IMG/VR virus record: IMGVR_UViG_3300034774_000312
Span: 1-44,648 of that record
Length of the DNA stretch: 44,648 nucleotides
Origin: a virus
Strand: one strand, 5' to 3'
The notes under the pieces are model-generated. The model had not been told where the DNA came from and ran no database searches. It worked only from the letters and a program-made list of their open reading frames with translations. Of this stretch, positions 1 to 44,648 are shown piece by piece; the first letter of the stretch is position 1, and the number at the start of each line of letters is the position of its first letter. Both the position numbers and the translations under genes were made by a program.

Positions 1-75
1 AGTTTTCTCGCTGCCCGCTTCAACCGAAGCGAGCACATCGCGAGTCAACGCATCGATGTCTACATAGCGAGACAT
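1..75 (-). CDS. N-terminal fragment of a virion-region protein, cut by the window edge
   Basis: An ATG at 73-75 opens a minus-strand frame that stays open for 25 codons to the window edge, starting MSRYVDIDALTRDVLAS. It lies just after the double stop (TAA TAA) of the scaffold-like gene, in the same direction, so it is the next gene of the late operon. In many tailed phages the order is protease, scaffold, major capsid protein, so the capsid protein is a reasonable guess from position alone. Nothing in the 25 visible residues identifies it. The start and frame are well supported by context; the function is inference. Confidence 0.6.
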   Translation of the reverse strand, partial: MSRYVDIDALTRDVLASVEAGSEKT

Positions 76-78
76 TTA

Positions 79-648
79 TTATCTCGCGGGAGCCATCCGC
101 GCTTGTTCGACAAGGTTGTGGGCAACCATCTGACCGGCGTAGTGGATCTCCGCTGCAGTCTTGTGGATGGTGGCGAGCTGATCCTTGTAGCCCTGCTCGT
201 ACTGAGCACCCGCTTGCTTCTCCATGTCAGCAACCGCCTTGTCATAGCCGGCTTGCGCTGCCTGCTTGACTACCTGCTTGGAAGGAGCTCGCCGGGATAC
301 GGCGGTGGCGGTCTTGACGCCCTGGGCAGAGAGCGCGGTGTCGTACACAGCGAAGCGCTCCATAAAGCCATCTGCGACGGAAGCTCCCATGAAGTGAGCT
401 TGCTTGACAAGCTGAGCTTCCTCTGCAGCTTGAGCACTCTTGGCCATGGCCTGGAGATCTGACGCGGGGGCAGCGGGCGCATTCGCCGAGGCGGTCTTTG
501 TCGAGGCTTCTGACACTGCACGCACTTGCGCAAGCATACGTGATTCCGCTGTTTCCTCAACATCCGCCGATGCTGTTTTTTCGGTGACGGACGGGTCCGC
601 ATCGGACATGCGACTGAGAATTCGTTGAAATGCGTTTTCGTTGGACAT
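79..648 (-). CDS. Scaffold-like or internal head protein (Ala/Lys/Gln-rich, 189 aa)
   Basis: A 189-residue, highly polar, Ala-, Lys- and Gln-rich protein with no Cys and little predicted globular hydrophobic content, probably mostly helical. It has four K-T-A tripeptides (EKTASADV, TKTASANAP, VKTATAVS, HKTAAEIH) and several K-Q-A repeats, a motif frequent in the neighbouring virion genes. It sits directly downstream of the prohead protease and upstream of a truncated gene, the usual position of a scaffolding or core protein. The ATG is preceded by a GAGAGGG ribosome site four bases upstream, and a promoter-like motif lies at 665-707. No family was recognised; the scaffold role is inferred from composition and order. 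It could instead be another internal head protein. Confidence 0.7.
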   Translation of the reverse strand: MSNENAFQRILSRMSDADPSVTEKTASADVEETAESRMLAQVRAVSEASTKTASANAPAAPASDLQAMAKSAQAAEEAQLVKQAHFMGASVADGFMERFAVYDTALSAQGVKTATAVSRRAPSKQVVKQAAQAGYDKAVADMEKQAGAQYEQGYKDQLATIHKTAAEIHYAGQMVAHNLVEQARMAPAR

Positions 649-664
649 TATGCCCTCTCTACAG

Positions 665-707
665 GGTTTCGAGGTTAATGATAGGCTAGCGTGTTTCTGA
701 ACACAAG
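665..707 (-). promoter_or_regulatory. Candidate phage late promoter (copy 1)
   Basis: On the minus strand this intergenic stretch reads CTTGTGTTCA, then 14 bases counted from GTTCA, then TATCATTA, then a TCGAAACC box. The same arrangement with the same 14-base spacing occurs at 12404-12446, and both copies lie about 30 bases upstream of a minus-strand start codon. The spacing from a GTTCA box to a TATCAT box fits a sigma-70-family -35/-10 layout. The site begins just inside the end of the protease gene and would drive the scaffold-like gene and what follows. Two matching copies in the only two roomy gaps of the late cluster make chance unlikely, but the promoter function is inferred. Confidence 0.6.
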
Positions 708-709
708 GG

Positions 710-3658
710 TTACTCAGCCCACTTAACTATAGAGGTTCCGAGTGTTTGCGCGACACGGTCTAGGTTGAGAGTGGGCCCTAGGAAGGGAGACATCTCATCT
801 CGGATCTCTGCGACCTTGAGAGCACTGAGGAACGTGCTTGCGTACTTTTCAGGTAGGGGGCGAACAGGACCGTCTTTAGCACGCCGCTGAGTATACACAA
901 TCTCAGGAGAAACAGCAGACGCTCTTTTGGGTACCATCTCAGTCCAGCCTGAAATGGTCTCTCCCTGATCAGTTCGAATACGTGGGCCTACCGTCTGGGG
1001 TGATCGCATTGCGCGAGAGGCACCCAGGGCACCCAGGCCCAGGCCTGCGGCGCCCACAGCCAACTGAGGAAGACCCCGCATGCGCTTGCTCAGGCCCATG
1101 CCTAAAGCGCTTGCTCCCAGGAGTGCGCCGCCGCCCAGCATGGCGGTCCCAGTACCTACGTCTACGGCTTTGTGGCCTATAGCTTGACGCGCTAATGCAT
1201 CATGCGTTTTCTGTACAGTTCCGTAGTTGGTCTGGTACTGCTGTCCGGTATTGGGATCAGTCCAGGAAACCATATCGGTCAGGCCCCGCTCATTGGGACG
1301 TAGGCTTTCGGGTACCGTCTGTCGGTACAAATAGTCTTCGGTCACAGACCCCGGTTGGTACGCCGCCAGTTTCTGGGCGAGCTCAGGGTTGCGAGCACGA
1401 TCTTCCAGGTGACCCATTTTTATGATGGAGTCGTAGAAACGGGGGTATTCACTGAAGATGCGGTAAATGAGACCTACGTGTCGACTTGCTGACTTGACGA
1501 TGGGCTCATCTACCTTGGATTCTTTTCCGGGAGACATGCGGCCCATAAAGTATTTCATCAACTCTCGGATACCGAGAGGCAACCCCATTTCGTCGGCCGT
1601 GCCTAGTGCTTCAGAGGGCTTGTACGCAATCATCATACGTACGATGCCCTGGTCGTTAGGCTTTTTGTCTGGGGGACACTCTTGGGTATAGCGTTCTAGG
1701 AGGCGAGCGTCGCCATCGTCTAGATTCGATACCGAAGCCGCAGGTTCGCCACCGATGATTTTCTCGATGTCACCTGCTTTGCGCATTTGTGCAGCCTTGG
1801 CAGTAATGTCTTCACACATTTCACCAAGATCATAACTAGCAGTGCGAACGTCATAGAGGGAATCTCGGGCGACCTTCTTGAGCATGTACCCAGTTCGATC
1901 AGCGGGGCGGATAACCCAAGAGCTGTCGAAGAAATTAGGGCTGGGGTTTAGTGCTGCGTATTGAATACCGGTATCTGATGCAATTTTCCCCATCTCGTAT
2001 TTGAGATGGTCGCAATATTCACCACGAGTACGGGCTTTATTTCCGCAAGCAGTGCAGACATCGTATTTAATCCGGCAGTTATGGACTGCGTGGTTTTCGG
2101 CGACGAATGAATTGTCGTCTTCCACTTCTAAGTTGTAGACGGGTCCATCGAAATCTAAGACACTGATGTCTTTGATTTTCGATACCACAACGTTATCTAC
2201 GAAGAAGGGCCCTGTGGAAGATCCCTTCATCACGTGAGCTGCAACCTTCTCTGTGTAGGGTGCGATAATGTGCGCGTCCTTGCGTGAGAAAGATACTTGG
2301 TATTCTGTCGTGTGCTTGTCCACGATAGTGGATGGCTTATGCCGCAAGGTGTTGACCTTACTGTACATACCGCAACGAAAGCCCATCTGTTGTAGCTGGT
2401 ACGCCAGGGGCTTGTTACAAGTGGAGATGTAATAGTCGCCATTAGACTTACCTCCACCATCCCCGTTGATGTATGCACCCAAGAACGCTAGCTGTTGTTC
2501 TTTGGGTTGCTGCATGAGTTCTAGGCTCAGGCGTTTGTGGTGGGCAAGGTGACCGACGTGGGCAGAACACAGATCTCTAAACCGCTCACTATAAATAGTC
2601 GTTATCGCAGCTAACACAGAGATTGCATGGTCTCGTTGGCCCCAACGCCAATTGTGTTGGGTTGCCAGTTTTTTTACCTCAGTAGGTAATACGTCATCTA
2701 CATGGTGATGGAACTGCACAGTCTTATGGTGACAGTTACCCTCCGATGCGTAGTAGCCTAACAGGCGGCATTGTTGCGTGGTTAATGTTTTTTCAATGGT
2801 AGTGTCAAAAGGCGTGATGAGATAATCACCCGGTTCAAGCGCTTCAGTAGGTATCCACGCTACTTTAGACAAATCAATGTCTTTAGTGTTTTTACGGCGC
2901 CAGTAACCTTTGGGCTTGAACCATTCTTCTACTTCAGCGCGGGGTAGAACTGCGTAGGGATGTTCCGAAGTAGCTGCCGAATCACCGGTGGCGGTGTGAA
3001 TGCTGAAGAGTTTACCAAGGTATTGCCGGCGGTGGAGTTCGGTGACTGCGCTCCAACGCCCTGTATGTGTCAAGACCAAGTCGCCTACGGCTATATCTTG
3101 TACTGCGCGTATTCCCGCGGGTGTGTGTATGTAAGTATCTGCGCACACACAACCCATGCTCTTGGCCGGGTACTCACCCGCAGCGATCTTCTCTAGGAGA
3201 CGAGGAGCTTTGCTGTGGTCAAAATCTTCGATCACTTCTACCCGACGCATATGCGGGTTCCAAAATGCTTTCTTTATTTTCCCGATAGCTTTGGCGGGGT
3301 CTGAGTTGGCGTGATGTTCAAAGACATGCGCCTTTTCATATGACTTGTAGTGCTTGGGTAGTACTTCGTCGGCGGTAATTTTTCCCCGCACGGGCTCAGA
3401 AGGAAATCCGTCACCATTACGGTTAGGCCCATAGGTTTCGTGATCACCCAAACCTACGATGAGAACAGTGGTTTTCCCGGGCTCAGGCTCAATGGTGCGT
3501 ACATAGTCTTCAGCAGGGCTATGAGATGCAGTCTTGCTGAGAGACGTGGCTTCACGTAACAAGCGACCGTTATGTCCCCACGTAGAGATCAGCTGTACGG
3601 TGGGCTCCCCGGTAGGAAACCGCTCGTCGAGCAAGATGATTTTTGAGCGGTAGCTCAC
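710..3658 (-). CDS. Prohead maturation protease interrupted by an intein, with a long C-terminal extension
   Basis: The extein resembles prohead serine proteases of the assemblin-like fold: NRNGDGF around residues 80-85, the catalytic-type histidine in HVFEHHANSD (about 111-120), AIGKIKKAFW, and Ser167 in KSMG. A 358-residue intein (170-527) starts two residues after that Ser-Met. After it comes a Cys cluster (C528, C534, C537, C548, H550) as in a zinc knuckle. The family acts inside the immature head, cutting scaffold and capsid proteins before DNA packaging. Residues 837-884 form a Gly/Ala/Leu-rich glycine-zipper segment, which is unusual for this enzyme, and the spliced protein (about 624 residues) is much longer than typical prohead proteases. 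The start is GTG at 3656-3658, three bases after the upstream gene's stop. Protease call: good; role of the tail unknown. Confidence 0.82.
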   Translation of the reverse strand: MSYRSKIILLDERFPTGEPTVQLISTWGHNGRLLREATSLSKTASHSPAEDYVRTIEPEPGKTTVLIVGLGDHETYGPNRNGDGFPSEPVRGKITADEVLPKHYKSYEKAHVFEHHANSDPAKAIGKIKKAFWNPHMRRVEVIEDFDHSKAPRLLEKIAAGEYPAKSMGCVCADTYIHTPAGIRAVQDIAVGDLVLTHTGRWSAVTELHRRQYLGKLFSIHTATGDSAATSEHPYAVLPRAEVEEWFKPKGYWRRKNTKDIDLSKVAWIPTEALEPGDYLITPFDTTIEKTLTTQQCRLLGYYASEGNCHHKTVQFHHHVDDVLPTEVKKLATQHNWRWGQRDHAISVLAAITTIYSERFRDLCSAHVGHLAHHKRLSLELMQQPKEQQLAFLGAYINGDGGGKSNGDYYISTCNKPLAYQLQQMGFRCGMYSKVNTLRHKPSTIVDKHTTEYQVSFSRKDAHIIAPYTEKVAAHVMKGSSTGPFFVDNVVVSKIKDISVLDFDGPVYNLEVEDDNSFVAENHAVHNCRIKYDVCTACGNKARTRGEYCDHLKYEMGKIASDTGIQYAALNPSPNFFDSSWVIRPADRTGYMLKKVARDSLYDVRTASYDLGEMCEDITAKAAQMRKAGDIEKIIGGEPAASVSNLDDGDARLLERYTQECPPDKKPNDQGIVRMMIAYKPSEALGTADEMGLPLGIRELMKYFMGRMSPGKESKVDEPIVKSASRHVGLIYRIFSEYPRFYDSIIKMGHLEDRARNPELAQKLAAYQPGSVTEDYLYRQTVPESLRPNERGLTDMVSWTDPNTGQQYQTNYGTVQKTHDALARQAIGHKAVDVGTGTAMLGGGALLGASALGMGLSKRMRGLPQLAVGAAGLGLGALGASRAMRSPQTVGPRIRTDQGETISGWTEMVPKRASAVSPEIVYTQRRAKDGPVRPLPEKYASTFLSALKVAEIRDEMSPFLGPTLNLDRVAQTLGTSIVKWAE
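2078..3151 (-). other. Intein with LAGLIDADG homing endonuclease (in-frame in the prohead protease)
   Basis: Residues 170-527 of the host ORF form a complete intein of 358 residues. It begins CVCADTYIHTPAG, matching splicing block A (Cys1), has a block-B-like TSEHPYAVL (230-238), and ends HAVHN followed by Cys528, the classic C-terminal splice junction with Cys as +1 nucleophile. Two LAGLIDADG-type helices are visible, LLGYYASEGN (299-308) and FLGAYINGDG (392-401). Excision would join KSMG to CRIKYD. The insertion is beside the presumed catalytic serine, the usual preference of inteins for conserved active-site stretches. All key residues appear intact, so it is probably splicing-competent. 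Confidence 0.9.
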
Positions 3659-3661
3659 TGG

Positions 3662-4357
3662 TCATGCGTGGGCGTGGAAGACCTGCGCCATCTTAGCAAA
3701 ATCGATGGGAGTGAGAACATGTCCAAGACTTTGCCGACCATGTGCTGCACGTGACATTGGGGCTCCACCGCCACCACCCATAGCAGCGCCAGGACCGGCA
3801 GCCATACCGCCTATCATTTCTGGCATGGGGGGTCTTTGACGCAGAGCCGCCGGAGGTATAGGCGGAGGTATGGCCTGTCGCCCCTTCATTATCTTGGGTA
3901 CTTCTTTGAGAAGCTGAGCAGCTTCAGACACACCCCCACTCTCTGCACTCATATTTATCGCGTCTTGGATTGCGCGTGGGCCCCCGCTCTTAGCCGCAGC
4001 GGCAGCTTGTTGAGCTTTGCCTTTCGCAACTCGCTCCGCCACCAAGCGGGCCATCGTGCGACTTGAGACAGTCTTACCAATCTTTTCGAGAGAGATTTCT
4101 CCGCTCTGGTCAAGTGCTTGTAGCGCTCTAATCCCCGAAGCAATCTTCGAGAACTTCATGTGCTGGCGCGTGAGCTCCTTGCCAATGTACCAAGCCGCGG
4201 TCTTGAGTGTGAACTTTGAAACGCGGTGCGTATGCGCAGCCACCTTATGCAGGCCTACTTCACGAACGCGTTGCATGAGGTCGTGCATCGCAGGGTTCAA
4301 ATTGACCTGTGCGTTGCCGAGCTTTTCGAGTAGTTGTTCGTGATTCATATCAGTCAC
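3662..4357 (-). CDS. Virion-cluster protein, 231 aa, unknown function
   Basis: A 231-residue protein of no recognised family. The first 110 residues are Lys/Ala-rich and helical in character, with LLEKLGNAQ near the start and LKTAAWY around 51-57. The last third is Pro/Met/Gly-rich low complexity (PPPIPPAALRQRPPMPEM and a GGGGGAP run), similar in style to the large virion-type gene upstream. The ATG overlaps the stop of the upstream gene (ATGA), and its own stop lies three bases before the protease start, so it is translationally coupled within the late operon. Probably a structural or assembly protein; that is inferred from location. Confidence 0.7.
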   Translation of the reverse strand: MTDMNHEQLLEKLGNAQVNLNPAMHDLMQRVREVGLHKVAAHTHRVSKFTLKTAAWYIGKELTRQHMKFSKIASGIRALQALDQSGEISLEKIGKTVSSRTMARLVAERVAKGKAQQAAAAAKSGGPRAIQDAINMSAESGGVSEAAQLLKEVPKIMKGRQAIPPPIPPAALRQRPPMPEMIGGMAAGPGAAMGGGGGAPMSRAAHGRQSLGHVLTPIDFAKMAQVFHAHA

Positions 4358-4947
4358 ATTGCCAGGATGCCGCCGGCCTTAGCAACAGCTTGCTCAGCGT
4401 CAGCGAGGTTCTTGAGAGATGCGTAGCTGGGACCCGTGCCGTAGATAGCATGCTCCCGCAGGAAACTGCGAGTGGCATTCTCGTCTGCAGCCAAATTCGG
4501 TGCGAAGCGCTTCATGGTTTCGAAGGCTGAGTTGATCATGGCGGTGTCGGCACTGCCGATGACTTCGTCAGACATCATGTTCTTGAGCACGGTCTGGTGA
4601 CTAGTGCCTAGGTTACGCACCATCTGCGTTTTGAATTGGTTCTGTGCGTTGAGCTTACCGATCTCGGTGTTGGTGGCCTTGGCTTGGTCTGCGTTACCGA
4701 GAAACTGGTCCTCAAGGTGGGCCGCAACCAGTGCGCCAGTGGCGGTTGCGCCTGTGAGCGCTATCCCCTGTGCGATGTGTCCCATCACTTTCTGGGCACC
4801 CGAGACCTCTCCAGTAGCGCCGAACAAACGGGACAGTAGTTTCTCCTTGCCCGCTTTCTTGACGAGCACATGAGGCGCGACCTCCAACAGCCTCATTTTC
4901 TGTGGTGACTGGGCGATCTTCTCAACCGTCTCTTGGAACCGGCTCAC
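4354..4947 (-). CDS. Virion-cluster protein, 197 aa, with a hydrophobic central segment
   Basis: A 197-residue protein without a recognised family. A moderately hydrophobic stretch (IAQGIALTGATATGALVAA, about 57-75) could be a membrane-active or buried helix; the rest is polar and helical. It overlaps the following gene by 4 bases (ATGA) and the preceding one by 4 bases, so it belongs to one coupled block with the 231-, 263- and 244-residue genes. The C-terminus (ADAEQAVAKAGGILAM) is Ala-rich. An internal virion or head-tail region protein is the likeliest role, from context only. Confidence 0.7.
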   Translation of the reverse strand: MSRFQETVEKIAQSPQKMRLLEVAPHVLVKKAGKEKLLSRLFGATGEVSGAQKVMGHIAQGIALTGATATGALVAAHLEDQFLGNADQAKATNTEIGKLNAQNQFKTQMVRNLGTSHQTVLKNMMSDEVIGSADTAMINSAFETMKRFAPNLAADENATRSFLREHAIYGTGPSYASLKNLADAEQAVAKAGGILAM

Positions 4948-5735
4948 AGTACACCTTCGATCTTTGCAATGCCCTGAGCGAGCTTGGTGCGGTTGGCTTG
5001 TGTGGAAAGGATTTGCTGCAGCAGCTGCATTTCTGTGGTGGTGTCATCGACGAAACCGGCCACTTTGATGAGGCGCGAGATGTTGTAGTCCACTTGGGGC
5101 AGTTTCATCATCTCGCGGATCTCATTGAGAGGTCCAACGGCTTCGTCACCAAAACGCGCTGCTGCTGCCTTTTCGAACTGGGCGAAAGGCACTACGTCGT
5201 ATAGCCGTCGGAATTGTCCTCGCAGAGAAACAACTCCGTCAAGGTAGGCCATATCTGCAGCCAATTTCTGGTGGCGCATATTGTCCAGCACCTTGGCCAT
5301 GGTACGGCGGTCTTTTTCGTCGGAGTGTTGTGCTTGAGGCCGCAACTCAAACGCAACCTTGGTGAAGCTTTCCGGCGCAGGCTCGGGGTGACGTACCTGC
5401 TGCATCTCGTCCCGCAGGGGACGGAGCTCGTAGGCCGCGGTCTTGCTGAAGTCCACCGCGCTCGCTTCTTTGATCGCGGACTCCAGGACTACCTTCGGAT
5501 CCGCGACGGGGAACTCGACGATGCGGTCGGACGCTGTCTTGTCTCGTGCGTTGAACATCTTGTTGAAGGCAACGTTGTTGGTTGCTTCACACAGACGACG
5601 CACTTGCTCGTGACTCAGGTCCATACTCGCAGCGAGCTTGGTGATGCTGTCGTTGAGTGAGATGTCCTGCTGAATGAGGTCATCTGCAACAGCGCCCGCC
5701 AGCTTCTGGAAGTCTTTTTCAGTTACGTGTGCCAT
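4944..5735 (-). CDS. Virion-cluster protein, 263 aa, rich in K-x-A motifs
   Basis: A 263-residue helical protein with no recognised family. It is strikingly dense in Lys-x-Ala triplets: TKLAASM, DKTASDR, IKEASAV, SKTAAYE, TKVAFEL, QKLAADM, EKAAAAR, IKVAGFV and TKLAQGI. Two of them precede a repeated (Y/F)ELRP segment (TAAYELRP and VAFELRP, about 119-150), suggesting an internal duplication. Stop and start overlap neighbouring genes by 1 to 4 bases. If K-x-A is a processing or docking signature of this phage's virion proteins, this is its best substrate or carrier; that is inference. Confidence 0.7.
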   Translation of the reverse strand: MAHVTEKDFQKLAGAVADDLIQQDISLNDSITKLAASMDLSHEQVRRLCEATNNVAFNKMFNARDKTASDRIVEFPVADPKVVLESAIKEASAVDFSKTAAYELRPLRDEMQQVRHPEPAPESFTKVAFELRPQAQHSDEKDRRTMAKVLDNMRHQKLAADMAYLDGVVSLRGQFRRLYDVVPFAQFEKAAAARFGDEAVGPLNEIREMMKLPQVDYNISRLIKVAGFVDDTTTEMQLLQQILSTQANRTKLAQGIAKIEGVL

Positions 5736-6469
5736 CAGTGAAGAACCTCGCCCGGACTGGTTTGTTGGAGCTGCTCTATGTTACGGTTTTTCCGCGCTTG
5801 TTCAAACCTAATGCGGAGGTCTTCGGTGTCGCTGCCACCGCTGTGTTCCGTGAGAAGGACGCGAGCACAGTCCAAGGCCGTCTTGGCGAGCCGAGAAGCT
5901 TCTTTGGCTACCTTGCTGGTGACGGCCTGACCTCGGTGCTCTAGAGAACGGTAGTAGCTATCCGTCATGACGTTGCGCACTACGGTTTCGGGTTCTACCT
6001 GCCCTTTGTCACGACAGAAGTGCCAACGCAGTGCCCCTAGCCCCTGATGGAACGCGATCTTGTAGAGGGGTTTGTACGTAGCCTCGTCAGGGATTTGCTG
6101 TAGGAAGACAATGAGCTCTAGATCAGTGCGGAATTGGGCCGTGTCGAAGAAGAGTTCACGGTAGATATTGATCTCCTCGGCGGGCATTGCGGTGGCTTCA
6201 CAAATCCGGGCATTATCCTCGGACGCCAGGAGAAAAGCTTCGAGAACTGCACGTACCTCATCTGTGCAGAATACCCCGTAGGGATACTGCACACTGGGGT
6301 CTACTACTTTTCCTGCGTCCCAAGGACGAAGCGGAACAGCTTTATTGAGTTCTGCTTCGCCGTGCAACAGTACGTAAAGCGAACGCTCGGCCTCTGTGAC
6401 AGGAGCCCGTGCTTTTTTTCTTAGCTCGTCATACCGATGTCTGGGTTTAGGCAACCGCATTGTCGTCAA
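5735..6469 (-). CDS. Virion-cluster protein, 244 aa, unknown function
   Basis: A 244-residue, probably globular protein (aromatic residues are spread throughout) with a charged N-terminus (PKPRHRYDELRKKAR) and helical K-x-A-type segments near 190-203 (SKVAKEASRLAKTALDCA). No family recognised. It overlaps the 3' end of the 1423-residue gene by 23 bases, and its stop overlaps the next start by one base, so it is expressed from the same message as its neighbours. Its more even composition suggests a folded head-completion or connector-type protein rather than a low-complexity filler, but nothing more specific can be said. Confidence 0.7.
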   Translation of the reverse strand: MTTMRLPKPRHRYDELRKKARAPVTEAERSLYVLLHGEAELNKAVPLRPWDAGKVVDPSVQYPYGVFCTDEVRAVLEAFLLASEDNARICEATAMPAEEINIYRELFFDTAQFRTDLELIVFLQQIPDEATYKPLYKIAFHQGLGALRWHFCRDKGQVEPETVVRNVMTDSYYRSLEHRGQAVTSKVAKEASRLAKTALDCARVLLTEHSGGSDTEDLRIRFEQARKNRNIEQLQQTSPGEVLH

Positions 6470-9400
6470 GCATGGCTGTGTTGTGGGTCAACCCTAAGAC
6501 AAGGTCGCCCAGGCCACGGAATGTATCTCGAAGTTGGGTTTCCAATTCGGTGAACGACTCATCTCCCAGCTGTTCTTTGAGCGTGGGTTCCTGCATGTAG
6601 AGCGTCAACAAGGTACGACCGAGGTCGTCCACACTGTCTTCGAGGTTGGCAGAGTACTGAGAGCTGAGAGCTTTCAGCGAGGGTTGCTTAGACAGAGAAG
6701 CGATAGCACCTGCGTCGAACGCGCCTGTTTCTTGGAGTTGGCCCGCCTGGTTCAGGAAGTCGGGGTTTACTTGCTGTGCGAGCTCCTGCGCGGAAGGCTC
6801 CTCGGTGCGCATCACAGGCGGACCCTGTTGTTGCTGCGCGTTTGGATCTTGGGGCATCCCCTGCTGCGGAGGCATACCGGGTTGTTGCGGAGGCATCGCG
6901 CCCTGAGGTCCGGGAGGAGGAGCACCCCCGGGTGGCATGGGCGCGCCGGGCGCAACAGCGGCACCAGGCGGCATTCCCGGCGGCATGCCCTGCATGCTGG
7001 GATCGCCACCTGCGGGTACACCGCTTTCGATTTCCATGGCGCGCTGCTGCACGGACATCAGAACGTCAAGCTGGGCTTGAAGTTGACCCATCTGTCCTTG
7101 GAGACCCGCCATTTGTTCTTGGAAGGCTTGGTCTACGGCAGAGGGAGGCTGTGGCGGAGGCGGAGCAGCACCCGGTGGCATACCTGGAGCGCCCGGCGGC
7201 ATACCCGGAGCACCCGGTGGGGGTGCGGCCATTGCCGGCGGCCCCCCCATGGGCGTTTGAGGTGCGGCCATACCTTGTGCGATCTTCACACGGTAATTGA
7301 TCGCAGCTGCTACCTGTGGTGCCAGGATGTAAGCGCGAGCGATGCCCTTATGCTCTGCGATTTTCAACATCGCTTCTGCAGCAGAGGCGTGGATGTGGTG
7401 TGTCGTCGCAAGACGGTGAAGGGCTTCTTTTTTCGAAGTCTGGCGTTCCCCATCTACGGAGTACATGCTCTGGCCAGCGCGCCTTGCCACAGCTTCCGAC
7501 GCTCCCATAGAACCGAGAGCATCGAGTGCAATGACACTCAGAGCTTCATGGGTGCGAAGGTAGTCTCCGGAGTCCTTCTTTTCCTTGAGGGGCATCCACT
7601 TCCAAGAAGCCGGAATAACAACAAGGTTTTGATCGCGCAATCGCTTGGGACGATTGATGGGCGAGCGCGGATCGATGACGAACTTCTTGGTGCTAAATCC
7701 ACCCAAGCTCACGATCTTGCCGCGGGATACTTTACCGCTCGTGGTGAGCTCGGTGATCTCGACAGGGGTCGAGGCGTGGTAATGGCCCCCACGGCGACCG
7801 ACGAAGACGCCTTTTCCTTTGCGAGGAGCTGACGTCCCATCCTTCATGAGACGGGAGTAGAGCTTGGTGCCCTTGAGCAGTGCTTCGGTGACTTGCTCCC
7901 CCATCACTTGGTGGCACTCGACGTAGTCGCCGTTCCCAAAAATCGCGAGACGTAGACTCTTGTGGGAGCGCTCTACGTCGGGATCAGGGCAATCCATAGC
8001 GTAAGAGCCCATAGACCCCGGCTCTTTGTTGGAAGTACCTGAAGACACGTCATTCTTGACGGCCTTGAGTTTCTTTTCGTTCTGCGGGAACCACTGTCGT
8101 CCTTCTCCGCAAAGATCGATGGGGTTCGGGATCACCAGTGCTGACTTGGGCGTGCCCTTGAGGTTGTACAAACGGTACACCCCGGAAGCCAATGCATCCT
8201 GGAAGTCATGGTACTCCTGGGTTTGCATTGCGAGGTTGAGGCTCGGACGGGTGTCCTTGAAGTGGTAGCCGCGAAGCAGTACCCCATTGAAAGCTTCGGG
8301 AGCGCCACTGCCGAAAGACTCAGCATACTCGGAGGGGCTGGTCTTCTCGTCAGCGATGTACAGCGCGCCGCCGCCCATGGACACCATGCCTGCAGTTTTA
8401 CGCGGCTGGAGTGCGGCCAGGAGTGACTCCGTTCCGTAGATGTCAGCCGCAGTCTTGAGGAGGCGCGGGTTCTTGTCCATCACGATAGCAAAGGCTTGCT
8501 TTACATGATTGGGAGCACGCGTCAGGAAGTGCATGAACCTATTGGTGTAGGTTTTCCCGGCCTGGGCGTGTTTAACCATGGCAACAATATCGGAGTCGAT
8601 GTTGTTGTAGCTGGCCGTGCGCATCATTTCCATGCGATCTTCGGGACTCATGGATTCGTAGTACTCGCGCATCGCACCTTGAGACGGCGCCGTCATTTCG
8701 GAGACCAAGCCTGGCTTGGCGCGCGACATGATCTGTCCGCCGCCCAAGCCACCCAGGATTTCCCCTGCGCGCATTCCTTGCGCTTCATTGATGTGTTTGC
8801 TGAGTCCGCCGGGACCCATACCAGCACGCCGGCCAACAGCTCCAAGGAGGGGGGCGGCGACGGCACCGCCGATGCCCCCACGCAACATGGCCAAAGGCAC
8901 GTCAGCCATATCGCGGTCATACGCGGCTTGGACGCCGCCAGCACCTGCGCCCAGAGCGCCGCCGATACCCATTGCGGAAGTGATATCGCTGAGACTCTTG
9001 CCCCCGCCTTTATGGGGCACCATGTGTGCAGCTTCGTTGGCTAACTCGCCTACCACTTTGCCGCCCGGAGCCGCTGCCATCTTGGGCTCGGGCATCATAC
9101 CGGCAGTGCCCGGACCCGCAGGGCCCATGCCGCCACCTTCAGCCGGAGCTCCACCTTGAGAACCCAGCGGCATGCCGCCCTGCATGGCAGCTTGTGCTTG
9201 CATGGCCGGGTCCATGGGAATGGCGCCAGTCATCTGACCAGCTTCTTGCCCCATTTCCCACGTCTTCATGTGGGACTTGTACATCTTCGACAGCGTGTCG
9301 AGATCCAGGATGCCGCCGTCGAGTGCTTGACCCGGAGTAGTCTGTTGAATGCGCTGGAACTGCTCTATGAAAGTTGCCCAGATCTCTGGGTTGAAGTCTT

Positions 9401-10718
9401 CGGCAGTACCTTCACCACTTCCACCACCCAGAGCACCGCCGCCTCCACCGCCACCACCGCCGCCGCCGCCGCCCATGCCACCCCCGCCACCCATGGGGTC
9501 AGGGAAGGGGCCCATGGCGAGCTTGGTGAGCTTGCGGCCGAGAGGCTCGGAAGCTTCGGCGAACATGCGGTTACGCGGAGTTACTGAAGCATTTTTTGGC
9601 AACCAAGGTGGGCTTACGGCAGAGTCCGCAGCCATGCTACGTTTTGCAGCAGCATTCAGGGCCTTTTCATCAAGCGGAGTCATACCTTTGGCCAAGAGGT
9701 CATGGAACCGTGCTTTGTTAGATTCCGCAAACTCCTTCAAACGTGCAGGACTTACTTTACTTTTCGCAGCCTGAACGGTGTCGTCTATCCAGCCCACAGA
9801 TACCGCTTCTTTTTCGTGAGAAGCGTAGCTGTACCGTCCCGCAGTCTTTTTACCAAACGCAACTTTTTCGGAAGGACTTGCGGCGTACGCAGCGCCTGCA
9901 CCGCCCAGCGCACCTACGCCGGCCCCTGTCATTGCATTCATCGTATGGGCGTCACCTAATGCTCCAGCAAGTGTTTTTTCCCCGTCAGCTAACTGCTTAG
10001 CAGTTGCGCCATGTTCTTGTGCTACTGCTTTTAACTTAGCCCCAGCTCCGCGGTTAGCTAGGTGGCTAAGGCCCCTACCGGCAGCACCTCCAGCTGCACC
10101 CAGTGTACCGCCTATGAGTGCGCCTTGAAGCCGATTGCCTTCTCCGGCAGCTCCTGCGCCCAGGCTAGCACCTGCCAGGCCGCCCGCTGCCATAGGGGCT
10201 GCCAAAGAGCGCATGAGCTGCCCGCTCCCGGGGACAGCGGCTTCTTTTACACTGGCGTAGCTGTACCGTCCCGTCGTCGGAGGGACGACAATGTTGCGGA
10301 TATCCACGTCGGTAGCGACGGTATCGGGAAGCTCGACGCCCTCACCCATGGAGGCGAGCGTGCCCTTGCTTGTCTCTTCGAGCCACTCCGGCGTGAGCGG
10401 AAGGAAAATATCCTTCGACTTCACGTACATCATGTCGAGAGGCTTGAGCTGATTGTCCGCAAGCACGGACGGGACGTAGATGTGCTCGCCGTTCTGCTCA
10501 AGGATGAACGCGCCGACGGCAGTCCCCATCTCGATATCCGAATCGAGAATCTTGAACGTAACAACGCTCACGACCAAGTCCGGGAACTTGGAGGTGAACA
10601 CCTGGTATGCCATCTGACTGAATTTGTTTTCGAAGAGACGCTTCTCGTCTTCTTGGGACGGCATGACCTGCTGTTGGTTTACAGCGGGGGAAAGCAGAGC
10701 CTGTTTACGAAGCGCCAT
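6447..10718 (-). CDS. Giant virion-type protein, 1423 aa, with glycine-zipper and Pro/Gly/Met-rich segments
   Basis: The N-terminal 150 residues look like a folded domain (FSQMAYQVFTSKFPDLVVSV and following). A Gly/Ala zipper module follows (about 165-285), flanked by two GRYSYAS..EA copies. Next come a poly-Gly tract (around 415-430), further Gly/Ala/Met segments, a long globular middle part (about 730-1140), and a collagen-like Pro/Gly/Met/Gln tail before a folded C-terminus. There are three K-T-A motifs. Length and mixed hydrophobic/low-complexity make-up suit an internal or ejected virion protein, but no tape-measure coiled-coil pattern or lysozyme motif was seen. It starts at an ATG with AAGGG upstream and runs into the 244-residue gene. 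The function is not recognised. Confidence 0.75.
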   Translation of the reverse strand: MALRKQALLSPAVNQQQVMPSQEDEKRLFENKFSQMAYQVFTSKFPDLVVSVVTFKILDSDIEMGTAVGAFILEQNGEHIYVPSVLADNQLKPLDMMYVKSKDIFLPLTPEWLEETSKGTLASMGEGVELPDTVATDVDIRNIVVPPTTGRYSYASVKEAAVPGSGQLMRSLAAPMAAGGLAGASLGAGAAGEGNRLQGALIGGTLGAAGGAAGRGLSHLANRGAGAKLKAVAQEHGATAKQLADGEKTLAGALGDAHTMNAMTGAGVGALGGAGAAYAASPSEKVAFGKKTAGRYSYASHEKEAVSVGWIDDTVQAAKSKVSPARLKEFAESNKARFHDLLAKGMTPLDEKALNAAAKRSMAADSAVSPPWLPKNASVTPRNRMFAEASEPLGRKLTKLAMGPFPDPMGGGGGMGGGGGGGGGGGGGALGGGSGEGTAEDFNPEIWATFIEQFQRIQQTTPGQALDGGILDLDTLSKMYKSHMKTWEMGQEAGQMTGAIPMDPAMQAQAAMQGGMPLGSQGGAPAEGGGMGPAGPGTAGMMPEPKMAAAPGGKVVGELANEAAHMVPHKGGGKSLSDITSAMGIGGALGAGAGGVQAAYDRDMADVPLAMLRGGIGGAVAAPLLGAVGRRAGMGPGGLSKHINEAQGMRAGEILGGLGGGQIMSRAKPGLVSEMTAPSQGAMREYYESMSPEDRMEMMRTASYNNIDSDIVAMVKHAQAGKTYTNRFMHFLTRAPNHVKQAFAIVMDKNPRLLKTAADIYGTESLLAALQPRKTAGMVSMGGGALYIADEKTSPSEYAESFGSGAPEAFNGVLLRGYHFKDTRPSLNLAMQTQEYHDFQDALASGVYRLYNLKGTPKSALVIPNPIDLCGEGRQWFPQNEKKLKAVKNDVSSGTSNKEPGSMGSYAMDCPDPDVERSHKSLRLAIFGNGDYVECHQVMGEQVTEALLKGTKLYSRLMKDGTSAPRKGKGVFVGRRGGHYHASTPVEITELTTSGKVSRGKIVSLGGFSTKKFVIDPRSPINRPKRLRDQNLVVIPASWKWMPLKEKKDSGDYLRTHEALSVIALDALGSMGASEAVARRAGQSMYSVDGERQTSKKEALHRLATTHHIHASAAEAMLKIAEHKGIARAYILAPQVAAAINYRVKIAQGMAAPQTPMGGPPAMAAPPPGAPGMPPGAPGMPPGAAPPPPQPPSAVDQAFQEQMAGLQGQMGQLQAQLDVLMSVQQRAMEIESGVPAGGDPSMQGMPPGMPPGAAVAPGAPMPPGGAPPPGPQGAMPPQQPGMPPQQGMPQDPNAQQQQGPPVMRTEEPSAQELAQQVNPDFLNQAGQLQETGAFDAGAIASLSKQPSLKALSSQYSANLEDSVDDLGRTLLTLYMQEPTLKEQLGDESFTELETQLRDTFRGLGDLVLGLTHNTAMLDDNAVA
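9823..10273 (-). repeat. 19-bp direct repeats flanking the glycine-zipper module of the giant virion gene
   Basis: The 19-base string GCGTAGCTGTACCGTCCCG occurs at 9823-9841 and again at 10255-10273, coding for the GRYSYA repeats in the 1423-residue protein. Between them lies the Gly/Ala zipper module of about 140 residues. The arrangement looks like a module that was inserted or duplicated with its edge. Exact identity over 19 bases goes beyond what conserving six residues would require. Confidence 0.75.
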
Positions 10719-10735
10719 AGTCGGTGCCCTTGTTA

Positions 10736-10942
10736 CTAGCGAGTCGTGACTACCCGAGGAGGCTGTACCTTAGCAGAACGATCTCGGATTTGCCGAGTGG
10801 TGGTGGGGAGCTTTGCCGGGACATCTGCGTTGTCGACGTTGTCAGCGTCGAATACGGAAAAGCCCGGGTCTCCAAGGGCTTGCCCGAGCTTACGCTGGAC
10901 AAGCTGAAGCCCGAGCTTTAACGCGGCGCGTTTTATGTGCAT
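10736..10942 (-). CDS. Small Lys/Leu-rich protein, 68 aa
   Basis: A 68-residue frame that fills the gap between the 478- and 1423-residue genes, in the same direction. It starts five bases after the upstream stop and ends 17 bases before the next start. The N-terminus (IKRAALKLGLQLVQRKLG) is amphipathic, with two K-L-G groups slightly reminiscent of the tag in the genes at 14276-16387. No ribosome site is obvious, so translation may rely on coupling. It fits the gap exactly, which is the main support; no function is recognised. Confidence 0.5.
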   Translation of the reverse strand: MHIKRAALKLGLQLVQRKLGQALGDPGFSVFDADNVDNADVPAKLPTTTRQIRDRSAKVQPPRVVTTR

Positions 10943-10947
10943 GTCAG

Positions 10948-12384
10948 TCAGGCATTTATGTTTTGCAGCGCCGCACGAAGAGAGCTCAGGGAGTTACGGC
11001 TAGCACCGTTGGCCGAAGCTTCTTTCTTGTGCTCCAGGCCCATCGGGAATTCCTTGCCCTCCATTTTGGGCTTGGGCATGGGAAGACCTTCGTCCTTGTC
11101 ACACTCGCAGTTTTTCTTGCCGCAGTCCGAGCACTTGGAATCCGAGTCATCCGACTCCTCATCTTTGTCCTCTTTGCCCTCCCCCTTCATGTGCGCCTTG
11201 AGCGCGGGGGGAAGTTCTTTGCCGAGCTTTTCAGTCTCGGCCTCAGGTGCTTTTGGGCGGGAGGCTGCCTCCGCGGCGGTCTTCAGGAAGTGATCCCGAA
11301 CGAGCTCAGCTGCGTTCTTCTCGGAGCCTAGCTGACCGTAGAGATCGTGGAGATACGCAGCACGCTGCGTGTCTTCCAGCCCCATCATGGCGCGCACATG
11401 TGCGACCTTGTGTTGCTCTTGCATTTGCTCGGGGAGGTAGGGAACCACGGACTGCGCGGTCTCCGTGAAGAGCTGATCGAAAGCCGAGGCCTTCTTTGAT
11501 CCGCCGTCGCTGCCCTGGATGTGCTCGATGGGGACGTTGGTCTTGCCGCTGTCGGTGGCCTTCGGGGCAAGCGGGTGTGCCTGCTCGGAACCCACCTGCG
11601 AGTTGGTTCCAGGAACCATGTCGCTGCGGCCGACGCCGTCCTCACCCTTGTTGGCGTAGTTCTCGGGGCGCCGCTGAGCTTCCAGCGCAGCCTCGGCGTT
11701 GCCGGACGCTGCCGCGGGCTGATCGTTCTGCTCTTGGCCCGGATCCATGAGGGAACCTGTGCCGGCCGCGACCTTCTGAATGATCGAGGCGAGCGAGCCA
11801 TGCTTGGCGGTGTTCTCGGTGACCGAGTTGCTGCCTTCGTCGGTGGCCTTCGGCTTCTCCGGGTGTTTCTCCTCAGTGCCGACGTTGCCCTGGCCCTTGC
11901 GCTCGTAGTTGCCGACGCCCTCTTCGCCCATGTTGGCGTAGTTCTCAGGACGACGCTGCGCTTCGAGAGCAGCCTCCGCATTGGACGAAGCAGCCGCAGG
12001 CTGATCGTTGGGGTTGTCGCCACCCTCCATCAGCGAGCCCGTCTCGGCTGCTGACTTCTCCATCAGAGCCCACGCTTCTTGCGTGGCTGTGGTGGAGGGA
12101 TCTGTGGCCTGCGCCGTCTTGGTGACGGAAGGGCTGTACTGATCCCCGGCCTCCTTGCAGAGGTGCTGGGAGGCACCCACTAGGTGTTCGCACAGATCAC
12201 TGGCGACTTTCTGGGTGAGGGCGTCACCTTGCAGGAACGGATCCGGCATGCCGGAGTTGTCTGCGATGTAGTCAGCCGCGTGATCCGCAGCTTCCTTGGA
12301 TGGATATACCAACGCCCCAGTCCGAATCAGTTCTGAATTCAGACCACGAACGAAAGCGCGCTTGAACAGCGGGGAATCAGCCAT
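10948..12384 (-). CDS. Virion-type protein, 478 aa, with two long internal repeats and a Cys cluster
   Basis: A 478-residue acidic protein. Residues 1-100 look folded. Residues 115-188 and 209-282 are two copies of one unit containing NDQPAAAS.NAEAALEAQRR and PENYAN. The second half is helical and K-x-A rich (VTKTAQ, IIQKVAAG, SKKASAF, FLKTAAEA, KKEASANG), followed by an acidic stretch and a tight Cys group, CSDCGKKNCECDKDEG (about 417-432), that could bind metal. A promoter-like motif and an AGGAG site lie upstream of the ATG at 12384. It lies between the RNA polymerase beta'-C gene and the giant virion gene. Probably structural; no family recognised. Confidence 0.72.
   Translation of the reverse strand: MADSPLFKRAFVRGLNSELIRTGALVYPSKEAADHAADYIADNSGMPDPFLQGDALTQKVASDLCEHLVGASQHLCKEAGDQYSPSVTKTAQATDPSTTATQEAWALMEKSAAETGSLMEGGDNPNDQPAAASSNAEAALEAQRRPENYANMGEEGVGNYERKGQGNVGTEEKHPEKPKATDEGSNSVTENTAKHGSLASIIQKVAAGTGSLMDPGQEQNDQPAAASGNAEAALEAQRRPENYANKGEDGVGRSDMVPGTNSQVGSEQAHPLAPKATDSGKTNVPIEHIQGSDGGSKKASAFDQLFTETAQSVVPYLPEQMQEQHKVAHVRAMMGLEDTQRAAYLHDLYGQLGSEKNAAELVRDHFLKTAAEAASRPKAPEAETEKLGKELPPALKAHMKGEGKEDKDEESDDSDSKCSDCGKKNCECDKDEGLPMPKPKMEGKEFPMGLEHKKEASANGASRNSLSSLRAALQNINA
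11539..12042 (-). repeat. Two diverged copies of a 74-residue coding repeat
   Basis: Within the 478-residue gene, bases 11821-12042 and 11539-11760 encode two matching 74-residue units (TGSLM, then NDQPAAAS, NAEAALEAQRR, PENYAN, G-E-x-GVG, ending KATD followed by a G/S pair). The copies are separated by about 20 residues. They differ at many positions, so the duplication is old or the units have diverged under selection. Confidence 0.85.
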
Positions 12385-12403
12385 TTCTACCTGCTCCTCT
12401 AGA

Positions 12404-12446
12404 GGTATCGACGGTAATGATAGCTTGGATTTGTTTTGAACCCAAG
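12404..12446 (-). promoter_or_regulatory. Candidate phage late promoter (copy 2)
   Basis: The minus strand of this 80-base gap reads CTTGGGTTCA, then 14 bases counted from GTTCA, then TATCATTA, then a TCGATACC box. This is the same layout as at 665-707, with identical spacing. It sits upstream of the ATG at 12384 and just downstream of the RNA polymerase beta'-C gene. Shared boxes with unrelated bases between them argue for a promoter rather than a local duplication. Confidence 0.6.
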
Positions 12447-12464
12447 CGGATTAACCTACCGATT

Positions 12465-14279
12465 TCAATAACGACCTGCCGGACCTTCGCCAAATTCTGA
12501 ACTGAAAATGAGTCCTGGAACCGGATGAGTGCCATGCACTTGGGACGACTGCCCTTTTTGGGCACCTTCGAGGATCGTTTGCTTGAGGTATCGGTGTCCC
12601 AAGCGCACGGCCCAGTCAGGGTTTAACAATGGGTTGCGTGTCGCTGGGGCCATGACCGGGCTTACGACAGGGGCGTTCATTGTGATCTTGACGCGCCTGA
12701 TGTTGGCGCGTTGGAGCTCCTTTACCATAGGAGCAGTGATTTGGGTACCGGCCAAGTGATGCAGGACACCCTCACCTAGATACTTGCCTTCAGCCTTTGC
12801 CACGGGGAGAGTCTCGATACTACTCGCGACGATATTACGGAATCGATTGTAGTCGATGACGTCGCCGCGGACTAAGCCATGCTCTGCCGAGTCCTTGTCA
12901 TCGATATCCTCGATGCGGAGGTGATTCAATGTTGACTTGGCGAGGATCTCGAAATGGCGACGGTCTACGTTGATACCGCTGTTCTTGTATATCCCGGCCA
13001 AGGACTCAACGACGTAGTCGCGTCCAGCACCCAGCCCTTTGTGCTTGACGACTTCGTCAGGCCGAGGAACACCATCGGACAAGGCGTCGCCTGCGTAGAC
13101 TTTGTCCCCTACTTTTACGATAGGCTCCAAGCCTTGACCTACGTGCTGGGTATCCGTACCCATCGTGATGAAATGGCCCCCCTGGGGCGCGGTATCTACA
13201 GCGTCTACTGTACCCGTTATAGGGGCAAGGATCGCTTTGTTCTTGAATGACGACGGCGATTCCAGAATGGCGCGGAACCCGGTCAGCCCGGACAGATGTG
13301 CTTTGTCTCCCCCGGAAACACGAACACCGTGCTTGGCGTCCAGCGCCAACTGGGTGAGTGGTTCCCCTAAGGACTGGCTAGCGCGGATACCAAGGTTGTC
13401 CCCAATCTTGTTCAATTTTCCTGTGCTGTCGAGCCCAGCACATTTCTGGCACAAGCCAGGGCCTGATTCGCATGTCATCGGAGAGCGCACTAAGACAGAA
13501 CTCAGCTTCTGTTTTTTCAGCTGGCTGAGTACGCGAGGGGTGACCAGGGTCCCGGCTTTCAGAGAGCTCTCAGCGCGAGCCAAGTAACGATCTAGTAGGT
13601 TTGGATCTCCCACAGGGAAGCTCAGACCGTTGCGGGAACCGCAGTCCACTTCGATCACTACTTGATGGCTGGTGTTGTTTACCAAGATCTTGGATAAATC
13701 ACCGGGTTCGGTGACTTCAATGTTGGTCTTAACGGCGGCCATGCGCGCTTCACGATTAGTAGCCCACCACTCAGAGGGACGTAGCCCCTCGGAGTAGCTG
13801 TGTACCGTGAGCCAGGGCTGAAGGTCGTCCTTCTCATCGCTTGCTGCAGCTGGAGCTCCCACCGCACGCATCAACTGAAGCGCCTTACCTCGCGCACCCG
13901 CACGGGCCATGTCACCCATGGTCCCCGGGTGTGTCATAGCGTAGTCAATGAGCTGGTCCTGTGCGCCAGAGATTATCCCTTGGCGTTCCTTGCGGGTCTT
14001 GGCTTTGCGGATCGCCTTCAGCGCGGGCAAGGTAATGGCGTTGCGTTTTGCATATAGGGGAGCAATATCGTCGAGTCCTACAGACACACCCTCGTGTGTA
14101 GCGAACTCGTCGCCCAAGCGTTTAACTTCTGTGATGACATTCACGTAGTTCGTGGGATCGTCTTTGGCCAGACGCGTCATCTGGGTCTGAAGCTTGCGCT
14201 TGGTGTATGCGCCGTCGGGACGGTACGCTTTAGGTATCGCCTCGTTCAATAGAAACTGCCCGAACGTGTCGGCCATCAC
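12465..14279 (-). CDS. RNA polymerase beta' subunit, C-terminal part (beta''/rpoC2-like, 604 aa)
   Basis: The chain carries the C-terminal half of beta'. VSVGLDDI (66-72) matches the ASVGIDDM region; ARAGARGKALQL (125-136) and SYSEGLRPSEWW to AAVKTNIE (161-188) match the bridge-helix region and what follows. C213, C270, C277 and C280 match the second zinc site; RASQSLGEPLTQLALDAKHG (299-318) matches the trigger-loop region, keeping the His but with Asp and Lys where the bacterial enzyme has Arg and Phe. It must pair with the beta/beta'-N chain at 16398-20798. The split falls close to that between cyanobacterial rpoC1 and rpoC2. The first codon is GTG, followed at once by ATG; it overlaps the upstream stop by four bases. 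Assignment firm; whether it works in the cell or is packaged in the virion is open. Confidence 0.93.
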   Translation of the reverse strand: MMADTFGQFLLNEAIPKAYRPDGAYTKRKLQTQMTRLAKDDPTNYVNVITEVKRLGDEFATHEGVSVGLDDIAPLYAKRNAITLPALKAIRKAKTRKERQGIISGAQDQLIDYAMTHPGTMGDMARAGARGKALQLMRAVGAPAAASDEKDDLQPWLTVHSYSEGLRPSEWWATNREARMAAVKTNIEVTEPGDLSKILVNNTSHQVVIEVDCGSRNGLSFPVGDPNLLDRYLARAESSLKAGTLVTPRVLSQLKKQKLSSVLVRSPMTCESGPGLCQKCAGLDSTGKLNKIGDNLGIRASQSLGEPLTQLALDAKHGVRVSGGDKAHLSGLTGFRAILESPSSFKNKAILAPITGTVDAVDTAPQGGHFITMGTDTQHVGQGLEPIVKVGDKVYAGDALSDGVPRPDEVVKHKGLGAGRDYVVESLAGIYKNSGINVDRRHFEILAKSTLNHLRIEDIDDKDSAEHGLVRGDVIDYNRFRNIVASSIETLPVAKAEGKYLGEGVLHHLAGTQITAPMVKELQRANIRRVKITMNAPVVSPVMAPATRNPLLNPDWAVRLGHRYLKQTILEGAQKGQSSQVHGTHPVPGLIFSSEFGEGPAGRY

Positions 14280-15001
14280 GCACCGCTGAAGCGGGGGATC
14301 CCCATCTCCTCATTACGAGTACCAGCGTCACCGCCTTCCATGGAAGCATCCCCGCTCCACGCCGCGCCGTCATCTTCGGGGGGCGCGTCCTCGATCTCCA
14401 TGTTGGGATCGGCTTCTTCTTCCGTGCCGTCTTGGTTGGCGAAGTCGACGAACATGTCGGAAGTGGGTGCTTGGCTCTCTCCCATTCCCTCGGGGGAAGC
14501 TTCCATGCCTTCCAGCATGGCTGCCATTTCCTCCGGAGGAATCTCACCCTCAGGCATACCCTCTTCGGGCATTCCCTCGGGCGGCATTCCCTCTTCGGGC
14601 ATTCCCTCCATGCCCTCTAGCATGGCTGCCATTTCTTCAGGAGGAAGTTCACCCTCAGGCGGCATACCTTCCATGCCCTCTTCCGGCATTCCCTCGGGCG
14701 GCATACCTTCCATGCCCTCTAGCATGGCTGCCATTTCTTCTGGCGGGAGCTCACCTTCGGGCATGCCCTCTTCAGGCATTCCTTCGGGGGGCATACCCTC
14801 CTCGGCGCCACCTTCTGCTTGCTGCTGAGCTACTAGAGCGGCCAGCAGTTCTTCCGGGATTTCCTCTTCCTCTTCTGGAGGGGGAGGGGCACCTTCAGGT
14901 GACTCGGTGGGGTCTTCCTCTTCCTCACCCACGCCCTGGTAGGGCATACCGATTTTCAGGAAGGCTGCCCTGCAGCCGAGGAGGTATGCGTAGTTTGACA
15001 T
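14276..15001 (-). CDS. Acidic repeat protein with N-terminal Y-x-x-LG tag (241 aa)
   Basis: After a short N-terminal tag (YAYLLGCRAAFLKIGM, residues 4-19) the protein is almost entirely Glu, Met, Pro and Gly: an acidic run, then three repeats built on PPEEMAAMLEGME with EGMPPEGMPEEGM linkers, then an acidic tail. It has no recognisable fold and is probably disordered and strongly negatively charged. Similar tags occur in the genes at 15506-15988 and 15992-16387. It lies between the two RNA polymerase genes, with a four-base overlap into beta'-C. A head-internal, scaffold-like or DNA-mimic role could be imagined; none is shown. Confidence 0.72.
   Translation of the reverse strand: MSNYAYLLGCRAAFLKIGMPYQGVGEEEEDPTESPEGAPPPPEEEEEIPEELLAALVAQQQAEGGAEEGMPPEGMPEEGMPEGELPPEEMAAMLEGMEGMPPEGMPEEGMEGMPPEGELPPEEMAAMLEGMEGMPEEGMPPEGMPEEGMPEGEIPPEEMAAMLEGMEASPEGMGESQAPTSDMFVDFANQDGTEEEADPNMEIEDAPPEDDGAAWSGDASMEGGDAGTRNEEMGIPRFSGA
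14485..14805 (-). repeat. Tandem coding repeat (PPEEMAAMLEGME units)
   Basis: Three near-identical blocks containing AGCATGGCTGCCATTTC on the plus strand (near 14514, 14619 and 14715) mark a repeat of roughly 100 bases, with shorter EGMPEEGM sub-repeats between. The unit encodes Glu/Met/Pro/Gly-rich peptide in the 241-residue gene. Copy number is likely to vary by slippage, and this is a place where short-read assembly could miscount. Confidence 0.8.
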
Positions 15002-15003
15002 GC

Positions 15004-15495
15004 TTACTCTTCTTCGTCGTCAGACTCAGGGTCAGCGGGGGATTCGGTGTCTTCGGGAGTTCGCTCGACGTTGAGCTTTGACTCTACCAGCTTTGCGAGT
15101 GCTTCTGCACCCATCTCGGCCAGGCCCGTATTTTTGAGGCCCTCGGCGATGAAATCAACGGCGGCATTCTTCTTCTCGTCACCAGAGACAGGGTCCTTGC
15201 CCTCCTTGAGAGCTTTGCGTCCCTGCTCGTGGCCAAAGGCAATGCCCTTAGTGATCCACTCGTCGAGCATTACTTCGTGGCGCTCGGCCACGTCGATGTT
15301 GGCCTTGGCCTCGATGACCTTGACCAGCTTGCTGACCAAGACGAGGATCAGCGGGGTCGCGATGACCACCACGATCTCCAGGAGGTGCGCGACGATCGCC
15401 TGCCAGAACTCCTGGCCCTCTACCGCTTCACCCTCACCGCCACACCCGATGAGCAGGAGTGCGAAGAACAATACGAATGTGATTTTACGATTCAT
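15004..15495 (-). CDS. Small membrane protein with lipobox-like signal, holin-like (163 aa)
   Basis: Residues 1-18 form a signal-type sequence, MNRKITFVLFFALLLIGC, with Cys18 in a lipobox-like LLIGC context. A second hydrophobic segment follows (EIVVVIATPLILVLVSKLV, about 40-58), then a charged amphipathic region and an acidic tail. This layout, one strong transmembrane helix followed by a charged helical domain, resembles phage LL-H-type holins. Alternatives are a lipoprotein or another lysis/envelope protein. It is embedded between the small virion-like genes and uses the same tight spacing. The membrane location is well supported; the holin call is tentative. Confidence 0.6.
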   Translation of the reverse strand: MNRKITFVLFFALLLIGCGGEGEAVEGQEFWQAIVAHLLEIVVVIATPLILVLVSKLVKVIEAKANIDVAERHEVMLDEWITKGIAFGHEQGRKALKEGKDPVSGDEKKNAAVDFIAEGLKNTGLAEMGAEALAKLVESKLNVERTPEDTESPADPESDDEEE

Positions 15496-15505
15496 GGTTC
15501 ATCCT

Positions 15506-15988
15506 TTAGCTTGAGAGCCCAAGCTTGTCTAGGGCATGCTGCGAGCCCAGCTGGTACGCGTACGCGGGTCGGAATGAAGCTTCCTTCTCTTCCGAGTCTT
15601 TGTCCTTGGACTTCCTTTTGGGTCCCTTGCGTCCGGCTTTGAGCCCTGCGTGCATTGGAAGAACGAGTGACCCTACTCCTCCTGTGGCACTGATTGCGCC
15701 GGAGCCTAAGAGAGCAGCCAGGCTACTGGGGGCTAAGCCACGTAAGCCCGCGGATAAGCCACCTGTGGCTCCTCCTACTAGAGCTCCGGAAGCAGCCCCC
15801 GCCCCCATACCGCGGCCTATCCCACCTAGGGTATCCCCTGAGTCGGAGGACAGGCCTCCAGCTACTCCGCCCAAAACCCCACCGCTCAGACCCCCGCCTA
15901 TGGTACCCGCAGCCGCACCTCCCAGACCATGCAGGCCTCCGCTCACCAACCGCTTTGCAAGGGATGCTATTTTTTCGTTGGCAGACAT
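15506..15988 (-). CDS. Glycine-zipper protein with C-terminal Y-x-LG tag (160 aa)
   Basis: A Lys-containing start (NEKIASLAKRLV) is followed by about 90 residues of Gly/Ala/Leu/Ser repeats with G-x-x-x-G spacing (residues 15-110), able to form a membrane-inserting or oligomeric glycine zipper. Next comes a short basic/acidic linker (KGPKRKSKDKDSEEKEAS) and a C-terminal tag, YAYQLGSQHALDKLGL (143-158). The tag matches those at the N-termini of the genes at 14276-15001 and 15992-16387. Function unknown; a virion-internal or membrane-penetration protein fits the make-up. Confidence 0.68.
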   Translation of the reverse strand: MSANEKIASLAKRLVSGGLHGLGGAAAGTIGGGLSGGVLGGVAGGLSSDSGDTLGGIGRGMGAGAASGALVGGATGGLSAGLRGLAPSSLAALLGSGAISATGGVGSLVLPMHAGLKAGRKGPKRKSKDKDSEEKEASFRPAYAYQLGSQHALDKLGLSS

Positions 15989-15991
15989 TGA

Positions 15992-16387
15992 TTACCTTTG
16001 TGGCATTACAGGGCGCGCGGCAGGCACCCCCGTGGGGACACCGGAGGCAGCGTTGAGCTGACCCATCGTCTTATTGTAGGTCGCGCCTGTGCGCTGCTTC
16101 ACATCGTGTGCTGCATCATAGGCGGTAGTGGCAGGAGCGCTGAGCATTTCTTGCCCCGCATACCCTCCAGCCAAGCCCCCGGCGAGGCTACCTGCAGGAC
16201 CACCGGCTGCGCTTCCGACAACTCCGCCGGCTATGCCACCCGCGATGTTGCCCGCAAAGCCGGTGACGTCACCAATGGTTCCGCGGGTCTTGGCGTGGGC
16301 CGCAGCCTCCTGCGGAGAGTTGAAGGTGAGCTGCATGCCCAACTTCACCAGCGCGTCGTGGCGCCCGAGCTCGTAGTAGGTACTCAC
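15992..16387 (-). CDS. Glycine-zipper protein with N-terminal Y-x-LG tag (131 aa)
   Basis: Starts with the tag YYELGRHDALVKLGM (residues 4-18), then a polar linker, then a glycine-zipper stretch (VTGFAGNIAGGIAGGVVGSA and on, about 40-80). The remainder is polar and ends Pro/Ala-rich. It has the same two parts as its neighbour at 15506-15988 but in the reverse order. It directly follows the beta/beta'-N gene with ten bases between. No family recognised; likely a virion or membrane-active protein. Confidence 0.68.
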   Translation of the reverse strand: MSTYYELGRHDALVKLGMQLTFNSPQEAAAHAKTRGTIGDVTGFAGNIAGGIAGGVVGSAAGGPAGSLAGGLAGGYAGQEMLSAPATTAYDAAHDVKQRTGATYNKTMGQLNAASGVPTGVPAARPVMPQR

Positions 16388-16397
16388 GAGTTGATCT

Positions 16398-19300
16398 CTA
16401 TCCGATGGTGACAGGAGTGTTCATGGTGATGTGCCCCTTGCGGTACGCAGCCATCGCGGCGGCCTTGTTCTTGAATCGCTTGGCCTTGCCCGGCTCTTTC
16501 GTGGCGGTCGCCAGGTACGTTCCCAAGATGGCTTCGTGCTGAGGGAATACCATGAGGTCATCCCTATTTTTGTCGCTGAATAGCAACTTAGACAAGGTGA
16601 GTTCTTGTGCCTCGGCCACGGCCTTCTCTGAGATGGGTACGTGGAGCTGCATAGCATCACCGTCGTAGTCAAGGTTCTGCCCCCGTTCCATGAACGGGTT
16701 CACTCGTAGCGACTTTCCTGGAACTGATACAGGGTAAGCAGCAACGAGATTGTGCTTATGCAGAGAGGGAGCGCGATTAACAATAATAGGCCTCTTTTGC
16801 ATTTCGCCATCGAGAATGAGCTTTCCTGTAGGGTGACGTTCTTCGATCATGTCGGCGGCCATTGCTGGCTTGTATCCCTGATTTACCAACCCGCGCATGA
16901 TGAACTTGCTGTAGGTTTTCCACAGCATGTCTTCGGGGATTCCGATCTGATCCATGTCCAAGGTATTGTCAGGGGTAGCCGTCGCTCGTCCAGACAGGTC
17001 TTGTCGGCGGGCCAATATCTTTTTGTGCATGAACCCGGTCTTCGGGGACCCGGTTCCTGTGATCTGTTCGATGAAGCCTTTCGCTTCACGTCCTTTTAGC
17101 TGGGGGCTGGTGGGCTTCATCGTTCCAAACAAGGCACCGGCTGCGTCATGGAGGTGGTGGCGGGCGTCTGCGGTTGCGCCGGGCAACCCAAGGTCGGAAA
17201 TACCACGCAAGGCTTCCGACGCCAAACCCACGTCACGATACAGATAGTTGAGGTCAGACACCTGGAGCTCGTTGCCCCGCTGCGAAGGGAGAATAGGACG
17301 CATCACCGGAGGAACCACAGCCAAGCGGGAAAGAGTGTACGCGGTGCCCGCTCTCTTGTGGTCTCCCTTCTTCAAGGCACGCAGGTATTTCAGCTGCTTG
17401 ATCGCATTGTCTAAGTCAGCACCCTTTTTGTGCTTGGTGAGCTCCAACAGCTCTTTCTTTTTCTTGGCGAGGTCCAAGCGATTGAGGCGGTCACGGATTC
17501 CGGTGCCGCCGACCTCACCTATCTCAGCGCGTAGCTGCGCCTTGGTCATTCCCAGGAAGCGCCGCACAGGCTCTTCAAAAACAGGGTTCACCACCGGTTC
17601 CGCGAGTTCCATGTGAGCCCAACGGGTGCCGCTCAAACCTCCGGTGAGTGCAGGGTCGAACAATCCACCCTTTTCAGGCTTCATGTCCTTGGCACTAACC
17701 ATGAAGGATTTTGATTTCTCCAGGCTAGGAATAGACAGAGGGCCTGAAGACATTTTCTTCACGTCTCTATCCGTCAAGGGGCCTAGGGTTACTTGCGACC
17801 CGGACTTGTCTACGTTAATCCCCGCCCCCTGCAACATGGCCACGAACTTCTCCGAAACGAAGGGAGTCTTGGACGGCGGTGCAGGGAAACCAAACTCGTA
17901 AGCACGCCAGTACTCATCACTCTTTTCACTCTTCACCGTAAGTGCTTCTTTGAGTATGTTGCGGGCGTTGTGTGCGAGGAGCGCGTTGAGCTCCATCTTG
18001 CCCAGCCCCTTAGCCCCCTCTTCACCCCCACGGGTAGGCTGGCGGTTGATGTCGTAAGCGGACACACCGCGGGCAGCGTAGTTGGTCTCCGTAGATTTGA
18101 ACAACTTATGGATGTAGGAATTGCCAACGAAGATGTCATCGATCTTCTTATCGGCGACCGGGTCGTAGACCGTTTCCTTGTCCTTGATGTTGTGCTTCTT
18201 GAGGAGTTTCTTGGCGTACGTGATGTTGTTCTCACGCATGAACTGGGGGAGGATGACAGGCTTGCCCGTCTTCTCTACGACCTTGCCGATCGCGGCTTCT
18301 ACTATCTGCCCAGGGTTGATGCGGCTTACGACGCTAGCTGAGGTGAACAGGACATCAATAGGCTTCCCGTTCTCGGCTTGAACCATGCGCTCATCGGGGA
18401 TGATTTCAGAGACAACGCCTTTGCCTCCGAAACGGTTGGCCAACTTGTCCCCGATTTTCATCGGTTCCTTGGTGCGCACGGTCACCATGATTTGCCGCGC
18501 CGAGTCCATGGTGTCTTGGACCACCGCAGGTACAGGCTTTCCCCACGTAACCGTGATGTCTCGGTACGGCTTGACGAGGGACTTGTGGAAGTTGCCCAGC
18601 AGTGCAGCCTCAGGAGAGGGCGGCGCTTTACGGAGTCCCAAGATGATGGGGTCACCCTTGTGCAAGGTGGCGCCTTTCTTGGCTACCCCGTTGTCGTCTA
18701 GTTTCCCCAGCTGTTCCGCTGTGAAGTTCATCGCATAGTAGGCGGTGTACTTGTCCTTACCGAGGATTATGTCCTTCCCCTTGGAAATGACCTCCTTGTA
18801 CATGTGCTCAGAGGTGAGCTTTGAAGCTGCCCCGGAGCTGATGACGACCGCGTCGTTCGAGTTCTTCCCGTAGTAAGCCATGTACCCTACGGACATGTTT
18901 TTACCGAGGGCCATCGTGCTGTCTTTGGTGAAGTTCGAAGTGGCCAGGGCTTGGTCGGCCTTGACACGGTCTCCAGCCTTCACCGTCACGTCGTTGTGCA
19001 GGTAGGTCTTTGACGAGAGGGGGAAGTAGGTGTCGTAGGGTATTTTTTGCAGGGGCGCAGCGGCTGTTTTTTCGGACGCGGATCCCGTCTTTACTTTGTC
19101 AGGGCGGATGTAGATGTAGTCGGCGTCGACTTTCGCGACCGTGCCGTCAACGAGCGCGGTGGGTACCACCAAGCGTGCTACCTCCCGCTCCATGCTCTGG
19201 CCTGGGCGAGCAGCTGCAGCTTGGACGTAGGGAGCTTCCCGCTCTACCAACGGTAGCGCTTGGGTCTGCATCTTCGCGCCCATGATGGCGCGGTTTCCCT

Positions 19301-20798
19301 GCATTCCATCGAGCAGCGGTACCATTGCGGTGGTGGGGCCGAACATGTAGACAGGGTCGGGGAGCTCGTAGTCAACCTCGCTTCGCTTTACGGACACCAC
19401 GTCGGTCCCGCGGACAGCATCCATCTGGGAGCGGTGGTCTTGTCCGGAGAAAGCGACCGTACTCTTCGCCAAGGTAGTAGCCGGCACGTGGGTCATTTTT
19501 CCCGTGCGGATATCCTTCATGAGCGAGTAGAGATTCCCACGGTGGTCACGGTAAGCGGCCAACCCAGCACGCACGTCGACACCTGCCTTGAAGGTCTCCG
19601 GCGTACGTACGGGGTCGAGGATACCCAGGTGAGTGTTGTGTACTTGGCGAGCCTGAAAAGGAATAGCCCGCTCGCTACTGATTCCACCTTCACCCAGCGA
19701 CGTAATCCGAGAGGCGTGATCAATGATCTCCACCGGATTTATCTGCATGGGTATGGAGGACAGGTTGGAGCTCGTGAGGAACGAGTTGAGCGACTTGGTG
19801 AAGGTGGAGTTGGGGACGATTTCCTTGAGGGTACGCCCTTTCGCTCGGTCCATCTTCAAGCCCACCTTGCGTGCAATGGTGCGCTTCGCATCAACAGTCA
19901 GTCGCTCCCGGAAGAAGTCATCTACCGAGTGCACTGTCTTGAACTCTAGACTGTCACGGTCGTCCTCTGTGTCTTCACCCCGCTGTACTCGGATGAGCTT
20001 TTCCGATGCGGTCAAGAGAGCGAGAGGGTTGGCTTGGCTGACAGGGACACCCAAGGTGCGAGTGTTGACCTCGGGGTCCATAGCAGTGTTCTCGAAGTAA
20101 CTCCGAACGAACTCTTTCTTGCCCTCGACGGTGGTGGGGACCGTGTCTCCACGTCGCTTGATCTTGTTGATGACCTTGTTGAGAGCGACTTCTTCTTTAC
20201 CCTTGAACTTAGACGCGTTGATATCTCTGAGTTCTTCGCCCCAATGCTTTCGAATATCTACGTCAGGTACTCCGAGGGAGCGCAGTAGAGAATACAACGG
20301 GACCTTGGACGTACCGAGTTCCATGTGGAGTCGCCCCGACTCGGGCTCCATGGAGAGCCGGAAGTTGCTGCCTTTGCTCAGGTTGAATGCAGCTTCGAAC
20401 TCGCCGTTGTTCCGTTCTCGGGTGTACACACCCGGCTTCAAGCGCATCTGGCTGGGGATGTCGTACTCATTCCCGCCAACGATGAAGGTGTGCCGCTCAG
20501 TGAAGTAGGGAAGGTGCAGGAGAGTGTGGTTCTTCTTCTCCTCTACGAGCTGCCCCTCGTTGTCCCGCATGACGAGCGTGCCTGTGATCGGCTCGTGTAG
20601 CGTGCGCCCTTTCATGAGCGCTTCCTTCTGCTGGTTGGAGGAGTAGTCCTTCTTCTTCACCTTGACGTTCTTCACCTCAAGCGTGTGACGACGCCCGATG
20701 ATGGGGAACAGGTCCTTCAGGCCACTGACGGTCTTGTCCCGGATATGGTCACGCCGGCTGCTGGCGTCCGTCAAAAGCGGCTGTAATTCCTTGACCAT
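16398..20798 (-). CDS. RNA polymerase beta subunit fused to the N-terminal part of beta' (1466 aa)
   Basis: Residues 1 to about 950 are beta: LGILDPVRTPETFKAGVD (391-408) matches the fork-loop region, then NRAIMGAKMQTQALPL (502-517), NSNDAVVIS (646-654), KIGDKLANRFGGKGVVS (781-797) with the two active-centre lysines, and the C-terminal GGEEGAKGLGKMELNALLA. From about residue 985 it is beta': KPEKGGLFDPALTG (1040-1053), AHMELAEPVVNPVF, SGRATATPDNTLDMDQIGIP, RPIIVNRAPSLHKHN, and the catalytic loop NLDYDGD (1375-1381) with all three Mg-binding aspartates. The N-terminal beta' zinc domain (four Cys) is missing. The chain ends soon after the catalytic loop; the rest of beta' is the gene at 12465-14279. 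No alpha or omega gene was seen. A K-T-A motif (SASEKTAAAP, about 573-582) lies in a beta insertion. Confidence 0.95.
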   Translation of the reverse strand: MVKELQPLLTDASSRRDHIRDKTVSGLKDLFPIIGRRHTLEVKNVKVKKKDYSSNQQKEALMKGRTLHEPITGTLVMRDNEGQLVEEKKNHTLLHLPYFTERHTFIVGGNEYDIPSQMRLKPGVYTRERNNGEFEAAFNLSKGSNFRLSMEPESGRLHMELGTSKVPLYSLLRSLGVPDVDIRKHWGEELRDINASKFKGKEEVALNKVINKIKRRGDTVPTTVEGKKEFVRSYFENTAMDPEVNTRTLGVPVSQANPLALLTASEKLIRVQRGEDTEDDRDSLEFKTVHSVDDFFRERLTVDAKRTIARKVGLKMDRAKGRTLKEIVPNSTFTKSLNSFLTSSNLSSIPMQINPVEIIDHASRITSLGEGGISSERAIPFQARQVHNTHLGILDPVRTPETFKAGVDVRAGLAAYRDHRGNLYSLMKDIRTGKMTHVPATTLAKSTVAFSGQDHRSQMDAVRGTDVVSVKRSEVDYELPDPVYMFGPTTAMVPLLDGMQGNRAIMGAKMQTQALPLVEREAPYVQAAAARPGQSMEREVARLVVPTALVDGTVAKVDADYIYIRPDKVKTGSASEKTAAAPLQKIPYDTYFPLSSKTYLHNDVTVKAGDRVKADQALATSNFTKDSTMALGKNMSVGYMAYYGKNSNDAVVISSGAASKLTSEHMYKEVISKGKDIILGKDKYTAYYAMNFTAEQLGKLDDNGVAKKGATLHKGDPIILGLRKAPPSPEAALLGNFHKSLVKPYRDITVTWGKPVPAVVQDTMDSARQIMVTVRTKEPMKIGDKLANRFGGKGVVSEIIPDERMVQAENGKPIDVLFTSASVVSRINPGQIVEAAIGKVVEKTGKPVILPQFMRENNITYAKKLLKKHNIKDKETVYDPVADKKIDDIFVGNSYIHKLFKSTETNYAARGVSAYDINRQPTRGGEEGAKGLGKMELNALLAHNARNILKEALTVKSEKSDEYWRAYEFGFPAPPSKTPFVSEKFVAMLQGAGINVDKSGSQVTLGPLTDRDVKKMSSGPLSIPSLEKSKSFMVSAKDMKPEKGGLFDPALTGGLSGTRWAHMELAEPVVNPVFEEPVRRFLGMTKAQLRAEIGEVGGTGIRDRLNRLDLAKKKKELLELTKHKKGADLDNAIKQLKYLRALKKGDHKRAGTAYTLSRLAVVPPVMRPILPSQRGNELQVSDLNYLYRDVGLASEALRGISDLGLPGATADARHHLHDAAGALFGTMKPTSPQLKGREAKGFIEQITGTGSPKTGFMHKKILARRQDLSGRATATPDNTLDMDQIGIPEDMLWKTYSKFIMRGLVNQGYKPAMAADMIEERHPTGKLILDGEMQKRPIIVNRAPSLHKHNLVAAYPVSVPGKSLRVNPFMERGQNLDYDGDAMQLHVPISEKAVAEAQELTLSKLLFSDKNRDDLMVFPQHEAILGTYLATATKEPGKAKRFKNKAAAMAAYRKGHITMNTPVTIG

Positions 20799-20800
20799 AG

Positions 20801-20884
20801 ATACTGAAGTATACGCGGTTGGGTCCTAATTACACAACCGCGAGTGGTAAAAGGTTGTGATGCGCCCGTGTTAGTCTCGGGCGC
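20801..20884. promoter_or_regulatory. Divergent control region with three inverted repeats
   Basis: The 127-base gap between the RNA polymerase gene (minus) and the Cys-rich gene (plus) holds three inverted repeats: ATACTGAAGTAT (20801-20812); CGCGGTTG with CAACCGCG (20814-20842, 13-base loop); and GCGCCCG with CGGGCGC (20862-20884, 9-base loop). None is followed by a T-run, so terminators are unlikely. Their place between divergent starts suits operators or 5' leader structures for one or both transcripts. Confidence 0.5.
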
Positions 20885-20925
20885 TGCTCTAGTAGTCCAT
20901 TCTGCGCATCTTGAGGAGGGTGATA

Positions 20926-21573
20926 GTGGAAGACTTGAACGACGTACAGCGCTTCGCAAAGTTGAAATTGGAGTCCTTCGCGGCTTTGAAGGTGGATCAG
21001 CAAATCGCACAGATCTGTGTATGGGCGGTTCATCACGATATGATCGAGCAGGGCCGTATGCTCTGTGATGCTCAGCGGGTAGCCCTGTCGGAAGACCAGA
21101 TGCATGAGGTGGCCTTCTTCTTCTTGAAGGTCTGGCAGTTGGACTTGGGACGGGACGAGCGCACGCACTGTTTCTTGTGCAAGGCGCAACTCCCCGAGCT
21201 CTTCGAGCGCTTGTGTAAGTGTTTCAGGGCGGCTCAGGTGGCTCGCTACATCGACCCCATCACCCCGCAAACCATCATGTACCTACGGAAGCAGTACCCC
21301 GAGGACTGGAACACGCTGATCGTGGAAACGATCCAGTGCCAGAACGCCGAGTGTGGGTGTCTGGCACCTGTGACCGCTGGGGTGGTCAACGCTCGGTTCC
21401 AGAAGGGGCGTACCTGGCGTTCTCCCAAGCTTTGCATGGAGTGCTTCACGCTGAAGAACAAATCCCATGGACAGAGGACTCGGCCCCCTAGGTCGGCCCC
21501 CAAAGCAGCGTCTTCCCTGAAGGCGTTGCAAGTTCATGTGGCTACAGTTTCGCCGCCAACGGCGGAAACCTAA
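20926..21573 (+). CDS. Cys-rich putative zinc-binding protein (215 aa)
   Basis: The frame is open from 20911, but a strong GAGGAGG site at 20913-20919 points to GTG at 20926 (seven bases on) as the start, giving VEDLNDVQRFAKLKLESF as the N-terminus. The first 85 residues look helical. Cys pairs follow: CFLCKAQ and LCKC, then CQNAECGC, then CMEC near 170, enough for one or two zinc sites. The C-terminus is basic. It is the only plus-strand gene between the portal and polymerase blocks and is read divergently from the RNA polymerase. Regulator or small replication accessory are both possible; no family recognised. Confidence 0.7.
   Translation: MEDLNDVQRFAKLKLESFAALKVDQQIAQICVWAVHHDMIEQGRMLCDAQRVALSEDQMHEVAFFFLKVWQLDLGRDERTHCFLCKAQLPELFERLCKCFRAAQVARYIDPITPQTIMYLRKQYPEDWNTLIVETIQCQNAECGCLAPVTAGVVNARFQKGRTWRSPKLCMECFTLKNKSHGQRTRPPRSAPKAASSLKALQVHVATVSPPTAET
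21547..21569 (+). other. Stable hairpin at the end of the Cys-rich gene
   Basis: GTTTCGCCG and CGGCGGAAAC pair around a CCAA loop with one bulged base, just before the stop at 21571-21573. No T-run follows, so it is not a canonical terminator; it may protect or pause the transcript. Confidence 0.45.
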
Positions 21574-21589
21574 CCCAAGGAGAAGTCAC

Positions 21590-21619
21590 ATGAACGTCCG
21601 TCCCATCCCTCTGAGCTAA
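21590..21619 (+). other. Nine-codon ORF with a strong ribosome site (leader-like)
   Basis: AAGGAG lies seven bases upstream of an ATG that opens MNVRPIPLS followed by TAA. It comes directly after the Cys-rich gene on the same strand and before the convergent portal block. A ribosome site this good in front of so short a frame may mean a leader peptide, a remnant of a lost gene, or chance. Confidence 0.25.
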
Positions 21620-21646
21620 GTAGAGTCGACGACCCAATAAGAAGAA

Positions 21647-22129
21647 CTAAAGGTCATCTTCGGAGCCATCGGAATCACTGTCCGATAGCTCTGGGGATTT
21701 TAACTCAGCAATGGTGAGGAACTCCCGGTCTTTTTTAGGCGCGGGTTTCTTGGGGGTGCCCCACTCGATCCAGATGATGACCGCGCCTGTTTTCAGGAAC
21801 GTTGTCTCTTTCTTGAATACAATCGCCTCGGCTCGGAGGTTCATGTCCATGATCTCTTTGAGCCGGTCTCCATCGTCGGCGTCGGTATACACGGCCTGGC
21901 CTTGTGAGTACCCAGACTCAATGGGTCCGATCATCAACCGCGCACAGTTGTATTCAAACTCATACTTGGTGATGCCTTTGATCTGAGAAGGCTCAGCATC
22001 GTCTATTACGCGTGTACCGATACCCGGGTTGGAGCCACTGGATAATAGGTCGGGCATTTGACTGGCGAGCTCCTCAGGGAGCTCGGGCATCTTCTGCGCG
22101 TCCTCTATTGCCTTGGCGAAATCAGTCAT
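21647..22129 (-). CDS. Portal-adjacent protein, 160 aa, unknown function
   Basis: A 160-residue protein with an acidic helical N-terminus, a mixed central region (KYEFEYNCARLMIGPIESGY; LKTGAVIIWIEWGTPKKP) likely to fold as beta sheet, and a very acidic tail (SDSDSDGSEDDL). Its ATG overlaps the portal stop by four bases, so the two are co-translated. A small gene coupled to portal is often a head-completion or portal-companion protein, but no family was recognised. The disordered acidic tail is the main visible feature. Confidence 0.7.
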   Translation of the reverse strand: MTDFAKAIEDAQKMPELPEELASQMPDLLSSGSNPGIGTRVIDDAEPSQIKGITKYEFEYNCARLMIGPIESGYSQGQAVYTDADDGDRLKEIMDMNLRAEAIVFKKETTFLKTGAVIIWIEWGTPKKPAPKKDREFLTIAELKSPELSDSDSDGSEDDL

Positions 22130-23844
22130 TGGGGAGGTCCCATACTAGCAGTGGCTTGTTGTTTTTGCATTGATTGCATTGTGGCCCAGCGGTCCTTCAC
22201 CACCGCGTACATGACAGCGTCCTCTTGGGAGAGCTGTGCCATGAGCGACTTCTGAGACCCAGGGTCCATTTGCTGCATCTGTTGGATGATCTGTTCGGCT
22301 TGACCGATGACCATCTGGGGGTTGTATGCCAGCCCCGTGCCCGACTGAGATTCTTGCGTAGCCTGTTGGGCCAGGGAGTTCTGCAGCTTCGCCACCTTCT
22401 GCTGCGTTTCCATTTGAAAACGAGTTTCGTCAAGCAATTCTTGCTGGCGCTTGGCTCGTTCCTTGTTGATGTCGATATCGTGGAGATCCAGGATGGTGCC
22501 ATCCGACACGAGCGGCTTCATCGCGTTGAGGTTCAACAGACTCTGTTTCTGTTGAGCGTCATCGATGAGCTTGAAGCTCGTGTAGTGAGCCTCTGCAGCC
22601 TTCCACCCTAGAATCGTGGCTACCTGTGAAATGATCCAGCTCAGCTGCTCATTTAGGTGGCTGGTGTAGGTCTCCAGCTGGTTCTCCAACATGCGCAGTG
22701 TGATCGCAGACCCGGTGAAAGACAGCCCGCCATACAAGAACTCCCGCGGGATTCCCATGGCTGCAATGATATTGTCCTCCGCGTCCTTTACTTCACCCAA
22801 CGTGAGCAGGGACCGGCCTTGCCCACCCATCATGGTGACACCCAAGGCAGCGGGCGCGAACATGATGTGCAGGGGGTCCCGCCGCCATTTTTTGATGTTG
22901 GTTTCGAGCTCCTGCCGCCACTTCATCATGTTGAGTTGCTGAGCAGGGTCGGCAGTACCGCTGATGGGGGCAGGGTGCAGCACCCGGAAAGGTACGATGT
23001 GTTCCAGCGCGATGGACTCGTTCGCCTTGCGCAAGATGGCGGTGTAGAAAAAGAGCTTGATAGTCGCGGTCAGCGGCGGAAAGCCCCACTGGGCTTCGAT
23101 GCCCGCTGGGGGCGCTATCTTCATGTGGTAGAGGTGACCATCCGCAAACTCAAAGACTTTATCTTCTTTGATTGCGCGGAGGAACTCGATCGGGAGGGTG
23201 TTGACGATGTGAGCATCGCCTTTCTCTACCTTGTGTTTGAGCTCCTGGGGGATTGTGTAGTAGTACTTGTTCTCCCCTGTGATGGGGTTGTGGTTGATGT
23301 CCATCAGCTTCGGATCCCAGCGGATGAGGTTGATCCGCTTCTCGTCCGCAACCTTCTCGTCTTTCAGTTTACCGTTCACCTGCTTGTGGCAAGCAGGACA
23401 GTGGTAGCTGAAGTTGAGGGCCTTCAACTTGAACTTGTACTTGACCTTCTTGATCCCCGTGCGGGAACCGCAGGCGTCGCAAACTAGGAAGCGATTGAAG
23501 GGGTGGTAGACCGAGATGAACGAGTTGCCGTACAGGTGGAGGTCTAGCCCCGTCGCGATGGACGTGTTCTTGATCTTCAGTGAAGTGTCGAGAACTCGTG
23601 TCCAGTTATCCTTGAGCGCTTCATCGTTGGAATCGATGGTAATATCCGTGATAGGATACTCGGCGAACTTTTTGAGCGCTGCGAATATATGCGCAGAGTT
23701 GTAGTAGAGGTATTCAACCCACCGGAATAGGTCTTTGAGCTTCCTGGGGGCAAACCCCGTCAGGAAGTCGAACATGGGGTTTGGGTGGCTGGCTCCTCCA
23801 CGGGAGGAGGCCAGGTCCAGCAGCCCCAAGTCTTGTGAAGGCAT
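22126..23844 (-). CDS. Portal protein with a zinc-finger insertion (572 aa)
   Basis: Forms the dodecameric DNA gate at one head vertex. The chain has a typical portal layout: a helical N-terminus (LFRWVEYLYYNSAHIFAALKK), a wing region, then GIPREFLYGGLSFTGSAITL (around residues 370-390) and the long stem/crown helices with a Gln-rich C-terminus (AKRQQELLDETRFQMETQQK). Two Cys pairs in the wing (CDACGSR and CPACHKQ, about 133-168) probably bind zinc, an uncommon addition. Residues before MFDFLTG (24) are less typical, so a later start is possible. The ATG lies only 21 bases from the divergent helicase start. Portal call: confident. Confidence 0.85.
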   Translation of the reverse strand: MPSQDLGLLDLASSRGGASHPNPMFDFLTGFAPRKLKDLFRWVEYLYYNSAHIFAALKKFAEYPITDITIDSNDEALKDNWTRVLDTSLKIKNTSIATGLDLHLYGNSFISVYHPFNRFLVCDACGSRTGIKKVKYKFKLKALNFSYHCPACHKQVNGKLKDEKVADEKRINLIRWDPKLMDINHNPITGENKYYYTIPQELKHKVEKGDAHIVNTLPIEFLRAIKEDKVFEFADGHLYHMKIAPPAGIEAQWGFPPLTATIKLFFYTAILRKANESIALEHIVPFRVLHPAPISGTADPAQQLNMMKWRQELETNIKKWRRDPLHIMFAPAALGVTMMGGQGRSLLTLGEVKDAEDNIIAAMGIPREFLYGGLSFTGSAITLRMLENQLETYTSHLNEQLSWIISQVATILGWKAAEAHYTSFKLIDDAQQKQSLLNLNAMKPLVSDGTILDLHDIDINKERAKRQQELLDETRFQMETQQKVAKLQNSLAQQATQESQSGTGLAYNPQMVIGQAEQIIQQMQQMDPGSQKSLMAQLSQEDAVMYAVVKDRWATMQSMQKQQATASMGPPQ

Positions 23845-23865
23845 GGCTATTCCGTCCTAAAGGAG

Positions 23866-25776
23866 ATGAAGGTGACACCCAAACTAGATGTCTCGTCAGT
23901 GTTTCGCACGCCCATATTTACTCTGCGAGCAGACACCAATCAAGTGAAAGAAGCCTACGGCGCAGTCTATCATGGCCCGTCGCAATCATGGCGTTTTCCT
24001 GCGTTCTTCCCGGTGCACGCGCTGGTGTTGTCGGACCTGACGAAACTGGTGCCTGATCTGTGGATGACGCCAGAGGCGTCGATGCACGTCGCTGAGCTCT
24101 CGAAGCCACCGACGTTACCTAGCGAGTTTAGCTTTGTCACGGAGCCCTACCAACACCAAAGGGATGGCCTCCTGCATCTCTACCAGCACCTGAGGGCCGG
24201 GCTCTTCTACTCCCCAGGGCTCGGTAAGTGCAAGGTGACGGTAGACCTGCAGCGTGCGACGGGAGACCATTCTCTCATTCTGTGTCCACGCGTCATGCTG
24301 CACACCTGGGCTGAGGAGTTCGAAAAGCACGGTAACATAAAAAACGTTATCGTGGTGGACGGGTACAACAAAAAGAAAAAGCTTCAGCGTATTGAAGACG
24401 CGATCGTCAACGGTCCGGTGGCCACGATCGTGACGTACAAGCTGGCCTCTTTGTACTACGAGGAGCTCATCAAGATACCCTACTCGGTTATCGTTGCTGA
24501 CGAGTCTCACCAAATGAAGACTCCTTTTGCACTACGTACCAAAGCAGCACGAGCACTGGCGGGGCGTGCTTACCGCCGGATTCTTTTGTCAGGCACACCG
24601 TCGCTGGGATCACCCTTCGACATGTATGCACAGCTCCGGTTCCTCGGAAAGTATTTCTGTAGCGAGCACTGGTGGGCTTTCCGAAAAACGTTTGGGGTAT
24701 TCCCTGCGCATGAGAGGGACGAAGCGAGGCCCAAGATGGTGGTGGGGTACAAGAACCTCGACATCATGAACGAGCGCGTGAACTTTGTCTGCCTTCGAAA
24801 GACCAAGGAAGAGTGCCTCGATCTGCCCGACCAAACGGTCATTGATGTGCACTTTACGGTGTACGCCGCGCAGAAAAAAGCGTACAATAATTTGATCTTG
24901 GAACGCTGCGACGCTGCGGGATTTGGCGTCAAGGAAGCGTTGGAAGAAGGTCTCCTCAACCAAGCGTCGGGGACTCTCCTACCGCCACACGTATACGTAC
25001 CTGAAGTCATTTCCTTGCTGAACAAATTGGATCAGATTTCAAGCGGCTTCCTGTACCAAACAAAACGCAACCCGCGGCTGTGTGATGGGTGTGCACACGT
25101 CCACGATTGCGTGGAGGAAGAGACGAAGCCCTACACCCGCCTGTGTAAAATCGCCCCCAAGGCTCCGGATGCAGTAGTCAATCCGCTGAAGAAAAATGCA
25201 CGGCTTGATAAGCTCATGGGTTTATTGGATACGGTGTTGGAAGATGAGGCCAACAAGGTTATCATCTGGGCTTCCTACCGAGTTGAGCTTGACCACCTGG
25301 AAAAGGCGGTAAAAGGGCTCAAGGTAGGGTACGTGCGGGTTGAAGGGGGTATGACAGGAGACGCACTGAACAAGTGCAGGTTGCAGTTCAATAGTGAACC
25401 TGCATGTCGTGTCTACATAGGTCAGGTCTCTACGGGGGTAGGGATCACACTAAACGCCGCCAATTACACCATCTACTACAACCTACCGTGGAGCTTGGAC
25501 CACTATCTCCAATCTCTGGATCGCAATTACCGCATCGGACAAGACCGTAAAGTCATAGTGTACCGTCTCATCGCACGGAATACTTTGGATGAGGCCAAGG
25601 TGGTGGCCTTGAAACAAAAACTGGACTTCAGCAACTTGGTGACGATGCGCTCTATGTGCATGCTTTGCCCAGAAATAAATCGCTGCCTGAAGTACAAAAT
25701 CGAACTCTACGACGACGATTGCATTTACGATCGCGCAATGCTACGCGACACAGCTCAAGTAAGGTTGATACCATGA
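23866..25776 (+). CDS. SNF2-like superfamily 2 DNA helicase/translocase (636 aa)
   Basis: An ATP-driven double-strand DNA translocase of SF2. Motifs in order: Q-like YQHQRDGL (95-102), Walker A SPGLGKCK (116-123), motif Ia ILCPRVML, Walker B variant ADESHQ (211-216), motif III LSGTPSLGSP (241-250), then in the second lobe IIWASYRVE, VSTGVGITLNAAN, and motif VI LDRNYRIGQDRK. The Walker A residue after Lys is Cys where Thr/Ser is normal. Two Cys groups, CDGCAHVHDC (about 405) and CMLCPEINRC near the C-terminus, may hold metal. The ATG follows AAAGGAG. It heads a plus-strand operon with a Cas4-like nuclease, which suggests repair, recombination or replication-fork work. Confidence 0.88.
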   Translation: MKVTPKLDVSSVFRTPIFTLRADTNQVKEAYGAVYHGPSQSWRFPAFFPVHALVLSDLTKLVPDLWMTPEASMHVAELSKPPTLPSEFSFVTEPYQHQRDGLLHLYQHLRAGLFYSPGLGKCKVTVDLQRATGDHSLILCPRVMLHTWAEEFEKHGNIKNVIVVDGYNKKKKLQRIEDAIVNGPVATIVTYKLASLYYEELIKIPYSVIVADESHQMKTPFALRTKAARALAGRAYRRILLSGTPSLGSPFDMYAQLRFLGKYFCSEHWWAFRKTFGVFPAHERDEARPKMVVGYKNLDIMNERVNFVCLRKTKEECLDLPDQTVIDVHFTVYAAQKKAYNNLILERCDAAGFGVKEALEEGLLNQASGTLLPPHVYVPEVISLLNKLDQISSGFLYQTKRNPRLCDGCAHVHDCVEEETKPYTRLCKIAPKAPDAVVNPLKKNARLDKLMGLLDTVLEDEANKVIIWASYRVELDHLEKAVKGLKVGYVRVEGGMTGDALNKCRLQFNSEPACRVYIGQVSTGVGITLNAANYTIYYNLPWSLDHYLQSLDRNYRIGQDRKVIVYRLIARNTLDEAKVVALKQKLDFSNLVTMRSMCMLCPEINRCLKYKIELYDDDCIYDRAMLRDTAQVRLIP

Positions 25777-26204
25777 AGCTAAGCATGGAATTTGAGGAGG
25801 AGGACCTTCGTGATATGATCGAAGGTTACTTCCAGAAGAGTGGGTTCTTGGTCCAAAACCTAGATCAACTTCTTCATCTGTTCAGCAAGGCCTACCCCGA
25901 TGGGATTCAGGTTCAGGTCGAGACCACCAATGTAAGCCCCCCCTCTGAGGAGTGGACGCCCAAGACAGAGCCTCAAGGTGTTGTGAAGGTGCAGGAGTCC
26001 GAAACCTTCAAGGACCCGGAGATTCAGCGTCCCAAGGACAACGGGTACACCAACAAGCCCATGTCCGCGTCTGACCTATTCGACCCCACGCCGGGCAGTG
26101 TGCCCACGCGTGACGAGCAACTCGCACAATCCAGGAAAGAACTAGAGCACATCATCGCCCAAAGCAAAGAAATCGAAGAAACCAAGCCCGAGGCTACTGA
26201 GTGA
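25773..26204 (+). CDS. Small acidic protein, 143 aa
   Basis: The ATG at 25773 overlaps the helicase stop (ATGA), giving MKLSMEFEEEDLRDMIEGYF; an upstream in-frame start would lie inside the helicase gene and is less likely. Residues 1-55 look helical and folded (FQKSGFLVQNLDQLLHLFSK); the rest is Pro/Thr/Glu-rich and probably disordered, with a final helical acidic segment. Its stop overlaps the GTG of the nuclease gene. It may be a partner of the helicase or nuclease, judged from coupling alone. Confidence 0.65.
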   Translation: MKLSMEFEEEDLRDMIEGYFQKSGFLVQNLDQLLHLFSKAYPDGIQVQVETTNVSPPSEEWTPKTEPQGVVKVQESETFKDPEIQRPKDNGYTNKPMSASDLFDPTPGSVPTRDEQLAQSRKELEHIIAQSKEIEETKPEATE

Positions 26205-27070
26205 TAGACACCATCGATAATGAAGAGATCAAAGGCATTGAAAAGACAGGGGAGGGTGACGACCTATACAGCCGTGCACTGCCCCGCGGATACCTATCTG
26301 TTTCCCAGGTGATGCAGTACACCAAATGCGGCGAAGCCTATCGCCGTCGCTACGTGTTGGAACAGCTCATCCCTTCCAACTCGTTCATGGTGCAGGGACG
26401 AGGGGTGCACAAAGCAGCAGAGGAGCTCCACCTCAGTATAATTGGGGGCAGCCCCATCTCCTCTGCTGAGATGGTTCAGCACTACTCTGACGTGCACGAC
26501 ACTGAGATCGTGGACGCGGAAATCAAAGAAGACCTGACGGAAGGGCAGATCAAGGACACGGGGGTGATGCTCACCCGCAAGTACCACACTGTGGCCTTGG
26601 GTGGCGGCCGGGACTCGAAGACAGGGGCGCCGGTTCCTGCGGTCAAGCCGGTTGCTGCAGAGCAAGTGTTCCGCGTCAAGGTACGGCCTGAGAATTCAGA
26701 CCCTATCCCTTTCTTGGGAGTCATCGACTTGGTGGAGGAGGGGTCCATCTCGGACCTCAAGACCAAGAAGAAAGCTGCGTCACAGGCAGAGGCGGACAAC
26801 AGTCTTCAGCTGAGTATGTACGCACACGTAACAGGTATTCCGAACGTGCGGTTAGATCAACTGGTTAAGCCCACAAAAACGATGGGCGTTCGCTTCTTGC
26901 GTACGGAGTCCATCCGGGATAGAAGGGAAACCTTGCACGCCGTAGACGTCGTGGCTGAGGTAGCGCAAGACATCGCCTCCGGTAGGTTCCGCCGCACCAA
27001 CCCGGAGAACTGGTGGTGCACCGAGAAGTGGTGTCCCTACTGGAAAGACTGCCGCGGCCGGAAGCGCTAA
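26201..27070 (+). CDS. Cas4/RecB-like PD-(D/E)XK nuclease with iron-sulfur cysteines (289 aa)
   Basis: A single-strand DNA exonuclease-type fold. C43 (KCGEAYRRRY), H70 (GRGVHKAAEE), D176 (GVIDLV), D185-x-K187 (SDLKTKKK) and Q203 (SLQLSMYA) give the nuclease motifs. C273, C278 and C284 (CTEKWCPYWKDC) with C43 give the four-Cys cluster of AddB/Cas4-type enzymes. It starts with GTG that overlaps the upstream stop. The family resects DNA ends in recombination and repair and is common in large phages without CRISPR; no CRISPR array or cas1/cas2 is present here. A second, diverged member is at 31322-32116. Confidence 0.85.
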   Translation: MIDTIDNEEIKGIEKTGEGDDLYSRALPRGYLSVSQVMQYTKCGEAYRRRYVLEQLIPSNSFMVQGRGVHKAAEELHLSIIGGSPISSAEMVQHYSDVHDTEIVDAEIKEDLTEGQIKDTGVMLTRKYHTVALGGGRDSKTGAPVPAVKPVAAEQVFRVKVRPENSDPIPFLGVIDLVEEGSISDLKTKKKAASQAEADNSLQLSMYAHVTGIPNVRLDQLVKPTKTMGVRFLRTESIRDRRETLHAVDVVAEVAQDIASGRFRRTNPENWWCTEKWCPYWKDCRGRKR

Positions 27071-27073
27071 GAC

Positions 27074-27490
27074 ATGCGAAAAGACGGGTGGGACTGGGGA
27101 AATATTCGGCCTAACTTGGCCAAGCTGCCCCCACACTTACGGGAGAGCTTCACTAAGAGTATCCCCATGCGTCCGGGGGAGGTACACGGTAGGGTTGCCA
27201 TCTTCCGTAGGACCCCTGGGTTGAACCACCCGACTGGTCGCGTTCTTGTGAGTAACTATTACAAGGACGCGGCCAGCCCTTCGGGCCCTCCGGATGGTGC
27301 CCAAGTTGACTTAGTCGATTTTTCAGGCCGTGTGGCTCTTGTGACCTTTATCCTTGCAAAAAGAAATGTACCTGCTGTAATAGGCGGTCTTATCCGGTCT
27401 TTTTTAGATATGGGTGGGTCACGTGAAGACTTACTCGCTGCTGTTGACTTGGCTACCAAGCCAAAAACCCAAGAGGCATTTCATGAGTGA
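27074..27490 (+). CDS. Hypothetical protein, 138 aa
   Basis: Starts MRKDGWDWGNIRPNLAK, three bases after the nuclease stop. It seems a small folded protein, with a beta-rich middle (HGRVAIFRRTPGLNHPTGRV; VDFSGRVALVTFILAKR) and a helical C-terminus. No family recognised. Its last bases contain the ATG of the next gene, so it is coupled to it. The plus-strand operon context suggests an accessory role in DNA metabolism. Confidence 0.65.
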   Translation: MRKDGWDWGNIRPNLAKLPPHLRESFTKSIPMRPGEVHGRVAIFRRTPGLNHPTGRVLVSNYYKDAASPSGPPDGAQVDLVDFSGRVALVTFILAKRNVPAVIGGLIRSFLDMGGSREDLLAAVDLATKPKTQEAFHE

Positions 27491-27863
27491 TGAATTTGAA
27501 GTCGAAGTCCTGGTAACGTGCGACCGCACCAAGAAGACCCACAAGATCCCCATGACCCTGGAGGAGGCGGGCACGCACAAGAAGAGGGTAGGCGAGAAGG
27601 GCGCCAACGCCGAAGAGATTCGAAGCTTTCTCGGCGGGATTCCTCACCCCAGGCCTGACCTCGTGGTCATGTTCCGTGGAGAAATCGTGGTATTGCCCAC
27701 CGTGGTCGACAAGAAGGACGCCACCCTGATGCGGTTGCTGAGCACCCTCACCAACTCGCCTACGTTCCCTGCCCCCCCGGTCAAGCCCCGCAAGAAATCC
27801 TCAAAGAATGGTAAAAGGGAAAGCGCGCCCCCTACTGTTCAAGATTCAGCACCTGCTGAGTGA
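27483..27863 (+). CDS. Hypothetical protein, 126 aa, basic C-terminus
   Basis: The ATG at 27483, eight bases before the upstream stop, gives MSDEFEVEVLVTCDRTKKTH; the longer upstream frame is a shadow. Residues 1-85 look folded (beta strands at EVEVLVTC and VVMFRGEIVVLPT), followed by a Pro/Lys/Ser-rich basic tail (KPRKKSSKNGKRES). The stop overlaps the start of the zinc-ribbon gene by a single base. Possibly a small nucleic-acid-associated protein; no family recognised. Confidence 0.65.
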   Translation: MSDEFEVEVLVTCDRTKKTHKIPMTLEEAGTHKKRVGEKGANAEEIRSFLGGIPHPRPDLVVMFRGEIVVLPTVVDKKDATLMRLLSTLTNSPTFPAPPVKPRKKSSKNGKRESAPPTVQDSAPAE

Positions 27864-28033
27864 TGGAGAAGTTTGGCGTCGAGGAGAACGCGAAGCCTGG
27901 AGAAAAACAGGCTAGCGATCAAATTACCCACTGCCCCTGGTGCGGTAGTGAGTGCGCAGTCCATGGTGCTACCGTCTTGTGTCCGACCCACGGATCGAAA
28001 CCTTTCGAACGTGAAGATGGCCAAGACGAATAA
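27863..28033 (+). CDS. 56-residue zinc-ribbon protein
   Basis: Too short for many gene callers, but well supported. The ATG overlaps the upstream stop by one base (TGATG) and the frame carries a compact zinc-ribbon: CPWCGSEC, then CPTHG, flanked by charged ends. It overlaps the next gene's ATG at 28017 by 17 bases, as is usual in this operon. Zinc-ribbon miniproteins in phages often bind nucleic acid or a host protein; which applies here is unknown. Confidence 0.65.
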   Translation: MEKFGVEENAKPGEKQASDQITHCPWCGSECAVHGATVLCPTHGSKPFEREDGQDE

Positions 28034-28274
28034 AGACCATCGGATGGATCGCATCCGCAGTACGATGGATTTAATCACCCAGCGTACTGCGGTCATTCGA
28101 GCAATATACATAGTCAGCGTGGCGACTAATGGACCTCGTGCCGAGATCCTGATGGAGTTCCACCAAGCAGTTGGCGACGTCTTAGAGGGGATGGCGTTAA
28201 CCGATCTGAATCTCACCTACATCAACAAGAGCAAGGTGAGAGAGGAGGTAGCTTGGCTACGCGAGCGCAGATAG
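28017..28274 (+). CDS. Hypothetical protein, 85 aa
   Basis: The ATG at 28017 gives MAKTNKDHRMDRIRSTMDLI; the longer upstream frame would overlap the zinc-ribbon gene entirely. The protein is helical, basic at the start, with two likely amphipathic helices (TQRTAVIRAIYIVSVA; ILMEFHQAVGDVLEGMAL). The 3' end holds the ribosome site and TTG start of the next gene. No family recognised. Confidence 0.6.
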   Translation: MAKTNKDHRMDRIRSTMDLITQRTAVIRAIYIVSVATNGPRAEILMEFHQAVGDVLEGMALTDLNLTYINKSKVREEVAWLRERR

Positions 28275-28627
28275 TACAGGGCGCATTCTTTAGAATGCAC
28301 AACGGAGACGTGAACACAGTGCCATGGTACGCCAAGGAAGAGTCCTGGGGTATTGTGTCACAGGTGGCGGGATTTTCCGCCGACGTGTTCAGAGTTTTCA
28401 ACCAGCCACTGGTGGCCGGCACCATTGATACGATCAATGGCCTGGTAAACCGACGTGTCCTCACTAAAGAGGATGCGGACGCATGGCTACGCGCAAAACT
28501 CCAAGCCATATCTAAGCAAATCCAGCACACCAATCAAGACGACGATCCAATCCTCTACCAGCGCCTAGATGCGCAACTTGAGCTGATAATGGAACTACTG
28601 AACGAAGACAAGGTGATCCATGGCTAA
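28253..28627 (+). CDS. Hypothetical protein, 124 aa, TTG start
   Basis: A strong AGAGGAGG site at 28240-28248 lies five bases before a TTG at 28253, fixing this unusual start. The protein begins MATRAQIVQGAFFRMHNGD and looks helical, ending in an acidic helix (QRLDAQLELIMELLNEDK). It overlaps the ParB-like gene by eight bases. Unknown function; a TTG start with a perfect ribosome site may set a lower level than for its neighbours. Confidence 0.65.
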   Translation: MATRAQIVQGAFFRMHNGDVNTVPWYAKEESWGIVSQVAGFSADVFRVFNQPLVAGTIDTINGLVNRRVLTKEDADAWLRAKLQAISKQIQHTNQDDDPILYQRLDAQLELIMELLNEDKVIHG

Positions 28628-29618
28628 GAAAAAGATGATTCAAGTACCCTTCGAAAACGTGCTGTGCGACGAAGAGTTCAACGCACGGACTGACTACGAC
28701 CGCGACTACATCCTCTCGCTGAAGAACTCGATCATGGAATCGGGACTGCTTCAGCCCATCGGCGTTACCCCGAAGAAAGGGCCCGATACTGACGACACCA
28801 AGCAGTACTACCTCATCTATGGGTTTTGCCGTTACAAGGCTATCTGCCTGATCCGAGACGAGCTTGGGGTAGATGCCCACTCAGTGCTGGACGTTGTTCT
28901 CAACGAAGGCACGCTCGAAGAGTTGCGAGACCGCAACCTCAAAGAGAACATCGACAGGAAGAGCCTCAAACCCCACGAGATCGCCACCGCCGTCAAGAAG
29001 ATGGTGAACTCGGGCCTGGAGCAACGTGACATCGCGAAGCGCCTGGGCCGTCCACAGAGCTGGGTGAGCTACCACCACAAGGTAGTGACCAAGCTCGGGT
29101 CAGTGGCTTACAAGGCGTTTGAAGCAGGGGATCTCACCCTGGAGCAAGCGCTCAACATCGCGGACGTCCCTGAGGACGCGCAAGACGACGTAGTCAACAA
29201 GGTGCTCAACGCAGGGACTCGTACTGAGGCCCGCAAGCTGGCAAAGCAGGCGTCTAAGGATGCGGGGACACGACGTACCTACGTCAACAAGGGACGACCG
29301 ACGGCCAAGAACTTGGCACAGTTCGTTAGCGATGCATCCTTCGATGCAGAGTCAAACAAGATGGTCGAAACCGACGAAGCATTCTACAACGGTTTGGCAG
29401 CCGGAATGCGCGTCGCCCTAGGGGATCTCGAATTCGAGAAGCTCACTTGTCACGACGACTACACCGACAAGGACTTCCACGCCAAGGAGCGCAAGGCCAA
29501 AGAAGCGGCCAAGGCTAAGGCTGCGAAGGCGGGGGAGAAGCCCAAGAAGAAAAAGACGGCTAAGCGCGCTGCACGGAAGAAGAAAACGCCAGCGGCTGAC
29601 AGCGCCGCCGCCAACTAG
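28620..29618 (+). CDS. ParB-like DNA-binding protein with a Lys/Ala-rich tail (332 aa)
   Basis: Residues 5-120 form a ParB N-terminal domain (ILSLKNSIMESGLLQPIGV; YYLIYGFCRYKAICLI; LRDRNLKENIDRKSLKPHE) and 120-165 a helix-turn-helix (LEQRDIAKRLGRPQSWVSYH). After a central helical region comes a C-terminal stretch of about 50 residues rich in Lys and Ala (KAKAAKAGEKPKKKKTAKRA), resembling histone H1-like tails. ParB-type proteins bind specific DNA sites in partition, replication or gene control. No ParA-like gene was seen in the window, so partition is not supported here; a regulator or nucleoid-like role is possible. The gene converges with the sigma factor, the stops overlapping by four bases. 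Confidence 0.8.
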   Translation: MAKKKMIQVPFENVLCDEEFNARTDYDRDYILSLKNSIMESGLLQPIGVTPKKGPDTDDTKQYYLIYGFCRYKAICLIRDELGVDAHSVLDVVLNEGTLEELRDRNLKENIDRKSLKPHEIATAVKKMVNSGLEQRDIAKRLGRPQSWVSYHHKVVTKLGSVAYKAFEAGDLTLEQALNIADVPEDAQDDVVNKVLNAGTRTEARKLAKQASKDAGTRRTYVNKGRPTAKNLAQFVSDASFDAESNKMVETDEAFYNGLAAGMRVALGDLEFEKLTCHDDYTDKDFHAKERKAKEAAKAKAAKAGEKPKKKKTAKRAARKKKTPAADSAAAN

Positions 29619-30319
29619 AGAGTGACTTGATGTGTCGACGCTGAAGACCGCAATTTCGTAAGCGCGGTCTCACGTAGCTGTCGCACCCTCTCCCCAGTGA
29701 TATCAAGCACCCTCCCAATTTGTTTGAGGGTCTTAGGCGTTGTGTGTATTCCGTAACACGTTTTCACAATAAAGGTTTCACGAATGCTCAAGGGCGTCAG
29801 CACCAAAAGTTTACACACACTTTGTGTTGTGTTTACCTGAGCTGTCTTGTCTTCGGTGACATTCGTTTTCGTATATTCTGTGAGCTCAGTTGCAATAGGT
29901 ATCTTGGTTCCTTTAGCGATGGCGTGAGCGGGGATATGGACAATGCCAATACGGCGTCCCTCTTCACGCATCTCGTGGCGTACCCACCAACCTGCATACG
30001 TCAGGAACCGAGTCCCAGCGTCAGGATTGAATTTCTTCAATGCTCGGATCAACCCGATATTCCCCGCCGCAATGAGATCTTCCAGCACCGCTCGGTTCTG
30101 GAAGGTCCTAGGGCGTTTTCGGGCTTCCGCTATGACGTAACGTAGAGCCCCCTGTATGATCAGGTCCCTCGCTCCGGGGTCCTGTGTCTCATGATGTTTT
30201 CGAATTAGGGTCCGTTCTTCCGCCGCGGTTAGCAGTCGCGTTCCCTCTACATCCTTGTAGTAGAGCGCAAGCGAATCGCGGTTGGGAGGGCGGGCACTAG
30301 TAGTGTTTTGAATACTCAT
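29615..30319 (-). CDS. Phage sigma-70-family factor (234 aa)
   Basis: Region 1.2-like residues 15-42 (DSLALYYKDVEGTRLLTAAEE) are followed by region 2: LEDLIAAGNIGLIRALKKF (79-97) is 2.1-2.2 and TRFLTYAGWWVRHEMREEGR (103-122) covers 2.3-2.4. Region 3 is short or missing. Region 4 ends the chain: LKQIGRVLDITGERVRQLRE (198-217), a helix-turn-helix for a -35 element. A sigma factor directs RNA polymerase to promoters. Since this phage encodes beta and beta' chains, the factor may serve the phage enzyme, the host enzyme, or both. It is the only minus-strand gene in this block and is read divergently from the 30410 gene. Confidence 0.88.
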   Translation of the reverse strand: MSIQNTTSARPPNRDSLALYYKDVEGTRLLTAAEERTLIRKHHETQDPGARDLIIQGALRYVIAEARKRPRTFQNRAVLEDLIAAGNIGLIRALKKFNPDAGTRFLTYAGWWVRHEMREEGRRIGIVHIPAHAIAKGTKIPIATELTEYTKTNVTEDKTAQVNTTQSVCKLLVLTPLSIRETFIVKTCYGIHTTPKTLKQIGRVLDITGERVRQLRETALTKLRSSASTHQVTL

Positions 30320-30409
30320 TGTTCAAAAAGATACCTAAACGAGGTCTTGCCTCTCAGGGTGACTTGGGATAGGGTAAGCCCCTTCAGTAAACGTACTTTA
30401 GGAGTACAA

Positions 30410-31264
30410 ATGAGTGACACTACGGAATCCACGTCTCTAGCAAAACCCGAAGAAGACTTCGACACCCGCATCGCCAATTCGGTCACATCGCTTGCCAGTC
30501 TGGCAGACGAGCTCGACGAGGAGCTCGGCATCAAAGTGATGGAGCTCGCGCAGCTGACCAAGCCCGGTATCAAGGGCATGGAAGGTGAGCAGCGCGTAAA
30601 GATCCCCCAGATATTCCTTCGCCAGCCCAGTTCGAGCTCGGAGGTAATTCCGGAGGATTGCAAGATCGGGCATCTTTACGATTCCAATGGGAACAACATT
30701 GGCGAATCGTACACGTTCATCCCCGTGCTCTTGCACGACGTGCGCAAGAAGTGGGGGGAGGAGCAAGTCGATTGCCAGTCATTGGACGGGATCACCGGTA
30801 CACGTTACGGAGCTTGTTCGGAATGCCCCTACGGGCGGTTCGAGCAGGGAGCGCGTCCCGACTGTAGCAAGGGCTTCAGCTTCTACGGAGTGACTGAAGA
30901 TCTGTCGGCGTTCTATCGTATCGACTTCTCGAAGTCCAGTGCCAAGGCCGGACGGAACATCAAGCGCCTCATCCAGGCGCCTGCTCTCTGGAGTCGATCC
31001 TTCAAGGTGACGACAGAGAAGAAGTCCGCACATAGTCGTAACTACTACGTATTGAAGACCCAAGCAACGGGGATTCGTACAGACGACGAGACCATGCGAG
31101 TGTGTGATGCACTTCACGGCTTCTTCCAGTCGGTGTATCACCGTCAGCTCCACGGGCAGACGGCGTACGCCAAGCGCCTCGCTGCTGATCCCAGCACAGG
31201 GCCCACGGAAGCAGTCACGGTCAGTGACGACGAAGAAACTATCGACTTCTCGGAAAACCTGTAA
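30410..31264 (+). CDS. Cys-rich replication-associated protein, possible ssDNA-binding protein (284 aa)
   Basis: TTAGGAGTACAA before the ATG at 30410 fixes the start; the longer frame from 30308 would overlap the sigma gene start. The protein has an acidic helical start, a segment VKIPQIFLRQPSSSSEVIP, and Cys motif CQSLDG...ACSECPYG...CSKG (about 122-156) like a zinc site, then aromatic-rich strands (FSFYGVTEDLSAFYRIDF). The C-terminus is acidic (SDDEETIDFSENL), as in many single-strand DNA-binding proteins. Position at the head of the replication genes supports that role, but the call rests on composition and context. Confidence 0.6.
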   Translation: MSDTTESTSLAKPEEDFDTRIANSVTSLASLADELDEELGIKVMELAQLTKPGIKGMEGEQRVKIPQIFLRQPSSSSEVIPEDCKIGHLYDSNGNNIGESYTFIPVLLHDVRKKWGEEQVDCQSLDGITGTRYGACSECPYGRFEQGARPDCSKGFSFYGVTEDLSAFYRIDFSKSSAKAGRNIKRLIQAPALWSRSFKVTTEKKSAHSRNYYVLKTQATGIRTDDETMRVCDALHGFFQSVYHRQLHGQTAYAKRLAADPSTGPTEAVTVSDDEETIDFSENL

Positions 31265-31266
31265 GA

Positions 31267-31313
31267 AGCAGCAGCCATGAGATGATCCGTCTCGTGGCTG
31301 CTGTTCATTTTTA
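31267..31313 (+). terminator. Rho-independent-type terminator after the 284-aa gene
   Basis: A stem of about 15 pairs (AGCAGCCATGAG against CTCGTGGCTGCT plus flanking pairs, with G-T wobbles) and a nine-base loop, followed by CATTTTTA. It starts two bases after the stop and ends before the next gene's start at 31322, so it would separate a highly expressed gene from the replication operon. Confidence 0.75.
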
Positions 31314-31321
31314 GGTGTCAC

Positions 31322-32116
31322 ATGTCTGTCAGACTACCTCTTTTGGACTACAGCCCCTGGTCCCCCTCCAAAGCTGACATGGCTAGCAGGTGCGGACTCT
31401 CCTTCAAGTACCGGTATATCGACAAGATAAAGGGAGGCCCTCGTGGAACTCCTGCCAAGGTCGGTGTCACCGTTCACCTAGCGCAAGAGCTCGTCTTCCA
31501 AGGTGCGCGCGTCCAAGATGCATTGGCACAAGCCATTGCTGAAGTGGACGAAGTGCTTACCCACAAGGAAGAGGAGAAGTGCAGAACCTTCGCCCTAAGC
31601 TTGGCCACTTTCAAAGAAAAGGTGGACAAGTTTAGTGAAAGGTACCCTGTCAAAGAACTCTTCTTGGAGAAGAAGTGGGCGATCAAGCCCGACTTCACTC
31701 CCTGTGATTTCTTTGACAACGACGGGATGATCAGAGGCATCGTGGACATGGGCATCTTGCTCGAAAACGGTTTCCTCGTCATCATCGATCACAAGAGTGG
31801 ACGCATGCATCCCATGTCGCATTTTGGGAAGCAGTTGGATGTCTACTCCATCATGTCGCAGGCACATTACCCCGATGTGAAAGGGGTCCAGTGTGCTCTT
31901 AACTTCATGGCGCACGATAAGGTGGCATGGGGGAAGCCCAAGTCCACTAAGTTCATCTTGGATGTACTTCGACCTTGGCTAGTGAAATACCTGAACGACA
32001 GGGCAACTGGGCTCGAAAAGTTCCCCGCTAAGATGGGTTTCCATTGCAAGTGGTGTGACTACCGGGACCTGTGCCCAGAGATAGCGGATAATGGCAACGG
32101 GGAAAGCAACAAGTAA
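31322..32116 (+). CDS. Second Cas4/RecB-like PD-(D/E)XK nuclease (264 aa)
   Basis: C24 (RCGLSFKYRY), H52, D142 (RGIVDMG), D156-x-K158 (IIDHKSG) and Q171 (KQLDVYSIM) are the nuclease motifs; C242, C245 and C251 (CKWCDYRDLC) with C24 would hold an iron-sulfur cluster. Same fold as the gene at 26201-27070, but the two are clearly diverged and not a recent duplication. AGGTG precedes the ATG. It overlaps the primase gene by 26 bases, tying it to replication. Likely a 5'- or 3'-end-processing nuclease for recombination-dependent replication; direction not predictable from sequence. Confidence 0.85.
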   Translation: MSVRLPLLDYSPWSPSKADMASRCGLSFKYRYIDKIKGGPRGTPAKVGVTVHLAQELVFQGARVQDALAQAIAEVDEVLTHKEEEKCRTFALSLATFKEKVDKFSERYPVKELFLEKKWAIKPDFTPCDFFDNDGMIRGIVDMGILLENGFLVIIDHKSGRMHPMSHFGKQLDVYSIMSQAHYPDVKGVQCALNFMAHDKVAWGKPKSTKFILDVLRPWLVKYLNDRATGLEKFPAKMGFHCKWCDYRDLCPEIADNGNGESNK

Positions 32117-35100
32117 AGACCGAAAGGACTTCTGGGCTCAACAAACAAAACTGTGGCAACAACCTACCCATGCTTGGGAAACATTTCTCAAGCAACCGGG
32201 TATCGGGGCCGATGAGGTTGTCGTTGCAGGGACACGTATAAAGCTCTGTTGTCCTTTCCATCCGGATACCAACCCCTCGGGGCACATCAACACTACGAAG
32301 GGCTACTACAAGTGCTTTTCGGAGTCGTGCCGTAAGGGGGTCAAGGATCCTATCAAACTAGTGCAGCGTTTGATGAACGTCTCCTACACGGAGGCGTTCG
32401 ACGCGTTTCGCCGACACTTCAAACTGTCGCGCACTATTCGATCAGATGTCGTCAAGGCATTTGATGAGGAGACAACACTCCGTGCACGTATGAACCTCGT
32501 GTCGGATGTGTGCTGGCAGTATTTGTGTAACGTGTGGACTGCAACCACTGCGCCGGAGTCTGCACAGGCGACGTGCCATTGGCTGCGCCAATCGCGTGGT
32601 CTCAAGGACATCATTCCCATGACTGCGTTGGGGATGTTGCCGCGAAAACCTGATCTAGTTCGACTATGCCAAGAGGCGAAGGCCTCCGAAGCAGATGTCA
32701 AATGGATCATGCGCTTCCTCAACGATTACCTTGGCACGGGGTACATGGACTGCGTGGTGTACACCTACGCTATCGCTCCCGACCATGTCACTGCGTTCAA
32801 GCTGAGGAAACCAGAGCCAGACAAAGACTCGGTGCGGGTGGTGAGGCTGAGTGATGAAGACCCGATGGGGTGTTTCGGCCTGACGCACAGCGCGTACTCA
32901 CCTCTCATCTGGAGTGACAAGGTCGACAATGTCATCCTGGTAGAAGGAGAGCATGATCAGTTGGCTGCCTACCAAGGGCAGTGCGACAAAGTCATCTACG
33001 ATGAGATCTTCGTCGCCTTGGGGGGAGGGGGACACCAAGGGGTGGATTTCCTTTCCCGTATTGGGCTCACCAAAGCCAGTATCGTGGGTGACCACGACGC
33101 GGCCGGCGAGGAGTACCCTGTCAATATCTTGAAGAAAACTAACAAGGTTTCGATCAAGGTATTTGACTGGCCCCTCGAACTACAGAACCCCACTGGGGGT
33201 AAGTACGACCCAGATGAGGCGATCAAGTTTCACGGGTTCGATTCTTTCTACAAGGCAACGGTAGCCGAGAAGAACTACAGCTATGCATCGCGGTGGTGTC
33301 ACCAACGAGCCGTAAACGCACTAACTGATGTCGACCCTGATGACGTCATGGAACAAGAGACGGTGGTGAGTGAGATTGCGAGCTTGCTGCGCAATGACAC
33401 GGAGCTCAGGTCCTTTGCCACGATGGTGGCCAATGACTTTCCGTTGCTCACCCCTGCACGCATCCGGTTGGCTTCCGCAAAGTACGATGAGAACCCGGTT
33501 GGGTTCGTACAGAGCATCGCTGACTGGATCACGCAGCAGTTCCACATCATCTCCGTGGACAACGACACCAACATCCTGAAGCTGTGGCACAAAGAGAAGC
33601 GCAAGGAGGTCGACATCCTGGTCGGGCTCAAGCGGGGCATCATCACGTTCAAGGCCTACACCCCCACCGGGGTGCTGTACGAGTGGGTCAGGGACGAGAT
33701 AGGCTTGCCAGGGTACCTGCCTGACCCGCAGGCACCTGAGGCAACCCACGCGGCGCTAGCACGCTGTGAGAGTGACATCTCTGACTCGCTAGAGATGGCC
33801 TTCTCGGCGTTGTCCAGCCAAGCCAAGGAGTCACCCTGGTTGCTCAAGGGCCAGGGTGTTCACCTGGTCAACGTGGACGCAGGGGACCCAGGGTACATCG
33901 TCAACGGCAACCGCATCTACAAACTGGAGTGGACTGGCGACGGACGGAACTTCAAAGAGGTCAGCGAGCTCGATGGTCCTTCCGATGGGACCTCGGTCTT
34001 CAATATCCGCAGGAATGATTTGATCTGTCCTGCAGGCATGGCTGCAGGGTGGTTGCCCTTCCTCTCTGAGGCGAAGAACTTGCTTCGACCTGCGAAATAC
34101 AGCCTACGTCAGGCCTTCGACATCGTAGAAGAGATATTCAATCTCTCTTGCGAGTTCGAATTCCAGAGCGTGGATGTACGGTACTCAGCGCTCCTGGTGT
34201 TCTATGGCTACGTCTTCGACACGATGCAAAAACGTGTGATGACCCATATACTCGGTCCCTTCGAGTCAGGGAAGTCAGCGTACTTGTCGTTGGCGTGCGG
34301 CCTCGGCCAGTTACAGGGGTGTGCGTTGACCTACAACGCTGCGACCTCGGATAGCTGCACTTCAGCCTCGATATTCCAGCACTTCAACAGCACACGGTGC
34401 ATGCTTGGTTTGGATGAGGCCAACGACCCTGGGGATGGGTCCCACGAGTCACAGAAAATCCAACAGCTGTACCGGCGTCTGCGCGGTCTGGCCACCAAAG
34501 GGATGGCTGACTACATCGTGGGTACGACGGACGGTAGGGGCACGAGCTACTTCATCCACAACCCGGTGGTGACGGCGAGTGCTACGGTCATCGACGATTC
34601 CATGGACGATAGTCGGTTCAATACTCTGCGTCTTCGCAAGAATCCCAACAAGGCCAACACGTACACGATGCTGCGTGAGAAGTACGGCCTCAAGGTGTTC
34701 CGTGATCTCCGTGAGAGTATTTGTTTGGAGATTCTCCGCGTTGCGCCGCAGATCGCAAACACATACCAGAACGCCTACGTCAACTACGGAAAGAGTACGA
34801 CCCGTACTCTGAAACGCCGCCACGAGAACATCCTGCCTTTGGTGGCGGTCGCGAAAGTTATTGGTCTCGATGGAGACAAGTTCTTCGATGACTACAGCGC
34901 GTCTCGCCAAGGTGTCGTCGAAGAGCGTCGGGCTTCCTCGCCTGGCAACGCACTCATTGACGCCATCATCAACTCCCCTCACGTACAAATCGGCTCTGAT
35001 GACGTTCCGCTGAAGAAGTCTTTGCGCAGCGTTTTGCAGCGTACGGAATGGAGGGAGATGATCAACTCCTCAGACACAGGCATTTACTTCGACGAAGTAT

Positions 35101-35441
35101 CCGGTTGTCTGGGCATTATCTGGCCTCAGGTAAGACAGACTTTGCTGGTTGGGTCCTTGAGCAAGTATGGGCGCATGTCCATCACGAGCTTGCGTTCCAA
35201 GGCAGCCGAGTCGCAGTACTTCATACGGCCAGACGAAGCTCGCCGGACGGGTATTTCCATGCGGTTGCGTGCCTCGGGCATGGTGGGGTCAGCGGCTACT
35301 TCTATATTCGACGTGAAGCATATCTTGCAAGCAGCCGCAGCTGCACGGAAGGACTTCCTTGCGGTGCAGAAAGCTGCGAAAGCAGCCGAGGCCGATGATC
35401 CTCCTGATGAAGATGATCCTCTGAGCGGGGTGAACTTGTAG
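32091..35441 (+). CDS. DnaG-type primase fused to a P-loop ATPase (primase-helicase, 1116 aa)
   Basis: The N-terminal zinc domain has CCPFHPDTNPSG (53-64) with C75 and C80. TOPRIM follows: VILVEGEHD (281-289, catalytic-type E285) and SIVGDHDAAGEE (330-341, D334 and D336). After a long linker region, a P-loop domain has Walker A LGPFESGKS (721-729) and Walker B CMLGLDEAND (770-779), then conserved-looking VVTASATVIDDSMDDSRF. The protein would make RNA primers and, if the ATPase is a helicase, unwind the fork, as in T7 gp4-type fusions, although the ATPase does not look like the usual RecA-type DnaB domain. It sits just before the DNA polymerase gene (adjacent codons). Primase: firm; helicase: probable. 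Confidence 0.85.
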   Translation: MATGKATSKDRKDFWAQQTKLWQQPTHAWETFLKQPGIGADEVVVAGTRIKLCCPFHPDTNPSGHINTTKGYYKCFSESCRKGVKDPIKLVQRLMNVSYTEAFDAFRRHFKLSRTIRSDVVKAFDEETTLRARMNLVSDVCWQYLCNVWTATTAPESAQATCHWLRQSRGLKDIIPMTALGMLPRKPDLVRLCQEAKASEADVKWIMRFLNDYLGTGYMDCVVYTYAIAPDHVTAFKLRKPEPDKDSVRVVRLSDEDPMGCFGLTHSAYSPLIWSDKVDNVILVEGEHDQLAAYQGQCDKVIYDEIFVALGGGGHQGVDFLSRIGLTKASIVGDHDAAGEEYPVNILKKTNKVSIKVFDWPLELQNPTGGKYDPDEAIKFHGFDSFYKATVAEKNYSYASRWCHQRAVNALTDVDPDDVMEQETVVSEIASLLRNDTELRSFATMVANDFPLLTPARIRLASAKYDENPVGFVQSIADWITQQFHIISVDNDTNILKLWHKEKRKEVDILVGLKRGIITFKAYTPTGVLYEWVRDEIGLPGYLPDPQAPEATHAALARCESDISDSLEMAFSALSSQAKESPWLLKGQGVHLVNVDAGDPGYIVNGNRIYKLEWTGDGRNFKEVSELDGPSDGTSVFNIRRNDLICPAGMAAGWLPFLSEAKNLLRPAKYSLRQAFDIVEEIFNLSCEFEFQSVDVRYSALLVFYGYVFDTMQKRVMTHILGPFESGKSAYLSLACGLGQLQGCALTYNAATSDSCTSASIFQHFNSTRCMLGLDEANDPGDGSHESQKIQQLYRRLRGLATKGMADYIVGTTDGRGTSYFIHNPVVTASATVIDDSMDDSRFNTLRLRKNPNKANTYTMLREKYGLKVFRDLRESICLEILRVAPQIANTYQNAYVNYGKSTTRTLKRRHENILPLVAVAKVIGLDGDKFFDDYSASRQGVVEERRASSPGNALIDAIINSPHVQIGSDDVPLKKSLRSVLQRTEWREMINSSDTGIYFDEVSGCLGIIWPQVRQTLLVGSLSKYGRMSITSLRSKAAESQYFIRPDEARRTGISMRLRASGMVGSAATSIFDVKHILQAAAAARKDFLAVQKAAKAAEADDPPDEDDPLSGVNL

Positions 35442-38400
35442 ATGCACAGGAACCAAGAACCCAAAGGTAGGCTGTGTAAGGGGTGCGTCCGTTTCGAGAG
35501 TAAACGGTGTACTCCTTCAAGCCCTGTCGTAACGAAACCCTTCGATATACTGGTGATCGCTGACCAACCAGACGAAAAGTCAGCAACAAACAATGTTCCC
35601 TTTCAGGGGCATGCGGGCCAGATAGCCAAGACGGCCATTACGATCCTGCGGCGCAAGCCGGAGTTTCAATTCATCGAGTGTCGCTACTGCTATGCAGCAC
35701 AGTGCATGGACGAAGATGACACCGCACCTACCAAGGATGTGTTGGCGCAGTGCAACACGTACCTCTCCAGCACCATCCTCTCTACGCGCCCCAAGATAAT
35801 CATCGCCATGGGGGCGGCGGTTATGCGACAGCTGGGGTTCAAGCTCAAGCACAAAGACGCGCGTGGGAAGTTCTTCACCCACCCTCAATTCAAAGCCCAG
35901 GTGCTGGTTACCTTCAGCCAGAAGGCGCTCCTCGCCAAGCCGGGCCTTTTCGAAACGTACAAGCTCGATATACAGAACGCCTTTGAGCGTTCTCAGCGTG
36001 GTCCCGATGAAGAGGTCACACTGGAGAAAATCGCAGGCAAGTACACCATCCCTACAACGGTCGAAGAAGCCGTCCAGGTGTGTGATGACATTGTCAGCTA
36101 CGCCAAAAAGGGGGATCCAGCCAACTGGGCCATCTCGGTCGACACCGAGACAACAACTCTGTATCCGGAGAAAGCATCTGCCAAAGTTATCGGTTTTTGC
36201 TTTGGATGGGGGGATGGTCTTGCAACCACAATCCTTTACGAACATCCACATGCGCCCCAGGAGTACCTGGATCGCCTCCCTGAGATTCGGGAAGCAATTC
36301 AACGTGTCCTGGAGACCTTCAAGCCCAAGATATTCCACAACGCCAAGTTTGACCTCAAGTTCATAGAGCTCAAGTGCGGGTTCACGGTGAGGAACGTCGT
36401 GTGGGATACGCTACTCGGCGAGCACCTCCTCGACGAGGATAAGAAGGGAAGCTACGGCCTGAAGTCTCTGACTGCAGGGTGGCTCCCCAATTACTGTGGG
36501 TACGAAGATAAGCTGTACGACCTTCTCATGTTGCAAGCCGGCATCTCGCAGGTGGAAGCCACGGACAAGGAAATCAGTGATCAGGAAGTCTCCCTACAGG
36601 AAGACCACCCTGAATACCTGGCAGCACTCAAAGCGTTCCGCGATGAGCTCGTCAGCTACACGATTGCACAGAAGCAGTACGCCCTGGACATGGAGGTATT
36701 CGCACTCGCCCTGGAGGGCTACGTCTTCGTGAAAGCGCACCTGGCAGGGCAGCAGGCAGCGTGGCGTGTTGAGGTGTCCGATTGGCCTAAGGGAAAGCGG
36801 GGGAAGCCGAAGAAGCCGGTCAAATGGTTTCGGAAACCCAAGAAGCCCAAGGCTATCAAGAAAGCCAAGCGCCCCAAGGATCCGCGGACCAAGAAAGAAA
36901 AGCAGATCTCGAAGGATGCCGGGTTCGAGAATGTTCCCATACGGGAGCTCCAGATCTATGGGGCGGTGGATGCTGACGTCACGCGGCAGCTCACACAGGT
37001 ACAGCAACGACGCATCAAGAAGGAAGGGTCGAAGGTGGCCCGGCTCATGCGGTCCCACGCAATCCCGGCTACGCGGGTGTTGGGTGCCATGGAGTACAAC
37101 GGTCTGAAGGTGAACCGTCCGTACATCGCGGTGTTGGATGAGGGGCTTCGTAAGATCGTCAACTCGACGGAGTACGAGCTCTATCAGATGGCAGGGACGA
37201 CCAAGGCTGACGGAACTCCCCTGAACCTGAACCACGCGGGGACGCTGGCCAATGTGCTGTACCACTGGGGTTGGAAACACCCTGACGGTACGCAGATGGC
37301 TCCCCATGAGATCCTGGCGAGGACCAAGAAGGGGCAGCCGAGTACCTCGGCAAAACTGCTTGGTCCGATGGTTCGCTACGAAGACGAGGACAAGAAGATA
37401 CCAACACAGGAGTCGTACTTCATTGAACGGCTGCTGCGTTGGCGCAAGAGCTCCAAGGCGCTCAACACATTCCTTGCGAATGTGCGAGTGCTGTCCAAGC
37501 GAGACGGGTTCTTGCACACGCAGTTCCACTTGAATGGAACAGGTACCGGGCGGCTGTCCAGCTCGGACATGAACATGCAGAACATCCCGAAATTCTTGGC
37601 GGGGTGGAACATCAAGAAGCTCTTCATTCCGGATAACGAAGACTTTGTGATCGTCAACGTCGATTACAAGGGTGCCGAGGTCCGGGTATTCACAGCGTAC
37701 GCAAAGGATGAAAAGCTCATTCAAGCCCTCAAAGAGGGTCTGGATATGCACTGTTTCTTTGCTCACAAGGTGTTTGGCAAGCCCTACGAGAAGTACGCCC
37801 ATCGGGGTGATGCTACGTTCATTCCGGATGAAAAGGAGCGCAAGCTCCTTGATCAAGAGCGGTCCACGATCAAGCGCGTGGTGTTCGGTATCCTCTATGG
37901 GGCTGGTCCCATGAAGATCTCCGAAACGATCGGGGTGAGCTTTGATGAAGCAAAGGCGCTTATTGCTTTGCTTTATGAGATGTTCCCCGCGATCAAGACC
38001 TACGCGGAGCGCATCGAACAAGAGGTGCTGCGTAACGGGTTTGTGGAAACACACTTCTTCCGTCGTCGTCGCTTCCCCCTTGCGCATATTTCACGGCATC
38101 GTAGCCGTGCGGTTCGCCAAGCGCGTAACTTCAAGATCCAATCAACGAGCTCTGACATCGTCGTCGCTCAACTCGTCGAAATCGATGAGCCGCTTCGGAA
38201 TACCTTTCCGGGGGCCCGTCACCTTCTCACAGTACATGACTCCATGGTGTTCCAGTTTCCGAAGAAGCATCTGCTGGAGCTCAGAGAGTTTGTGACCTAC
38301 TACGCTGAACAACGTGTGAGCGAGAAGTACCCCTGGCTGCCGGTACCCTTCAAGGTTGACATCGAAATAGGGCCTAGCTATGGGGAATGCCAAGACATTG

Positions 38401-38504
38401 ATAAGTACCTGGCCAAGCACCGATACGTGCCGCGGCAGGAAGGAATCGTAGAAGAAAATGAGCTCCTCACCGAACTCCGAGAAGACGCCTTCGTGGCAGC
38501 CTGA
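35442..38504 (+). CDS. Family A DNA polymerase with 3'-5' exonuclease and N-terminal UDG-like domain (1020 aa)
   Basis: Residues 1-185 look like a uracil-DNA glycosylase superfamily domain with four candidate Fe-S cysteines (C12, C15, C88, C104) and VPFQGHAGQIAKT, but its catalytic motifs are altered. Residues 228-515 are a proofreading exonuclease: VDTETT (D234, E236), FHNAKFD (D304), YGAVDADV (D510/D512), with a long Lys/Pro-rich insertion around 448-490. The polymerase domain has LSSSDMNMQNIP, motif A VDYKGAEVR (D741), motif B RSTIKRVVFGILYG (K811, F815, Y819) and motif C VHDS (D933). It is the replicative polymerase of this phage by context. A fused UDG-like domain is also known in SPO1-type phage polymerases. 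The start follows the primase stop directly. Confidence 0.93.
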   Translation: MHRNQEPKGRLCKGCVRFESKRCTPSSPVVTKPFDILVIADQPDEKSATNNVPFQGHAGQIAKTAITILRRKPEFQFIECRYCYAAQCMDEDDTAPTKDVLAQCNTYLSSTILSTRPKIIIAMGAAVMRQLGFKLKHKDARGKFFTHPQFKAQVLVTFSQKALLAKPGLFETYKLDIQNAFERSQRGPDEEVTLEKIAGKYTIPTTVEEAVQVCDDIVSYAKKGDPANWAISVDTETTTLYPEKASAKVIGFCFGWGDGLATTILYEHPHAPQEYLDRLPEIREAIQRVLETFKPKIFHNAKFDLKFIELKCGFTVRNVVWDTLLGEHLLDEDKKGSYGLKSLTAGWLPNYCGYEDKLYDLLMLQAGISQVEATDKEISDQEVSLQEDHPEYLAALKAFRDELVSYTIAQKQYALDMEVFALALEGYVFVKAHLAGQQAAWRVEVSDWPKGKRGKPKKPVKWFRKPKKPKAIKKAKRPKDPRTKKEKQISKDAGFENVPIRELQIYGAVDADVTRQLTQVQQRRIKKEGSKVARLMRSHAIPATRVLGAMEYNGLKVNRPYIAVLDEGLRKIVNSTEYELYQMAGTTKADGTPLNLNHAGTLANVLYHWGWKHPDGTQMAPHEILARTKKGQPSTSAKLLGPMVRYEDEDKKIPTQESYFIERLLRWRKSSKALNTFLANVRVLSKRDGFLHTQFHLNGTGTGRLSSSDMNMQNIPKFLAGWNIKKLFIPDNEDFVIVNVDYKGAEVRVFTAYAKDEKLIQALKEGLDMHCFFAHKVFGKPYEKYAHRGDATFIPDEKERKLLDQERSTIKRVVFGILYGAGPMKISETIGVSFDEAKALIALLYEMFPAIKTYAERIEQEVLRNGFVETHFFRRRRFPLAHISRHRSRAVRQARNFKIQSTSSDIVVAQLVEIDEPLRNTFPGARHLLTVHDSMVFQFPKKHLLELREFVTYYAEQRVSEKYPWLPVPFKVDIEIGPSYGECQDIDKYLAKHRYVPRQEGIVEENELLTELREDAFVAA

Positions 38505-39105
38505 GCGTGAAACCAAGACCTTCGAGAAATTCGATATGTTCTTCACCATGGGTGTGGTGACTGAGATCAGACACCAATGGACACGTCAGCTCAAAAACAG
38601 GAAGGGTGAAGTCCTCGACCCTAGCGACATAGAAGCCCTGAAGACAAAGCTCGAAGAGGACGAGAAGCCTCAGGTCGAGTGGATCAAGACCGACGCACTT
38701 GTCCGCAACTCGTACGTCGAGTGGGCGAGGTTTCAAGATCTGGAAGACTGCCAGAAGGCTAAGCAGGTGGCAATCTTCTCCACCGCGGACGGGCCAATAC
38801 TAGGCATCGTCCTGGATGAGAGTGAGACCAACGTCTTCCTCGCCGATCCGTGTGTGATCAACTACAACCAGAAGAGTGGTTCAATCCAATACTTGCCTAT
38901 CTTTAATGTTGCTCGCACTCTGCAGCTGCGAAAGAGCGCCATCCGCACGCGCTCCGCACCTGCTGAAATAATCATCGCGAGCTACCCAGGATTCATCCTC
39001 CAAAATCGTATGTACCAGTACCAACTCAGGCCGACCGTCGCGATGGAGTCTACTCCAGAGCTCGACAACGTAGCCGAGGAAGCAGTCACTACAGAGACTG
39101 CGTAA
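38458..39105 (+). CDS. Hypothetical protein, 215 aa, overlapping the polymerase end
   Basis: The ATG at 38458 lies 47 bases inside the polymerase gene with a GGAAGGA stretch about 16 bases upstream; the internal methionine at 38536 is a second possible start. The body (residues 50-185) looks like a folded alpha/beta protein (QVAIFSTADGPILGIVLDE; VFLADPCVINYNQKSG); the C-terminus is acidic. No family recognised. Coupled to the polymerase, so probably a replication accessory. It is the last gene before the structured RNA tract. Confidence 0.65.
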   Translation: MSSSPNSEKTPSWQPERETKTFEKFDMFFTMGVVTEIRHQWTRQLKNRKGEVLDPSDIEALKTKLEEDEKPQVEWIKTDALVRNSYVEWARFQDLEDCQKAKQVAIFSTADGPILGIVLDESETNVFLADPCVINYNQKSGSIQYLPIFNVARTLQLRKSAIRTRSAPAEIIIASYPGFILQNRMYQYQLRPTVAMESTPELDNVAEEAVTTETA

Positions 39106-39119
39106 CTGGTAAAAGAAAT

Positions 39120-39338
39120 TGAGCAGGGCCCGGTAATACCCTCCTATGTCCGCGATGTTCCGTCGCGGATTGTAAGGCCACCCGACCACTTGCGTTACAC
39201 TTGTGGCTAGACGCAGGTCGTCCGTGTCATCTGACATCACCTACGGTGACCGGCCTTCGGCCTTGTGCAGATGCCTGGCCAACCAAAAGCCTGACAGTGC
39301 TCTTTGGAACACTGTCCCAGGTAAGCGGGCCCTGCTCA
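39120..39338 (+). ncRNA. Candidate structured RNA of 219 bases, closed by a perfect 13-bp stem
   Basis: TGAGCAGGGCCCG (39120-39132) is exactly complementary to 39326-39338. Inside are further stems: CCGCGA-TGTTCCG-TCGCGG (39150-39168, extendable by two pairs), CGACC with GGTCG enclosing TGCGT with ACGCA, TGTCATCTGACA, TCACCTACGGTGA, a GGCC-TTC-GGCC hairpin, and GACAGTG with CACTGTC (39293-39316). The loop of the last one contains GGAA, complementary to TTCC in the TGTTCCG loop, so a loop-loop contact is possible. No ORF of note lies inside. It falls between two plus-strand genes; strand is inferred from them. No known RNA family was recognised; it may be a trans-acting RNA or a processed mRNA element. 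Confidence 0.7.
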
Positions 39339-39387
39339 CTATTTTCACCTTCTGATCTCCAAAGCAAGGATTTGCATGGAGGTAGTC

Positions 39388-39582
39388 ATGAAGGTGTTTG
39401 TATTGCTCGAAATCTCCCACGAACACAGTGGACTCTATTGGGTGAAGGACGTTCGCGTCTTCAAATCCGAGGATGAGGCTAACACCGCGTCCGATGAGCT
39501 CAAACTGCCCAAAGGGGAATCACCGTTCACTTACGCCAACTGGTGGGGGTGGATTGGCCCCTGGGAGATAGACCTGGAGTAA
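39388..39582 (+). CDS. Small protein, 64 aa, Trp-rich
   Basis: GGAGG lies five bases before the ATG at 39388; an ATG at 39376 with AAGGA upstream is nearly as good and would add four residues. The protein begins MKVFVLLEISHEHSGLYWVK and ends WWGWIGPWEIDLE, looking like a small folded alpha/beta unit of the kind made early by phages. A strong terminator follows six bases after the stop. It lies between two structured RNA segments. No family recognised. Confidence 0.65.
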   Translation: MKVFVLLEISHEHSGLYWVKDVRVFKSEDEANTASDELKLPKGESPFTYANWWGWIGPWEIDLE

Positions 39583-39587
39583 TAACA

Positions 39588-39625
39588 GGGGCGGTCAGGT
39601 AACACTGGCCGCCCCTTCTTTTTCT
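39588..39625 (+). terminator. Rho-independent terminator after the 64-aa gene
   Basis: GGGGCGGTCA (39588-39597) pairs with TGGCCGCCCC (39606-39615), ten pairs including one G-T, with an eight-base loop, then TTCTTTTTCTC. This is the strongest terminator in the window and ends the plus-strand replication operon. RNA elements beyond it on this strand would need their own promoter, or be made from the minus strand. Confidence 0.88.
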
Positions 39626-39731
39626 CGGCCCCTCTAGAGAGGAGCGGTGTACCGCCGCACATGTGATCGGTAATTTAGGTGCTGGCGTGTGGCAACCCTA
39701 TAGCTGCAGGTTGCCATAGCCTAGCGAGAAA

Positions 39732-39831
39732 GTACCTGGCCACAAAAATACCGTGATGTTCCGTCATGTGCTGAAGCTAATGCAGCTTGGGAAGCCCCTT
39801 TCCAGGCTGTTATGGAAAAGTCAGCAGGTAC
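39732..39831. ncRNA. Candidate structured RNA element closed by GTACCTG/CAGGTAC
   Basis: GTACCTG (39732-39738) pairs exactly with CAGGTAC (39825-39831). Inside are three hairpins in series: CGTGA-TGTTCCG-TCATG (39752-39768, one G-T pair), AAGCT-AATGC-AGCTT (39774-39788), and TTTCCA with TGGAAA (39799-39818). This is a compact multi-branch fold of 100 bases. The first hairpin shares its seven-base loop with 39150-39168 and 39941-39957, on a stem of different sequence. Strand is undetermined. Confidence 0.6.
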
Positions 39832-39844
39832 GAACGTGTGTGCT

Positions 39845-39886
39845 CCCTGTCTAAGCGTCATAAGGCAATACCTTCTGCGCTCAGGG
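39845..39886. ncRNA. Long interrupted hairpin
   Basis: Three four-pair helices stack around internal loops: CCCT with AGGG, AGCG with CGCT, and AAGG with CCTT over a five-base loop. A short GGCG-TTC-CGCC hairpin follows at about 39885-39895. It continues the structured tract between the two TGTTCCG elements. Confidence 0.45.
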
Positions 39887-39925
39887 CGTTCCGCCAACAA
39901 CACAGCAAGAAGACCTTGGAGCCAA

Positions 39926-40033
39926 TAGCCAACGGCTACAGGTGATGTTCCGTCACCGAACGGCGAATGTAATACACTCGCTTCCTAGAATTCCTGGCGC
40001 ATCGCTCTCGAAGACCGACGCTTGAAATTCTAG
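39926..40033. ncRNA. Candidate structured RNA element with third TGTTCCG hairpin
   Basis: In order: TAGCC-AAC-GGCTA (39926-39938); GGTGA-TGTTCCG-TCACC (39941-39957, perfect five-pair stem, the same loop as the other two); GCGA with TCGC around TGT-AAT-ACA (39963-39981); and CTAGAATT with AATTCTAG (39985-40033). Each hairpin follows within a few bases of the last. The series looks like a folded RNA rather than protein binding sites. Confidence 0.6.
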
Positions 40034-40064
40034 TTGCTCAACGCACTGCGTTCGGCCTCCACAT

Positions 40065-40149
40065 CGCCAATCAAGTTGCGTCGCGCGTCTTTCGTCAGAC
40101 ACCCGTGATTGGGTGTCTTGACTTGACGACCTAGCATCCTTGATTGGCG
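40065..40149. ncRNA. 85-base element closed by a perfect 11-bp stem
   Basis: CGCCAATCAAG (40065-40075) is exactly complementary to 40139-40149. Inside is AGACACCC with GGGTGTCT (40097-40118, six-base loop), extended by GTC with GAC across one bulged base. The element ends 28 bases from the terminase stop, so on the minus strand it would be the 3' end of the terminase transcript. No T-run follows, so it is more likely an RNA-stability or processing structure, or a separate RNA. Confidence 0.55.
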
Positions 40150-40177
40150 ACGTACGAGGTCCGAGAGGACAGCAAGG

Positions 40178-41869
40178 TCACTTGTCACTGTTATACGTGA
40201 ACGTGGGATCCATGGTTGCAAACTTGGCAGCCATCCATCCAAATATCTGGGCGTGTAAGCAGTCATCCGGCTGCGAGGGCGCATGCCGCCATACCTTACG
40301 TCCGAGCTTGGTCTCTTCCTCGTACTCGTTGAGCATGTCTTTGATGGGAGTCACCATCTGACGGACGTTGGGGTAGATGACACCTTCTCGCTTCACGAAC
40401 ATGAAGAAGTTGTCGATCATGGCGGTGCGGTCAGCCATGAAACGGTCGATCTTGTTCCAGTAGAACGGCCGCCCGGCCCCTCCGCTACCTGAGGCTCCTC
40501 CACGGTACTGCACCTGCATGGCACGGTGAGCTCCGAGACGTTCGCGCAGGTTGGAGTTGGGTAGAGCTCCGGCACCCGCATCACCAATGACGAGCTGCAC
40601 TTCGAACCGCGTGCAGATATCGATGATGTGGTCAACTACTCCACCGGAGATGGGGTTGGTCTCTGGGTACACCTTGAAGTACAGCGTCTTGAGCCTGAAG
40701 TTGTGGTACTGCCCTCCCGAGCAGATACCCCAGACCCAGAGCACAGTCCGGGAGTTTCCGGAAGCGCCGCCACCCGACCAGTCTACTCCTGCGACAATCC
40801 CGCGCAGGTTTCCGGTGGTCATACTATTGGTCGGGTACTCAGTGATCTCGTAGTCAAGGCATAGCGCTTCGAGTTCTTCCTTGGAGATGAGGCGGGTACC
40901 AATGGCATCCGAAACTCCCATCACCTCGTTCTTGAACTTCGACTCAGGGTAGACGGCGTGCTTTTCTAGTATCCGCTTCCAACGTCGTTCAGCCAACTCT
41001 TGGTTACGTGAGTCACGAGACATAGAAGCGCGGGAATTTTTAGGTAAGATTACCTGAGGTACGTGAAAGCCTTTGATCCGTTTTCCATCAAATCCGGGAG
41101 GATAGACATTCATATCTATCCATTCACCATTCCGAACATTAATGTAGGCTCCGCAATTCAAGCAGACGGGCCCAAACTTACCTAAGCATTTATCATCAAC
41201 GAAAAACTGATGACGACTGCAGGCGTCACACTTAACGACCCATTCAGTCTGTGTACTCCATTGCCACAATGCCTCAATGGTATTCTCCATTGTTTTCGGA
41301 GTGCCGCAATAGGTCTCATACGCAAAATCAGAGTTGGACATACATTCGATGATTACGGGTATGACTTCATCATACAGAATGTCCTGAACCTCGTCGAAAG
41401 CTACACGATCCGCTGATACTCCACGGACACGATCCGGGTCATCACTAGCGTATGAAAACGCTAGCTCCGATCCGTTCGTAAACATCTTCATATAAACGCG
41501 GCTAGACAGTTCTTTAGATACCCACCGTCGTTTTATCTCTGGGGAATAGAATATGGTCTTTCCTACACGGGTCTGAGAAAACTTGGTTGTTTGCTCTTGG
41601 CTGGGGGCAACAAACAAACTCTTCCAGTGGGGTGTACTGCACGCCTCCATGATCAAGAAATTGGCTAGGGTAGTGCTTTTGGCGACCTGTCGCGCAGTTT
41701 TCAATAACGTGGCGTCGTATACGTTGTCATACACGTGGGGGTAGAAGGGGTAGTCGTGTAACGAAAAAGGACTGCCGTCCAAACACAACAGAGATTCCAC
41801 CCAGCCTGCGCGTGTTGTAGTTACTTCAAGCACACGTAAGTCTTTGTTTGATGTATTGCCACGCCGCAT
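40178..41869 (-). CDS. terL: Large terminase subunit (TerL) with zinc motif, 563 aa
   Basis: The DNA-packaging motor: an ATPase that drives DNA through the portal and a nuclease that cuts the concatemer. Seen: GSPFSLHDYPFY (32-43), Walker A variant TARQVAKSTT (58-67), Walker B VAFDEVQD (156-163), two Cys pairs (C214, C217, C236, C239) as a zinc insertion, and an RNase H-like nuclease with GVDWSGGG, LVIGDAGAGAL and QPDDCLHAQ. The ATG at 41869 lies inside the 3' end of the LAGLIDADG gene, giving only about 20 residues before the conserved part. The true N-terminus is uncertain: the frame is open some 17 codons further upstream to a TAG. The two genes overlap by 44 bases. Confidence 0.9.
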   Translation of the reverse strand: MRRGNTSNKDLRVLEVTTTRAGWVESLLCLDGSPFSLHDYPFYPHVYDNVYDATLLKTARQVAKSTTLANFLIMEACSTPHWKSLFVAPSQEQTTKFSQTRVGKTIFYSPEIKRRWVSKELSSRVYMKMFTNGSELAFSYASDDPDRVRGVSADRVAFDEVQDILYDEVIPVIIECMSNSDFAYETYCGTPKTMENTIEALWQWSTQTEWVVKCDACSRHQFFVDDKCLGKFGPVCLNCGAYINVRNGEWIDMNVYPPGFDGKRIKGFHVPQVILPKNSRASMSRDSRNQELAERRWKRILEKHAVYPESKFKNEVMGVSDAIGTRLISKEELEALCLDYEITEYPTNSMTTGNLRGIVAGVDWSGGGASGNSRTVLWVWGICSGGQYHNFRLKTLYFKVYPETNPISGGVVDHIIDICTRFEVQLVIGDAGAGALPNSNLRERLGAHRAMQVQYRGGASGSGGAGRPFYWNKIDRFMADRTAMIDNFFMFVKREGVIYPNVRQMVTPIKDMLNEYEEETKLGRKVWRHAPSQPDDCLHAQIFGWMAAKFATMDPTFTYNSDK

Positions 41870-42509
41870 ACTTGCGTTGCAGGCGTGTCTCGGGGGTACT
41901 ACCTGTGTACAATAAAGTGCCTATATGCAGTACTTCAGCGCGAGAGCCCCATTGTAACCGAACTACTTTTGTTCTGGCTAACTTAGTAGGTTTCTTGAAG
42001 GGAAGGTGGGTATGACACCAATCTACCATTGTAGGACTCACTACAATGGATATCGCAGGTTTGAAGTACTGCGTGGTGCCCCGTACCCCATTGTACGTCC
42101 TTGTAGTGTGAAAAATGGATCCGTCTCCATCAAACAAACCACGCATGTACCAGCTAAGCACGCCAGGGGTACACCCTGGGGGCTGTAGCGTGTGTGTTTT
42201 CCGTGGCGTAATATTCCATACGTGCGCCAAGTCGTCTACCAACCGTTGATTGGTCACGCAGAAGCTAACTGTTTTGCGTTTTTGGTCATGGTAGACTTTT
42301 TGTTGAGTTGCGCCTAACCACGCCTTTAACTGGTATAAGTGGTTGGAATCCTTCACACTAAGATTCAAACGTAAGGACGGCGTCCTTCCTTTCGCGGGAC
42401 AGTGAACACACCCATCAGCGGCAATAAACCCTGCCCAATATGCCGCCGTCAAATCTTGAGGATCTGCGAAAGCAGTGTCTTTGGCAGGTAGGGGACGCGG
42501 AGACATCAT
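41826..42509 (-). CDS. LAGLIDADG homing endonuclease next to terL (227 aa)
   Basis: Two LAGLIDADG helices, YWAGFIAADGC and WYMRGLFDGDGS, are spaced about 100 residues apart, as in single-chain enzymes. The frame extends upstream to 42935, but that part lies antisense inside the MoxR gene, so the start is taken as the ATG pair at 42504-42509. No intein splicing motifs are present. The gene invades the 5' end of terL with a 44-base overlap, typical of a mobile element beside a conserved packaging gene. A group I intron was considered, but there is hardly room for a 5' exon and a ribozyme core. Probably a free-standing endonuclease. Confidence 0.82.
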   Translation of the reverse strand: MMSPRPLPAKDTAFADPQDLTAAYWAGFIAADGCVHCPAKGRTPSLRLNLSVKDSNHLYQLKAWLGATQQKVYHDQKRKTVSFCVTNQRLVDDLAHVWNITPRKTHTLQPPGCTPGVLSWYMRGLFDGDGSIFHTTRTYNGVRGTTQYFKPAISIVVSPTMVDWCHTHLPFKKPTKLARTKVVRLQWGSRAEVLHIGTLLYTGSTPETRLQRKYAAWQYIKQRLTCA

Positions 42510-42534
42510 CCGAGTATGATGGCAAAGGATAGTA

Positions 42535-43815
42535 ATGACAAGTGACAAAAAAGACATGGTCGACCCGTGGGAAAGACTCGGAGTTCGGCCTACCAATATT
42601 GGGATGGTCAGCAAGATTCTAGACGTCGTTTGGGCCATGCCCAAAAGGCTTACAGTCTGTTTGGTGGGTGAGACCGGTATCGGCAAGACACCCATTGTGC
42701 AGCAATGGGCTGCCGAAAAGGGCGGCCACACCAAGATCCTTAACTTCGGGCACATGACCCAAGAAGAGATTTCGATGATCATGTTCGCCGAGAATGGCGA
42801 GTCGTTCGACTTCATTCCTCCAGGGTGGATGTTGAAGCTCAATGACATCGCTGAGAAGCAGGGCAACGCCATCCTCTTCCTCGACGAGTGGAACCGCGGA
42901 GACAAAGCACTCGTCAACGCGCTGTTCACCCTCACCGATGAGCGTCGGATTCACGACTTCACACTTCACAGGAACATCATGGTTGTGGCAGCCATGAACC
43001 CGTCCGATGGGGTGTACCTCGTCAACGAGGCCGAGAAGGACCACGCGATCCGCAAGCGACTGAACTTCATCTACTGCGTCCACGACCTCAAAGCGTGGCT
43101 GGACTACACCAAGAAGTCTCGCTGGTACCCGCTGGTGCCTCAGTTCATCAAGTCAGCATCGAACTTCCTCTACGATGCGGGAGCTCGGGACGCCGGCAAG
43201 ACGTTCGCGTGTCCCTCCAACTGGGAGAAGGTCTCCAACATCATGGAGGGGGCCGAAGCGGCAGGCATGGACCTGACGGGGCCTGCTGTACGTGCACTCG
43301 TCGAAGGTCAAATCGGAGCCGTGGCAGCCACCAAGTTCCTCGACTTCGTCGCAGACCAGAACACGCTCATTCAGCCGAGTGAGATCATTCACAAGTACAA
43401 GGCCAACAGCAACGTGCGCAAGCGCGTGGCTGCTCTGCTGAACAGCAAAATCGACGCGCAGGGCAACTTCGTCGAGGTCAGCAAGAAAAAGAATCGGGCC
43501 GGGGTCATCAACGATCTCAACCAATCACTGGCTATCGAGCTCTTTAGCACAATGCCAGACACGGCGAAAATCGCCAAGCACATCGCACAGTACATCGGTG
43601 ACCTGCCGAACGAGCTACTGAGCACTTTCGCGGCTCAGCACCTCAACGAACAGGGCAAGGCACGGGGACACGAGGGAGAGCTCTACCTCGCGAAACTGTC
43701 CACTGCCATGCAAGGCCACCCCGCGTACAAGAAGAAGATGAAGGTCATCATCACAGCGATGCGGGAGTACAAGCAGAAGGCTGGCCTGATAAAAGGCCGC
43801 GACCCAGCTCAGTAG
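42535..43815 (+). CDS. MoxR-like AAA+ ATPase (426 aa)
   Basis: Walker A GETGIGKT (45-52), Walker B LFLDEWNRG (114-122) and sensor-1 AAMNPSDG (152-159) identify an AAA+ ATPase of the MoxR/dynein-related type. The C-terminal 200 residues are helical. Members remodel proteins, usually together with a von Willebrand A-domain partner; no such partner is visible nearby, though it may lie outside the window. AAAGGA lies six bases before the ATG. It is read divergently from the homing endonuclease with 25 bases between the starts. A role in virion assembly or host takeover is possible; not determined. Confidence 0.85.
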   Translation: MTSDKKDMVDPWERLGVRPTNIGMVSKILDVVWAMPKRLTVCLVGETGIGKTPIVQQWAAEKGGHTKILNFGHMTQEEISMIMFAENGESFDFIPPGWMLKLNDIAEKQGNAILFLDEWNRGDKALVNALFTLTDERRIHDFTLHRNIMVVAAMNPSDGVYLVNEAEKDHAIRKRLNFIYCVHDLKAWLDYTKKSRWYPLVPQFIKSASNFLYDAGARDAGKTFACPSNWEKVSNIMEGAEAAGMDLTGPAVRALVEGQIGAVAATKFLDFVADQNTLIQPSEIIHKYKANSNVRKRVAALLNSKIDAQGNFVEVSKKKNRAGVINDLNQSLAIELFSTMPDTAKIAKHIAQYIGDLPNELLSTFAAQHLNEQGKARGHEGELYLAKLSTAMQGHPAYKKKMKVIITAMREYKQKAGLIKGRDPAQ

Positions 43816-43884
43816 TAATAGGACAACTACCGTCCTTTGAACCTGAGGTCTCCTACGTGTGGACACCTGCAGACAGGACTGGGT

Positions 43885-44565
43885 CTAAGCCTTGAGCTTA
43901 GCTAGCTGCTGTTCGCGTTCTCTACGACGGCGTTCGTGGTAGACGTGGACAGCAGCTAGCCGAGCGAGCTGCACACCCTCTGGGGTTTCGGGAAATGCTG
44001 CACTCAGGAGGTCTTTGCCCCTGGGTGCAGCAGCCCACCCCTCTCTAACGGTCGCTTGCAATTTTTTACATGCCACGTCGGAGGCGTTGTGCTTGTCGAG
44101 CTCCTTCTGAGCCCAGCCCAAAGGAGTGGGAGCCTGAACAAACCCTGCGCGGTGGAGTTGCACTGCGGTGTAGCACACAGGCTCTCGATCTAACTCAAGA
44201 GTCTCTCCGCCTTCATAATGGCGGTAGATCATCTCAGCCTCGGCTACCGCCCAGCTGATGTACATGATGGGTGCGTCGTCGAGAGCCTCGTAGTTAGCCT
44301 CTTCGTTGTTGAAGACAATGCATGTCTTCTCGAAGGCGTGCATGTCGTAGTAGAACCTGCTGGTGGTGAGCAGGCTGCGTGCAGCCATGATCTGCTCACG
44401 GTTTCCGACAGGCACAGACACACGCATGCGGTCCAGCGTTAGCCAGAGAGTCTCGGGTTCCCAAGCCCTCCAGGAGGACCCTAAGAGCTCGTCCATGGCA
44501 AACATGCACGCAGAGGCACATGTTTTTTCGTCACGGAGAGCTGCTTTCGCTGCGGCGGTGGTCAT
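43885..44565 (-). CDS. Hypothetical protein, 226 aa
   Basis: A 226-residue protein with an Ala-rich start, a Trp-rich folded middle (SSWRAWEPETLWLTLDRMRV; YISWAVAEAEMIYRHYEGG) and a basic helical C-terminus (HERRRREREQQLAKL). No family recognised. The ATG overlaps the upstream gene's stop (ATGA). It converges with the MoxR gene across about 70 bases that contain only a weak GGAC/GTCC hairpin near 43823. Confidence 0.65.
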   Translation of the reverse strand: MTTAAAKAALRDEKTCASACMFAMDELLGSSWRAWEPETLWLTLDRMRVSVPVGNREQIMAARSLLTTSRFYYDMHAFEKTCIVFNNEEANYEALDDAPIMYISWAVAEAEMIYRHYEGGETLELDREPVCYTAVQLHRAGFVQAPTPLGWAQKELDKHNASDVACKKLQATVREGWAAAPRGKDLLSAAFPETPEGVQLARLAAVHVYHERRRREREQQLAKLKA

Positions 44566-44648
44566 GGCTGTAGTCTTTCGATTTTGCTGTTTTGGCCGTA
44601 ACGCAAAACATCGGGGGCAGTAACTACGCGCTCACCTAGCGGTGAAAT
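44562..44648 (-). CDS. C-terminal fragment of a gene cut by the window edge
   Basis: The minus-strand frame is open from the window edge and ends in TGA at 44562-44564, overlapping the next gene's ATG by two bases as elsewhere in this genome. The visible 28 residues read ISPLGERVVTAPDVLRYGQ and nine more. Too short to identify; the coupling to the 226-residue gene supports that it is a real gene end. Confidence 0.5.
   Translation of the reverse strand: MSPLGERVVTAPDVLRYGQNSKIERLQP

Follow-up and report, generated by a model that had tools for sequence, protein, structure and literature searches.

Protein-bound RNA hairpins such as lambda boxB and the MS2 operator carry a constant loop on an exchangeable paired stem, and boxB is repeated within one genome; a constant loop on varying stems is what a bound hairpin usually shows. 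The pRNA of phi29-type phages is compact and multi-branched, has paired ends and lies near packaging functions, and its structure is kept as its sequence drifts. GOLLD and ROOL are large ornate RNAs of phages and prophages (PMC12286853). The phages closest to the one described here are the multimeric RNAP-encoding Caudovirales (mReC; PMC7481178) and Salmonella phage Arash, whose purified virions contain beta and beta' subunits and a sigma factor (PMC10585845). Like them, the virus contig analysed here over its whole length of 44.6 kb (the window) encodes a beta/beta' RNA polymerase, with homologues of both subunits, the property by which mReC are recognised. By polymerase, its nearest isolates are Arash and Vibrio phages D69, D181 and D148, with ~34% identity over 96-100% of the protein. 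Arash has a promoter motif, TGGTAHAAG, in common with the window; unlike the window, both Arash and D69 lack GATGTWCCGTC, the core of the hairpins described below, give no match to our covariance model, and have other genes beside terminase.

The RNA that we describe resembles GOLLD and ROOL in being phage-encoded, highly structured and noncoding, but its single units are far smaller, sequence and structure differ, and there was no Rfam match even at relaxed thresholds. It resembles phi29-type pRNA in being compact and multi-branched, with paired ends, a packaging gene nearby and a structure that outlasts its sequence. However, its neighbouring gene is not that of a phi29-type packaging ATPase but encodes a complete terminase large subunit, the Rfam pRNA model found no match, and the RNA is missing from several close relatives. 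Its hairpin shares a constant loop and an exchangeable stem with boxB and the MS2 operator, although the loop is a different one, the hairpin is embedded in a larger RNA, and the partner is putative. The initial annotation had recognised no RNA family in the hairpins, and Rfam 15 covariance models gave no match at gathering score either, whether for the window or for any of nine related loci; relaxed E-values added chance matches only, and ARAGORN found 0 tRNA or tmRNA genes in the window. We conclude from these sequence comparisons that the RNA is a new, uncatalogued family of structured phage RNA, structured phage RNAs being already known as a kind.

The hairpins lie within a 1.07-kb stretch that separates a rightward operon from the leftward terminase gene. 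Two parts of it fold much better than shuffled sequence: 39106-39360 (z -5.5) and 39583-40178 (z -7.45). Elsewhere in the window, a 982-aa protein (710-3658) contains an Intein/Hint domain, and a LAGLIDADG endonuclease ORF (41826-42935) overlaps the terminase start. The features of the locus are collected in Table 1.

Table 1 Coordinates of features in the window
Feature	Position	Strand	Description
beta' piece	12465-14279		C-terminal-like, separate ORF; Rpb1_5
Fused beta-beta' RNA polymerase	16398-20798		beta fused to beta' N-terminal; Rpb2_6, Rpb2_3, Rpb1_2
Sigma factor	29615-30319		
DNA polymerase	35442-38504		Family A-like; rightward operon
215-aa protein	38458-39105		Uncharacterised, conserved; rightward operon, after DNA polymerase
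Phage promoter motif	39107-39115	+	TGGTAAAAG; 4-6 nt upstream of RNA 1 start
RNA 1	39120-39338	+	Structured, ~219 nt, 5' and 3' ends paired; from folding, covariation and covariance model
End stem, 5' strand	39121-39132	+	GAGCAGGGCCCG; 12 pairs
End stem, 3' strand	39326-39337	+	CGGGCCCTGCTC; 12 pairs
Anti-Shine-Dalgarno-like segment	39139-39146	+	CCCTCCTA; unpaired in folded models
Hairpin copy 1	39148-39170	+	GTCCGCGA(TGTTCCG)TCGCGGAT; 5' part of RNA 1
68-aa ORF	39376-39582	+	After RNA 1; no family
Intrinsic terminator	about 39587-39624	+	GGGGCGGTCAGGTAACACTGGCCGCCCC and T-run; conserved in L038, L039/L040
Fourth, weaker hairpin	39644-39658	+	GCGG(TGTACCG)CCGC; loop variant found in relatives
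Hairpin copy 2	39752-39768	+	CGTGA(TGTTCCG)TCATG; one G-T (G-U) pair
RNA 3	39914-40177	+	Second structured stretch; bounded by CCTTG/CAAGG, abuts terminase stop codon
Hairpin copy 3	39941-39957	+	GGTGA(TGTTCCG)TCACC
Terminase large subunit	40178-41869		Leftward, convergent

The initial annotation had reported three noncoding hairpins with an invariant TGTTCCG loop. All three were found where it had placed them; the sequence bears out that their stem pairs differ between copies while pairing is kept, one G-T pair included, and the 68-aa ORF, which sits between copies 1 and 2, overlaps none of them. Their common core is 11 bases long (GATGTTCCGTC). A TGTTCCG loop on a stem of at least five pairs was observed three times in the window, against 0.08 expected; with no stem requirement the enrichment is mild and unremarkable (12 versus 6.1 expected). 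No other 7-base loop in the window has three copies within 1 kb on stems of at least five pairs, and a recurring-loop trio of this kind appeared in 0 of 100 dinucleotide-shuffled windows. The predicted fold places a U-G and a G-C pair inside the 7-base loop and leaves a UWC triloop, so the loop may be tighter than it is written here. A GGC(GTTCC)GCC hairpin at ~39886 was too weak and was left out of the count, and a kissing interaction of the TGTTCC loop with a GGAAC of RNA 1 was dropped since it is missing in L038.

Relatives were found by protein searches among viral contigs, and in about ten related lineages the polymerase gene is followed by that of the 215-aa protein, then by a gap and by terminase. 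The gap of the window, L038, L039, L041-L044, L045, L046, L047 and L048 starts with TGGTA(A/T/C)AAG, followed a few bases on by GAG, which begins the 5' strand of the end stem. Among these phages the RNA is about 90-230 nt long, and its interior changes completely between relatives while end stem and promoter are kept. Homologues of the hairpin, on which the initial annotation had staked its claim, are present in the gap of four related lineages, always on the same strand and with differing stems: L038 has two with the loop TGTTCCG, copy 2 of the window having no counterpart there, and L039/L040, L046 and L053/L054 have one each, with the loop TGTACCG. L041-L045, L047 and L048 have kept promoter and end stem but not the hairpin, and the RNA itself is missing from L049 and L050/L051; hence neither hairpin nor RNA is indispensable.

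Compensatory base changes across relatives, the mark of a structured RNA under selection, were found at three levels. Of the stem cells in eight distinct hairpins from the window and its relatives, 97.5% are paired, and four of the five stem pairs are altered on both sides, with the loop constant as TGTWCCG; 0 of 500 shuffles reached this covariation score. The end stem is 100% paired over six lineages, with both-sided compensatory changes in 8 of its 12 pairs, which was likewise matched by 0 of 500 shuffles. Over the whole of RNA 1, the window and L038 keep 68 pairs, of which 10 show compensatory and 7 one-sided wobble changes and none is broken. The selection on RNA structure that had been proposed for the hairpins alone thus holds for the end stem and RNA 1 as well. 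On the opposite strand the one-sided wobble changes would disrupt pairing, and RNA 1 is therefore assigned to the + strand. Its folding z is -5.5 to -5.9, and values of about -6 to -8 were obtained at the locus in the window, L038, L039, L046 and L045. The end stem and hairpin are predicted to be paired and the segment CCCUCCUA single-stranded. A covariance model of RNA 1 built from two phages, the window and L038, matches L039 over its full length (E 3.6e-9) and L046, weakly, at the hairpin only (E 0.41). By these comparisons hairpin 1 is part of a larger discrete RNA with its own promoter motif, and the real unit exceeds the hairpins.

Pattern searches with promoter plus hairpin, or with hairpin plus CCTYCTA, found no lineage beyond the protein-search set; in the remaining matches the stems are 2-4 pairs long, except for a few (L101, L105) that have 5-6 pairs but no promoter. 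A two-hairpin pattern matched 32 loci in viral contigs, but almost every one of them contains GATGTTCCGTC many times over; these loci were rejected, the spacing of the copies at multiples of 9 being as expected of collagen-like repeat genes. A terminase profile search of cellular genomes found no relative, and searches of isolated phages with the region (blastn) and with the 215-aa protein found nothing. In a distant relative, L060 (also L061), two tandem noncoding copies of ~270-300 nt adjoin terminase (about 3982-4551, - strand); they fold alike, with 49 shared pairs, 9 compensatory and 0 broken, and L060 has no Rfam match.

TGGTAHAAG lies upstream of the RNA in every relative that has the end stem, and its distance to the hairpin is 36-39 nt in the window, L038, L039 and L046. 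Genome-wide it is confined to one strand, with counts of 14 to 0 in the 190-kb relative G006 and 18 to 0 in Arash (OQ632216.1); the reversed motif, taken as a control, has 0-3 occurrences on each strand of the two. Elsewhere in these genomes the motif often follows terminators and stands tens of bases before a Shine-Dalgarno sequence and ATG, and the window has further sites at 42331 and 20845. We infer that the phage polymerase, together with its sigma factor, recognises TGGTAHAAG; in Arash, TGGTATAAG is, by sequence, a candidate phage promoter. A literature word search, of which the top matches were considered, found no description of TGGTAHAAG in phages. The region 20799-21250, which also bears the motif, is not unusually structured (z 0.37). 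Just upstream of one gene's TGGTAAAAG promoter, an element TATACNCGGT...CTAATTACACAACCG is conserved in the window (20811-20853), L114, L125 and L130, and it looks like an operator.

Downstream of RNA 1, the RNA 3 stretch (z -5.6) is conserved in L038, and some pairs are compensatory in the alignment with the window. In the window it folds equally well or better on the - strand, so that energy alone decides no strand; the + strand is suggested by the way in which the shared hairpin is oriented. The stretch of RNA 2 and RNA 3 lies behind the terminator, and no promoter was recognised in it. RNA 3 may be a separate RNA or may be one with 39.6-39.85 kb. The sequence of the terminator loop AGGTAACACTGG (about 39595-39607 in the window, also in L038 and L039) is conserved to an unusual degree, and most RNA 1 homologues contain GTTAC, the complement of the GTAAC in this loop.

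The comparisons establish, at the level of sequence, the promoter motif, boundaries, strand and base pairing of RNA 1; from these we infer its transcription, its action in trans, its function and its partner. The reading that we favour, with a probability of about one half, is that RNA 1 is a structured small RNA driven by a phage promoter and that the hairpin is a recognition module for a putative partner. RNA 1 would be transcribed by the beta-beta' RNA polymerase that the phage itself encodes, with its sigma factor, would be stabilised by its paired ends, and would act in trans. The GAUGUWCCGUC hairpin on its exchangeable stems would be what a single partner recognises, and this partner would most likely be an RNA-binding protein from either phage or host. 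Several hairpin copies per genome would offer more recognition sites; in the window phage the hairpin is reused in the further structured sequence downstream (39.6-40.2 kb). It seems quite improbable that the RNA is, more specifically, a dedicated partner of the phage RNA polymerase or sigma factor with the hairpin as docking site, for example as a 6S-like regulator or as an RNA that enters the host with the polymerase.

RNA 1 might instead act in cis, on its own transcript only, as the leader of a small ORF or as part of an inter-operon terminator region. A small ORF and the conserved terminator do follow it both in the window and in L038, where the ORF is similar and in the same place; a T-run stands behind the end stem in L047 and L048, and L050/L051 have a plain terminator in place of the RNA. 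However, no ORF follows the RNA in L039, L046 or the L041 group, a mere terminator would gain nothing from a separate promoter, and termination needs neither a multi-branched structure nor an invariant hairpin. We regard a role in cis as unlikely, though deserving of some weight. Rather less credible is an anti-Shine-Dalgarno small RNA whose unpaired CCUCCU would pair with ribosome-binding sites of host or phage and block translation, with the hairpin as a scaffold. A CUCCU-like segment is indeed found near the same 5' place in all relatives examined, hairpin or not (CYTYCT or TCCTT/CCTTG, a motif defined after looking), but it degenerates to CCUUCU or UCCUU in some of them, and no single well-matched target was found among the gene starts of the window.

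The constancy of end stem and promoter around a wholly different interior would also be expected if the RNA evolved fast in an arms race, serving as a decoy for host defence systems or mimicking an RNA of the host; as the RNA resembles neither CRISPR repeats nor tRNA nor any above-threshold Rfam family, we consider this a long shot. The inverted repeats and the adjoining terminase could suggest a DNA element beside the polymerase and terminase genes, such as a replication origin, a packaging site or a repressor site, but a DNA-binding protein would not favour compensated changes in half-sites, the wobble changes fit RNA pairing on the + strand, and the promoter motif reads into the element, all of which leaves a DNA element very improbable. 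Chance repetition, to which the mild enrichment of the bare TGTTCCG would lend itself, is refuted by the shuffled windows and by the covariation of hairpin, with homologues in four other lineages, and end stem.

Phage genomes have few well-defined structured RNAs, and most of these are without a known role. For the RNA described here the boundary is clear, the promoter motif phage-specific and the covariation clean, and the short invariant hairpin can serve as bait, so that the proposed partner can be fished for directly. The RNA occurs in phages whose RNA polymerase is cell-like. For this polymerase group, to which a culturable isolate belongs, our comparisons have also yielded a promoter motif.
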